Part shown: piece after piece, positions 1 through 64,000 of the stretch | Position numbering within the stretch: position 1 is the stretch's first letter | How the letters are laid out: the number at the start of each line of letters is the position of its first letter | Assembly: GCF_042242105.1 (NCBI RefSeq) | Contig: NC_092030.1 | Coordinates: 2,677,501 to 2,741,500, forward strand | Direction of reading: 5' to 3' | Source of the DNA: Pempheris klunzingeri | Lineage: Eukaryota; Chordata; Actinopteri; Acropomatiformes; Pempheridae | DNA length: 64,000 nucleotides | Made by a program: the position numbers and the translations under genes | The notes under the pieces: generated by a model | What the model was told of the DNA's origin: nothing | The model's input: the letters and a program-made list of their open reading frames with translations, nothing else | The model's database searches: none

Positions 1-278
1 ATAACTCCCTTTTTCTATCAGAACTTTAAGAGTTGACTGAGACATTTTATGGCCAAACACTGAATCTAAGGGTAATTCTTGATTTTCAGTTTAGGATGTT
101 GAGATTGTTTAGATTACAAGTGTGTGTGTGTGTGTGCGCCTGAGTGAGTGTGTGCACACATACATGCGTGTGTGTGTGTGTGTGCATACATGTGTGTATG
201 TCTGGGATGGATACACTAGTCAAACGTGGCGCTAGTACACAGATGGTAGTGTGCTCTGGGCCTTCATACCTTGTTTCT

Positions 279-287
279 ATCCCTCCC

Positions 288-323
<36 letters not shown>

Positions 324-325
324 CC

Positions 326-375
<50 letters not shown>
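279..375. repeat. (CT)n microsatellite
   Basis: An almost pure pyrimidine CT tract with occasional CCCT interruptions, grading into CTTT at its right end. It creates long but meaningless Ser/Leu and Arg/Glu frames on the two strands. Confidence 0.9.
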
Positions 376-377
<2 letters not shown>

Positions 378-761
378 CCTGAGAACAAGACAGAATTTCA
401 CTCTTGACTAAGCTTGACCCTGAAATTTTGTCTTTGGCTCAGGACGCTCTCTCTCTGTCCTGCTGTCAGTCTGTCTCTGAACCTATGACATGTCATATCT
501 GCTGCCCAGCCGCTCTGCTCCCTTCCTCCTCCCCTCTCCTGCTCTTCTTCCTCACAGCTCTTCCTGTCCGACCTCTGACCTCATATGACCTCATGTTGAC
601 CTCTGGGCCTCCTCCTCTTCTCTTGTCATCTTATTTTCCCGCGCTCCTCCCTCGTTCAGTCGAGCGGGGACCCTCTCCTCCTCCTCTCTCAATCCAGCTC
701 TGTGTGTGTACTAAAGTTTGTGCATGTGCATGCTGCATGCTTTGCTGTTATCTGATATCTG

Positions 762-826
<65 letters not shown>
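762..826. repeat. (TG)n microsatellite
   Basis: An uninterrupted TG dinucleotide run of about 65 bp in the presumed ank1 intron. Confidence 0.9.
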
Positions 827-828
<2 letters not shown>

Positions 829-1990
829 CATGTTTCAGACCTGGGCTTTACTCAATAGTAGCTGAATTTTTTAATATTCAAAAAAAGTAAAGAAAATCGT
901 TTTATCGAGTTAAGCTTGCAAGGAATGTACATGTGTGAATATTTTGTCTTGCAAGATAAACTAGGCTCAGTTTAACACTTAAGATATGTCCAGTATCTTA
1001 AAACATATTTTTTAGACCCAGGTCTAGACAAGATGGGGATGGGCAGTGACTGGGACTTGTGAGTGAGAAGTTTCTGTACAAAATAAAGTTTTGTGTTTGC
1101 TGTTTTTGATTCTGACATCTCAATGTGCACGGCATGCTTTCAATGTATGAAGTTTTCTTCACAGTTTGAAATGTTTTCTCTGTTCAATGGGTGTATTATA
1201 GTCTTTTTAAATGCTATATTAACAAACAAATGTTTTTTTTTCTTTTCCTGTTAAATAAATGGTGTGTTTTTTTTTAATGCTACGCTGTAACACATGATCA
1301 GCTGCATAGCACATAATGTTCGATGCACAATGCTGCTGTGACATGATGTCTTTCATTCATGGGCAAAATAAATAAGTAAATAAGTAAATTTTTTTTTTTG
1401 TGTTCGGCACATTTGTCAGGGCACATTTTAATTTTATTAAAAAGTTTAAAAAAAACTTCTTTTAAGATTTGACATTAAAATCCAGATATTTAACCAGACA
1501 TTTATAAGCCATGTTTTGCCCAGGTCTGATGGCGGACTCACCGTTAACATTGTCTGAACGTTATCTGCCAGCAGGGATATTGCTGTAAGGTGTGTTTGTG
1601 TATTGGTTTGAGTGTGTGTGATTATTTCGGTACATTTGAAAGTGTGTGTCCTCATCTGTATTTCAATATGAGTGCTATATTGTGTGTGTGAGTGTGTGTG
1701 TGTGTGTACAGTGGTAGCGCGTGCAGCGTGCTGTGCAGTGTGTTGTCTTTTGTTTTGTTCTGTTCTTGTGCCATGACGATCTCTGTGGAGTTTCTTTGCG
1801 CCTCACTGCATCCTGTGCCTTTGACACTTGCGTGTGTGTGCGTGTTTGTGTTTAAATAGCAGGAGTGAAGGGAAAGGCTAACCCAGATTCACCTAACTCA
1901 TTCTAACTCTCATCCTAATTCTGACTCATTCCCCCCTGTTCACCTCATTCTGACGCCACCTCTCATCATCCTGGCCCTGTACCATCCCAG

Positions 1991-2023
<33 letters not shown>

Positions 2024-3749
2024 CTTACTCACATTTTAGTCCATTAGTATAAAACCCTGAGAGACTATTACTGACACAGTAAAGAGGTATTTCACCCATT
2101 AGTGCATAGTTTTTTATTCTACAGATTAGTCCTGGAATACATTAGTTTTTAGCTCCACGGTTTTATTTGCAGCAGTTTGACCTTGTGTGAGATTGGATTT
2201 GTTGGAGTGCAGGCAAAATTCAGTTTATCTGCAGTGATGAATCTGACTTGGAAGTATGTAAAATCAAAATAGAAATGCACTCATTAGCAGGTCGGGTAAG
2301 ACATATCTTATTACCTTGTCCCACTTAATAATGTCGTGCCTACAGCCGGACCTTAAGGACTCACTTGATATAAATACAGCAGGTTGTTTTTTCACACTCA
2401 AACTTCTCTGGGCATTTAGTTGTTAAGCTTAACTATCAGGTTAATCATGGACATGTTGGTGTCTCTGTAGCGTTGCCTTTTACTTTCTGGCTCCTGTGCT
2501 GTACAGGGTTTCCATACAATAAACACACTGGTCACTGTGAACACTATCAAAAAACACACTTTGTGATTATATTCTTCAGATTAATCATATTCCCTCGCAA
2601 CCACAATCAAAGTAGTCTGGGCCTTTTCAGGATAAGGTGATAAGGTGAATACTATACATGTTAGTTTTTGGTTACAATTGATTATTGCAAAGAGACATTA
2701 ATCTGAAAGGATTGTCGTAGGTCTTAAGGTTGTACTCGTGCTGTACCCTGGTTGTTCTTTGAAAGCTCCCCCTCAGCCACACTACTGTGAAGACTGCACT
2801 TAGGCTTCAGATGTTTGTTTTAGCCTGTCAGCCTGATACATACGTGGGTTAGGGCTCTGAAGCAGGACAGCGTGGACGCATCCTGACTTTGATTTTTGGG
2901 TGAAGTACTCCTTTATTGCTCAATTTCAACCAATTTCATTCATCTAAACTCATTGATCCAATGATTAATGAAAAGCATTTTACAGAGAGCAGTCAGACAA
3001 TCCCCAATCCAAATCTGTCACTTGTATCCAAATGTGAGAGTGTTGTTGTCTCCAAAGGTTTCTTATTATTATTATCTATTATTATATCTTATTATAGATA
3101 ATAAGCTTTATTCACCGAATAAGTTTACTTTATTAGTTAGACTATTAATAATGTTTTTATGGAACACTTAGATAGATAAAAAAATAAAAAATGGTCACAA
3201 TCTAGACAACACATCAAAAGACTGAACTTAAATTACATCAAAACTCAGGGATGACAAACATGTTCTCATTATAATGTATGTGTGCAAAGTCAAGATATAA
3301 ATCTAGTTTTTTCTTATGAATGTGAATCACATGATTAATATACAACATATTTGTTTTGCCCTGAAAAGAATAGTGCAAAGAATAATAGTAAAATTACCAC
3401 TGAACATAATGTGTGTTTGTGTGTCCTTGTGTATTTTGCTTGTGTTGGTGCAGCGATTGGCGTCTTGGTAATAGAAGCAAAGAAGCAGAAAAATATATTG
3501 TTAGGTACCCAAAAGTATGTAAACATGTTTTGTTCATATGTTTCTTATTATATTCTAGATTAAATGGTTCAAAAATGTTTAAAATAATGTTTGATTTCCC
3601 ACAAATGTAGTGTAATCATTTATAATCAGTTCATCAATTAAAAATCTCTCCTGAATCTCTAGACAGGTGATTATACATTTTAAAAATATAATACTGTAAA
3701 GTGCACAGTCAATTACAAAAGACACCTTTAAATATAATAGGTTTGTTTG

Positions 3750-3867
<118 letters not shown>

Positions 3868-4978
3868 AGTGACCTTTATTTGGATGGTTGGGCTGCAGAC
3901 ACATGAATGCATGACTCTAATGTGGAACTACAGGAGAATGCAAGAGCAACGGTAACTTGCATTTTCCTCTGCAGAATCTGCAAGATGCTGCTGACTCCCA
4001 CTCGGGAACTTGTGACAAGGGTTGGAACGATGATAGAGACGTTTTATTAAAGCTTTGGTGTTCGTGTCACAGCTGCTGGGATGCCCTAGAAAAAAAACTT
4101 TGTCTAATCAGTCGTCAAGGATAGTTTCTGGAAAAGTACAGCACCCAGCTTCTGGCACAATTGGTCAACACCAACAGTGAGCCAAAGAGACTAAAATGGG
4201 AAATGTGCCTTTTTGAAAAACAAATCTGTGACGGCCACATTTTAAATTTACAGTACTTCTTCTATTGTAATTCTATTATAGGCTGTATGTTAATTCAGCA
4301 GCTTCCTCTTTATGACTTGCAATCAGGATACTAAAATCCAATTGGAACACATGTGTTACTAATGATAAATTTATATCGTGCCAACCCCGCAAAAAATCTA
4401 CTGTACATAATATACTATAGCTAAAGCCTCCTTTTTTCACTTTAGGAACACAGTGTATGTTCTGCAGATTCACTCTCTGATACAGTAGCAACCTTGAGCC
4501 CTGCACCATTCACCTCACAGACAATGGATGATACATGAAACCCCTTTGATCCTCACCTCACTCTTGTTGCTGTGTCCCAATGACAGTAACCTAAAGTGCT
4601 TTGGATCGAACCCATAAATCAGTCTAAATATTTATTTATACATCAATTAGGCAAATTAACATTAGAAAGATGAAGGAAGCTGACTTCAGACTGAAAGACT
4701 ACTATTGTCCTTGTGTTCTACCTTCAGTAGAGGTCCGGTTGCTGCTTCAGGATCAATATATCTTCCTTTTCACAAATTGATTGAATGATATCTTAATCCT
4801 AAATTCGTGGCTTTATTAAGACGGACTCTAGTGTCTTTCCTGGTATTGGGACAGGGCTGAGCCCCACTGTTTCCTCATAGTTTGGAGAAACAGTCGATCC
4901 ACCACCTCCCCATCCTCCCCCTGGCTGTGCCTGCGTGGTGTTAGTCTTTCTCTTGTCTCGCCCCTGTCTTCCCTCCAG

Positions 4979-6930
4979 GTTATGGGCTGGTGCAGGAGGA
5001 GCTGCTGTCCCCGGCCTCCATGCAGTACAGCTTGCCCTCTCCGCTGGGTGCGGAGCCCTACTGGCAGGAGGTCTCCAGCCTCGAGTGTGCTCCCATCGCC
5101 ACCACCGAGGAAGATACATTAATGGAGATGTCAGACGTCCAGGTGTGGCCAGCGGGGGTCAGCCCCTCACTGGTCACAGTGGAGGACTCGTCACTAGAAG
5201 GCAGCAGTCGGGCTGACGACTCAGAGGGCGCCACGCTCTCCCTTCCTTGCAGCTTGGGTCGCCCGAGCAGCGGAGCCAGCGGTGCCAGCGGCTCCATCAT
5301 GGAGCTAGAGGAAGAGGAGGAGGAGGAGGAGGAGGAGGAAGGGGAGGTTGAGGAGGAGGAGGCGCCACATGAGCCAGCAACTGTACTGGCAGAAAGGGAC
5401 AGGGTGAGGGCCAGTGGCGCAGTTCCCAAGGTCAACCTAAACGGGCAGCTGGGAGGTCAGAGGTCGGACGGCAGGAGAGGGGAGGCCCTCGCAGCTGCAG
5501 GAGGAGCAAAAGGAGGAGGTGGGGATGTAGGGCTGGGTTCAGTGGAAGGGATTTCTGTTGTTGCAGGCCAGCAGGTGTACGCCCAGCGGTGTGAGATGTC
5601 GGGACTGAGTCGGGCTGCAGAGCACAATGGAGATAACCGGTACGTCGGCGTAACGGGTCAAAACTGGCTGCACCTTGTGTTGTTTACCTCTGTCTGCCTT
5701 CAAGATGGCAACATGTCCTCCATATTTCTTTGCTTTGTGTATTCTGCTCCTCAGAGTGGTGGGAGGCGGAGCGTTTCAACCCTACTTACCAGACAAGGAC
5801 TCCCTTCAGGGCTGGGTGGGCTCAGTGTCATCAGGACGTGACGGCAGCGTGCCAGGCTTGCGCGTGGCCCAGGAGGCTCTGCTGACTCCGGTGTGTGACA
5901 CGGGTTACTCTCATGTGCTGCGTGGGCGCCTCCTGCAGGGCACGCAGCCCTTTGACAGGGGGCTGGGCTTCTCTCACCAGGAAGCGGGCCAACGTGTTTG
6001 GGAACAGGAGCTGAGGCGGGGCCAGGTCAGGTTGCCACGCCGACCACCCGCCGCTTCCTGCGCCCGGACGGGGAGCATCTTTGTCCATCGCTTTATCTTT
6101 TTTGAAAGTTTTGATTTATTTGCTCGCGACCATCAATGATTTTAGTCTCACTCAGCGACTCAACAAACATCAAAATGGATTATTTTGATGAAGTCACAGA
6201 CCTGACCAGGATGATGTGTTGTGTGGTGCAACACATGGGGAATATCTGCCATGTCTGATACCTTTTGGTTTTGTTTTGCATTTATGATCGCAAACAATGT
6301 ATTGTGGTACAAATGTGAGCGCTGTGAACCACTCTTTACATGTAAATTGTGCTCTTTTCGTACAGAGAGAGGAGAAAGAGGACTATGCTGCTGAGCCTCA
6401 GTTTGTTTCTGAACATGGGAACGCGCTCGCTCGAAAGGTGAGTCGGTCGCGTTTTCATCATGTGCATTGAGTCATATATCCCCACACAAACACTGTGAAC
6501 CCAAGCCGGCTGCATTTTACTGTGAGTCAGTCACGTAGCCTGGCACAAAGGGTGGGAAATTAACAGTAGCCACCAGCCAAATGTTGGTTTTGTCCACATC
6601 AGCAGATCTGACAACAAACCAACTATGATCATTGATACACTAAAAATGAAAAAGTAGATATCCCTATATTAGAGATACTGAAAAACCACAACACCAAGAG
6701 ACAAAATGAGTGTTAGTTGATCATTTTGGGACTACAGCGAGTCACAGTGGCCGGCCGGTGGACAGACAAGTTAGTTTCCTGCTCTGGTTACATGTAGAGG
6801 CTTCAGCAGTTAACTGGTCCGAGTGTTGTGTCCTTCCCTCCTCCCTCCCTCCTTGCTCCAGGTGGGGGTGGATGTGAGAAAGGGCGCTCAGTCAGTGCAG
6901 CGCACCAGTCTGCGGAGAGTTAAACACTGA
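4979..6930 (+). CDS. ank1: Ankyrin-1, C-terminal regulatory domain (3' coding exons, partial gene)
   Basis: Ankyrin-1 is the membrane-skeleton adaptor that links spectrin to integral membrane proteins. Only the C-terminal end is here. I read four exons: 4979-5639, 5755-6025, 6366-6437 and 6862-6930, with stop TGA at 6928-6930; phases agree throughout and give 356 residues plus a split first codon. The first exon contains WQEVSSLEC followed by [13 protein letters not shown] and [11 protein letters not shown], which closely match human ANK1 just after the death domain. The last exon encodes [17 protein letters not shown], corresponding to the human ANK1 terminus (RKGAQ...RASLKRGKQ). Between them lie a Glu-rich run (about 5309-5363) and a divergent linker. 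The ankyrin repeats, spectrin-binding and death domains are upstream of the window. The terminal exons are much shorter than the human obscurin-binding stretch. The family and both ends are secure; the donor of the second exon (GTCAGG) is the weakest boundary. Confidence 0.9.
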
Positions 6931-7159
6931 AACACACACACTACCCAGTCCTCCAGGTACGGGACACACAACAAGCACTTGTGCATCCCAGTGCTTGGAC
7001 AGAAGCCTGTATGGCAACATGTTGGACTCAGTAGTCTCTCACATGCTGTTCTTTTCCATTTATGTTCAAAATTAGAACCTAAGATTTGGCATTCAGTACG
7101 CTTTGATTGCTTTTGTCTTTTTGGAAGGCCAAAGAAATTTAGTGTGTGTTTGTGTGTTA

Positions 7160-7198
<39 letters not shown>

Positions 7199-10100
7199 GT
7201 GTTCTAGGACCGGAAAGCCACTGCCAAACCATCCTCCACAAAAACACAACCAGAGCGCAGATGGAAATGAGCGTCGGAGGAGGTGAAGAGTGACACAAAG
7301 ACTAAGAAGTGCAAACTACAAAATGACAAACACAGAATCATCCTCAACATGTGACCATGGAGCACCACGAAAGAAAAGAGACCGAGAAAAAAAAGAGGAG
7401 TTCAACTTGTAGTTTTATAACATTTGTAAAGAAAAATATTAACTAGCATAAGGCATGACGATTCTTTTTTTTCTTTTCTTTTTTTTTTACAAAAAAACAT
7501 AAATGTCAGTAAAACAACCAAGAAAAAAAAAAAGCAACAAAAAGTGCTTCCTGTGAACTGTAATCGCATGATGACTGCTGGTGCATGCCCTTTGACCTTT
7601 TGAACTGTCATTATCTACAAACTGAAGGGGTACGAGGTTGGGTGCGGGCCCACGCTTGGGCCACAGGCCACTTTAAGGACCTTACCAGCCCCCCAAACTA
7701 CTGGAGTGGCAACCAAGTTGAGTCCAATAACACTACAGCCAAAAAAAGTCCCTCACTGGATGGTTGTGTATACAGCTGAGCCTCTGCTGAGCCTACCAAT
7801 GCTTCTTTCACTGGACCCTTCCCCTATTATTCTCAATGTGATATATGCACTCTATGCTATGTGGACATGTGTCAGTGTGTGTATGTGTGCGTGTATTCTT
7901 CTCTGCCGCATGTGTTTCTTGCTTCTGGCTTGGCGCTGAGCCCTGCCTCCCGATTGGCTCATTGCCCCTGTGATGTCATGGCGCGCTCAGTGCTGGAATG
8001 AGAAAGCCGCCGTGCTCCCCTGCTCGTGAGTGTTCCTGTCTGCGTGCGCTTCCGTCTTTTTCCTTTGTGGATGAAGCTCGTTTGTTGTTCTTCGTTCCTT
8101 TTGAAACCTGTCCACCTTGGTTTTAAGCATTGTTTGAACTTCGGTAGGGAGCTGGAACTCTTTCACCCCTCGGGGAAACGTGTTTTTCAGACAACGGGGA
8201 ATGTTTTCTTTGGAAAGGGGTTGGTTGCTTGATTGCATTGTGCTGCAGCTCTACGCCTCAAAGATCGACATTTTCCTCCCTGGTGACCTTTTCTACCTTC
8301 TTCCGTCATTTCTCCCCGTAGCACGCACCATCTCGATTCACTATCTCTATCAGTAGCCTCCGTTAATATGCAGTAAAACCCCAGGCCTCTCCATTAGCAT
8401 CCAGAGCTCCTCCATCTCTTTGCGTGTGCTCCTTCTTTATCTGTTTGCAACGGCTGTAGCGCCTCACTGTCGAATTTTGGTTCGTTCTTTTGAAACAAAG
8501 TGAATTAAGTGGAGAAATCATGGAGAATGTGATTCATGAGAGGATGTAGTGATTTGGAGGGTTTCTAGTCGAACGGCAAGTAGCAAGTGTAAAAAATAGG
8601 GCAATGCTACAACGGCGCGATGCTGATGGGAGCTGTGCAGCGAGGACAGACAGGTAGCACTGTGATTGTCTTATTAACACGGACCCCACACTCGTGAACT
8701 GTGAAGACACACAAACATTCATATACGCAGCACACAGCACACACACACACACACACACACACAATAAGAAACATCATTAAATAATTATTGCCTGGTCAGA
8801 GAGGCAGAGTTTTTGCTACAGCAATAAAACCTAATAAAACGAGCACAGAAGATGGGAGCCAGGGTTCTGTACATCCACAAACAAAGATGTGAAAGGCGAA
8901 ACCGGCTGAAGTCCTCAGTGAAGACAGAAACTACATCTGGATGAACAGCAGTCGAGTTTGACGTGCAGCTGTGCAGCATCTGACTGGTTCCGTCGACCTT
9001 GATGCGAATGAGTCAGAGAGGATGCACTGGCGCGAGATCAGATGACTCAGCTGTAGCAATGAGGGACTGTGAAGGTCTCGGAGGGATAATATGTTTTTCA
9101 GCACTTAACGTAGCAAAATATAAACCAGGATATGTTAACGTAATACACTTATACCTATTAAGGAGTGTGTTGCTGCCGTACGGTGGAAACCACCTAACTC
9201 CATTTTCTTTTTCTGTGTCATTTAATTTGTAGTTGTTAGTGTTTCTCAATTTCCAAACTCCTTCATCTCTGAAACACTTTGTTTATGCAGAAACCTGACG
9301 GCAGCGCTATGAAGGGGTCATATCATAGTAGCACACATTTCCTGGAAATCTAAACACAATATTTAAGTACTGTAAATGCTACTGTAGCCTGAATGAGTGA
9401 GACACTGAATGATGAATGAACACATTAGTTTGCACATCACACAAATGCACATATTTTCCATGCCCAGTCTGTGCACATGAAAGCCTCATCCGGTATAGCA
9501 CGTTTCTTACATATCACATGTTTTCCACTGTTACTCCACTCAGGTTTTCAGTTCTGCTCAGTCAGAATCAAAATGTTTTGGTTTTTTTAAGTTCTCAGTC
9601 CTCTCGAAGAAGAGTGCGGGACACAATGTGAGTGCTTCACAATAAGACTTTGGTGAAGGGGCCGTTCAGGGCGGGATGGGGATGTGCAGGGGGGGTTTGG
9701 TGGGATGTATGAAGCAGGACAGTAGGGGTGTGTGTGTGTGTGTGCGTGTGTGTGTGTGTGTGTATGTGTGTGTGCATCTTTGCCCTACAATACATGCAAT
9801 TTGCGTGGAGCCGTGACAACTGACACCTCTGTTGTGTTTATCCTAATTATTTTTACCACTGATGGTGAAAAGTTATTCTCTCAAGAAAAAAGTAAAAACA
9901 AGACAGTTTCCTTTAACTGATGTAAAACAGGTGATTGTTTGCGGTTCTACTTTGGGCTCACAGTGTTTTCTTTGACTTGGTCTGTAATCTTACCAAATCA
10001 GCTTTTCTCATGAGGTCAAGGCTTTAACTCTGGGCGGTGAGTCCACCCAGGACAAACAAGACACCCTCTCTTTATATTTACACTGCGTCTAAGCTCCGCC

Positions 10101-11520
10101 ATGATTGATGCAGTTCACAGCTTTTGGATGATGGAGGCCAGTGACTCACTCTGTTGTTCTATTAGTTGGTTTTTATTAGACATTGTGCGCCGAACTGCAC
10201 AAGAAAGAGGTTGGATTTAGGCACCGTAAAGAAAATTAACTACTACTTAAATTGCAAAAGAAGCAAAGACAATTCACAGGAGAGGATGTTTGCTTGTGTT
10301 GGACTTGATGCAGAAGGAAGAGAAGAAAAAAAACTGGTACATGGACGTGTCTCAGTTAATGCAAGACAACATTCATTTGATATGACAGAGTCAGATGACA
10401 CTGTTGACGCCCTCTTTAGACTTCAGCATGGATTTTACTGTAGCCACCAAGGCTGTGTTCACCATTAAAGATGTGTGTGGGGAAAGCTTTGAAGCCAGAA
10501 TGTCTTTTTCTCTGGTGGATAATCAAACCTGTATCAGAGGGTGGGGTTTCTTTAGGAAGACAGGACCGCAGTATTTCTACAATCCTGACTTTGGTCATTT
10601 TGAATGTAACTCTGGGAGCTGTTTTATGAAACGTGTTGATGCCAGTAACCAAATCACCCGAGGCTGTAATCCTGATTATTACTTTGAGCTTTGAGTCACT
10701 AGCCCCTCGTTCAGCTCGTAGTTACACAACCAGATGTTGATTAGTTTCAAATTCAGAGGAAGTTTACACCTGACTGGTCCCTCAGTGAAATGATGTCCGA
10801 CGTAGCTTTACTTTAATGGAACTCTTCCGTTTCCATTTTAACAGATAATTTGGATTTGCAGTGTGAACTGAACTAGTCAGCACTATGATAAAGTGTGTGT
10901 GTGGGTGTGTGTGTGTGTGTGGGTGTGTGTGTGTGTGTGTGTGAGACGGTGCTTGGTTCCAAACGTTGTTGGATCGGGGGGGAAGAAGAGAGAGTTTTTA
11001 CTTGGCATGTGACATGAGAGGACGTGTAACCTACAACGATGTATTTTAAAAAAAAAAAAAAAGAGTATTGTAAAATTTTAACTGTTGCAAAGACTAGAGA
11101 TCACCTATACTCCTTTAGAATGGATACATGACAATGTAAACGCAATATCATATTACTCTATCCTAAGGAATGCAACTGCGCACATGCACAAAAAAAGATG
11201 TTTTTATGAAAATATATGTATAAATATATGACAAAATATATTTAATTAGAATGCTATGCACCCTCATAGAGTTGTTATGGATGTTCTTTAAGCATTATCT
11301 AGACTAGGCCAACGCCCACATCATGGGGAATGTAGAGGCTTTGTAGCGATGACCACTTGTTTTCGTTTCTTTTGTATTGTCCTGGAGAGGATAGACAAAC
11401 GTGATTATGTATACAAGCCTTTCAATCAGAATCATTCTGACATGAAGATATGTATAGATCATCTTACCCTGTACACCAGCTCAAACCATTTACAAGAATT
11501 AATAAACAAAGATGTGACAT
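6931..11520 (+). other. ank1: Probable ank1 3' UTR and downstream region
   Basis: After the ank1 stop there is no further recognisable coding exon for about 5.4 kb. AATAAA signals occur at about 8822, and a stronger one at about 11500 (AATAAACAAAG) is followed by a GT-rich stretch typical of a cleavage site. The 3' UTR therefore probably ends either near 8.85 kb or near 11.52 kb. The region contains (CT)n at about 7167-7195, (CA)n at about 8739-8762, (TG)n at about 9729-9774 and interrupted (TG)n at about 10892-10942. Around 7.93-8.0 kb there is a GC-richer patch with ATTGGCT and a CRE-like TGATGTCAT, which could be an internal promoter or chance. Confidence 0.5.
10166..10694 (+). other. Two overlapping unidentified open frames (about 100 codons each)
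   Basis: Two plus-strand frames overlap at 10166-10468 and 10395-10694. The second encodes 99 residues with six cysteines and an aromatic-rich stretch, GWGFFRKTGPQYFYNPDFG, and is not low complexity. I do not recognise it. Neither frame has clear splice sites or a convincing promoter, and both lie in what is probably the ank1 3' UTR. They may be chance frames, a decayed exon of another gene, or a transposon fragment. Confidence 0.2.
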
Positions 11521-12395
11521 ACATGTTGTGTGCTGTTTTCTTTTTGTAAAAAGTGGAATCAGTGCAGCCAGCTATATTTTTTAATCATTTCTTACTTTTG
11601 CAGACTTTATTTTCCATATATATGTTGATATTGATCTAAATTGGACCCCTTTGCATCGAACAAATCTCAAGCATTTGCATGTTCAGCTCTCAGTAAACTA
11701 CACAAGTTCACACCAGCAATCCAGTGCAAATGAAACCGAGAATTTGAGTAAGGTCATTAAATAATCTGAGTTTACATTCACTGTACAGATCAAGTCACAA
11801 GGGGCCCATAAGATAAAGTTCACCTTCCTCACTGTAATTATTCTAAGGTTCCCTCGGATTTGTTATTCATTCTGTGGATCAGGTTTTCTATGGCTACACA
11901 TTTTTACTAATGTCATTAATTTACTCTTATAATTAAAGTCCTGAAATGTGATGCACAAGACAATTTACTTTAAATTCATGTGCTTCTCTAAGTCGAACAC
12001 TAATATTGATCTTGCATTGTTGCACTAATGTTTTCTTGTCATTGTCTGCTGTGTTTTAACACTCCTGTGGGTACTAATGGATCTACTGTGCAGAGGCCTA
12101 AGTTCTTAATTATTAATGAACTTGTTAAAAAAAAACATCTTTGGGCACTTTAGGGCTCCACAAGTCTCACCCAGAACCAGGACTACAGTAGGACCTGCTG
12201 TCTGAGCTGGAGAGATCAGGAAAAACTACAACCTCCACGTGTTGTGACGCCCCCTGTCTTCAGCCAATCACAGCTCTCCGGCCCATGTGCTGTTTTGGAG
12301 GAAGTCCCCGGGTTGTTTTGGACTCGCTCGGACCACGTGGAGACACAAGGTACTTTTCTCCGGAGGCGCAAACAGTCAACGCGGAGCTGTGAGAG
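11521..12395 (+). other. Intergenic interval and eif4ebp1 promoter/5' UTR
   Basis: About 700 bp of AT-rich sequence without recognisable features is followed by a GC-richer stretch from about 12240. It holds a CCAAT box at 12264-12268 (GCCAATCAC) and an E-box CACGTG at about 12333. No TATA box was seen. The 5' UTR of eif4ebp1 presumably starts in the last 100-150 bp. Confidence 0.45.
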
Positions 12396-14371
12396 ATGTC
12401 AGCGGGAGGCCAGGCCACCAGGAGCCGGGAGATCCCGGCCGTCAGGCGGGTCACCATCCACGATTCCGCCCTGATGCCCCAGAGCTACTCCACGACCCCC
12501 GGGGGGACCATGTTCAGCACCACGCCAGGAGGTACAGACACTCTCAGCAGATCTCATCTGACGAGACTGAAAGCTCCGGAATAAAGTAATGAGAGGAGGA
12601 GAAAAGGGCTCTGTAAAATGAGAATAAACACATTTAAAGGGGAATTAAAGGAAGGCTGCAGGGTGGAGGAGGGGGGGGGGTTATTGAAGAGGAGCGTGTT
12701 GATGTGGAGACAAGCAGTGAGTCTCCAGCCCCCCCCCATCATACACAGTCTGTGCTGCAGACCAGCTTCACATTGAAGTGGATGAACTGTTAACTGTTCA
12801 TTCAAATTACAGCTTGATGTTTGATTTTGTGACATTACAAAGAAAACAAGTGAGTCATTAGTGTCAGTTTTTTTAATTTTATTATTCATTATTATTGTTC
12901 TTCATCATAAAGGAGCCGTCTGGACCAGGACATAGGTCCTCTGTGTTCTCCTGTTAATGGTCCACAGTGCTGGTGCCTCCAAACCATCAGCAAGTAGAGT
13001 CAATGGAAACTCATTTAGTCATTTATTTCCTATTTTATGTGAATGCTTTCATTGGTTTTGGCATCAGGTAATTATAAATAGCAGATTTCTGAAGCTCTGT
13101 GTCGGTAGCCTGCAGTAGATAACTTACACAATCAGTCCTCTATATGGTCAAATAGAGGCTGTTACTGAGTCATATCCTATTTATAGTTACTACAGCCGTC
13201 TGTTGTGGAGCTGCAGCCTCATGTTTACTAGATGTGGGCTCCACTAGTCACACAGGTTCCTTTAAGGAGGGAAGACGAGCTAATTATTATCTTATACAGT
13301 AGAAATGCTTTCTGAAAGTTTTCTGTGGATTCACTAAAACTTTCACCAGATTTTCACCCGCTAACACTGAGTCTGGTTTCTAAACTAAATTACATAAAAT
13401 GTGCATTGGTTGAAGTTTTGGTGTAACTTAAGTTTTCTGAATTAAAACTCATTAGATTCATCAGATGACCAGATCAGTATCCAGACCAGCCGACTGCAGC
13501 GACTAAAAGTCAGCCTGGTCTGGAACTTCTTCTGCGTTTTATCCAGGCGTCTTGGGAAATGTTCAGCGTGGCGATTAAAAGTCAAGCAGAAAGTGTTTTC
13601 CCTCTGTGTTTCTGAGAAAGGTGACGCAGAGCGCACATGTCCGCCGGCGCTGATACTGTGTCCTGTTAATGTTACCAGATGGGACAGATTTACACAGATA
13701 GAGCAGATTTGGGTCAGTGAAGGTGTGTCAGCGTCACTGATATGGATGACGGAAAATAGGTCAGCGGTCGTGGGCATGTATGAACGTGTACACAGTAAAG
13801 ACACAAGTGAAAACCACTGTGGCAAGTAGAGCCACATGTCTTATCTATTATTCATGTATTTAAAATGAAAAAGCACTTTTTTCTATTTTATTTTATGCTT
13901 TTCATCTACTTGCAAATGTTTTATGTTGAAGTTGTTGAAAAGTAAGTGTTAATCAGAGTTACCTGCTGTGGAGTTTTCCCTCAAAGGACTTAAACTTGAC
14001 TATTTGTCCTGGCAACATATAGAACTAACTGTGGTTTCCCTTTCTGCTGTGACCTGCAGGCACCAGAATCATCTACGACAGGAAGTTCCTCCTGCAGTGT
14101 CGGACGTCTCCTCTGACTCGGACGCCCCCCAACCTGCCGGACATCCCAGGAGTCACCAGCGCGCTCAAACCAAACTCCCCCAGCAAAACAAACCAGGCTG
14201 AACAGACCCCGAGCAGCAACGCCGACCACAACCTGCAGGACGAGGAGAGTGCAGGTACACGAGTCTCTTCTTTTAAAATATGAACCAGAGACACGAGCTT
14301 TCGTGTTCCTAAGTGTTTATTTCCCTCTACCTCTTTTTCTAGAAGATGCCCAGTTTGAGATGGACATGTGA
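12396..14371 (+). CDS. eif4ebp1: Eukaryotic translation initiation factor 4E-binding protein 1
   Basis: 4E-BPs bind the cap-binding protein eIF4E and block eIF4G binding; phosphorylation by mTORC1 releases them. Three exons, 12396-12531, 14060-14254 and 14343-14371, give a 119-residue protein with matching phases and GT-AG borders. Visible motifs are the duplicated STTPGGT phospho-acceptor motifs (residues 32-38 and 41-47, equivalent to human Thr37 and Thr46), the eIF4E-binding helix YDRKFLL (51-57, YxxxxL-phi), TSP/TPP sites at about 62 and 68, and a C-terminal TOS motif FEMDM (115-119). The N-terminal stretch REIPAVRRV resembles 4E-BP1 (RAIPATRRV) more than 4E-BP2 or 4E-BP3, which with ank1 as neighbour favours eif4ebp1. 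Oddities are Glu in place of Ala in the RAIP motif and a final Met in TOS. The start lies in a good context (GAGATGTCAG). Intron 1 (about 1.5 kb) holds nothing I recognise. Confidence 0.95.
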
Positions 14372-14660
14372 AGAGAGTCAGCTCCAAGGATGAGAGTGAT
14401 CCTCCTCATTTTCATCACTTTGTGTTTACTGGGATAAAAAAATGATCAGTTGAATTGAGAAGCCTAATCTGACTGAAGTGTGTGATCCACTTTCAGATTT
14501 ATTCTGAAAACAATATGGCATTTTTTTGTAATGCTTAGTATGTGTTAAAATGTTGTACTCTGATAAAACAAAGCTAACTGATGCGTAAGAATAGTTTCCT
14601 ACTTTGGTGGGACTTTGTATGATGTGTGACATATTTGACAAATAGTCAAATCTTGTTAAA

Positions 14661-14666
14661 AATAAA
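14661..14666 (+). terminator. eif4ebp1: eif4ebp1 poly(A) signal
   Basis: AATAAA about 290 bp after the eif4ebp1 stop codon, followed by T-rich sequence; a suitable cleavage/polyadenylation signal for a short 3' UTR. Confidence 0.7.
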
Positions 14667-14829
14667 CCTTTAATATTTTATTTGATGCGAGTTACCGATC
14701 TTGCTGACTCTTAAACACATTTTTATGATATTCAGTGAAATTAATGAGCTGTATTGTGCAAAGGAAAAGTCTTCCAGGATTTTGGGAGATCTTGTTTATA
14801 TGTCTGCAATCAGTGATTGAGTTTTCTTC

Positions 14830-15190
14830 TGCTGCCACAGGGGGGCAGCAGAAACACACTAAACACGACTCTGACACTTTTAAACACATCCAGCAGATTC
14901 AGGGTAGCATTAGTTTAAATATGGAGTCATGTTTCTGTCCTCCTGGGGAGTCTAAGTCCATCATTAACTCCGTTTAGTGGTTTTTGGTCTTCACAAACAA
15001 AAATCTCAGGCTTTTAGCTGCTTAATGCTCCACTGTGTTGACCAGCTAGCAAACTCTATATGGTGGTGGACAGGCCGGTCATTGCACAGTGGGTTTTTAG
15101 CAAAGTGTGATAACTATAACGCTAAAGTTAGAAGAATAAAACAGAATCAGGGAGCTGAACTTTCGTCAGTCTTGAAGCTTTTTCACTTGT
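14830..15190. repeat. Probable teleost interspersed repeat
   Basis: The stretch starts with a short inverted motif (CTGCTGCC-ACAGGG-GGGCAGCAG) and continues with phrases such as 'taatgctccactgtgttgaccagctagc' that I associate with dispersed repeats in spiny-rayed fishes. The family name is not known to me and the borders are approximate. Confidence 0.4.
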
Positions 15191-15302
15191 AAATTGAAAA
15201 GTTTTTCTTAAAGTGTTGTCACACTTTCATTTGTCTAGAAACCATACCTGACCTGAATTACACCTGGGCTGTTCAAATGTCTGTTGTGAGAAGGTCTGTT
15301 AT

Positions 15303-15670
15303 TAGGGCCCGAGCACCAAATGTAAGGAAATGCATCCGAAATAAATTGCAAGTTTGAGGGTCTAAACATACACGAAAACTCATGAAGCTTTGCACACGCA
15401 TCAGTCGTGGTGAAAAATTACATTTTATGGGTCTTGCAAATGGACATGGCGAAATGACTCCATAGCGCCCCCTAATTTCAAGACCCGGAACTGTGTTTTA
15501 TGTACATGTACAAAATTTGGTGGGTTCATGTGTCTCTTCAAGATGTACAAAAAAGTCTCTTGGAGCGATGACCTAAACCTAACAGGAAGTCGGCCATATT
15601 GGATTTTCCGTACATTTTTGGTGATTTACAGGGGACGTAAATGGACGAACTTTCGCTCACTTCTTGAACT
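15303..15670 (+). repeat. Teleost 'GGGCCCGAGCACC' repeat, left part
   Basis: Begins with AGGGCCCGAGCACC and contains 'catagcgccccctaa' and 'aggaagtcggccatattgga', phrases typical of a very common fish interspersed repeat that often lies in or near genes. The matching right-hand end is found 5 kb downstream (about 20285-20915), suggesting one copy split by later insertions. Confidence 0.6.
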
Positions 15671-15828
15671 AAAAGTCAAGTGTTCACTCTTTCCAGACCC
15701 ACTTGAGTTTAAACCGGCTCCCCACCTGTCTGCGGCTCTGTACCTGGACTGTACCACTACTAGCTGTCTTCAGAGCGTCTCCCTTCCTACTTTCACATAA
15801 TGGTATGATCCTACTCTGTTCTCGCATC

Positions 15829-17425
15829 TGATTGGCCGCACGGTGGGCCCTTCACAATAAAAGCCTCACGATGCGGCGCTCCCGAAGCAGTCGGCACTTC
15901 TTCTTCAGCTGCGAAGAGTCGGAGGCTTTGTTTCTGCTTCATAAAGTCTTTGGAGGGCGAGAGGAGGAAACATCATGGAGACGTGGAGTTGGCTTTGGTT
16001 AATGAGGTCAGTCTGAGGCTGAATGGCCGAACAATCACAAACAAATCAGTTGTTAGCTAATTAGCTAATGCTAGCTAAGGTGTTCATAACTTCTAACACA
16101 CTGACTAGTGTTAGCATGTAGCATTAGCATGTAGCCTGATTGTAACTGGACGTTCTTCAGGAGCAGATCAGGCAGCAGTGACGTAGCTCCCTGTGGTGTC
16201 ACCTGGAGCTCAGGTGTGTCCACTTAACCACTTGGTGCAGTTAAGGGACAAAGTTTGTTTCCTGGTTTTTCTGCTCTAATGAAACTTCAGACTCTTGAAT
16301 TAGCTGAAAGACCAAAAGCTCAGGGAAGTGTTAATAAATCAGAGGTTTATTGTGGCTGAGATCAGGTGAACCACAGGAAGTTTAACCAGCAGCTTTGAAG
16401 TGAGAAATCAACCTTTATTGTCACATTAAGTTCACCTGCAAACATCAAACTAAATGTGTCATTTATTTCCTTTTTACTTGAGTAAAGAGCTGTAGTTTTA
16501 TTGTGAAAATCTCTTTCCTGTTGCAGGTGGTGCTCCTCTGGGCTGAAGAACCTGTGGGACAACAGCTTGTGGTAAAAATGCTCAACTTGATCTGGAACAT
16601 CAGATGGATGGGTTTAGACATGAAATGTGAGCTTTTATTTTCTCCTCACAGAGCAAACTAATCACTTTCATCCACAAACTCTGATTTCTTCCTGAACTAC
16701 TTGTTGCTCCACTTCTCTAATATGAGGATGATTTCCAGGTAGAAAACAGTTCTCTAATGTTAATGTCACTAAATGTTGGAATTGGAGCACATTAAACATT
16801 GAAGATTTGTGAATTGTTGCAGTAGATAATTCTCTCTTGGAGCCTGTCTGTAAAGAGAGAATCTAAAATAAAAGTATCCAGGAATCAGTAAAGATGAACA
16901 CAGGATGATGTCACATCAAACTTTATTGAAAATGAAGAACAATTTCAACCTTCTGTCTGGTCTCTCTTTGTGTTTTCCCAGGAGGAGAAGCTGAACCAGC
17001 CGTGGATCCAAACAGAAGGTCCTGTGGAAATGTAGCAGACTGTCGTTACCTTTGTCTCTCAGGAGGCGCCTGTTAGCAGCATCATGTATGAACAAAAGAT
17101 AAAAGTTGTGCTCTCTTTGTGTTTTCCCAGGATGCAGCAGGAGAACCTGAATCAGCTGTGGATCCAAACAGAACTGTGTTTGTATGAGAGCCTCAGTTTA
17201 GCACTGATTTCTACATAAAGACATGAAATGAAGTGGAAGTTGTTGTTGGTTTTATTTTTATGCTGCTGCTCTTTATGGAAAGTAGAGCAGCAGCTCCTCT
17301 GACATGTTTGTACTGAGGTGTTAATCATTGTCTTCCTCTGTCTGACAGGATCTGCCTCCATGTTCCTGCTGGATGTCCAGTGAGCGAAGCAGCACCTTCA
17401 CTGTGTCTTATATCTGAAATAAAAA
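15829..17425 (+). ncRNA. Candidate small spliced transcription unit, coding status unclear
   Basis: A promoter-like array (ATTGGC, reverse CCAAT, at about 15830; CAATAAAAG, TATA-like, at about 15855) is followed by sequence that reads like exons with good splice sites. These are a first exon ending AATGAG|GTCAGT at 16006, an exon at 16527-16571 between TTGCAG and GTAAAA, two similar exon-like segments after TTTTCCCAG (from 16982 and from 17131, both containing TGGATCCAAACAG), and a last segment from 17349 with AATAAA at 17418. Starting at ATG 15975, exons 1, 2 and the 17131 segment can be joined in one frame giving a short Trp-rich peptide, but I see no family match. It is equally likely to be a long non-coding RNA or part of a mobile element. 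Confidence 0.3.
17262..17294 (+). other. Perfect 11-bp inverted repeat (hairpin)
   Basis: GCTGCTGCTCT at 17262-17272 pairs perfectly with AGAGCAGCAGC at 17284-17294 across an 11-nt loop. It lies in the last presumed intron of the candidate transcription unit. Confidence 0.7.
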
Positions 17426-17837
17426 GGAAGTTTAGTCTAAATCTTGTTTCCTATGTCTTCTATATTGTGATTTAACTGCAAACCTGTGGCTCACCTTTAC
17501 ATGACCTCCTCATTTACACACAGGAGCTGGGGATTGGACCCCAGACCTTCTGATTGAGGGATGACCCAATTTATTTTAGAGCAGAATCCTGTGTTTTACT
17601 GGTCATTGATTCAGTTTAATGTGAAATTGATCATTTGTGAACCCTCTTTAGTGATTTATTCCAACAAGGTGAGTTTAACCCTAAAAGCCACTTTAGGACT
17701 GTAAGCAGGTTAAAAAAAAAATTTTCAGCAATTTTGCATTGGATTTAGGGGAAAAAACACTTAGTCTTTTTTTTCCTCTCTAAAATATATAATTCTCACC
17801 TAAAAAACACTTAGTCTTTTTTTTCTTCTCTCTTTAA

Positions 17838-18115
17838 ATCCAGTGGTTAGTGCTGTTGCCTCACAGCTAGAAGGTTCCAGGTTCAAACCCTGGTTTTTAA
17901 CCTGGAATCTTTCTGTATGGAGTTTTGTACACTAGCGTGGGTTCTCTCCAGGTACTCCGGCTTCCTCCCACAATCCAAAAGACATGCAAGCTGGGTTAAT
18001 TGGTGACTCTAAATTGGCCGTAGGTGTGAGTGTTTGTCTGTCTCTGTCTGTGGCCCTGTGATTGACTGGGGACCAGTCCAAGGTGTAAGTCAGCTGGGAG
18101 TGGCTCCAGAGATAG
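17838..18115 (+). repeat. SINE-like fish repeat with tRNA-like head
   Basis: The element begins with TGGTTAGTGCTGTTGCC and GGTTCAAACCC, resembling A and B boxes of a polymerase III promoter. It continues with the fish-repeat phrases 'gtgggttctctccaggtactccggcttcctcccacaatcc', 'ttggtgactctaaattg' and 'ggccctgtgattgactggggacc'. I recognise this as a widespread teleost short interspersed element. The copy is diverged. Confidence 0.65.
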
Positions 18116-18529
18116 AAAGGTGAAGCAGTAAATGTGGATTTTTCTTCGCTGTCACACTAAAATAAATCATTACATTTGAGTCACACAGCCTTAGTCACTT
18201 CCTCACCTCGTCCACTGTGTGTGTGCCTCTCTGTGAGGCACACAGAGCTAGCTGGCTCATCATGTCTCAGTCTAAAGTGGACGCTCAGAAATAGAGAAAG
18301 GAGTGGGAATCCAACCCTGTTAATTGGTTGACGATACACGGGCATGCTGCCTGGATTGTACGGCTGATTTCTACTCCAAACTTTGTGATATAAAAAAAAC
18401 ACATGACAACTCAAAAACATAGTGAAAAGACAAAGCCTTCCAACAGTTCCACCCAAAGCAAGCTGCCATTAATGAGGAAAACACTGACTGGAGCTATTGC
18501 TGAACACTGTTCCATGCTGTCATGTTGAC

Positions 18530-18608
18530 CCATAAGAGCTGGGGATCAAACCCCCAACCCTCTGACTGAAGGACGACCCACTCTACCACTGAGCCACTGC
18601 TGCCCATG
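18530..18608 (-). repeat. tRNA-derived SINE head, minus strand
   Basis: On the minus strand it reads GCAGTGGCTCAGTGGTAGAG (A-box-like), then GGGGGTTTGATCCCCAGCTC (B-box-like). The spacing and tRNA-like sense indicate a tRNA-derived SINE rather than a functional tRNA gene. A second fragment with the same B-box type (GAGCTGGGGATTGGACCCC) lies at about 17522-17570. Confidence 0.6.
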
Positions 18609-19029
18609 TGGTTACACTGAAAAACTAGCCAAGCTCCTTGGCTCCTCTCCTGCAGAGAGAGACAAGATTGTCCAGCAATGGCGTGGGCTTCTGGGGTGAG
18701 ATTTGGAAGTTCAGGGATGCAGCTTTGGTCGTTATCGGTTGTTAATGTTGTCAAGTTAAAACCGTCTACACAAAAAATTGTTGTAATTATAGCTACTTTC
18801 CTCACTGAGGAGTTGGCAACACTGGTCACTTCCTCGACCCGAGAAATGTTGCAGCATAGTGACACAAGCAGCCAGGAAAGTTATCAATAACTCTGTAGAT
18901 GTGTTCATAAACAAAATGTAATCAGTTCTTTTCCGGGAGTTCATTCCACAGAGCAGGTAGAAGTTTGGGTTCAGGTGTTTTGCATTTTTGAGGACAGAGC
19001 GCCCCCTTGTGTCCTGTAGGAGTAACTAT

Positions 19030-20155
19030 TTATCAATAGAATAGAAGAGAACTTTATTGAAATTTAAAAATGCTATCCAGCCAGTGTATCATTCAGAAAA
19101 ATAGCTTAAATAAATAAAAGAAAAAACCCACTAGAATAAAATAGAATAAAGTAATTTCACATCTCAAACACACAAGTGTACATATTTTCCTCTCATTTCA
19201 AAACAGAGTTGAGAGTGGTTATTGCTGTTGGATAAAAACTGTTTTTGAGTCTCTTTGTCCGTGTTTTCATAGACCTGAAGCGTCTAACTGATGGCAAAGG
19301 TTCAAACAGGGAATGGCCGGGGTGAGAAGTGTCTTTTATGATGTTCTGTGCTTTTTTAAGACAGCGGGCACGGTGTAGTTCTTCCAGTGTGAGGAGAGGG
19401 CAGCCGATGATCTTTGGTGCTGTGTTTATGACCCTCTGAAGCGCTTTCCTCTGAGCCACTGTGCAGCTGGTGTACCATATGCATATGCAGTAAGTCAAAA
19501 TGCTCTCGATTGAGCACTGATAAAAGGACACCAGCAGTCTCTGACAGATATTATTCCCCCTGAGCACCCTCAGAAAGTGCAGTCTCTGCTGGGCCTTTTT
19601 CAGCAGCTCAGATGTGTTCACGCCCCAGGTCAGGTCCTCCTCAATGTGAACTCCCAGAAAACGCAAGTCCTCCACCTTCTCCACCCGTTCCCTACTGATG
19701 CTCAATGGTAAAATGTCCGTTTTCTTTTCCCTGTAGTCTATTATAACCTCCTTGGTCTTTGAAGTGTTGAGGAGCAGGTTATTTTCTCTGCACCACCCTG
19801 TCAGCTGCTGCACCTCATCCCTGTAGCAGGTCTCATTTCCCCCAGAGATGAGCCCCACTACTGTAGCAAACTTGATGATATTGTTGCTGTGGTGGATGGG
19901 GGTGCAGTCGTGTATGTAGAGACTGTATAGCAGGGGGCTTAGCACACAGCCCTGTGGGGAGCCGGTACTGAGGCTGGTACTTTCTGGCTGCGGTCTGCCA
20001 GGAAGCTGTTAATCCATGTGTAGGTAGCATGTGGAAGTCCCAGGTCTCCCAGTTTGTGCACCAGTTTGTTGGGGAGGATGGTGTTAAATGCAGAGCTGTA
20101 GTCCACAAAGAGCATGTTCCTCCACTTGTTTCCTCTTTTTCACAGTTTTTTCTTT
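19030..20155 (-). mobile_element. 5'-truncated non-LTR retrotransposon (LINE) fragment
   Basis: The minus-strand frame at 19193-19945 encodes 250 residues of the C-terminal half of a LINE reverse transcriptase of the CR1/L2/Rex kind: LSPLLYSLYIHDC, the NNLLLNTSKTKE stretch, RFLGVHIEEDLTW, AQQRLHFLRVL and a C-terminal RRFRSMKTRTKRLKNSF. Upstream, the sequence continues in another frame (19833-20159) and is broken, so the copy is frameshifted and truncated. The catalytic FADD box reads FATVV, meaning the Asp pair is missing. The presumed 3' end with a TTCTATTCTATTG-type tail is near 19030. The copy is dead. Confidence 0.85.
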
Positions 20156-20284
20156 TCATTTATTATATCTTTATATATCTTTACTTTTAATGAGTCATTC
20201 ACTGATATGTGTTAGCACTGTTCATTTAGGATCAATAAAAACAGTGTGAAGTGTGTGGACCTGCCTGTTGTGCTCTTTTCTGTC

Positions 20285-20915
20285 CAGGGAGCCTCATCTG
20301 GCCATTTTTGCAGCAAGAACATGAGCCAGAGCCCGTCTGCCCTGAGCCACGGCTCTGTGGAGAAATCTGTCAGTTCGAAAAGAAATGACACGTCTCTCTC
20401 TCAGCAGATTAACCACAGCCACTTCAAATTTGGTCCAAACATTCCCAAGACGTGGATGATGCTCACTTATGAAGCTTTTGAGGTTTCATCAAACGCTGTC
20501 ACCGTGGTGACGCTGTGTTCACCATGAAACAGGAAATTGCTGTATCTTCAGTGTACATCATCCAATCTGTTCCAAACTTGTCATGATTAATAAGAGTCCC
20601 GGCCTAAAGACATCTAGATGACAATTAGTGACCACAGTCTAGTGACAACAGGAAGTAAAACCTTTGATTTGCATGACATTTTCACAGTGTCGTCAACACT
20701 TCATATGCTGAAATATAGGACGCAATTAGTGGCTGTTCTCTAGCGCCACATAGGGGACACAGGAAGTGATGTGTAACTCCTTGATGCACTGTCCAAAATA
20801 CATGAAAAGTCTGAGCCACATGGAAGGGTCGGTATCCGGCAACAGGACGAAGCCACCGCACCCCGACATGCACAAAGGTGCGAGGGCCCTCCAGCGCTGC
20901 TTGCAGCTTCAATTC
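20285..20915 (+). repeat. Teleost 'GGGCCCGAGCACC' repeat, right part
   Basis: Contains 'cttcaaatttggtccaaac', 'ctctagcgccacatagggg' and the characteristic end GGTGCGAGGGCCC followed by 'gctgcttgcagcttcaatt'. The end pairs conceptually with the GGGCCCGAGCACC start at 15303. Confidence 0.6.
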
Positions 20916-21560
20916 TTCATGGTATTGCCATCACCCAGATTTATAATCACAAATCAGATTTAAACTACTGTATAAACACTGTAATGAAAACCCTCAAACA
21001 CTTTGAAGTTAAGAAATAATTTATTGTATTATTGTACATAGCAAACATACAAATGGGTTGATGTGACCCAAACAAGTTAAAGCGCTTACACCATCGTGAC
21101 ATCAGCCATCTCAGTGGCTTTAAAAAGCATAAAAAGACCAGCGTACAACTGCTTTGAATCATCTATAGTGCTTCAGTCAGTGACCATGTTGTGCTTTTGT
21201 CGTGACCTTATTTCATTTTGACTGCATCAGGCCCTTAACAGAGTCAAGTCTTATATATTTGAATTACAGTTACCCACTTTAAACCTAAAGCACTACAAAA
21301 AGTACCATCAATTTATAACTACGTTTTTTAAACCCATCATTTAGAGAGCTGTGTCCAGGATATACAGTAGTTCCCTTCTTTGCATCGCAGCAGCAGCAGC
21401 TTCTGTCCCAGTGTCATGCTGAGCATGTCTGTAAAGTGCCTGTGAACATCCATCCACTTCATCCCTGTGAGCGGCTCACGTCTGTGGCTGCAGACTCCCC
21501 TGGGCCGATACGGCTCAGTGGCTCCAGTCTATCTGACCAAAAGGTTTTCAGGCCCTTTGC

Positions 21561-23183
21561 TCAGTGGCAGCCGCACTCCTCCACCACCATGTTCTCATGA
21601 TGCCTCATGACCATCTTCCCATTCTCGTAGTACAACATGGAGAGCGGAGCCAGGCGTGTTGGCACACAGGACAGACACGGCACCTTGTCTGGGTGGTGAA
21701 GCTTCACCAGGCTCTGGAGAGAGAAGGAGAAAAAAAAAGATTGGTTAGAACACATCTCTTCAAAAAGGCTATTGGTGTGTTATTAATAATCCTGTTTCAT
21801 CAAATAGTGCACAGTAAAAGTAAAGGAGTTTGTCTTTTCTTACCTGCATGTATGCGTGGTTAGTTGGAGTGAAGGTCTCATCTACTGGTGTAGGACAGGT
21901 CCCTTCGCAGCGATAGGCGTTGTACTGTTTGGGATAAACAATCCACTCGCTCCAGCCGAGCTTCTCAAAGTCCACCCACATGTCCACCTTCCTGCAGAGA
22001 GGACTCTTCTCCTCCTCTGAGGGCTTGCTGGCAGGACCAGCTCCAGCCACTCCCCGTCTCTGCTGCTGGGTCTGGTGGTGCCTCTTGGCCCTGCGGCTCC
22101 TCGTCCTGGAACCAGAGCCGGCCGTCGCTCGCTCCCTGTCCAGGCTCACATACTTGGAGTGCTCTGCTGTGCGGATGAGCGTTGGCATTCTCTGGCCGCT
22201 TGGGTTCTGCCTTGAGAAGACCACCATAATGACCCGGTCAGCGGTTCGGTGTTGGACTCCCTCCTGCTCCTGCTCCTGCTCTTCTTCCTCCTCCACCTCA
22301 GCCTCAGCCTCTTCCGTGCTCTGTGTGGAGTGGTCCTGCTGCAGCCAGTGACTGAGCATCTCTGTCATGTTGAACACCCTCCAGGAGGAGGGGGAGACCA
22401 TGGAACTGGGATGAGCTCTCAGGCGACCCAGGAACAGCCTGTTCTCTGGGCAGAGCGTGCCAAAGCATCTGCCCCTGTGGGAGTGGTAGATGTCCACTGA
22501 GGCCTGGAGAGACTCTGTGAAGGCAGGCAGGCGGATGCGAAGCTCGGCCAGTTGGACGTTGTCGCTTGCAGACATGGAGGACATGTCAAAGGTGACGGAC
22601 CACCTCCTGCCAATCTGCTGGCAGCCTGAAAGAGACGCAAGGAAAGAAAATTGGTTATTTATAGAGAAGGCAGTTCATTGGCTTCATTTGACTTAAATTG
22701 TGATGACAATAATATTTCTTATATAAGTCTTAGAGACTTAAGCTGATAAAATACTTTAATCAAACAAAATTTGATTTGTCAGATAATTAAATTAAAGGTG
22801 TGTGTAACAACATCAGCACCCACTAAAACAATAATACCAAACTCCATCCAAAAACTGCTTATTTCTAAAGTTGAATACTCACTTTTGGCGACAAGGCTGG
22901 TCACAGAGTCGGAGTCGTGCAGGTCGGGGTTGTCCTCCGTCATGGGGTGACTCACACTGGGAGCCGGGGTCCTGGCCTCGGTCAGCATGGTCCGGTACAG
23001 CTGCATCATGTAGAGAGGCAGCCTGCTGGTCTGCTGCCGCTGCACAGTGCGTCTGGAGCCGCCGCCCATCCCACGGAGCAGTGCGTCAGGGTGCATCCCA
23101 GGAAAGGGCTGCCCGCCGACACCCAGAACCAAATCCAGCAGAAGGAGAAGCGCAAAAAAGAAATCCACTGCTGGTCCCTTCAT
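21561..23183 (-). CDS. nodal: Nodal-related TGF-beta ligand
   Basis: A secreted morphogen of the Nodal class, which signals through activin receptors with an EGF-CFC co-receptor in mesendoderm and left-right patterning. Three minus-strand exons, 22883-23183, 21844-22625 and 21561-21713, join in phase to give 411 residues. [19 protein letters not shown] is a clear signal peptide. The prodomain carries an acidic E/Q run at about 205-222. A furin site RRAKR lies at about 278-282, leaving a 129-residue mature chain with seven cysteines (first at about 311), [33 protein letters not shown] and EECGCH. An in-frame ATG ten codons upstream (23213) is possible, but the chosen start sits directly before the hydrophobic leader. 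I cannot decide from sequence alone whether this is the squint-, cyclops- or southpaw-type paralogue; eif4ebp1 as a neighbour places it in the ank1 block. Confidence 0.93.
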
Positions 23184-25230
23184 AATTCCCTGTTGTGGTG
23201 TTGTCTCCTCCACGGGTAGCGTACAAATGCTCCAGATGAGATGCTCGGAGTCGGTTTTATTGTCACACCCTCTCTCCTGACGGCCTTTGAAGAGATCTGT
23301 CAGCCGCAGATGGCTGAAGGGCGTGTGTGATCCACGGGAGCGCTCAAAGACTTAAGTGAGACAAGGTCGTTGTGTATCGAAACCAATTGGCCTTTGTACT
23401 GGCCGAGGTGTGAAAAGTGTAGAAGCCCACCACTCTGATTGTTGTTGTTCTGTATATTAGAGATCCCTTTGATAAGAAGCCATGACAATAATATTAGTTA
23501 AGGAGATTACGAGCTGCACAACTGCGCTGTGATTAATGGGGAAACAAGACGGGAGTTAATCAGAAATCACTCTCTGTGTGTGAGCTGTTAGGAGCCCGCT
23601 GGGATGGAGAGCAACAGCAGCGGAGCCCCTTCAGGTCAGATTTCACATTTTACTAATGCACAGAAAAATCTTCATATGTTCCATGATGCATTTGAGTTAT
23701 TTGCTCATTTTATTGACTGTAGTTTTTGGTATATCATCTTCAACAGCTCATCTTAAATTATGATACGATCATATTTTGTCCGTGGTACTTGTTCATACTA
23801 TCTGCTTAATATTTTTAATTAAATACAAATGAATAGAATCATAAATATTCAAAAATGCTATCTATTATCAACTATCTATTTCTCTGTAGAAAATAAAATA
23901 CAAGTATACATGTATATATACGTACACACATACATTTGCATAGATGCATACACACACGTTTAAATATGAAACAACATGTGTAACTTTTTTTTTTTACTGT
24001 AAATAAACTTTGTCCCACTAAAAATAATGATAAAAAGGCACTTGTATTCCTATACATGGTTATTTACTGATATGCAAAGCAATATCCAGGGGTGTTTTTC
24101 AGGGGAGAATTTTGAACAGCTTCAATAAAGACATTTCATACAACATTTCACCTCCTGAACTCTGACTTGTTAATTGACAGCAGCATTAAAGGAGCAGTGA
24201 TGACGTCAAACAGGCCAGCTGATCGTCGCCCATTCATAAGTCAAACTGTACACTTGATCTGAAAAGACAGAAGAAAGAGCTGATGACCAAATACAAAGCT
24301 TTGATTCTTTTTGATGAATATGATGTGTGAAAAGAATCAAAAAACTTAGAAAAGGGCGCCATTAGTATGAAGTTAGTCTTGTTCTTTGTAATTCCTTATT
24401 GTCACGACATCAAACAAACCTTTGTTTTTTAAGTGTTATCTAGCGCAGTAAAAGTGACAGTACATAAGATTAAACCTTAAAAAGGAAATTATCTAACTGT
24501 TGTGAATGAATGAAATGAAACAGCAGCAGCATTTTGTCACTCCATTGGTTTTGTTGGCAATTTTCTGTATGTTTTAAATCAATATTACTATTTTTTTCCA
24601 ATACATTTAAGTGGACCAGAAGGGACAGTGTACCAGCAGGGCCACTTTTGAGAATACGGGGGTAAAAGAATTCAGGAAAAGTTAAGGTTTCATGAGGCGT
24701 TTGTTTATTTCTACATACAATTCCAGGATAATACATGTTGTTCGCTCTGTGCGTAAAAGCGCAAATCCTATCCAAAATGCGCACAGCCTGACCACCTCAC
24801 CAAAGAAACCAGTCAAAGCGAGGATGCGCACATTTTACAAACAGTAGCTGCTTTCTTCTCTGTCTCTGCTCTCTATTTCTGTTCTGCAGCATGTGCTTCC
24901 TACAGCCCACCTGTGGACACGTGTCCAACAATGAACTTTTATTTACGCCGTTTTACACACACAGAGATACATAGTGAGGAAAGATGGGCAGACAGTCCCT
25001 ACACACAGAAATAAATAATTCAATTAATTATTGAATGAAAAATCTAATAAAAATGGATTATAAGTGTAAAGATAAAAACGGTTCTGTTGATTGTGAGTTG
25101 ATTTTGTGTTATTTGGTGGGGGGGTAAGGGAAGCTTAGTGGTCCCTATATGGTGACACGCGCACCTGCAGCAGCGGAAGCTGATTAAAACGTTTCCTCTC
25201 AGGTGCCGCTGTTTGACCCGATGAGCCGGT
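23184..25230. promoter_or_regulatory. Divergent intergenic region between nodal and the receptor gene
   Basis: Two kilobases separate the nodal start (minus) from the receptor start (plus), so the two genes are head to head. On the nodal side, a TATA-like ACAATAAAAC (minus strand, near 23250) lies about 65 bp before the coding start. CCTTTGAT (TCF/LEF-like) occurs at about 23466. I did not see clear paired FoxH1 sites. The middle (23.6-25.1 kb) is AT-rich with no recognisable gene. Confidence 0.4.
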
Positions 25231-27979
25231 ATGGACTCAGGCCAGCTCATGTGGTCCATTTTCCTCGCAAGTCTGACAGTTTTCCAAGGTAAAATGGGAT
25301 CTATACATATATTTTAGACATTCTAACTTAACTCCAGCCAGTCTGTAAACATGAGATTAGGTGCAGGAGCGTTCTACACATTTTCTTTATACTTAAACAT
25401 GAAGGAGGCAACATGGCGGCCATCCCTTTGCTCCATAGCTTCACAGTCACGATCTTAAGTTCACTCTTAATGCAGGGCGGTCAGTTCTAACTGCATGAGC
25501 TGAAGAAATCCAAGTCAGACATTTGTAAATGTCAGTTTAACATTCACGTTGAATGTAATGCAGTTGCTTCTTGGACCTTAGGCAGGCTGGATGAAAACAA
25601 AAATACCCGTGATAGTTTACTATGTTGGCTAACGGAGCTTTGAGGTTAGTTTGACCATGTTGTGATGAGTTTAACTTTCCATGTTTTTTTCTTATTCTTC
25701 AATAACAATGCGATCTGCCACACAGGACTCTGTAGGTTTTCTTATCATCTACAACTAGGCTAAAAGTCCCTCTGCAGCTCACCATGCAAACAAATCACAG
25801 GAGAAATGGTGCATGAATGCTTTTCTGAAAACTTTTCTGTTATTTCTGCCCAACATTTTTGAAAGGTGTTCCTAAATCTTAAAACCTTAGTTTTGACTTA
25901 CAGCGCAGCTTCTCTGCAAAAATCCTCTTTGTTCTTTCTCTTTAGGCAAATTCTACAATTCATCCGATCTATGACTTGGACTACTCCAGTGACAGGCCCA
26001 TCATATCGTCTAAGGCTTCACCTTCATACTTTGTCCTAATGTCAGTGTCTCTATATGTTTATAGGTCGAATTTTAGGATGCCGTCAAGGCCAGTGGCAGT
26101 GTGATGATGGAAACTGTATCCCTGACGTGTGGCGATGTGATGGAGATGGAGACTGTCTGGATGGATCTGATGAAATGGACTGCACTGGTAGCCATACTTC
26201 CTGTTCCTGTGCCAAAGACTTGGGACTATCAGATTGTCCAAACTGCTTCACTTGCATTTGTCGTAAATGTTTGTTTGTCCAGTGTTGGTCTGAAACGGTG
26301 AACACCTTCTTTTACGAGTCATATTTTTGTAGAATCAGCAGAAATGATGGCAGATACGTTCCTAAATCACACTTTAGTAAACAAACTTTCATTGCTTTGC
26401 AACAATGAAACCAAAAGTCAGAAAGTTGTACAAGATGGCAGAAGCAAAAACAGTTTCCCACAGTTAACTTTAATATTTTCAATTCTCCAAGTTAACATAC
26501 AAGATTTTATTGATTCATTTAGGACTGTTATGCTACCAGTGTTTTGGTTATGTTGATTCACAGGTCGGGGACCATAAGAGAAAACTACTTCAAACACATA
26601 AAATGATGTTACTCAGAACTTTTGGACTTAAGGAGAAAATCTTCACTCTGTCTTGTTTTCTTCCCCCCAGCACGTCCAGGCTCTCCTGAATGTCCGCCGG
26701 GGCAGTTTCCTTGTGTGGACTCAGTCGGCTGTGTTGACGCGTCCGCCCGCTGTGACGGGCAGAGCCAGTGTCCCACCGGATCGGATGAGGAAAACTGTCC
26801 AGCTGTCCAGAGCTGTTTGGAGTCTGACTGGACCTGTCGCAACCACATCTGCATCCCCAAAGAGCTGCGCTGCAACGGACTGAATGACTGCCTGGACAAC
26901 TCTGATGAAGAGGACTGTGGTGAGGGAAATGGAGGGTTGACCCATATCAGTGAAACATGCACTTTCTCATTTATGTCCAGTGGACACATGGTACTGTACA
27001 GATAGTTTGGGCTTTATTTTTCCAGGTATTGAAATGATCTTATTCAGGGTGAGAAAGAAAATGGGCTTCTTTGTTATTTGTGTGAAGCAACCCTTTAAAA
27101 TCAGTCTATAGGTACGGTCATTTTAAACCTAGAGCTGGCAAGTGTGTGCATCTTAATTCATATTTAGTGCTTTTATTTAAACGTCAGCAGTTTGATGGTT
27201 CGGTACTGCTTGTCTGTTGTCTCACAGGTCTGTGTGGAGAAGAAGGCATGCGGTGTCCAGAGGGGACGTGTCTGACGCCTAAAGAGAGGTGTGATGGACA
27301 GTTTCACTGCTCAGATGGCAGCGATGAGCCCATAACATGTGGTACGTTTGAGACCGATGACAGCTGCTGCAACAAAGCACCTCACGCTTTACCTCTACAA
27401 TAATCAGTTCCAGTGGAGTATGTCTGGGTTTCTATAATGCTGAGCTATGGTGTTCATCCCACAGGTCGTATTTGCGCCATGAACAACGGAGGCTGTAGCC
27501 ACGTGTGTGTCGATGAGGCCTGGGGAGCTCTGTGTGCCTGTCCTGTCGGATATAAGCTCTCTCCCAATGGAGCAGTCTGCGAAGGTGTGTGTCAATTTCA
27601 GGTTTTTTAAGGGCTGATTGAGTTTGCTGCAAGGATTTTGCTGCATCACAAAAACACTGTCAATGGACGGCGCTGAAAGCCGACTAAAAATATGCTCTCT
27701 TCTATTAGAAAAAAAAAAAAGATTCAAGAGTATTTGGAGCCTTTGAGTTTTCAGAAGGAGCTCCCTTTTGCAGCTGTATAATCATCTGTTTCCAAGTCTG
27801 TTTTTGATGCACAGTTCATGCTGAATAAGCCCGAACCCATTCTCCCTCCTCAGATTTGGATGAGTGTGCCCCGTCTTTTGCTCCCTGTACGCATCACTGC
27901 ACTAACACAGTTGGATCCTACTATTGCCACTGCAGAGAAGGCTTCAAACTGAGTGGAAGCTCCGCATGTCTAGCTACAG
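25231..27979 (+). other. lrp13: Receptor N-terminal block: signal peptide, 4 LDLa, 2 EGF
   Basis: Exons 25231-25288, 26065-26187, 26671-26919, 27228-27341, 27465-27584 and 27854-27979, all joined in phase 1. The LDLa modules start at [31 protein letters not shown] and CGEEGMRC. The first EGF is [13 protein letters not shown] and the second (DLDECAPSF...) has the calcium-binding start. This matches the opening of LDLR/LRP proteins just before a propeller. Confidence 0.88.
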
Positions 27980-30900
27980 GTACTGAGGCTGTTTATTCAA
28001 ATCGAAGGTACACATGATCGACGTTCACACGTCGGCACCTTCACCTAGTTGTTTGGCCTCATCATGAGCCACGGACAACACGGAGGGCAACAACACAGGG
28101 TATTCTGACACAGTAGCTAACATGCAACTTCAAACTTAATGCCAGTGTTGGTGAATTAGTCATCAGCTAATAGGACCTACTGTGGATTTAGTTTCATCCT
28201 TTTGTAAAAAGATCAAACACTTGGACAAAAGATAATAGACATGTTAATGAGCTCCTTTTTGATGTGGCTGAGCTAATGAGAGAACCAAGAAAGAAAAGCT
28301 CAAAAAGATCAAAGATGGAACTTGAAATGCAAACAATGGAGCAGGATGCATCAAAAAAAGATGATAGAATTGGCAAATAATGAAATGAGATGCACAAAGT
28401 ATTGTAAAGTTATCAAAGTTCTCTTTTTCTGCTCTTTTTTTTTTCTTTTAGCAAACACTTTAGGTTTTTAAGGGGTGACCCTAAAAGTCGACTGTTTGAT
28501 GATTCAATGTGAATCTCCCATTCAAATGATCACAAAATATGGTTATGAAGCAAAGGATCATTCCCTTCATGCTGTATGCAGGATTTCTTGAGAAATTAAT
28601 CCTGCTTTTCTCTGAGTATCCATGTCTGTACCAAATGACAGACCCACTACTCCACCCTGTGCTGACTTTTCTACTTCTACAGACATTATTTATCACAGCA
28701 ACCAGAGCGTCTCAGCTGGGAAAAGACACATCCAAAGCACTCTGTCTGTGGAACTGTAACTAATTAATTAATTAATTCTGATGTAAAATGAATCTAAAAT
28801 AGGCAAACAAATGATTAGTGAGAGCATTTTAATTGGGTGTTTACAGATCTTTTGTGTTTTGTGAAAGAAACGGAAACCAACATCACAAATGAGAATATGG
28901 ATCAACAAGCAGACGAAGATGGGCAAGTCTTGATGAGTCATTCAATTACGACAACTTAGTCAGGAACCCCCTTAAACTTCCTCTTCCTCATGTCACTAAC
29001 TAAAAGAAAAGTCAAACTTACTCCAATCTGACGGCACCCTTCTCTCTGAATCCATGAATGTGTCCAGGTGATGCTGTCAGATTGCTGACGGTGCAGAGGA
29101 AATCTATCGGCCTGCTGAATGTCAAGTCTCAACAGTTTGAAGTAATCCAGACTCCAGTACTTGACCCAGTGGCTTTGAGTTTTGATGTTTCCCGGGGGTT
29201 GTACTACTGGGCTGACAGTCATGGCAGCATTTACAGAAGTGATGGACAGCACAGCTCGACAGTCTATAACGGTCAGTGAACCCAGGATGTGTGTTTTTAT
29301 TTCTGCGTGTGCGGCTTTCTGATGATACAGCTGCTTATGTATTTAACAGTGATAAGTTACATATGTATTGCACGAGCAATGGCTAACTTTAGCTTTAGCT
29401 GGGCTTAAACACACACTGAGATGGCTTGTTATGGTGTCTTTTTTTTCGATAGTTGAGTGGAGTGGTTCCCAACCTGTTGTTCCTTAAAGCAAAGCAGTGT
29501 GTCCTTGTGGTCACACGTCAGCAGCTGTAACCAGCTCAAGTCCAGGACACCGAAGATTGTTCAGTTCTTATGAGGGGAAAAAAAGCAAAGATTAGAAAAA
29601 TAAACTATTTTGTTTGTGTTTTTTCTGCCTTCATATCCTGTTGGTAGTTTTGTAACCTTCCAGATTGAACTTTGGACCCTTGTGGAGGTCCCAAAACACA
29701 GGTTTGGAACTGCTGGTGTGATTCATCAGTTGGTTGCATGACAACATTTCTGAACCCAGAAACAAATAAGTTTCTCTTCTGCACTTTTCCGTTCCTTCTC
29801 TTGCCCTGGTCTTCTGAACAGTGTGGTTTGTGCATTCGAATGTCAAAGTTTGGAGTGTTTATTATGGTTATGTTGACTTAAATGGTCACTTGGCAAGTGT
29901 TTTAACAGGGGAGCCTGGAATCAAGGGTCTAGCCTGTGATTGGCTGAATGGAAACTTGTTCTGGACCAATCAAAAGACAGCATCAATCTACATGCTGGCA
30001 GCTGATGGGAAGAGTTACACTACTCTGCTGAGCAAAAGCACCATCCCATCAGAGTTGGTGCTTCTACCTGTGGAGAGGTACGCTTTTCTCCTGTCTGTCA
30101 GCTTTATAGGATTGACACAAATCTCATTTCTAATATTTCTAATGTTATTAAATGATGATCATGGTCTCTGAAACAGTAAATCCACCCTTTTCGCTCTTTT
30201 CTGTGGGCAAGAAATGAAATGCGTATCTACACAGTGTGTGGAACTGGAAGATTGAACAGTATTTTGCAATAGTTTTGAAACGAGCTGTTAAATTTGATTT
30301 ACTTGGCACACGTGAGACTCCAGCCATCATGAATGCACCCGAAGAGGTGATGATACACTCGGCCGTGCTTATTCAAATTCTCTGCTCTCTGCCTCCCAGC
30401 TTGATGTTCTGGATCAGCGCCGGCAACGGGGACAGAGTGACATTAGAGAAGTCATGGATGGATGGGTCAGAAAGAAGCTCTCTGACTGTGCTCACTGCTC
30501 AGTCGGCCCACAGCCTCACTGCTGACGCTGCTGCCAGGAGGCTGTACTGGATCAGCGACTTCAAGAAGGCGAGTTAAGGAAAGAAACGCAGGCCGGGGAT
30601 TTTTACACAGAGTGCATAAAACCATGATAGTGTGACGTGAACCAGGATGAATAATTCAGTCATATTCTTGATGCAAATCATTGGAAAAATACAAATCGTC
30701 TTTGCTATTAAACTGACAATGAAATGCACAGTTATGTATATTTGCTGCAATTTCTCATCAGCCATGTTTAAACTAGCCAAACTAGCCATATACCAGTGAT
30801 CTTAGGCTCAGTATATTTAAAATGTTCATACATTTGGGCAAACCAAATAATGATACCTGATTTAGAACTTCTTTTATACTTCTTTCTGGCAGTGCAGAGC

Positions 30901-33900
30901 TTCATTTCTCAACATCGAAGTAGAATAATAGACTGAGAATAATGTAGAGTTTTTGGCTTCTTGTCCAAATCCTCTTGGGAGGTAGCAGCCTGTGGCCCTG
31001 CCTCACTTTACTCTAAGCTCATGAACGAAGAAGATAAAAGGCGGAGAAATTGCTTCACTCAGTTGGCGTGATGAGAATATGACAACCTAACCATCAGTTG
31101 TCAGTCACATTTCTTTGTTGTCCTTCTCAATTAACATGAACTTCTCTCATTCAGTCTGTAGAGACGGTGAAGGTGGACGGGACCGGCCGGTACTCCTTCA
31201 CACGCCTGTTCAGCAGGAGACCGGCTCTCAGTCTGGCTGTGTTTGAGAATTTGTTCTACTGGGTGGATGACAAAGGACTGTGGCAGGTTCCACAGAACCG
31301 ACCAGACCAGAAGACCTTTATCTGGAAAGCAGCCGTGCCAATATTATCTGTTTATCATGCGCTCCAGCAGCCACAAGGTACTTATCGGAACAACAGATTT
31401 AATGGTAATACAAAATGCTTCTCGGTTACAATATTTCTTCATCTTTATTTCCACTTAAGTTGGAGCTTGTGGTTCTCTCTTTATGCCACGTATCCAGTCA
31501 TGGTCACATCCTAAAGGAGAATTGTTGACCAATGTGAATATTCACTTCTGTTTTAAGATGAAGTCTGTAATATAACAAACATATTTGAATACTTGAACAA
31601 AGCAGTGTGAGTATATTTTAGTCATCGTTGTTGTTTCTTTCACACCTGATGGTGTCCACATTGTCTCGTCTTGTCTCAGGTTCCTCTGCTTGTGCAGAGA
31701 CTCAGTGTCAGCTCTGCCAGCTCACTAAAGGCAACCCTGCTGGATTCACCTGCGCTTGTCCGAACTCCAAAGTACTGTTGGTTGATGGGACATGTGAATG
31801 TGGGTTTACTATAACTTTTATTACCCTGTCTTACAGATGCATTTTTGGTAGAAGAGAAGAAACACAAGTTGTATTTTAATCTCTTAAAACAAGGCAGCTT
31901 GTCATTTTGCTTCCAACATCTCAGTTCAGGAAATGCATCCAAACCGTACATGTAAAAATGTCATATTGTCTCTTTACATTATGGGATTTCAGTCATTTTC
32001 TCTGGTCCTTTTTTAGAACTCTAAGCATGAAGGCATCGTTAATAAATCTTTTTTTTGTCCCACAGATCCGAGGTTTTTATATGCTACCAATACCAACATC
32101 AACATGTTGGAATTCCGCGGCAGAGAGTCCACTGAAACCCAGCTGTTTGCCACTGACGACGGCATCCTGTCCTTCGATCTGGACTGGTACAGAGACTGGC
32201 TGTACTGGGCCAACCAGACTGGTCATGTCCAACGCACCAGTCTAACCCAGGTCAAGACTGAGGTGGTCCCAACACCTTTGCCAGGTTAATGCTTTTGGTT
32301 TTCCTTGACTTGTACAGACATAACTAATGTTACTATCTTCACCAGCTCAGAGTTTAGACAACAATAAAGATTTTAAATAAAGATAAATAAAAAAATTGTA
32401 GATTAAAAGGTTGATTAATTATTTAGAAAGAAATTGACAGATGTATTGTTAATGAAAATAAGTTGGCTGAGAATAACCCATGAACCACCTGGCCGCTCAC
32501 ACATCCTAATAGCCGTCTGAACACTTTCTATTGACTCATATTTCCTTTTTTTCTTGTTGTTAGTGTGTCTGATAAAAATACACCAGAAGACTGGGAGCCT
32601 TTATTGGGTGTCATGTGACCAAAACAGCATCGGCACCACCACAGCCGACAAGCGATACCCGCAGCAGCTGTACCACACAGCAAAGGAGATCCGAGACCTA
32701 TGTGTGGACTGGCTGCGGGGCAGCATCCTGTGGCTGGAGGATGAACGAATCTTCTCCATGAGCATGATTGGAAGTAAAGTCAGAGAGCTGCTGCACTTAA
32801 CAGGAGGACTCAGGGGAAACATCGCCTTCGACCTCAGAGCCAATAGTCTTCTGTGGAACTCTAAAAGGGCAGGTCTGTCACTTCACACTGCTTGTTCCTC
32901 ACTCTCACATGTCTCAGCAGCTGGACTCTCCAGTCAGAGCTTGAGCTTATTATGACACAAGATAGTGGTACATCTTTCTGGAGAGCAGTTTTACTTCTCC
33001 AAGAACTAGACAGTACTCATTTCAAGGTTTGTTTTAGTTTATATCAAATTATCTGGGTCTCGATCACTAACTTGCACACTTTGATTTCATCCAAAATAAA
33101 AATCATTAAATGATTAAATGTGCTGTGATACTGCAGCAGTAGGAGCTGACTGTGTTCAGAAGCTTTGGCTGGGTTATAATTAGTTTAGGGACTGTGACAA
33201 TAATAATGCTCTGAGTCATCCCAGAGGCTAAACAGTTCATGATAGTTCTGTTGGCTCTAAAAATGTACAACTTAACCAACATGGGCAAACTCTTGGATAG
33301 TAATTCCTACTTTTGCAGCCTGTATTTCCACCACATCAGACCTGGTGAAGCACTTTGGGGTCACTTTTTTTCAGGTTTGACAACGATGAGTTTGCTGCAG
33401 GAAAGAAGCCACCAAGCTGGTAGAAGATGGAACATTTCAGGCTCAGTCATGGCTGCCTTTGAGCCCTTCCTGTTGTCCCTTTCTGATGATGTCATGACTG
33501 TCTGGGACCGCCGTGATGGGAGCCCCGTCCGAGACATGAGCGTGAGAGGTCACGTGTTGGGTGTAATCGTTGCACTCAGGGACATACGTGCAGGTCAGAC
33601 AAAGTGAATCTGTTAGAGGAAATAAAATAACTCAGACGGACACGCTGTTGCTTTTATTCATTTAACAGTATTTTGTTTTGACCTTTTTATTTGAAGGCCA
33701 CAGATTTGAACTAACATACCTCTTAATTATAACTCTCCATAGTACCCAATACTCCAGTCTGCAGTGAACCCTCTGTGCTGTGCCGACATACGTCTGTCTG
33801 CATCTCACAAGCCCAGCTGTGTGACGGGAAAAAGGACTGCCCTGATGGAGATGATGAGGATTTATGTGTTGCCACGTGTCCATCTGAAGGTAAAGTGTCA

Positions 33901-36900
33901 TCATCATAAATTCATGTGTTTCTTGAGCAATGGAGCTGTAAAATTATATGAGTATTAACATTCACCACTAACTTCAGTTTCCCAGCTTTGAGAATTTGTA
34001 GTAATTTTCTCTGCTTTAATTTCCAACCTTAGAGGACTTCAAGTGCGAGGACCAGAGGAGCTGTGTCCCCAGGAATCTTGTTTGTGACGGTCGTTCTCAT
34101 TGTGCTGATGGCTCAGATGAGGTCGACTGTCCGGCCGTGGCCTCCCCTGTCGCTCGGGTGAACATCCTGAAGTGTCGCACAGGCTCAAAGCCGTGTACAG
34201 ATGGCACAGAGTGTGTTTTATACAGCCACGTGTGTGACGGGGAAAAGGACTGCAGGGATGGATCAGATGAAGAGGGATGTGGTGAGTTTCCGAAGACGTA
34301 GTTTCAGTTATTGGAAAAACAGCAGTTGCAGAACTGAAAGAAACAATTCCAGTTAGATTAGTGGATTTGTAATATAATATCCCACATATATAATTTAACT
34401 GTTATATTTATTTTAACTTTACTATCTTTGTCAAGATGCCTCAGTAGAGACCAGGACTCCAACAAAACCAAGTGTGGACCCATCGTACGAAGTTCCTCCT
34501 GCTCCGACTGTGCCGACCTGCAGCAGCCCCTCCGTGCCCTGCCCCCATTCTGCTGCGCACGTCTGCATTTCTCCGAGCCAGTTTTGCAATGGACGTAAAG
34601 ACTGTCCTGATGGCTTTGATGAACAGAGCTGTGTGAAAAGATGTCCCTCGAAAGGTAAGCCTTGAATGTGTGTGTGTTCTTCTGGCTGGAGACGTTATGA
34701 GTTTCCCTCTGCTCGGATGTTATTTTGAAAATAATTCACACTTTAACAGACTCTGTCAACGAGGCCCAAAACTTGGAAAACGCATTTTGTTTTCCTTAAT
34801 GTCCGTCTAGATGACTTCCGCTGCAAAGACCGCAGGAGCTGCGTCTCAAAGAGTCTGGTTTGTGACGGCCGCTCTCATTGCCACGACGGCTCAGATGAGA
34901 TCAATTGTCCGAATGTAACTCCGCCCCCAGACCGGGCAAACGTCCTGAAGTGTCGTATGGGCTCAAAGCTGTGTAAAGACGGCAAAGAGTGTGTTCTCTT
35001 CAGTCACGTTTGTGATGGAGAGAGAGACTGCAGGGATGGATCAGATGAAGAGGGATGTGGTGAGTTTCTGTTCTGTCTTCACAATCAGTTTGAGAAGTTA
35101 GAATAAATAAGCAAGACCTTTTATGACTTCAACTAATTGCTGTGTTTATCACTTGTAGAAGCTGCAGAGGTTGCTCCTACTGCTCCTCCAGAAAACGTCC
35201 GCTTGAATGAGCCCCCTTTACCTGTCAAACCTTTTACTGAGCCTCCCACCAAGCCACCCTGCACCAGTCCTTCAGTTCTGTGTCCACATTCATCTTTATG
35301 CATCAACCCAGCACAGCTTTGTGATGGGAAGAGAGACTGCCCTGATGGATCTGATGAGAACTGTGTGAAACGATGTCCCTACAAGAGTGAGTGATCAGAT
35401 TATGGGCTGACTGAGACAGTTTCTCTGATCTTAACCACATTGGAATAGTAGAGAGTTCTGCATTATGTTTGATATTAAATGCCTTCATCCTCAGCTGACT
35501 TCCGCTGCAAAGACCGCAGGAGCTGCGTGTCAAAGAGTCTGGTTTGTGACGGCCGCTCTCATTGCCACGACGGCTCAGATGAGATCAACTGTCCGAACGT
35601 AACTCCGCCCCCAGACCGGGCAAATGTCCTGAAGTGTCGCATGGGCTCAAAGCTGTGTAAAGACGGCAAAGAGTGTGTTCTCTTCAGTCACGTTTGTGAT
35701 GGAGAGAAGGACTGCAGGGATGGATCAGATGAAGAGGGATGTGGTGAGTTTCTGTTCTGTCTTCACAATCAGTTTGAGAAGTTAGAATAAATAAGCAAGA
35801 CCATCACAAAGAATCAAATTTCAGAAATAGCATTGATACCAGTGGCTTAAAATGCAAACTTTGCCATATGATCACATTAGTAATAATTCAAAGATATTTT
35901 GTTTTGAAATGGACCTTTTATGACTTCAACTAATTGCTGTGTCTATCACTTGTAGAAGCTGCAGAGGTTGCTCCTACCGCTCCTCCAGAAAACGTCCGCT
36001 TGAATGAGCCCCCTTTACCTACCGAAGGCTTTACTGAGCCTCCCACCAAGCCACCCTGCACCAGTCCTTCAGTTCTGTGTCCACATTCATCTTTATGCAT
36101 CAACCCAGCGCAGCTTTGTGATGGGAAGAGAGACTGCCCTGATGGATCTGATGAGAACTGTGTGAAACGATGTCCCTACAAGAGTGAGTGATCAGATTAT
36201 GGGCTGACTGAGACAGTTTCTCTGATCTTAACCACATTGGAATAGTAGAGAGTTCTGTATTATGTTTGATATTAAACCTTCATCCTCAGCTGACTTCCGC
36301 TGCAAAGACCGCAGGAGCTGCGTCTCAAAGAGTCTGGTTTGTGACGGCCGCTCTCATTGCCACGACGGCTCAGATGAGATCAATTGTCCGAACGTAACTC
36401 CGCCCCCAGACCGGGCAAACGTCCTGAAGTGTCGCATGGGCTCAAAGCTGTGTAGGGACGGCAAAGAGTGTGTTCTCTTCAGTCACGTTTGTGATGGAGA
36501 GAGAGACTGCAGGGATGGATCAGATGAAGAGGGATGTGGTGAGTTTCTGTACAAATGCTGCAAAATGTATCATTTTCACAATCAGTTTGAGAGGTTAGTT
36601 ATAAGCAAGGCTAAGAATCAATAGTCTGGCTTATGACTACTGACTGACTCCTAGAAATCTTGAACCTTGTGCTTATTTGTATGTTAATCATTACTATTGC
36701 GTTCATATGACAAAGGTATTTTGATGTTTTTAAAATGGAACTTTGAACCTCATCTTACTTTTGTGTCTATCACTTGTAGAAGCTGCAGAGGTTGCTCCTA
36801 CCACTTCTACAGGAAACGTCCACTTAAATGAGCCCCCTTTACCTACCGAAGGCTTTACTGAGCCTCCCACCAAGCCACCCTGCACCAGTCCTTCAGTTCT

Positions 36901-39900
36901 GTGTCCACGTTCATCTTTATGCATCAACCCAGCGCAGCTTTGTGATGGGAAGAGAGACTGCCCTGATGGATCTGATGAGAACTGTGTGAAACGATGTCCC
37001 TACAAGAGTGAGTGATCAGATTATGGGCTGACTGAGACAGTTTCTCTGATCTTAACCACGTTGGAATAGTAGAGAGTTCTGTATTATGTTTGATATTAAA
37101 TGCCTTCATCCTCAGCTGACTTCCGCTGCAAAGACCGCAGGAGCTGCGTGTCAAAGAGTCTGGTTTGTGACGGCCGCTCTCATTGCCACGACGGCTCAGA
37201 TGAGGTCGACTGTCCGAGTGCAACTCCTCCTGCAGCTCCAACAAACGTCCTGAAGTGTCGTATGGGCTCAAAGCTGTGTAAAGACGGCAAAGAGTGTGTT
37301 TTATACAGCCACGTGTGTGACGGAGAGAAGGACTGTATGGATGGATCTGATGAAGAGGGATGCCCAGAAACCTGCAAGCAAGGTTGTTTCACTTTAAACT
37401 TTTAACTCTGACATAAAAGCAAAGTTCTTTTAACGCTGTTTAATACAAATAATCATACCTTTTTCTTTGCACTCCACCCCAGGTGAGTTCCAGTGCTCTC
37501 ATGGGAAGATGTGCATACCTGGGAATCAGGTGTGTGATGGGAAGTCGCAATGTCGGGACCAGTCTGATGAGCTGAACTGCAGGGAACAAACAAAGAGCTG
37601 CGAACATCGCTGTGCTGACGGCAATCGCTGCATCCCAAAGAAATTCCTGTGCGATGGAGAGCGAGACTGCCTGGATGGCACAGATGAGGAGGGCTGCGGT
37701 AAGTCTTCAGAGTCCAGTTTTCTAGTATAATTCACTGGTGAAGGTTAATGCAGCTGCATAGTTCCTTCTACCAATATAACAATCCTGCCAGTTAGTACTC
37801 TAACAATTTAAGTTTGACACCTAATTCTGTCCTTTCCAAACCCGGTTACAGCTGCAACAACAGAGTCTCCTGTTCCCACTTCCACATCACCTTGCATCAC
37901 TCCTTCAGTTCTCTGTCCAGGTTCATCACTGTGTATCTCTCAAAATCTACTGTGTGATGGACAAAGAGACTGCCCTGATGGCTCTGATGAAAACGACTGT
38001 TTGGTCCAATGTAAAAACCCAGGCGAGTCTGCCAATAACCACAAGAGGGAAAGGTAGCAATAAGTTATGTATCTGGCAAAGTAATGACAGCATGGACTCA
38101 CTGTGGGAAAGCTTCAGAGGAAAAGTGAAAGTGCTCTAGTTTCTTCACAACACCTGCACTGCTATGTTAACTCCCTCCTGCTCCTCAAATTGACACCGTT
38201 TCGTCCTGCACATCAGATGACTTCTTGTGCAGTGACCGGCGGATGTGCATCCCCAGAATGGAAGTGTGTGATGGTCGTGCCCACTGTCCTGACGGGTCAG
38301 ATGAGAAGCAGTGTCAATCAGCAGATTCTACTGCTCCGTGTAAGCAAACAAGAAAAACACAGTGGAATAACGTGCACAATCAGTAGATGAAAAACAAACA
38401 TTTGTCAAACACATTTGTCATCCCACAGCAGCTGTAATTCTTGCTAGGCGACACACAGTGCCATGATTTCTAACACTTTGCTAGGGTGTTGATGTTTGTT
38501 TTTAAAAAAATGCATATAATTTTCTCTTTGCCAAGCCTCCGACATGCCGAGTGCCAAACCAGCCCCACTGAGGTGCCGCAAAGGTTTCAAGCCATGCAAA
38601 GATGGCCTGGAGTGCGTTATGTACAGCCACGTGTGTGACGGAGAGAAGGACTGCCAGGACGGGTCCGACGAAGAGGGATGTGCTGCTCAGTGCAAAGCAG
38701 GTTTGTTCTGCGCTTCGAGCTGGTAACAAGCAGCATAAAACGACAATCTGTTATTTCAGCTGCACAGGAAAATGTCCACATGTTCATTTGTCATGTTAAG
38801 GGGCTGTTTTCAGTATGCAACACCATGAACTTCATATTTGATCCTCATTTCTTTCTGTGGCGTTTTGAGCCACGTATTTATCAGTTGGCAGCACTAAGGT
38901 GTTTTCTTTGGTTTTGGGTTTTGCCTTGTTTTTTTTTTTTTTTGTTTCTCAGGCGTCTCTCAGGATATGTTGAGGTGGATTTCTTTTTGTTTTTATTTAA
39001 GGCTAAATTTGACCATTTTCCAGGAAGCCACCAGAGTGTTAAGCACAGTCAGTAGATAGTTTAGTGTAGTAGTCAGTAATACATTGAAAAATGGATGCTC
39101 TCTATGTAGGGAATTATCTGTAAGAAGTCTCTCTTGCCTTCCCTAGATGAGTTCCAGTGTGCTCACGGGAATAGATGCATCCCACCGGAGCAGGTGTGTG
39201 ACGGGAGGAACGACTGTCAAGACCAATCGGATGAAAAGGACTGTTCACGTCTGATTGAGGGCTGCCATCAGCACTGTGATAACAACACTCGCTGTATATC
39301 GGAGACCTTCTTGTGTGATGGCGAGAGAGACTGTGCTGATGGGTCGGATGAGGAAAAGTGTGGTAAGTGATGGCCAATATTTACTTGAATAGAAAGTTGT
39401 ATCAAAACTCATGGTAAATGTTTCTAAAATGAAGACTAATATAACACTTTAAGTTATTTCTATCATCCTCTTTCCAGGTTCGGTGGCCTGTGCGATCGAC
39501 CAGTATCGCTGTGCTAGCGGCCAGTGTGTGTCTGAGGCCCTGAGATGCGATGGATATGCTGACTGCAGCGACCGCTCTGATGAGATGGAGTGCACCAGAC
39601 CCCCGCGCTGCCCGGTGCAGCTCAGATGCCGGCACAGCCATGAGTGCCTGCAGAAAGAGTGGCTGTGTGATGGTGAGGACGACTGCAAAGATGGGTCAGA
39701 CGAGAAGGTATGAAGATCCAGTTACAGGTGAAGTAAATCTGTTTTAATGAGTAGAGGCAATGATTGAGGGAAACTTTCTTTGCTTCTCGAGCATTCAGCA
39801 TTTTACGATGATGCATACTGGAGCTAAGCTTGTCTAAAGAGAGGATGCTTGTTTTGAGGTTGGGAAGCAGCGGTTGAACCGCGGTCTCGTCATTTGTATC

Positions 39901-42900
39901 CAGAACTGCATGTTACCGGCAGCAAAGTGCAGGGAATACCAATGGCAGTGTGGCGACGGCAGTCAGTGCATCCCTCTGTCCTGGAGGTGTGACGGGAAGG
40001 AGGACTGTTACAACCGCATGGACGAGGACAAATGTGAGCATGCGTATTCTCAAACATTCACCACTGCTCGCCTCCTGACTGACTGCTTTATTCTCTGCTT
40101 CACATGTTCTTGTTTTCATACATTACTGGAATGCTTTCACGCCTATTTTGATTTTTAAAATGACTGTAATTTTTAGTTCATTCAATATCTGCCGTCTATG
40201 ATATGAAACCTAAAAAACTAAATTATAACCTATGTATGGTCTATTCAAGTGTACCTATTCTATTTACTAAAATGAAGTGTACATAGTCAAATTCAGTGGC
40301 AGGATTCTTCAGTCATGCATCCATGATATAATTTTGAGGTACTTTTAGCTGCAAAAGCGGAAATGCTGTCCAATACAACACAATATTTTAGAAACTGCAG
40401 ACGACCTCTGACACACAGTGAATGTTTGCGTCTGCTCTTCAAAGGCAGCCAGAGGAAATGCCCCCTTCACCTTTACCAGTGTGGCAGCGGTGAGTGTGTG
40501 GACCCCGGCCTGGTGTGTAACGGCTTCACCAACTGTGCCGACAGTTCTGATGAGGGAGTTGGATGTGTTCAGCACAACTGCTCCAGCCCATCAGCTCCTC
40601 AGTGTGACCACCACTGTGTCAGCGCCCCAAGTGGACCGGTCAGTACGGAGCCAAGCCACTCTTGGTACAAATTCTAGACTGAGTTTTCAGGTCCTGTTTC
40701 ATCGTCACAGCCAGTGTTTCTAGAAACATCTACACAACATTTGCATATGAATCAACACTGATTCCTTCTCCCCTGCTTTTGCTCTTCATTGTTAGAGGTG
40801 TTACTGTGCTGCAGGTTTCAAACTACACACCAGCGCTGTGTCCTGTGTGGACATCGACGAGTGCGATACGGTGCCACATGCTGCATGTAAACACACTTGC
40901 TTGAACACCCGTGGGTCTTACGTCTGTCAGTGTCACCCTGGCTTCTACCTGGAGCCTGACGACAAAAGCTGCAAGACCAAAGGTACTATAGGTCCAGACA
41001 CGGTATTTGCTGTTGAAGGAAAAACAAATTGCATTCTGTTTATTTTTGTGCTGTTGGGTTGCTCTTTGTTACTCACTCTAGAGAAGAGCCATGAAGACTT
41101 AAAGCTCTTGTTTCCGTCTCTAGACGAGCCTTTGCTTCTGGCCTCGGTGCAGTCAGAGCTGTTACTCCTGGGAGTCCGTAGCGGCACCTTGCGTCTTCTG
41201 TCCTCTGCCAATCGGCCGGTCTTCTCGCTGGATTATCACTGGGCTCAGCAGAGAGTTTACTGGCTGAGCCCCGACTACCAGAGCATCCGCTGGGCTGACG
41301 TGAAAAACTCAAACAACAAAGGGACACTTATCAAAGGTGCCACTCAGAAACTCCACAGTTGCGTATGAGATGTTGTCTGGATGGTTTACTAAAGCAACAT
41401 GATCTTACAAACATGATTAACTAATGGAAATGGAATGATTGAAGCCACACAACAAAATAATTCGGGGAGTTTAGTCAGTGACCCTAATTTTTCAGTGTTT
41501 ATATTAAATCTCGTTACAGGCGTGAAGTCAGATTTCATCGCGGTGGACTGGATTGGCAAGAACCTGTACTGGGTGGATGGGCTGGTGGGTCAGATTCTGG
41601 CTGTGAAGCTCAGCGATGCCACAGTGAGATCTCAGGACTACACTGTGGTGCTGGGTGAAGATCTGGAGCAGCCGAGCTCATTGGTCCTGCTGCCACACAG
41701 AGGGTAAGGTACCCAAACTGGGTAAAAACCTGCGGAGAAAGAATGGGGCAAAGAAATTTCCTCCAAATTTCAATCCCAGATCTTTAATCAGGACGCGCAT
41801 TGCACAATCAATATTTTCAGGTTGATGCTTTGGTCCGAGATCGGCAGCACTCCTCAGATCGAGCGGTCTGGAATGGACGGTTCAAAGAGGAAGGTGGTAG
41901 TGAGCCGAGGTTTGAGCTGGCCAGTCAGTCTGGCCTACGACCTCCTGGACAACAGGGTGTACTGGGCCGACGAGAAGCTGCGCTGCATCGGCTCAGCCTC
42001 TCTGGATGGAGACAACGTCAAGGTAACTGCCATCAGCTGACCGAAAGAAGTACTTGAATGTTTGAAGCGGCCAAAGTTTTAGCATCATCAAGAGAACCGG
42101 TGAACAGGCTTTGTCCTTCTCTCATTAGATCCTCCAGTTAGCCGAAACACCAAGCCCTTTCTCTGTGGCGATCTTCAACGACCGTCTCTTCTGGTCTGAC
42201 ACGAAAAGAAGAACCATCCGCTCAGCTGACAAGAACACAGGCAAAGATCAAAAGGTTCTTCTGAAGAGACCGGGACAGCCGTTTGGACTGAAAGTGAGTC
42301 TTCAACTTCTAATGAGGTGGTTGTAACTCCTGAAGAGTTAACATTTATATGATCACATGGGTATAAGTATTAATTGCTGTGACCCTTGATGCCTGTGTTC
42401 TCTCTCTCCCCCCAGCTGATGCACGTCCTTTCCCAGCCAGCCGTATCGAACCCCTGCGACGAGCTACGCTGCTCCCACCTCTGCCTCCTGGCCCCGTCGC
42501 TGAGAGGCAGGTCTGGAGTAACGGGGTCCCCAGGAGATCCGGCGGTGAGGGGGCCTGTGGCGATTTGTCGATGCCCAAAGGGGCTGCTACTTTCCAAGGA
42601 CAAGGTTACCTGCTCTCTGCCTCCGGAATCAACTTTCATCTTGCTTTTGTCTCGTACAACAATCTACCAGGTGAATGGCCTCACTGTGTTGTCATGAAGA
42701 AAAAAACCTGCATGCCTTTTTTTTGAGCCACACACTTGTTTTCCTCGTCTGCTCACTCTTGCTTGTTTCCTTTTTTTAATCTCACCCCCCGCTACTTGTA
42801 GATTTACTTGCACTCCATGCGTGATGGTGTTGCTCTGAAAAAAATGCCAGTCAGCAGAGTTTTAGCCCTTCCTGGTGTGACGGAGGCGTCAGGCCTGGAC

Positions 42901-45900
42901 GTGTCCATCCCGGAGCTTTCTGTGTACGTGGCTGATGCAGGACAAGGATCTGTGGACGTGCTGAAACTCGGCACCTCTAGGTCGAGACAGGGACTGACAC
43001 CCTCGGGGCAAATCCTAAATCTGAGGGTAGGCATAATCAGCTTTTTATAGGAAACGGCAATTTCTTAAATCCTGGTCACAAATAGTTTTCACACTTTTTA
43101 AAAAATGTTTGATGACCTCCGTTATAAAATAAGAGTGGAGCGTTAACAGTTGATCTTTAGTGTTTCCTTGTTTGTTTTAAATTGCCCCGTTGCTCTTTTC
43201 AATTACAAATGGGTCAGTCTTGGTTTTGATGAAAATATGTGACTTCAGCCTCATCAGTAGTTCAGCAGCCGCTCCCTGGTGAAATTTTAATTCTGGAAAC
43301 TTCTCTGTCCCACAAGGATGATTCAGTCACAGCTCTGGCGGTTGATTGGGTGACCTCTAACCTCTACTGGAGCAGCAGCGAGAGGCCCGATCTCCACGTG
43401 ACCTCCCGCCACGACGGCTACACCACCTCACTGCTGCAGGGATCACTGAAGGTGAAGTCGGCTCAGCTTCACTGCTCACCTTTTGTTCTTTTCTGCTCAG
43501 CGATCATCACCTTTTACCTCTGGACGCCTGCACGGCTCCTTCCTGCCTCTAACTTTCTCTGACTTACAGCTTCTTCCTTGTCTCTTGTGGACAGTCCTCT
43601 TGCTTTGAAAATATTAACACACACTTAGGTAGCATGGACTTAAGCATAGTGTAACATAAAACAGATTTCCTCTTGGCTGCCACTTTAGTGTTGTATTTAC
43701 TGTGAAGTCAGCAGAAACATCCAGGACACTTCTGTATATGTATTTATACCTTTACCCCTTTATTTCTGTGAGCTCCTTTCCTTGTTTGTTCTAAGATACA
43801 TTTTGTTTCAACGTTATTTGCTTCTCCTGGTAAATGTAGCCTGGATCGTGTTTGTCTTTTCAGGGCACCACATCCATAGCCCTGCACCCCCCCACAGGAC
43901 AACTCTGCTACACAGCAATAGTTGTGGCAGATGGGAAGAACCAGATGGAGGTGGTCTGTGCCTGGATGGATGGCCGTAACAAAGTGGTGCTGTGGAGGAA
44001 GTCAAGAGTCCCCACTTCGCTGGTCTTTTCCAATCAGGGAACCATGATCTACTGGGCTGACACAGGTGAGGAGTTTAAAAAAAAACTCCTAATAAGAGCT
44101 TATTTTCGCAGGCTTGCTTCTCCCTGCATGTGTGTACCCATCTTATTATTCTTTCTCCAGGTGAAAGTGTAATCAGCTCCATCGGGGTGGATGGAACAGG
44201 ATATAGACAGTACAAAACTGGGCCCGGCCTGCTTATCTCCTTCACACATACTGAGAGCATCCTCCTCTGGGTCACGCTGGACAAAGGTAAAGAGGACGGT
44301 TTTTAGTAACACCCTGCTTTGAAGACTCACCCACAATGTCTGCAGGGGGGGGGAAGTCTTGGGTCTCTGTGTAATACTTTCTGTTCCACTCAAATAACCT
44401 GTTCAGTTCTGCTTGCAGAATTGAATTTCTTGTAGCTCTGAAGGCTTTCACCTCCGTTACATCTGTCTTCATCCCCTTTAGGCAGCAGATGGCATCACAG
44501 ACTAATGTAGCAATGAATTATTCAGTCAACCTCTTCTCAGCAATCTGTACTCTGAGACATCTTCAAGCATCCACTTGTGATTACCAGCACTTCTTCTCCT
44601 CTCCATCAGGCCTGCCGTTGTTGCTTTCAAATGTTTATTCAGTCTGACTAATGAAGATCAGTGAAATGACATACTTTTTGTTTCCAACCCGTGTAGATGT
44701 GACCAAACTGTGGTTCAGTGACGGTCTCCAGCCTAACCAACTGTGGTTTGAGACGAAGAGCAGCCTGTTAGAAGTCAGAGCCTACAGCGGTGACAGTCAG
44801 TCTGGTGGGTACCTATCCGGCTTTAACACAGCAAGACGGATAAGAAGCAGTAGTAAGGGTGTAATCTACAACAGGGGGGCATGCAGACTTGTGTAAATGA
44901 CTACAGTGGAACAAGTAGTCAGGAAAAGAACAGCTTTCCAGCAGGTCACAGGTAAAAGTAAACATGCAGGGATGATTAGAAAGCTCCACGCACAGCCGGT
45001 AATAAAAGCTGTCCTTCATAAACTGTATACTGAGGTTGGTTGTTGAGAGGAGGAGTACATTAGCAGGCAGGTGATCTCAACAGGAGTGAGATCACCTGGA
45101 AAGGAAAGGAAAGTGTCCACTAGATGGCAGGTGGGGTCTGACGGGGTGTAGAGGATTCCAGCACAGACTTGAAATACGAAGAGTCTGAAGGACGCTGAGC
45201 AGGATTCAGTGTGACACAAATAAAGCAATGAGACCAGAAGAGTAGCACCACAATAGTATCAAATAACAAAGCAAAGTTGTAAGGATGCAAACTAAAAGTC
45301 CTGTGTAGAAAGTGGAGAGAGAGAGAAATCTGCATGACTTTAAAGTTTGTCCAGAGATGCTGTCCCAGTATTTAAGATGTTATAAGCTACCCGTCAACCA
45401 CTGGGCTGATTTTCCAGTTTCATAGTCCCCTCAACATACAATGACGACGTGGAGGTTCTCCTGGATGCAGTTGTGAAAATGGCTCGTCAACACTGAAATC
45501 CTCCTCACGTAGTGAACATGAGGCCTTTATTCCTGCCCTGGTTTGTAATGTTAACCAACAGGCTCAGCTCAATTTGTAAAACAGAAGCACGAAAAACCAG
45601 TTTGTCATAAATGAGGAATTACACACTTATATTTCCACTTCGACTTTGTGTTCCCCTTCTGAATGCAGAGAGCAGAAAGGGTGTGTTATCAGAGACTCTG
45701 GGCAGAATGAAAAGACTCACTTAGGCTCAGTTTGAGTTGAATAGATAGCAGAGTGATGTGATACTTGCAGAGAGATCAGGCTTGGCAATCTGTGGGAGAT
45801 CCCAGGGTGTCGCTGTATGTGCTGTAGGAGGAGAGCTCAACACACACATTTAGACAACACTCCCTCTTGCTTATTTTCTTGGCCTGGCATTTATCTACAA

Positions 45901-48541
45901 CACAGCAGCTGCAATTTCAAATACTAACAAGTTACACAGTTAACTGAACTCTTGAACGCTCCAGTGCCAGAATAAAGTCAGCGGCAAATGCCAACACACC
46001 TTTTCCTGGACATAAACCAGACTCTTTCTCAGCCTGGCACAGGAAGTGTCCTTACAGCGCCAAAGCAGATGATGTCTTCACACGTAGCCAGAGGGCCCTG
46101 ATTTTTATATATAGCCATTAGGGTTGGTAAGATTCACCTCATGTGGGTGTGTCGGCGTGAAAGTTCATGAGGTGAGAAGCATCCATAACATCTGATTATC
46201 TCTGCCGTGGATAAGCCTGGAGGTGTGTGTGTGTGTATCGAGATGCATATTGAATCAGCCTCAGTGATGGAGATCCACGTCCCTGGCAGCCATAGAGCAG
46301 AAGGAGGTCTAATGGATTATCTGTGTACCGTTGTTCTTCCCATATTACTTTATGAAGCAAGCAACCGTATGTCTGCACAAGGGAACCTATTTAATCACAA
46401 TAGACCATAGAAGTAAGACTGACAGAAGTGGAAGTTGACGAGGATCCTATAAAAATAATAATCATAAATGCTTCTGAGCATTTTTCCTATTTAAATTATA
46501 CCAAACTCATTGTGATGCTTGTTTTGTTTTATCTGCTCATAGTTGGACTGTTAAAAGTTGCTTTCCGCTGCCCAGAAGACTGTGAAGGTTTTGTGTAGCT
46601 TTTTTTGCGAACCCTCTTTTACCTCCTTCGTCCAGGAACTAACAGCTGCTCCAAAAACAACGGCGGCTGTTCCCATCTGTGTCTGCCTCATCCCGGAGGT
46701 CGGACGTGTAAATGTGGCCGGGGCTTCTCTGCTGTCGCGGCCGCATCCTGCGCCCCCCTCCCCGACTGCCCCGCTGGCCAACAGTCCTGCTTCAACGGCG
46801 AAAAGTGTATCAGCAGCAGCAAGTTCTGTGACGGACATGTCGACTGTCCAGATGAGTCGGATGAACAGGACTGTGAGTTTCAGTCAGTGGTTTAAAAAAC
46901 AAAACACATCAACGTCATGTCGATGCTAAATCTCATTTTCCCATGAAATAACCCTTTAACTGCCAAACTCAGTAAAAGGAACAATAGCCAGGGTAGATGA
47001 AGTAACATCATGATCCTAGTTGAATCACTCTTTTGCCGCTCAAAGTCAACCTTGTTTTATAAACTCAAGATTAAATTTAAAATGTTTCTAAGCTCTGGAA
47101 GTTGTTGAAGGATTAGTTCACCATTTTAGAAGGCTTATTTGCTTTCTAGCCGAGAGTCGCATGAAAAGATTAGCACCACTTTCATGTCTGTTTGGCAGAT
47201 ATGAAATTACCTCCAGCAGCCTGCTAGTTTAGCTTAGCATGAAGGCTTAAAGCCTCAGATATTTCCACCAGCACCTCTAAAGTTTAATGAGAACACGCTG
47301 CATTTCGTTTGTTTTAACCAGTAGAAAAACCATTGGTGGTTTTATGTGACTCAGTAGCTTCACTGTTTGCCTGGCAGCCTCACAGTGATGAGGGTTTGGT
47401 ACAGAGGTCAGTGTAGTGTAGGAACATTTTCAGTATGTAGCATTATCCCTGACGCTGACTGTCTCTTCAGGTCCGAACACAAACTCGGCCAGTAAGAACC
47501 GCTCTCCCCAGCCTTCCTCGCCGCCTCACCCCAACGCCCTAAAGACCTCTGCTATGATGGTTAAAAAGGACTCTACATCCTGTGATGTCCAACGCTGCAG
47601 CGATCACGGAAAGTGCATCACAGCAGGCAAAGTCTCTCACTGCCAGTGTTTGCCTGGGTACAAGGGAGCCTCCTGTCAAGAGACGGACACTGGACAAAGC
47701 CACGTGGCTGTGGTCCTGGGCATCTTCTGCCTCGCCGCTCTATTGATGGCTGCTGCTTATATCTTCACTAAAAGGTACTCACCGTGAGGAATATGTAACT
47801 CTGTGAGGTATGTAGAAAATGAAAACATGGCTTTTGTTGTTCACAGGAGAGGCTGGGAGTCCATCAGAAGCAGACCGATGGAGAAAGAAACTCTGATGGC
47901 CAACATGAGCCTGCCATGTGAACCAGATTCAGACACGGAGGTGAAACCTCATGAATGTGGCGTACTGACCCATTCAGTTAACTCCACCAATACCACAATA
48001 TATACATTTTAATGTTTCTGGTAAACATGTAACACTTGATTTGAGTTCATTATTGATTCTGGAAGTAGTATTTTGACTTCCAAACTCTAGGCTTCGCTCT
48101 AATCAGACACAATCAACTTTATGGTCTATTAAATACACAAAGCTTATTGATTTAAAGAGAAAAAAATCAAAAGAAAGCTTAGTGCAAGTTTATAAAGTAA
48201 GTCACTGATGGTGTCTTAAAAAAAGCAGTATCCTCACTGTTAATTATACAATTATTCAAAGTAATCTTCACATTAACAATAATAGATTATCAGTGAGTTG
48301 AGTTCCTCTTAGTACAACCACGAATAAACATTCATGTTTTTGTGCCTAAAGTAATTTCCACACCCTTTTTAAATATCAAGTATAAGCTTCTAATGCTTAA
48401 TTAAAGAACCACGTCCTGCTCTCATTAGTTGGAAAGATTTCAGATGAATGTTTCCTCTCTGTTTCTTCTCCACAGGAGCTGGAGTCCCCGGTAGACGTGA
48501 AGAACCCCTCGCTAGCGTTAATGTCACTGCAGCCCAAATAG
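25231..48541 (+). CDS. lrp13: Giant LDL-receptor-family protein, Lrp13-like (complete gene, 47 exons)
   Basis: An endocytic-type receptor of the LDLR family; the closest fit I know is Lrp13, described from fish ovary as a vitellogenin-binding receptor. I reconstructed 47 coding exons whose phases all agree, totalling 8,883 nt (2,960 residues). The order is: signal peptide ([18 protein letters not shown]); four LDLa; two EGF (the second DLDEC, calcium-binding type); propeller 1; EGF; propeller 2; 26 LDLa; EGF pair; propeller 3; EGF; propeller 4; EGF plus one LDLa; a Ser/Pro linker, EGF and a membrane segment (about [19 protein letters not shown]); and a tail of about 50 residues. LDLa modules keep the CDGxxDCxDGSDE calcium motif, and propellers carry YWTD-like LYWVDG and VYWADE. 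The start sits before the hydrophobic leader; an ATG at 25221 is out of frame. The family is certain; the name lrp13 rests on memory and could be another fish LRP. Two donors appear to be GC rather than GT. Confidence 0.85.
29068..33593 (+). other. lrp13: Receptor propellers 1 and 2 with intervening EGF
   Basis: Exons 29068-29271, 29909-30077, 30400-30568 and 31155-31377 form propeller 1, with YYWADS, LFWTNQ, LYWISD and FYWVDD as YWTD-like blades. Exon 31680-31799 is a cysteine-rich EGF-like module. Exons 32066-32284, 32564-32872 and 33375-33593 form propeller 2, with LYWANQ, LYWVSC and ILWLED. The second propeller has lost much of the YWTD signature in its last exon and has no clear EGF closing it; it runs directly into the LDLa cluster. 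The exon ending at 30568 uses AAG|GCGAGT. Confidence 0.82.
33743..37382 (+). repeat. lrp13: Five tandem two-exon LDLa cassettes (15 LDLa modules)
   Basis: Each cassette is one exon with a Pro/Thr linker and one LDLa, then one exon with two LDLa. The pairs are 33743-33889 with 34033-34281; 34436-34654 with 34811-35059; 35159-35386 with 35495-35743; 35956-36183 with 36290-36538; and 36780-37007 with 37116-37382. The last three share nearly identical exons and introns, for example the intron starting GTGAGTGATCAGATTATGGG (106-108 nt in each). Typical protein phrases are [17 protein letters not shown] and [18 protein letters not shown]. Each cassette is in phase 1 at both ends, so whole cassettes can be gained or lost without frameshift. 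Confidence 0.92.
37483..40638 (+). other. lrp13: Receptor LDLa cluster, distal part (11 LDLa modules)
   Basis: Exons 37483-37698 (two LDLa), 37852-38022, 38217-38339, 38536-38700, 39147-39362 (two), 39478-39707 (two), 39904-40033 and 40445-40638 continue the ligand-binding cluster. The 37852/38217/38536/39147 series repeats the order of the preceding 36780/37116/37483 series, but with an intron between the two LDLa that share an exon in the cassettes. The 38022 boundary is CCAG|GCGAGT; an alternative GT donor at 38011 would remove four residues including a conserved Cys. Confidence 0.82.
40796..44804 (+). other. lrp13: Receptor EGF pair and propellers 3 and 4
   Basis: Exon 40796-40982 finishes one EGF and encodes a calcium-type EGF ([18 protein letters not shown]). 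Exons 41124-41336, 41520-41703, 41821-42022 and 42129-42293 form propeller 3 (VYWLSP, LYWVDG, LMLWSE, VYWADE, LFWSDT). Exon 42416-42670 holds an EGF with an inserted Gly/Pro/Ser stretch and opens propeller 4, which continues in 42802-43026, 43317-43451, 43864-44065, 44161-44286 and 44697-44804 (LYWSSS, IYWADT, ILLWVT, LWFSDG). Confidence 0.83.
44805..46635 (+). other. lrp13: Large receptor intron, nothing coding seen
   Basis: At 1.8 kb this is the longest intron of the gene. I see no coding exon or recognised transposon. A 9-bp inverted repeat CACCTCATG/CATGAGGTG lies at 46135-46143 and 46166-46174. Confidence 0.5.
46636..48541 (+). other. lrp13: Receptor C-terminus: EGF, LDLa, EGF, membrane segment and tail
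   Basis: Exon 46636-46872 carries an EGF ([13 protein letters not shown]) and the 31st LDLa, whose sixth Cys codon is split at the splice site. Exon 47471-47774 carries a Ser/Pro-rich linker, an EGF ([12 protein letters not shown]...GYKGASC) and the membrane segment. Exons 47847-47940 and 48476-48541 encode the tail, ending [14 protein letters not shown] before TAG at 48539-48541. No NPxY endocytosis motif is present. Poly(A) signals AATAAA lie at 48627 and about 48680. Reading through the donor at 47940 would give an alternative end at 48012. Confidence 0.85.
47107..47300 (+). repeat. Teleost interspersed repeat in receptor intron
   Basis: Contains 'aggattagttcaccattttag', 'ctttctagccgagagt', 'agattagcaccactttcatgtctgt' and 'agtttagcttagcat', a sequence I recognise as a common dispersed repeat of percomorph fishes. 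The copy is diverged and its borders are approximate. Confidence 0.6.
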
Positions 48542-48689
48542 AGGTTTTGCACTCTGAAATACGGCCTCCAGTAAACACCTGGTGGCCTCACTGTGGATCG
48601 TTGCCCTGAAGGCCGCACACATCGCAAATAAAGGCCTTAGGATGCTGAATCTAAAAATGCTGACTGTTTTATGCTGTAATAAAGGTGGA

Positions 48690-51600
48690 GCAGGAATGAA
48701 CCAAACACCAGACTCTGCTCAGTGTGTTGTAGGAGGTAATATGTTAACTGAAGAATATTCAACTTAAATCAAGGTACATTTAGCTGCATGATTTCTACAT
48801 GGATACTGTAATTACATTCATTTTTATACTTGATTATTTAAGTGCCACATTAATTCAACAGCAAATATGAGGAATCTTCACATCCTAATGTTTCACAACC
48901 CTGAAGTCAGAGCCAGACAGACGCATGTTTAATCTCTTCATGTCTGCCTCCCTGTCTTTACCCGTCTGTCATTATTTGGAGCCTCTAATGTTGCTTCAGA
49001 CTCTATTTGTGTGTGTGTACTGTATATCTTACTAATTCCACTGTTCTGCTGTTGTCACAACGCCGCTTGTCTGCTAATGCCTGTGTTGTCTCCAACTGCA
49101 GGTTTATGGTTTTTGTTATCACATTAGCACGGTTTAGCTCAGTTAATTGTCTGATCGCAGCTCACGTTCGCACTAAATCCCCACAAGTTACACCACTAAC
49201 ATCCTAGGAGCCGTTCTGTTTACGTGCACTGCCAAAATGTCCCAGCTTCCCATGTTGGTCTGTGGCCGTGCTGTAATCTGATACCGGTTTCGAGTAAATG
49301 CTTCCTTGTAACAGTTTAGTTCCACAGAAACATGTTCTGTGTGAAAGCTCCCTTTGCTTACGTGCTTCCAACTGTGTATCAGCCAAACCTGATCGAGAAA
49401 TAGTTGGGACACGTGGTGCATATCTTTTACTGTTTGAATGGCACAATTAAACTGAATGAAAAGTATAAAAGTATAGTATACCTATAAAACTATATACACG
49501 TCCTCTGTAATGTGGATTGAAATGGAGATGGAGGCATGGTTGGCTATGCACTTGTGTTTTACTGTAACAACTCAACCTCAGGTCTACACACTCCATCCTG
49601 GGAGGATCCCAAGGTGTTCCTATGCTATAATGGATGTGCAGTCTCTAACATGTTCTGGTCTGCCCTGTGGTCTCCTCCCAGCTTTGCAGAGAGCATCTTA
49701 GAGAGACGTTGTGATCAGATTCCCAAATGAGCTCAGTACAAAGCAGCTCCTCATACTGTCCAAGAACCGTGCATGAAACAATTTGTTTATTAACTATGGT
49801 CTCTGGGCAAGATTGCTGAAAATGTTTGCTAATTTGTAGTAAATACCCTATAAATGTTTTAGAATATACAAGAGACAGAGTTGAAGTTTCTTAATCGGAT
49901 ACATTCAAGAAGGTGGAGCCTGATTTCGACAGTGCTGGCATAGAGGACTCGAGTTTGGCAACAGCAGACCGCTTGGCAGAGAACTCAGCCTTGTTTCAAT
50001 AACCACAAGACACCTGACTGCACTGACTTGTTTGGTAAGAGCCACTGAACAGGTGCACTGTTAATAGGCTGAATAGCTGTCGGAATATATCAAAAAAACC
50101 TGACAAACATTTTTGGTGGGGGGGGGGGGTTATGACACAACAGATGCATGAAGTGCTGTGAGTTGCACAGGCATGTCTCTCTCGTCAGGTCTTGCCAGGC
50201 GAGTTTTGTTCTAACCTGTCTTCTCCTCCTTCCATCCCCCACTAGTCTGGAAAACACACCTACTGCATTTCAGTGGAATCATCCTACAGGTGAGGGGGTG
50301 TGTGAGTGTGTATTGATCTTATTTAGCCTTTGACTCTCCGGAAAAGAAGTATTTACATGGTCACATCGATGCCGTATTCAACATGTTTTCTATAACATCT
50401 TTATTTTTCCTTGGCCACACCTGCAGTCCCGTCTGAAAGGTGCGACACAACTGAAGTTTATTTTTCTCAGGGATGCCAGAGCAGAGGTTTGTGAGTCAGC
50501 GTGAGTCAGTGATTGATTAGATTAGTTTGGACTGTCGTTTTGAAATATAAAGTTGCTCCATCAATGTCATGGATATTTGTTGTGAGCAAGAGTGTGTGTA
50601 TGACTCAGCCCATTTAAAGATAAGGCAGAGGGAGGAGGAGGTGATTGTGTGTGTTTATGGGGAAAAAGGTGGGCATTCACAGATCTCGGCTTTCTTCCTG
50701 TTCCCTCCCTTCTTTTTGTTTCAGATTCTCTCAGAAGGGGAACTCAGACAGACACCTGAAGACCCGACCACAAGAATTCAATCTCCACTGCCACATCTGC
50801 ATGATTTAGCTCTGTGAGTAGATATTTTTCCACTTATTCCTATTTTCACGTGTCGTTGGGTTGTCTCACTGTGCTGTATGCCTGCCCTGAAGCCAGTGGT
50901 GACCACAGTCGTGCTGTGTTGGTGAAAAACCTGACTGACGAGATGCCTGAGAAGTACCATAACTTCACCACCACCACTTATTTATCAGATAACCTTCCAC
51001 GCTACAGAGCTTAGCAGAAAGGCTTTATGTTAAACTGCAGGTACTGCATATTATCATTTTATATCTGTATATATTATGCTCTAATATGTGCATTACACAG
51101 TTGTGCTGTCCTACATGCTTTGGTTTGTTTAGTCTTACAGGTTTAGTTGAACACGGTGTCCTTTAACATCTCTAATGCTGCTGCTGAAACAACTGGAGTT
51201 GTTAGCATTTCACTTCTCTGTGTGTCTCATGTGAAAAGAATAACTGCAAAAAACACACACACACGCTTTTTGTTTTGATGTTCAACCCTTCAAATAGTTT
51301 CTTACACTACTGTGTTTGTGCAGTTAGGCTGTGGCGCACTTATTTGTATGTGATGATTTAAAAGTAAAATAAGGGCGAGACACGCACCCAGCACACAGCT
51401 CTCAGTTCCATGCTCTGTGTTGGCACTGAAATTAGTTTGTAAACGTACATCTTAATCTATTACACACATCTTGTTTCGTTCTCGTTTAACCTGTATAAAG
51501 ACAGAAATGTATCAGTGGTGTTAAATATGTTTTGGGGAATTCTATGGAGAAACTCTGGATGCACATGGCTCCATTTGAATTTAAAATCTCTTGATATGTT

Positions 51601-51842
51601 CATGCTCACTGGTGAGAAACATCATAATCATTAAGAGTATAGAAAATTCAGACTGTCCCTGTCGTGCATGTTTCTTTATGGTTTACAAAGCTGGTGTTTC
51701 TGTCGGGCACCTGGGTCCTGCAGAAAAGCCTCGGTGTTTTCTCTTTGTCATGTGTCTTTGTTGTGTTTTAGGGTGCGGCTCCCTTCCATTCATAGCTCCC
51801 GTCTCCCACTCTCCTTCCATTTATCACTCCCTCCCTTTCTAG
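48690..51842. other. Interval between receptor gene and downstream EGF-TM exon
   Basis: No LDLa, EGF or YWTD module could be read here. Weak exon-like segments between acceptor- and donor-like sites exist at about 50246-50290 and about 50725-50814; both keep phase 0 between them but resemble no known family. A G run lies at about 50118-50130. Confidence 0.4.
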
Positions 51843-52801
51843 TCCAAGTTTCGTCCCTTCCTTCCACCCCCCCCCCCTCTACGATGTCAATCCCTGTCCC
51901 TCCTCCCCAGCCAAGAGGCATCGACTACAGCCTGCCCACCTGTGGAGAGATTCAGTGCAGTGGTCGTGGTGCCTGCGTGGTTCCTGCTGGTGGCGGCACT
52001 GATCTGGTGTGTGACTGTGACCTGGGCTACAGAGGTGAATCCTGCGACGACACGGTCAACGGGGCGTTGAGCTTACCGCTGACCCTCAGCGTGCTGGGCG
52101 TCATCGCCGGGCTGCTGATCCTGGCTTTCATCGTCGCCAAGATGAGGCAGAAGCAGAAGAAGAGACAAAGGTACTGGAATATATCAGTGGAGTCTTTCTG
52201 GTGGAAGCTTTCCCATTTGTTGCTCTTGTGGGACAAACTCTTAAATGAGATTGAATTAATTCAAGACAAACATAACTAAGACAAGTGACTGTACACAAGT
52301 TAACTAAATATGTGCAGAACAATCCTAAATAAACTGGACATGATGTATGAAACCAAAAGTTTCTGATGGTATATTATTGAACATCGGACAGATCAGGATC
52401 ATTTCCCACCCTACATAAGAAATGTGGTCGATACTGATCCACTCATTTCGCTCTCAAAAAGAAAACAAAGAGATATGATATGATATGACTGAAAACAAGG
52501 AGTTTACTCTTGGAGATGTGTCATCCCTCATGAATGACAGGGTTTCATCATGTCACTGAAAATGAAAGCTGCTGTTCAAAGCAAATGTGTGGAATGTCTG
52601 TTGGAGAGTGTCTACTTTCACTGCATGCTGAAAGATCCTACGTGCTGAACAGTGTTTGCTACGTGCTCATACACGAACACGGATGTTCACTCCTGTGTTC
52701 ACCTGGTTGGCAACAACAATGTAAGATGTGAAAAATGAGTTGTGTCTTTTGTCAACAGGGAAATTCAGGCAGCAAAACACGGCTACAATGTCGCTGTGTG
52801 A
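51843..52801 (+). CDS. Orphan EGF plus transmembrane cassette, partial (alternative receptor terminus or separate gene)
   Basis: Exon 51843-52170 follows a TTTCTAG acceptor in phase 1. It encodes a Pro/Ser-rich linker, an EGF module (CGEIQCSGRGAC...CDCDLGYRGESC) and a membrane segment (about LTLSVLGVIAGLLILAFIVA) with basic stop-transfer residues KMRQKQKKRQR. It ends AAAG|GTACTG in phase 2. Exon 52759-52801 completes the frame with REIQAAKHGYNVAV and TGA at 52799-52801. Entry and exit phases, module order and even the AAAG|GTACT donor equal those of the receptor's own anchor exon (47471-47774). No matching extracellular exons were found upstream within 3 kb. It could be spliced in frame to receptor exon 44697-44804, or be the end of a degraded tandem copy. 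The function is unknown beyond a type I membrane anchor. Confidence 0.6.
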
Positions 52802-55440
52802 ACAAATCTCCATCATCATATCTGAGGTAGGCATTCAGCTGGAGGTTCAATATATTACAATACTTTTAATTAATTTTTTAATTCCTACATTGTTTACATC
52901 CATGTTTTCTTGCTATTTTTCTTCTACTTCTTTGCTGCCTTCTCTTTTCTTTGTACACATTTGTCTGTGTGTTACCGCCATCACCTGTCTGTGTAACGGC
53001 AGGACGTGAACTCACATGCACACAGAAGAATGTGTTCTTAAACACATTTCTCCACAGCACTACTAGTGGTGACAAACTCTGAATTCACAGACACCTCTGA
53101 TCTGTATCTTTTCTGTCACTGCAACCAAGACACAAGAATGATGAATAAGTAAAACTAATTCCTCTCTTTTCCTTGTCCAGGTCAACCATGACTTAGTGGC
53201 CAGTGGCTCCGTTCGGCCTGCACCAGCTTTCTCCTGCGGCGAGCTTCCAGCACAGTTTGCTGAATGTTGTGAGATTTTGTTGCTACTGCAGAACGACTGA
53301 TCATCCTAGAGACTCAAACGCTGAGCTGATGAACTGAGCTTTCGCAGCTTTAACACGACACTGACTCACTGCAGTAATGTTGTTTTTTGTAGGTTTGGAG
53401 GTTGTGGATAAAAAAAACTATCACTTTAAAGTATATCCATCAAACAAATAGCATGCATGTACTACAGAGCCCTCAGTCTGCTAACTTAGACAGATGATAG
53501 ACTTACAGGCATGTGTTTACTGTAACTGAGCTGAATTTGGGGGTATTGAATCTTTACCTTCTTTACATCTGTGTTGCAGCGTGCATCTGAGGACAGCAGA
53601 GTTTATTTGAGAAAAACACCAGTTGAGGTTTTCTCAGTCCTGAGTAGTTCACCATAACCCACCGGACTATTTTTTTTCTTGTTAGCTTGCTTTAATATTC
53701 GTATTTCTTGTTATTTATAGAATTTTGATGAACTCTTGTGGCAACTTAGTGTTAAAAAACTGTAATTAAACATAAAGATTGTAAGCATCAGTCCCAACAG
53801 CAGGTGCAACCATTTGGGTCCACACACTAACTGAATTGAGCTTTTATGGACCAAATGATCAACGTGATTCCAGATGAAGTTGTTTATAGTCTGAATGCAC
53901 AGCAGGAAACGTCAGGATCTGTCTAAAAATATAAACAAGGGCTTATTTCCATAGATAAGCCGACCGTGTCCTGTAACACTGGCTAAAATACCGTAAGCGT
54001 TCACCTCTCAGTTGCTGTCGCTGTCGGAGGAGAAGCTTCCCTCACATACACAGAAAGCAGTGCTACGTCTCACTGCCATGTTTGGTGAGTGAATTCATGA
54101 AGGTGTCGAAAACCAAAAGTGGGAGAACTTGAGATGTTTTCACAGCAGTCAATTTCAAAACGGGCAAATCAGGAATTTTAACCAGCTTTGACTTGACCTT
54201 GTGTAGTTGCTGCTTTATCGTGCCATCCATATTACATTTATCTGCTCTGAGCCTCTTGAGATTGTTGTTGGGTGTATTTGTTGTTGGGTGCATCTGGTTC
54301 GCTCCTAGTTGAAAATAATCAGATTCCTATGTGCACCTAACAGGAAGGCACCAACACATCACTGTCATTCTTCATCTCTGCTTTCTGTTGGAATGAAAAC
54401 ACAAGGGCACTAGAGGTAATCTGGGAATTGAGATTTGAGATTCGACAGAACAAACTCTCAGGAAACGGCGACTGTATTTTGGCTCTGAACCTGTGCAGAC
54501 GTCTCAGGATCAAAGCCACACAGCCGTCGTCCTACATGGTTTGGACCTTTCTGAGTAACCAAGTTACTCTCAGGAACATAGCCAGTGTTAAGTGCTCTTC
54601 TGTGCTGTGTGTCTGTCTTTTGTACCCTACTGACTGAATTACCGTGTTTTGAATGCCTTTTTTTGTAACTTAACTGCAAGCATTAGCATGACATAACTTT
54701 TTTATAGACTTGTTTTTCTCTCTGCAGTCACACGTGTATCGACAAGCTTCTTTTAAAAACCGAGCATCAACTCTTTAACGATTTGTTAATCATGTAATCA
54801 TGAGCAAACACACTTTAGTCTCTCATATTTGTATTTATGGAAAACGGATGATAAGGAACTATGTCAACAACCCCAAACTAAAATCTATATGCATCATTTT
54901 GAATTCCTCTCCTGTCATAAATTGTTTGGCACAGTTTAGCTTTTAAGCCCGACCCATTTAATTGTCTTTTGGCCTGATTATTATTATTTTTTAAAGGCTT
55001 AAGTGTTTATTTTGTGATGCTTTTGCTGACTACTAACTACCGTTGGTTGGACCTGAATATTTATTAGCAACTATTGCTGTTTACTCAGTGAGACGCACTT
55101 TGTCACAGAACAAGCTTTGTGGAACAAGTTGAGCCTTGGGATAAATTAATTTGTCTATGCGTCTCCCTGCAATTGTCAATGCTGTCTATTCTAATGGACT
55201 ATTTCTTTGGCAAGCACACTTTTAAAAGTTCACCCACTGTCACCATCATTCTCATGAGCAACTGTATTTAATTCACTTTTTGCGATTCATGACTACAATA
55301 CCTTTGTTGCACAAACACTTTTTTTGCACAGTATATGTCGTCTGTTCAGCAACTTTCAAATAAAATGTACAACAACCCAACAAATCATTGTTTTTGTTTC
55401 CATCCGCTGTTTAAATGCAATAGATTTGTATAAATAAAGT
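52802..55440 (+). other. Probable 3' UTR and downstream sequence of the EGF-TM unit
   Basis: A donor (GAG|GTAGGC near 52827) and an acceptor (TGTCCAG near 53180) suggest one more untranslated exon. AATAAA signals lie at about 52328, 55359 and 55434. No coding potential was recognised. Confidence 0.4.
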
Positions 55441-57818
55441 CAGTTACTGACATGATGAAGTGGTCTACACTACTGCTTTTTCTTTCTTGTTTATCATGAA
55501 CAATTTGCAGTTGTGTAGGGTTTTATAGTTAGTTAACCTGTCCAGTGTGGATCCTGCCATTAGCTACCGTTTCCAGCTGTACGGACAGGTGGTTACAAAA
55601 ATGGTCCAAAGAGTGAGAGCTATGTATTACTCTGATAATGTTAAGCTGCATTAACATTTGTTAAAGTTCATAATAGTAATCTTTATGGCTATCCAGATAC
55701 CAGTGATATACAAAACTAATGGGTTTGTTTCTCTAGAATCATTACTAAGTTGTAATGGTATCAGTGTGTATTCCTACTGTGCATACACCAAACATACACG
55801 GCTGCCTGGTTAAACTCTTCCTGGGCTTCGGTGACATGAGAGTATCGGCTTCAGTGTTTACTAAACTCAACAGGAACTGAGACTGGGAACGACTGATCTG
55901 CAGTCATGCAGGCTGACGAGCTAACTGTCTGTCATCGGAGAAAATATGTATCTGGTACGACGAGGAACAGGAAGGATCAGGCTTCAGGCGATACTATGTC
56001 AACACCTGCTTTCCTGTTAACTGAGCAGACTTTGCATGGTTGTTTTACCGACGGAGGAGCACGCTGACAGTGAACCCTGAACGCAGCATCTATCCTCACC
56101 CCACCAACCATCATTTCATGAGTCAGTCCACTCTATATGATGGACACAACACATCTTGAAACCCTCCTTTAGAAATCTGATCTTTTGCAGAAGCCGGTAA
56201 ATTCATACTTTTAGTGTTTTTGTGTGTGACATTGTGAGAGTTCAAAATTAATTACGACTAATCCCAGTAATACCAGTGTATGTACAGGTAGTACAGTGAA
56301 TATGTCCGCTGTACATTATCACAAGATGGTTGAAGGCTGTTACAAAATATACAAAATATAGAGCAAAAATAATAAATTAGGTTCAAATGTAATTGTTCCT
56401 GTCCCATAAAGTGTCAGTGTCTTTTTACGAAGTGAAAAGTAAATATTTGAAATGACTTCTCCCTCTGTGATTGGTCGCTTTAACACGTCTCTCTATACCT
56501 CAGCTGTCACTGGCTGTGGCATTCAACAGGTCCTGCAGGGAGAAGTGCATCAGGCCCATTTAACAACAAAGGACTCAGGAGCAGCTATAGAGCCACAACT
56601 GCTCATTACAGTGTCGCCTTGTTTGAAATGTTCAGCCAGTTTAAACAGAAGAGGTAATGTTGTCAGACAAGATGGGTTAAGAAGCCAACCTCTCAGACCG
56701 GTCGGGCTGCATTGTCAGTAAATGTACGAGGTTAAGACTGAGCAGACATGGAGGTAAAGAAAGACAAAATGCAGCCCGCCTGTGTGTTTGAATAGTGTCC
56801 ATAATGACTTCTGCCCTCTCGTTCTGTGGAAGCCGTCACAGCTGCTAGAATACATTACTTTGAACATTTCAGATTCTTGCTCTAAAGGCTATTTCCAGTT
56901 ATAAAATCTCTTTAAAACTTTTTAAACAAGCACGTCTGCAAAATTTGAAAATCTCAATATTGTGCGTATGGTTCACATTCACCTCCACCCATGCAGAACA
57001 AGAAGAATTACGTCATTAGCAAAGCACAGTGCACATTTAATAAACAGCACTTGTATTACAGAGCAATTAGGACAATATTGATCACCTCAGGATGCTTCTC
57101 TCAACAGGCGTCCTGCTGTCCTACCAGGTTGGCCATAATTGTAAAGTGCATTAGAATCCAGTATTTACATAAGAATGGAGGAAGGAAATGGCTTGTGCAT
57201 TAATGCACACAGAAAAAAAAAGCTTCCTTAAAGGCGAGGACTATTTACAAATGGAGTTCAGCTTAATTTGCAGAATATCAAAGACCAGCCACGGTAAACT
57301 TCAACTCAATATCATTATTCTTCAAAACAAGGTAGGTTCCTCCTTCACTTTCAATCTCACATTATTATATTTACCCAATTTTTACCTTCATGACAGTAGC
57401 TGCACTGCTGGAGGCATTCATTATAATGATGTTAGTGTTCATCACAGCCCAGCTGAGCCCTCACTGAGCCAGTGCACCCATCATTAAACTTAAACTCTTC
57501 CGGGTGTGTGCCTCCAAGTACCACAGTCTTAATGATGAAACATTAAAAATGATCCTGCTTCACTTGATAGTGAGTCTGCAGTCATCTGTTCTATGATGAG
57601 CCTTCAATATTAGTTTTATAGCCTCCATCAGCTGACAGCTTTAAACTACTTTATGGGATTAGTGTCTCCTGTTATCACTACAATAATATTACAGATATTA
57701 ACTGACTACATGTTAGAAAGTCATGGTTCAGTGTCATGGCCTCTTCCCCCTCTCAGATAGTCATGTTTGTCTCCAGGTCGGGGCTTTAGTGTGTGTCCAG
57801 ATGTGGGTCGTGTGCCCC
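55441..57818. other. Intergenic, nothing recognised
   Basis: AT-rich sequence with only short chance frames. The claudin-23 3' UTR (minus strand) must lie at its right end, but I did not find a decisive poly(A) signal. Confidence 0.5.
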
Positions 57819-58646
57819 TCATAGGTCGGCATCATAGGGTCTGCCGCTGTAGGAGGTGTTGACTGAGCGGGCCGCGGGGCTCTTGGCTCTTGGGAAGGAC
57901 ACATCTTCATCCAGGGAGTCCTTGGAGTAGGGCACGCTGCTGCTGGCGCTGCTCCGGGCCCGGTTCAGGCTCGGCACGTCGACGCGTCTCGGCGGCGGCT
58001 TCTGGTGGTTGAACTGGCCCATGACCTCCTCCACCCGTCTCTCCCCTCGGTTCTTCCCTCCGCAGCAACGCCAGATCCCGATGAACATGACGAAGCCGCC
58101 CAGGACTTCAAATATCCCGCCGATGTAGCCCAGGATGATGCAGTAGCCGACCTGCACGTCTGCGAGCGACGACCCCGACGGGATTTCGGTGAGGATGTGG
58201 GTGTACCAGGCGATGGGGATGATGGTCATGACGCCCGAGAGGAAGATCAGCAGCCCCCCCAGGCCGGCCACCGTCCAGTTAGGCCTGTCTGTCCAGCAGC
58301 GGACCCCGGGGATGGCCACGGCCAGCCCGATGAGAGTCACGATGAGGGAGGCCACCATCAAACCCTGCGCCACCGGGATGATCTCCTGGGCGAAGTATTC
58401 GGTGTCCTGCTGGTTGCACTCCGACCTCGTGGAGGACGTGGTGGTCCTGCAGATGTCCCAGATGCCTTGCTGGAGGAACTCGTCGGACGGGGAGTTGGGG
58501 AGGTTATTCAGGGTCCTCCAGTTCGGGGCCACGGTGGCCGTCAGATCCAGCACCCACCCGCAGGGAGCCATGACCATGCCGAAGATCAGGATGCCCGGGG
58601 TGCGCAGGGATAACCGGATCCACTCCTCCGTTGATCGCCGCGGCAT
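57819..58646 (-). CDS. cldn23: Claudin-23
   Basis: A four-span tight-junction membrane protein, 275 residues, in a single coding exon. Membrane segments lie at about 17-37, 92-114, 127-147 and 168-192. The first loop has the claudin signature W43...G61-I-W63...C66...C77, with GIW in place of the usual GLW. The second loop contains WYTHILTEIP. It is recognised as claudin-23 by APCGWVLDLTATVAPNW (human APCGLLLNLTGTLAPGW), the GVRCW and ISWY-type stretches, the long basic/Ser-rich tail and the end YDADL (human DSDL). Relative to the human protein the chain has about 14 extra N-terminal residues (MPRRSTEEWIRLSL). The frame stays open upstream, but MPRRS is the natural start. A minus-strand acceptor at 58847 (TTGCAG) suggests a 5' UTR exon boundary 200 bp before the ATG. 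Confidence 0.92.
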   Translation of the reverse strand: MPRRSTEEWIRLSLRTPGILIFGMVMAPCGWVLDLTATVAPNWRTLNNLPNSPSDEFLQQGIWDICRTTTSSTRSECNQQDTEYFAQEIIPVAQGLMVASLIVTLIGLAVAIPGVRCWTDRPNWTVAGLGGLLIFLSGVMTIIPIAWYTHILTEIPSGSSLADVQVGYCIILGYIGGIFEVLGGFVMFIGIWRCCGGKNRGERRVEEVMGQFNHQKPPPRRVDVPSLNRARSSASSSVPYSKDSLDEDVSFPRAKSPAARSVNTSYSGRPYDADL

Positions 58647-58846
58647 GATGTCTGTGCAGGATGTCTTCTCTCTCCCAAACTCAGAGTAGAGATCCAGGCA
58701 GGAGTCTCTGAGTTTTGACACAACAGCTGCTCTTAAAAAACAAGTCCGACTGAAACCTGGCAGTGGGCGGGGCACCAGCCTCACCTGCCTGCCCCCGTCC
58801 CCAAACGGGACAGGTGTGACCAGGCTGGGAGCTTTTTCATCTTCAC
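58647..58846 (-). other. cldn23: cldn23 5' UTR part of coding exon
   Basis: On the minus strand a pyrimidine-rich stretch and GGGTTGCAG precede position 58846, a convincing acceptor, so at least one upstream untranslated exon is expected. This 200-nt leader happens to be open in the same frame as the protein. Confidence 0.5.
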
Positions 58847-58849
58847 CTG

Positions 58850-61068
58850 CAACCCAAAAAAAAGAGAGGGAGAGGACAGTTTCGACGAGGCTTTTATCAT
58901 GCAAATGTCTGCTCAGAGATAAAGATAAAGATGTATTTTATCACTGAAGGCCTCTTGATGAAATCTGCTCGCTGGAGTTTATAAATATCACAAGAATTAG
59001 TCCTCAAATACTGTTTCAGTAACTTTACAGGGGTCACCTGAGGGACTAACCCTAACCCTAAATACAGAGAGTGTCTGATAGGATGGGCCACCTCCTGAAC
59101 CAACACAGCACGTTCTTAGAAATGAAAGTTTTCCCACCGATTTTTATTGATGAACCACAACACGTTTGAATTTTCAGCTCAGCAACCTTCCCCCCCCAGG
59201 AGAGGGAAATCACAGCAAGTGGGCCTGTTTGTGAAGATGGCTGAGGGGTGGGATGTCATTCATTCAATAAAACAAGTGTGACACTTTGTTGAAATGTTAA
59301 ATTAAAGCAGCACTAAGGCTTGCATGCGATTCCTAAACCTGTTATAGTGTAAGATGTGAGCTGAACAGGCTCCTGTTGGGGCCTAAGATCAAGGAAACGT
59401 GCAGCAGGCTGTTATTTTTCCTCGTTACAAATTTCCCAGCAGGTGATCAGCTTTAGAACATGTCGGCTTCAGAGATTAAGATGGCGATGGCTTTGGTTTG
59501 ATGCCACGGTGGTTGTGTGGGAAGCATTTTTAGTAAGAATGTAGATGTGCAGGAACCTTCTGACAGTGGTTCAAATACCTTTCTGCCTCATTGTCCTCTC
59601 GTCCTCTCTCCTTCACGCGTTTCTATCTGCGTATCTGTGTCTGTTTTTATGGAGCTTTTTCTCCCTTTCTGACTGCTCCTGCTCTTCCTGAGGTCTCCTC
59701 TCAAATCAGCATTGCTAATCCCATGAAAGTGGATTATTCACAAATGCTTCTGAAGTTTCTTCAGGGTGTAAAGTTCATTACAAAATTCATATAGTTAACT
59801 AAACTGAAAAAATCATTTATTTAAGTGAAATGAAAATAAAAACTAGACTACAGAAAAGGAAAACAATATCATGTACTTACAAAACTACACACAGGATATG
59901 TCTTTACTTTAAGCTCAATTCTGAACTTCTCAAACTCCTCAGATCTTAAAGCCCCTGACAAACATCGTCCATATTATGAACAAGAAACCCTGAAACCACG
60001 ACTGAAACTACTAGAAACTAAAACATCTTAAAACAATAAAAACTAAACTGAAAGGAGCAACTGGCTGAGATGAAACTGGGTTAAGAAAAAAAGTAATGAC
60101 AAACACAAATGTACAACAGCCCTGGTTTATTGGTGCGTATCAGTGATTTCTCTCATGTCATCACTGCGCTCAGATCCTGAGATGGAGGTGGGGTTTCTGA
60201 GGAGCTGAACAACCTGATGATACACCCAGAGATTATAGTACAGAGTTTAAGTTGAACATCAACATCCAGTTTGATTGTTTTACCCAGTGGGACGGGTTTT
60301 GTGATTGCCGTTACCAAAATAACATTCATCTGAAGAGCTGCTTATTTCAGTGGATGAGACATTGATTCAGAGTAGTTAGCAGTGCCCTCGGTGCCAGTGG
60401 CTGTTTTTGCCTTAAGGTTTCTTGTGTGTTTTTCCTTTAAGTGTGTGAAATTTGCATAATGTCATTGATTGTACAAATCCAGACTATTAAATCACGTGTT
60501 CCTTGTTGTGAGAATTGTTTTTTCAGGGCAGGTTTAACTCTGACACACAAAGGAAGTATGAGAGGTATGTCGACCAACCAGACAGAACTCTGCATGCTCG
60601 TCTCCTGACGCCACAGTCCTGTTTTATCACTTCTGCAAGCTGAGTCACTGCTGTAGCAGCTGTCATGCATGATCAGCCGTCACATCATTCATTATACTTG
60701 TGGCAGTCTTGGACACAAAAGCCACAGAGGATCTATTGTGAAACTCTGTATCTTTCCATGTTTAATTGGCCTTTTGATGCTGACCGACCACCACCTCTGC
60801 TGCTGGAAGTACTACTAGTATTTAAAGGGGAAAATCAGTGCACCAAAGTGTCAAATTAACATAAAGTTCAAACTCTGTGGCCTCACGCTGAGATACCGGA
60901 TGTTATTTTGAAATAAAGTGTCGGGGAAAATGGTTTTCTTGGTCAATGCAAAATGTATTGTTTTTGTTTTGGAAAAGCGGATGTTGTCTGTATTCAATTG
61001 CATCTTAGCTTAACTTAAGTAAATGAAGGAATAGGTGCAGTTTTTTGTTTTAAATATCTTTCATACTT

Positions 61069-61115
<47 letters not shown>

Positions 61116-62979
61116 ATATAAAACTGTCAGAACCTAATCGATCTTTTGAAAACATATCAAACAACAGCAGAGTTACAGCTATTCTCAAGTGTCACAATGA
61201 CACTGCATGATTGCATCTGCGGTTTAATTCATCACGGCATTTGTATTTCAGAACACGTCATGATTAGTTGCGCAATGCATTTACAAGGTGCTATCATTTG
61301 TTGGATATGATTTGTGAAAACAAACAAGCTGGTTGTCGTGTACATGCCCCACTGATGCGGTGTAATAGATTCCTCAAATGTTCTCTTTCCTCAGGCCCTC
61401 ATTGTTAATGGAGTGCATGAGTAGAAACTGTGTTCACCACACATTTGATCAGTTTGAATCAAGATATAGTTCTCCTCTTTTTTACTTTATTTTTTTTTTA
61501 ATGTAGCCTGGAGTCCCCTTGAGGTTGAAGGTCGCTCTCTGACGGAGACTTGGCCAAGACTGCACACCTGTTACAGTTTGGTAGAAATAGAGTACGACAG
61601 ACAAGGACAGAGGCGTAGTTTGAATAGAAATAAAATGCAAATGACAGAGAGTAGAAACATCAAATAGACAAAGTAGAGACTAAGTCCTGCTTAAGTAAGG
61701 CAGCAATTGACCTAGTTAGTTTGTTGTTAACCAAAAAGAAGGACAGAAAACCTCTTTTCTTGGGCGTACTACATGCTTCAGAGTGTGCTGGAGGGTTTCC
61801 TGCAGGATATGTGCTACTACCTGGTGGCCACTTATTGGAACTGCTATATTCGGTCAGTTCTCATCATGTTTGGGTTGTTTGTCATCCTGGTTGCTCAGTT
61901 TATTTCTGTGGTACATGTTAGTGGAAAACCAGCTAACATGTTTTAATGAAATATGCTGTCAGTCACACACACATTTCTTTAACCTCGTCCAGTTTATAGA
62001 ATGAAAGAATATATTTTAGAAAATGCCTAAACTAGACAGCTTTTTTTCCCTGTAGCTGCACAAAGATAACCAAAACAATGTATTAAATATGATCACACAG
62101 TAGTGCCACATGTTGTCATAAACCAGTTAACTCTCTGTACTCAAATGTTTAGAAGAGCATAACCCAAGATATACTTGCAGTATATAATTATGTTCAAATG
62201 CATACATACTATAATGATATATTTTTACTATTTATTCCTATTTTCTGTATTGATAAGTGCTGACTGTGTCTGTAGAACCAATAGTGTCCACTAGATGGCA
62301 ATATTGTGTTCCCATCACTCAATAAAACAATAACCCAGTATTTTAAAACTATATTAAGATTATATTAATATTAAGTAATAGCTATATAATATAATTCAAA
62401 TGGATGTTTAAAGTTTATTGAAAGAGTATCGTTCTTTGGCTCTGTCCTTCATCCACATCAGGCATTCTTGCTGTATTCTGTGAATTATTGATCTGTATGT
62501 GAGGTAAAAGCTGAAAAATAAAGCGATGTGCACTCAATAAAGTCAAACAGCTGTGTTTACTGTGTCAGCCAATTATCTGCCCCACATAAAAGGATCGGTT
62601 ATGAGGTTTGTAACAGCATCATTAGGCAGAGAAAATGTAAAAGGAGTGTCATCTGACAGCTGTAACCTGCTTAAAAAGAATTAGAATAAACATGACACCT
62701 GAATAATTGTCTTTCAACACCAGAAACACATTTTGCAGCATTAAATGTTCACACAGACAAAAAAGCTAAAATGAGGCTAAATGCCTTTTTGGAGGAGGCC
62801 ACATTTTTATTTGGTATTATCTCTTATATAACTATTATTATTATTATCTTGTAATATTTATTTGTTGATGGTTAATTTGGTGGAAACGTGACCTCTGAGC
62901 CTGAGCGGAAGTGGACTGTCCCGGACAGGAAGCTGTCAGCAGTGTTTTTGTTGCTAGTGGGGACTGATATGTTGTGAAA
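58850..62979. other. Intergenic region between cldn23 and tnks
   Basis: The two genes are divergent (cldn23 minus, tnks plus). I recognise no gene in the 4 kb between them. There is a (TA)n/(TG)n tract at about 61070-61118, two telomere-like CCCTAA units at about 59047-59060, and near 62905 a GCGGAAGTG ETS-like site just upstream of tnks. Confidence 0.5.
61070..61118. repeat. (TA)n-(TG)n microsatellite
   Basis: An alternating TA run of about 35 bp followed by TG and TA units. Confidence 0.9.
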
Positions 62980-63565
62980 ATGGCGACGCCTCGTCGCTCC
63001 TCTCAGCAGCAGCAGCAGCAGCAGCAGCCCAGCTCCCTGCTGTCCTCCCCGCCCCGCGGATCCTCTCTCCCCGTCACTCCGCCCGGATCTCCGCCCGCAC
63101 CCACCGACGATGCCGCCCCGCTTCACCGCGGAGCCGCAGCAGAGAACGCGGCTGACGGCTGTGAGGTAGCCCCTGCCTCTCCCCCCGCCGCCTCCCCGGC
63201 TCTGGCCCTCACCGTCAGCGGCAGCAGCAGCAGCAGCGGCGGCGGCGGCAGCGGCTCCAGCAGCAGCGTTAGCTCCCCGACCACCACCGAGGGGAGCGGG
63301 ACCAGCCCCGGATCCACGCCCGACTCAGGCAGCGGTAACGCGGGCAGCAGCAGCAGCAGCAGCGGCAGTAGCGGAGGTGGAGGTGGAGGAGGAGGAGGAG
63401 GAGGAGGTGGTGGAGGTGGTGGAGGTGCAAACGGAGCTTTCAGGGAGGTGTTTGAAGCCTGTCGAAACGGTGATGTTTCCAGGGTGAAGAAACTGGTAGA
63501 TGCGGTGAATGTGAACGCCAAAGACATGGCTGGACGGAAATCGACACCTCTGCATTTCGCTGCAG
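62980..63565 (+). CDS. tnks: Tankyrase-1, exon 1 (partial gene)
   Basis: Tankyrase is an ankyrin-repeat poly-ADP-ribosyltransferase acting on axin, TRF1 and other partners. Only the first exon is in the window: 195 codons plus one nucleotide, from ATG 62980 to donor GCAG|GTAACA at 63565. The N-terminus MATPRRSS plus polyglutamine (8 CAG codons) parallels human MAASRRS plus His/Gln repeats. A long Ser/Gly/Pro-rich low-complexity stretch ends in 18 consecutive glycines. The exon then encodes the start of the first ankyrin block: [38 protein letters not shown], nearly identical to human TNKS. The Ser/Pro-rich N-terminus distinguishes TNKS from TNKS2. The gene continues beyond the window. The ATG sits in context AAAATGG. 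Confidence 0.93.
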
Positions 63566-64000
63566 GTAACAACAAACACCATCCTTCAAACAAACCAAAG
63601 TCAGTCAGTCAGTCAGTCAGTCAGTCAGTCAGTCAGTCAGATCAGCTGGGAGGCTGCAGACAGCAGGTGGGACTGAGCAGACAGGAGCTCACACACATTG
63701 GTTGTAGCAGCAGCAGTTTTCAGGGTGATATTTGCATGAATTATCAGCAGAAATGCACCAGAGACCCTCTAAAGGACCATTTACCTGTGGTCAGAGTCTT
63801 TGTATGCAAATACCTGTTAATTAACCAATAATTCTCTTATTAAAACAGAGGATAACACCACTGAGAGGCCCAGGACAGATCTGAGATCATTAGAAGAAGC
63901 ACAGCAGAAGTCCAGCATGATGTTCACTCAGTGTGTATGACTAACTGTTGTAGTGAGCTGTGGGTTTTTTATTATTATTTTTCAGAATATTCAGTTTGCA
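63566..64000 (+). other. tnks: tnks intron 1 (start) with (GTCA)n repeat
   Basis: Intron sequence after the tnks exon 1 donor. A tetranucleotide GTCA repeat of about 10 units lies at 63600-63640. No further exon is visible before the window ends. Confidence 0.75.

Follow-up and report, generated by a model that had tools for sequence, protein, structure and literature searches.

The window analysed here, 64,000 nucleotides of the genome of Pempheris klunzingeri (contig NC_092030.1, positions 2,677,501 to 2,741,500), carries a receptor gene with the features of the LDL receptor family: LDLa modules, EGF modules, YWTD propeller blocks and a single transmembrane stretch, the last recognised by eye (Table 1). 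The gene model was built by hand, and because exons were picked by frame, splice motif and phase, its open reading frame is partly a product of construction. It comprises 47 exons and 2977 amino acids, with LDLa modules in groups of 4, 26 and 1 and splice borders of the GT-AG type throughout except for two GC-AG. Pfam, run over three pieces of the protein, returned 31 LDLa stretches and EGF-type families, and Ldl_recept_b in the C-terminal half only; for exons E5-E14 it gave EGF-type families and no propeller repeat. YWTD-like motifs in the N-terminal half were seen by eye. The genes neighbouring the receptor are nodal-like, claudin and tankyrase.

Table 1. Exons, introns and inferred tracts of the receptor gene, in positions of the window.
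Feature	Position	Strand	Basis or remark
Exon E1, signal peptide	25231..25288	+	starts with ATG; leader judged hydrophobic by eye; GT donor; phase 1
Exons E2-E4, four N-terminal LDLa modules	26065..27341	+	model; Pfam Ldl_recept_a, 4 stretches
Exons E5-E14: two EGF, propeller-like block, EGF-like, second propeller-like block	27465..33593	+	model
A1, one LDLa	33743..33889	+	model
B1, two LDLa (B-a, B-b)	34033..34281	+	model
A2	34436..34654	+	model
B2, first exon of the young set	34811..35059	+	96.8-98.0% identity to B3/B4
B2-A3 intron	35060..35158	+	98/99 identical to the B3-A4 intron; lacks 113 nt between GACC repeats
A3	35159..35386	+	model
B3	35495..35743	+	model
A4	35956..36183	+	model
B4	36290..36538	+	model
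B4-A5 intron, old	36539..36779	+	145/201 identical to the B3-A4 intron
A5; unlike A4 over the initial 47 nt, nearly identical to it thereafter	36780..37007	+	model, alignment
Putative gene-conversion tract common to copies 4 and 5	36827..37204	+	from nt 48 of A5 through the complete A5-B5 intron to nt 89 of B5
B5: 5' part young, 3' part old, 18-nt extension	37116..37382	+	model, alignment
C6, A6, B6a, B6b, exon C7: older array part, sixth cassette with intron-split B	37483..39362	+	model
D1-D3, final four LDLa of the array and EGF start	39478..40638	+	model
E33-E43: EGF, propeller, EGF, propeller-like block	40796..44804	+	model; Pfam; solved-structure sequence search
E44, EGF and C-terminal '+1' LDLa	46636..46872	+	model; same in lrp13 on contig C7
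E45-E47: EGF, transmembrane stretch (by eye), cytoplasmic tail, stop	47471..48541	+	model; stop position counted from translation

Between the first base of A1 and the last base of B5 lie five in-frame two-exon A-B pairs with three LDLa modules each, all entering and leaving in phase 1 with GT-AG borders. The initial annotation had described five consecutive copies with phase 1 borders and a tandem growth of the three-LDLa cassette, and the anatomy of the array agrees on each point. Its extent was drawn too short, however, as LDLa exons continue past 37382 to about 40.57 kb and include a sixth cassette, A6-B6a-B6b. The repeat units measure 0.68-0.83 kb, five 300-nt copies were recovered as one family by automatic repeat detection, and the longest exact repeats inside the region (150 and 147 nt) rule out chance repetition. 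At least eight DNA matches to the cassette were found in the assembly of 645,938,514 bases and 439 contigs, and since all of those listed sit at the window locus, a cassette elsewhere in the genome was rejected. When protein was searched outside contig C19, the best among the matches listed was a B-b module on contig C7 (73% over 41 aa), and A or B-a reached 33-56% in other places among the matches listed.

In copies 3, 4 and 5, the A-to-B introns (108, 106 and 108 nt) begin with the common sequence GTGAGTGATCAGATTATGGG and are 98-99% identical (105/106, 106/108 and 105/106 pairwise), whereas their identity to the A1-B1, A2-B2 and A6-B6a introns is only 39.8-44.8%. The near-identity claimed for the introns of the last three copies thus holds for this class. 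It does not extend to the B-to-A introns, of which B2-A3 and B3-A4 match at 98/99 positions apart from a 113-nt gap, while B3-A4 and B4-A5 match at 145/201 (72%) with further gaps. Nor is the coding sequence of those copies uniformly alike: exons A3, A4 and A5 are mutually 93.4-96.9% identical, but B5 reaches no more than 87.6-89.6% identity with B2-B4, since its young part is confined to the first 89 nt, and B2 of the second copy belongs with B3 and B4.

These contrasts bear on the age of the copies. Between copies 4 and 5, the A-to-B introns differ at 1/106 sites and the preceding B-to-A introns at 56/201 (Fisher p=7e-11), so that the identity of the A-to-B introns reflects homogenisation of an older array and fails as the clock of very recent duplication for which the initial annotation had taken it. 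The 378-nt tract common to the two copies differs from copy 4 by three substitutions and a 2-nt gap, with diverged flanks on both sides, and probably arose by gene conversion on the older array. When B3-A4-B4 was compared with B4-A5-B5, 101/1033 aligned sites differed, and a stretch of 376 sites with at most three differences was reached in 0/5000 shuffles; for B2-A3-B3 against B4-A5-B5 the corresponding values were 63/928 sites, a stretch of 295 sites and 0/5000 shuffles. Synonymous changes between B5 and B3 amount to 0/17.7 sites over the initial 87 coding nt and 14/33.5 afterwards (Fisher on rounded counts, p=0.0009); the synonymous distance, which had been proposed as a check on recency, accordingly fits a young origin for the first part of B5 and not for the rest. 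Splits along exon B conflict as well, with sites 35, 95, 214 and 215 grouping B3 with B5 and sites 104 and 146 grouping B2 with B5. In the B2-A3 and B3-A4 units, synonymous differences (9/105) exceed intron differences (2/205, p=0.0013), and the pattern appears patchy rather than that of a single clean copy event. For pairs in which at least one cassette is older, an NG86 script gave dN/dS of 0.11-0.31, five such pairs being saturated and without a value; where calculable, the older cassettes thus show purifying selection.

Exchange junctions were detected inside exons A5 and B5, and homologous alignment alone therefore preserves the reading frame. Phase 1 borders do make a change in copy number compatible with the frame, as had been argued, but the argument is weakened by these junctions and by the fact that 29/47 exons of the receptor gene, counted from the model, are phase 1-1.

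The same genome carries a canonical lrp13 on contig C7 (24.377-24.386 Mb) with 11 LDLa cores (10+1), which adjoins rchy1. Each of its 11 LDLa modules has its best match in the window gene in the same module type, and the contig C7 gene has no module that corresponds specifically to type A or B-a. Both of its C exons best match exon C6, not exons C6 and C7 in order, and its first B-b module directly follows the signal peptide, the N-terminal half of the window gene not being seen there. A propeller query on contig C7 gave five rows, four of them 45-54% identical and one 27%. Three rchy1 signatures, with a PDB match, stand beside the contig C7 gene and none in the 64-kb window; we saw no flanking genes common to the two loci. 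The type-by-type match to the 11 modules, together with the additional A and B-a types, identifies the window gene as an expanded lrp13 paralogue. That it is the canonical lrp13 itself is ruled out by the array size, the N-terminal half and the neighbours.

Teleost Lrp13 is described in passages of PMC9935665 as an oocyte vitellogenin-binding receptor with 7-13 + 1 LDLa, the number being species-specific; those passages give no mechanism for the variation. White perch Lrp13 binds VtgAa according to part of PMC4651544. The window gene shares the C-terminal order of Lrp13, in which the LDLa array is followed by two EGF, a propeller, EGF, a propeller-like block, EGF, the '+1' LDLa, EGF and the transmembrane stretch (the contig C7 gene having been read by eye), and it keeps the '+1' module between the last propeller and the transmembrane stretch. 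It is unlike Lrp13 in its additional A and B-a module types, N-terminal half and neighbours, and where Lrp13 has one N-terminal array of 7-13 LDLa by the account in PMC9935665, the window gene has 4 N-terminal modules and a separate array of 26. The same account places rchy1 upstream of lrp13; in this genome it is found beyond the 3' end of the contig C7 gene, on the other strand. A text portion of PMC11772764 reports that Takifugu rubripes has a second lrp13 copy on another chromosome and ascribes it to the teleost genome duplication, and two lrp13-type loci on different contigs occur here too, the fugu copy being compared by description only.

LRP2 (megalin) was the top-ranked solved-structure molecule by sequence for both pieces tested, but its chains reach 4660 aa against 2977 aa in the window gene, and the genome carries separate LRP2-like genes. 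To our knowledge, LRP2 has no '+1' end of the Lrp13 kind. A likeness in architecture is seen in kringle IV type 2 of LPA, which as outlined in sections of PMC4378929 is also a two-exon cassette with near-identical copies in one lipoprotein-related gene, its origin being discussed there as duplication or conversion. The window gene has the same kind of in-frame multi-exon cassette with near-identical copies. The scale is different: units of 5.5 kb in 1 to >40 copies in people, by the same sections, against 0.68-0.83 kb and, in the single assembly analysed, five to six copies.

Taken together, the region 33743-37382 is probably the central part of the ligand-binding array of an lrp13 paralogue, where tandemly repeated coding units evolve in concert. 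Older A-B cassettes would have multiplied through unequal homologous exchange between repeats, after which copies would have been overwritten by gene conversion; with junctions falling inside A and B exons, homology would keep the reading frame, and copy number may still change through the same exchange. The initial annotation had left the choice at duplication or gene conversion, and the evidence points to both processes, one tract being clearly conversion-like. Plain serial duplication, with every copy recent and no conversion, is improbable. Copies 3-5 are indeed adjacent, in order and 98-99% identical in their A-to-B introns, and run tests restricted to the B2-A3 and B3-A4 units are compatible with it (B2-A3-B3 vs B3-A4-B4, 0.316 and 0.059, not significant), but the B-to-A introns that precede copies 4 and 5 show 28% divergence, B5 shifts in age near nt 89-90, sites conflict across B2-B5, and two sharp junctions bound the identical tract. 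For copies 4 and 5, simple recent duplication without conversion is contradicted by the B-to-A intron divergence and the mosaic B5, and on these alignments serial duplication appears already disfavoured. That the A-to-B intron was kept by selection, as a regulatory RNA or splicing element, would fit its 98-99% identity over three copies, yet the flanking exon sequence is equally identical, at silent sites too, and the match stops inside exons rather than at intron borders, which makes this reading very improbable.

Two further alternatives concern the number of copies. Assemblers fail at near-identical neighbouring copies, and two haplotypes or a misassembled repeat placed end to end would leave the true number lower; on the other hand, the copies carry private differences (the 113-nt gap, the diverged B4-A5 intron, and exon differences of 2-7% in A3-A5 and B2-B4), the 64-kb window contains no N, the 646 Mb fall into 439 contigs, and the listed cassette matches (at least eight) fall at one locus. 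We regard such an artefact as slightly less credible even than serial duplication. Every cassette is phase 1-1, so that omitting one would leave the frame intact and the cassettes might be mutually exclusive or skipped exons of a protein with a small, fixed number of modules; against this, splice sites are intact in all of them, and the LDL receptor family is known to use LDLa exons in series. Alternative use of the exons is about as improbable as serial duplication, and all cassettes are probably spliced into the transcript.

By analogy, the receptor may sit on the oocyte and take up yolk or lipoprotein, a suggestion drawn entirely from published Lrp13 and from the lrp13 locus on contig C7. 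The cytoplasmic tail of the window gene has no NPxY, only NPSL, and this absence weakens a simple uptake story. No NPxY was found in C7:24385400-24389000 in a raw scan of the three + frames, and LRP13 is not in the list of NPxY bearers given in part of PMC11772764 (VLDLR, LDLR, LRP8, LRP4, LRP1, LRP1B, LRP2 and SORLA). For swordfish ovary, passages of PMC6517582 report no lrp13 transcript, and lrp13 is thus not always found. The docking aromatic is absent from all 15 cassette modules (0/15; depletion p=0.043 in a comparison chosen after the data were seen), the B-a modules carry His in place of one acidic calcium/lysine ligand, and A3-A5 have long Pro/Thr-rich linkers. Judged by module sequence, the amplified modules may serve to extend or adjust the binding rod and not to add canonical docking sites. 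We propose, tentatively and as a rather doubtful possibility, that the lrp13 paralogue is a length-variable receptor, in which conversion-homogenised cassettes without the docking aromatic, and with His in B-a, would give individuals or species receptors for egg provisioning that differ in reach or in response to pH.

The locus shows a plausible route by which the module number of Lrp13 may change, through array growth, exon-internal exchange and homogenisation, and the unexpanded lrp13 in the same genome provides a comparison for the expanded locus. Animals could differ in how many binding modules the receptor has, and if copy number does vary, the tuning of egg provisioning by module number would become directly testable.

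The window covers C19:2677501-2741500. Its receptor gene, a member of the LDL-receptor family, was modelled by hand on the plus strand as 47 exons, beginning at 25231 and ending in a stop codon near 48541. Because exons were picked by frame, splice motif and phase, its open frame is partly a product of construction; in this model 44 of the 46 introns have GT-AG borders, two have GC-AG borders (after exons A6, at 38022, and E9, at 30568), and 29 of the 47 exons are phase 1-1. The predicted protein of 2977 amino acids contains 31 LDLa modules (4 N-terminal, 26 in the central array and 1 near the membrane), and Pfam, with the protein searched in three pieces, gave LDLa stretches of 4+15+12. In the N-terminal half Pfam found EGF-type families and no propeller repeat, and YWTD-like motifs were seen by eye. 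The predicted tail has no NPxY, with NPSL present instead.

The initial annotation described five phase-1 two-exon cassettes, the last three with nearly identical introns, and this was borne out. Positions 33743-37382 hold five pairs of exon A (one LDLa) and exon B (two, B-a and B-b), A1 to B5, all phase 1. The A-to-B introns of copies 3, 4 and 5 (108, 106 and 108 nt) share 98.1-99.1% identity with one another and 39.8-44.8% with the remaining A-to-B introns. The B-to-A introns between cassettes give a different history, since B3-A4 and B4-A5 are identical at just 145/201 sites. The B2-A3 and B3-A4 introns agree at 98/99 sites, with 113 nt missing from the former at a GACC repeat; a faint likeness of the missing stretch in the aligned B4-A5 intron suggests that it was deleted from the B2-A3 copy.

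Near-identity of introns had been ascribed to very recent duplication or ongoing gene conversion. Both left marks, but the cassettes themselves appear older, as the B4-A5 intron and the 3' part of B5 have diverged. B3-A4-B4 and B4-A5-B5 differ at 101 of 1033 aligned sites, with one 376-site stretch of at most three differences that 0 of 5000 shuffles matched. In copy 5 this tract (36827-37204) begins within exon A5, spans the entire A5-B5 intron and stops within exon B5. Three substitutions and one gap of 2 nt separate it from copy 4, and the intron to the left of the tract differs at 56/201 sites. Between B5 and B3, 14 synonymous changes fall in 33.5 sites right of the tract border and none in 17.7 sites left of it (p=0.0009). 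Trees of six short sequences place B5 differently for the two parts of B: for the 5' part its distance from B3 is zero, and for the 3' part it groups with B1 and B6, away from B2-B4 (partner support 0.58). Six sites along the exon support two groupings of B2-B5 that contradict each other. We conclude that the cassettes are probably older duplicates later homogenised tract-wise by gene conversion.

Divergence between the B2-A3 and B3-A4 units is patchy, as elsewhere in the array: synonymous differences (9/105) exceed intron differences (2/205; p=0.0013). The run tests for the corresponding pair, B2-A3-B3 vs B3-A4-B4, were not significant (0.316 and 0.059). We conclude that at least one recent duplication of a B-intron-A-intron unit is likely here. 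Unequal exchange between cassettes would be plausible, because stretches of 147-150 nt are repeated exactly at a spacing of 797-824 nt. At an assumed neutral rate of 3-4e-9 per site and year, intron divergence of about 1% would correspond to roughly one to two million years, which because of conversion is just a lower bound on copy age. The cassette count given here is that of one assembly, and it could differ between animals.

The cassettes have the appearance of coding sequence. In pairs that include at least one older cassette dN/dS was 0.11-0.31 where calculable, a rough range because five such pairs were saturated at synonymous sites, giving no value, and dS was high in many others (0.8-2.9). 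Among A3-A5 it was 0.5-1.9 on very few changes, from which nothing is claimed.

In the assembly (645,938,514 bases in 439 contigs), the best match of the propeller query outside the window's contig, C19, was C7:24381405-24384557 (four rows at 45-54% identity, one at 27%), and outside C19 the membrane-near part likewise matched this locus best (46%, E=6e-15). This contig C7 gene, lrp13, has a signal peptide followed directly by LDLa modules; its array contains ten LDLa cores, and an eleventh lies close to the membrane. The excerpted text of PMC9935665 gives teleost Lrp13 7-13 + 1 LDLa, which the gene fits as 10+1, and places rchy1, termed the upstream gene, adjacent in each species compared. 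A 62-aa piece matching RCHY1 (2k2d, E=2.9e-8) lies on the opposite strand about 8 kb beyond the 3' end of the C7 gene; three rchy1 signatures were found near that gene and none within the 64-kb window. All 11 C7-gene modules had their best window-gene match in the same type; D modules paired reciprocally, both C exons preferred window exon C6, and the window +1 module scored slightly higher against B-b than against +1 of the C7 gene. Window A and B-a modules gave low, unspecific scores against all C7-gene modules, and genome-wide the cassette's best place outside C19, among the matches listed, was the C7-gene B-b module (73% over 41 aa). These matches identify the window gene as a paralogue of lrp13, with the two module types A and B-a standing ahead of the B-b modules and with the A-B pair multiplied. 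Fusion of the B exon in copies 1-5 seems to be the derived state, since a and b of B6 occupy separate exons and B-b of the C7 gene likewise has its own. The excerpted text of PMC11772764 reports that T. rubripes has two copies of lrp13, each on its own chromosome, and attributes them to the genome duplication of teleosts.

The N-terminal half (25231-33593) comprises 4 LDLa, EGF and two propeller-like blocks in an order mirroring the C-terminal half, with 32% identity over 577 aligned positions. No counterpart was seen in the C7 lrp13; this half may be an ancient fusion, or may have been lost at the C7 locus.

Downstream, 3.4 kb beyond the receptor stop, an EGF plus transmembrane stretch (51902-52172, plus strand; row C19:2729402-2729641) is 32% like E45 (E=0.003, in a search allowing E up to 10) and by eye ends in the same splice phase; it may serve as an alternative 3' exon or be what is left of a gene end that was duplicated. 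On C20, at 11.14-11.33 Mb, four LRP2-like copies stand in tandem at intervals of 49-53 kb; a 456-nt propeller stretch has 7 variable sites among the four, which may reflect recent gene-level amplification or assembly duplication. The fragment with a reverse-transcriptase match among the other features is probably a retroelement remnant.

Other features in the window
Feature	Position	Strand	Remarks
Nodal-like TGF-beta fragment	21772-22674	-	PF00019; neighbour of window gene
Claudin	57822-58937	-	PF00822; neighbour of window gene
Fragment matching tankyrase-1 over 52 residues	62968-63828	+	neighbour of window gene
Fragment with a reverse-transcriptase match	19196-20008	-	PF00078; stronger match to ALKBH8_N (PF09004)

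Taken as a whole, the coding tandem array of this lrp13 paralogue is real and well defined, and it bears the marks of concerted evolution. It belongs both with the arrays of the LDL-receptor family and with the coding repeats of LPA KIV-2 type. According to the excerpted text of PMC4947154, LDLa modules of CD320 have a calcium-coordinating Trp at the second residue ahead of the fourth Cys, which in one module also touches the ligand, and two acidic calcium ligands grip a lysine of the ligand. An aromatic residue at the Trp position occurs in 0/15 cassette modules and 5/16 others (p=0.043, examined post hoc), and His takes the place of the second acidic residue in each of the six B-a modules (B6a among them) as well as in N4. 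These features suggest that array growth multiplied non-canonical LDLa modules. The A3-A5 modules have long linkers, and the amplified modules may have a spacer or tuning role in the receptor.
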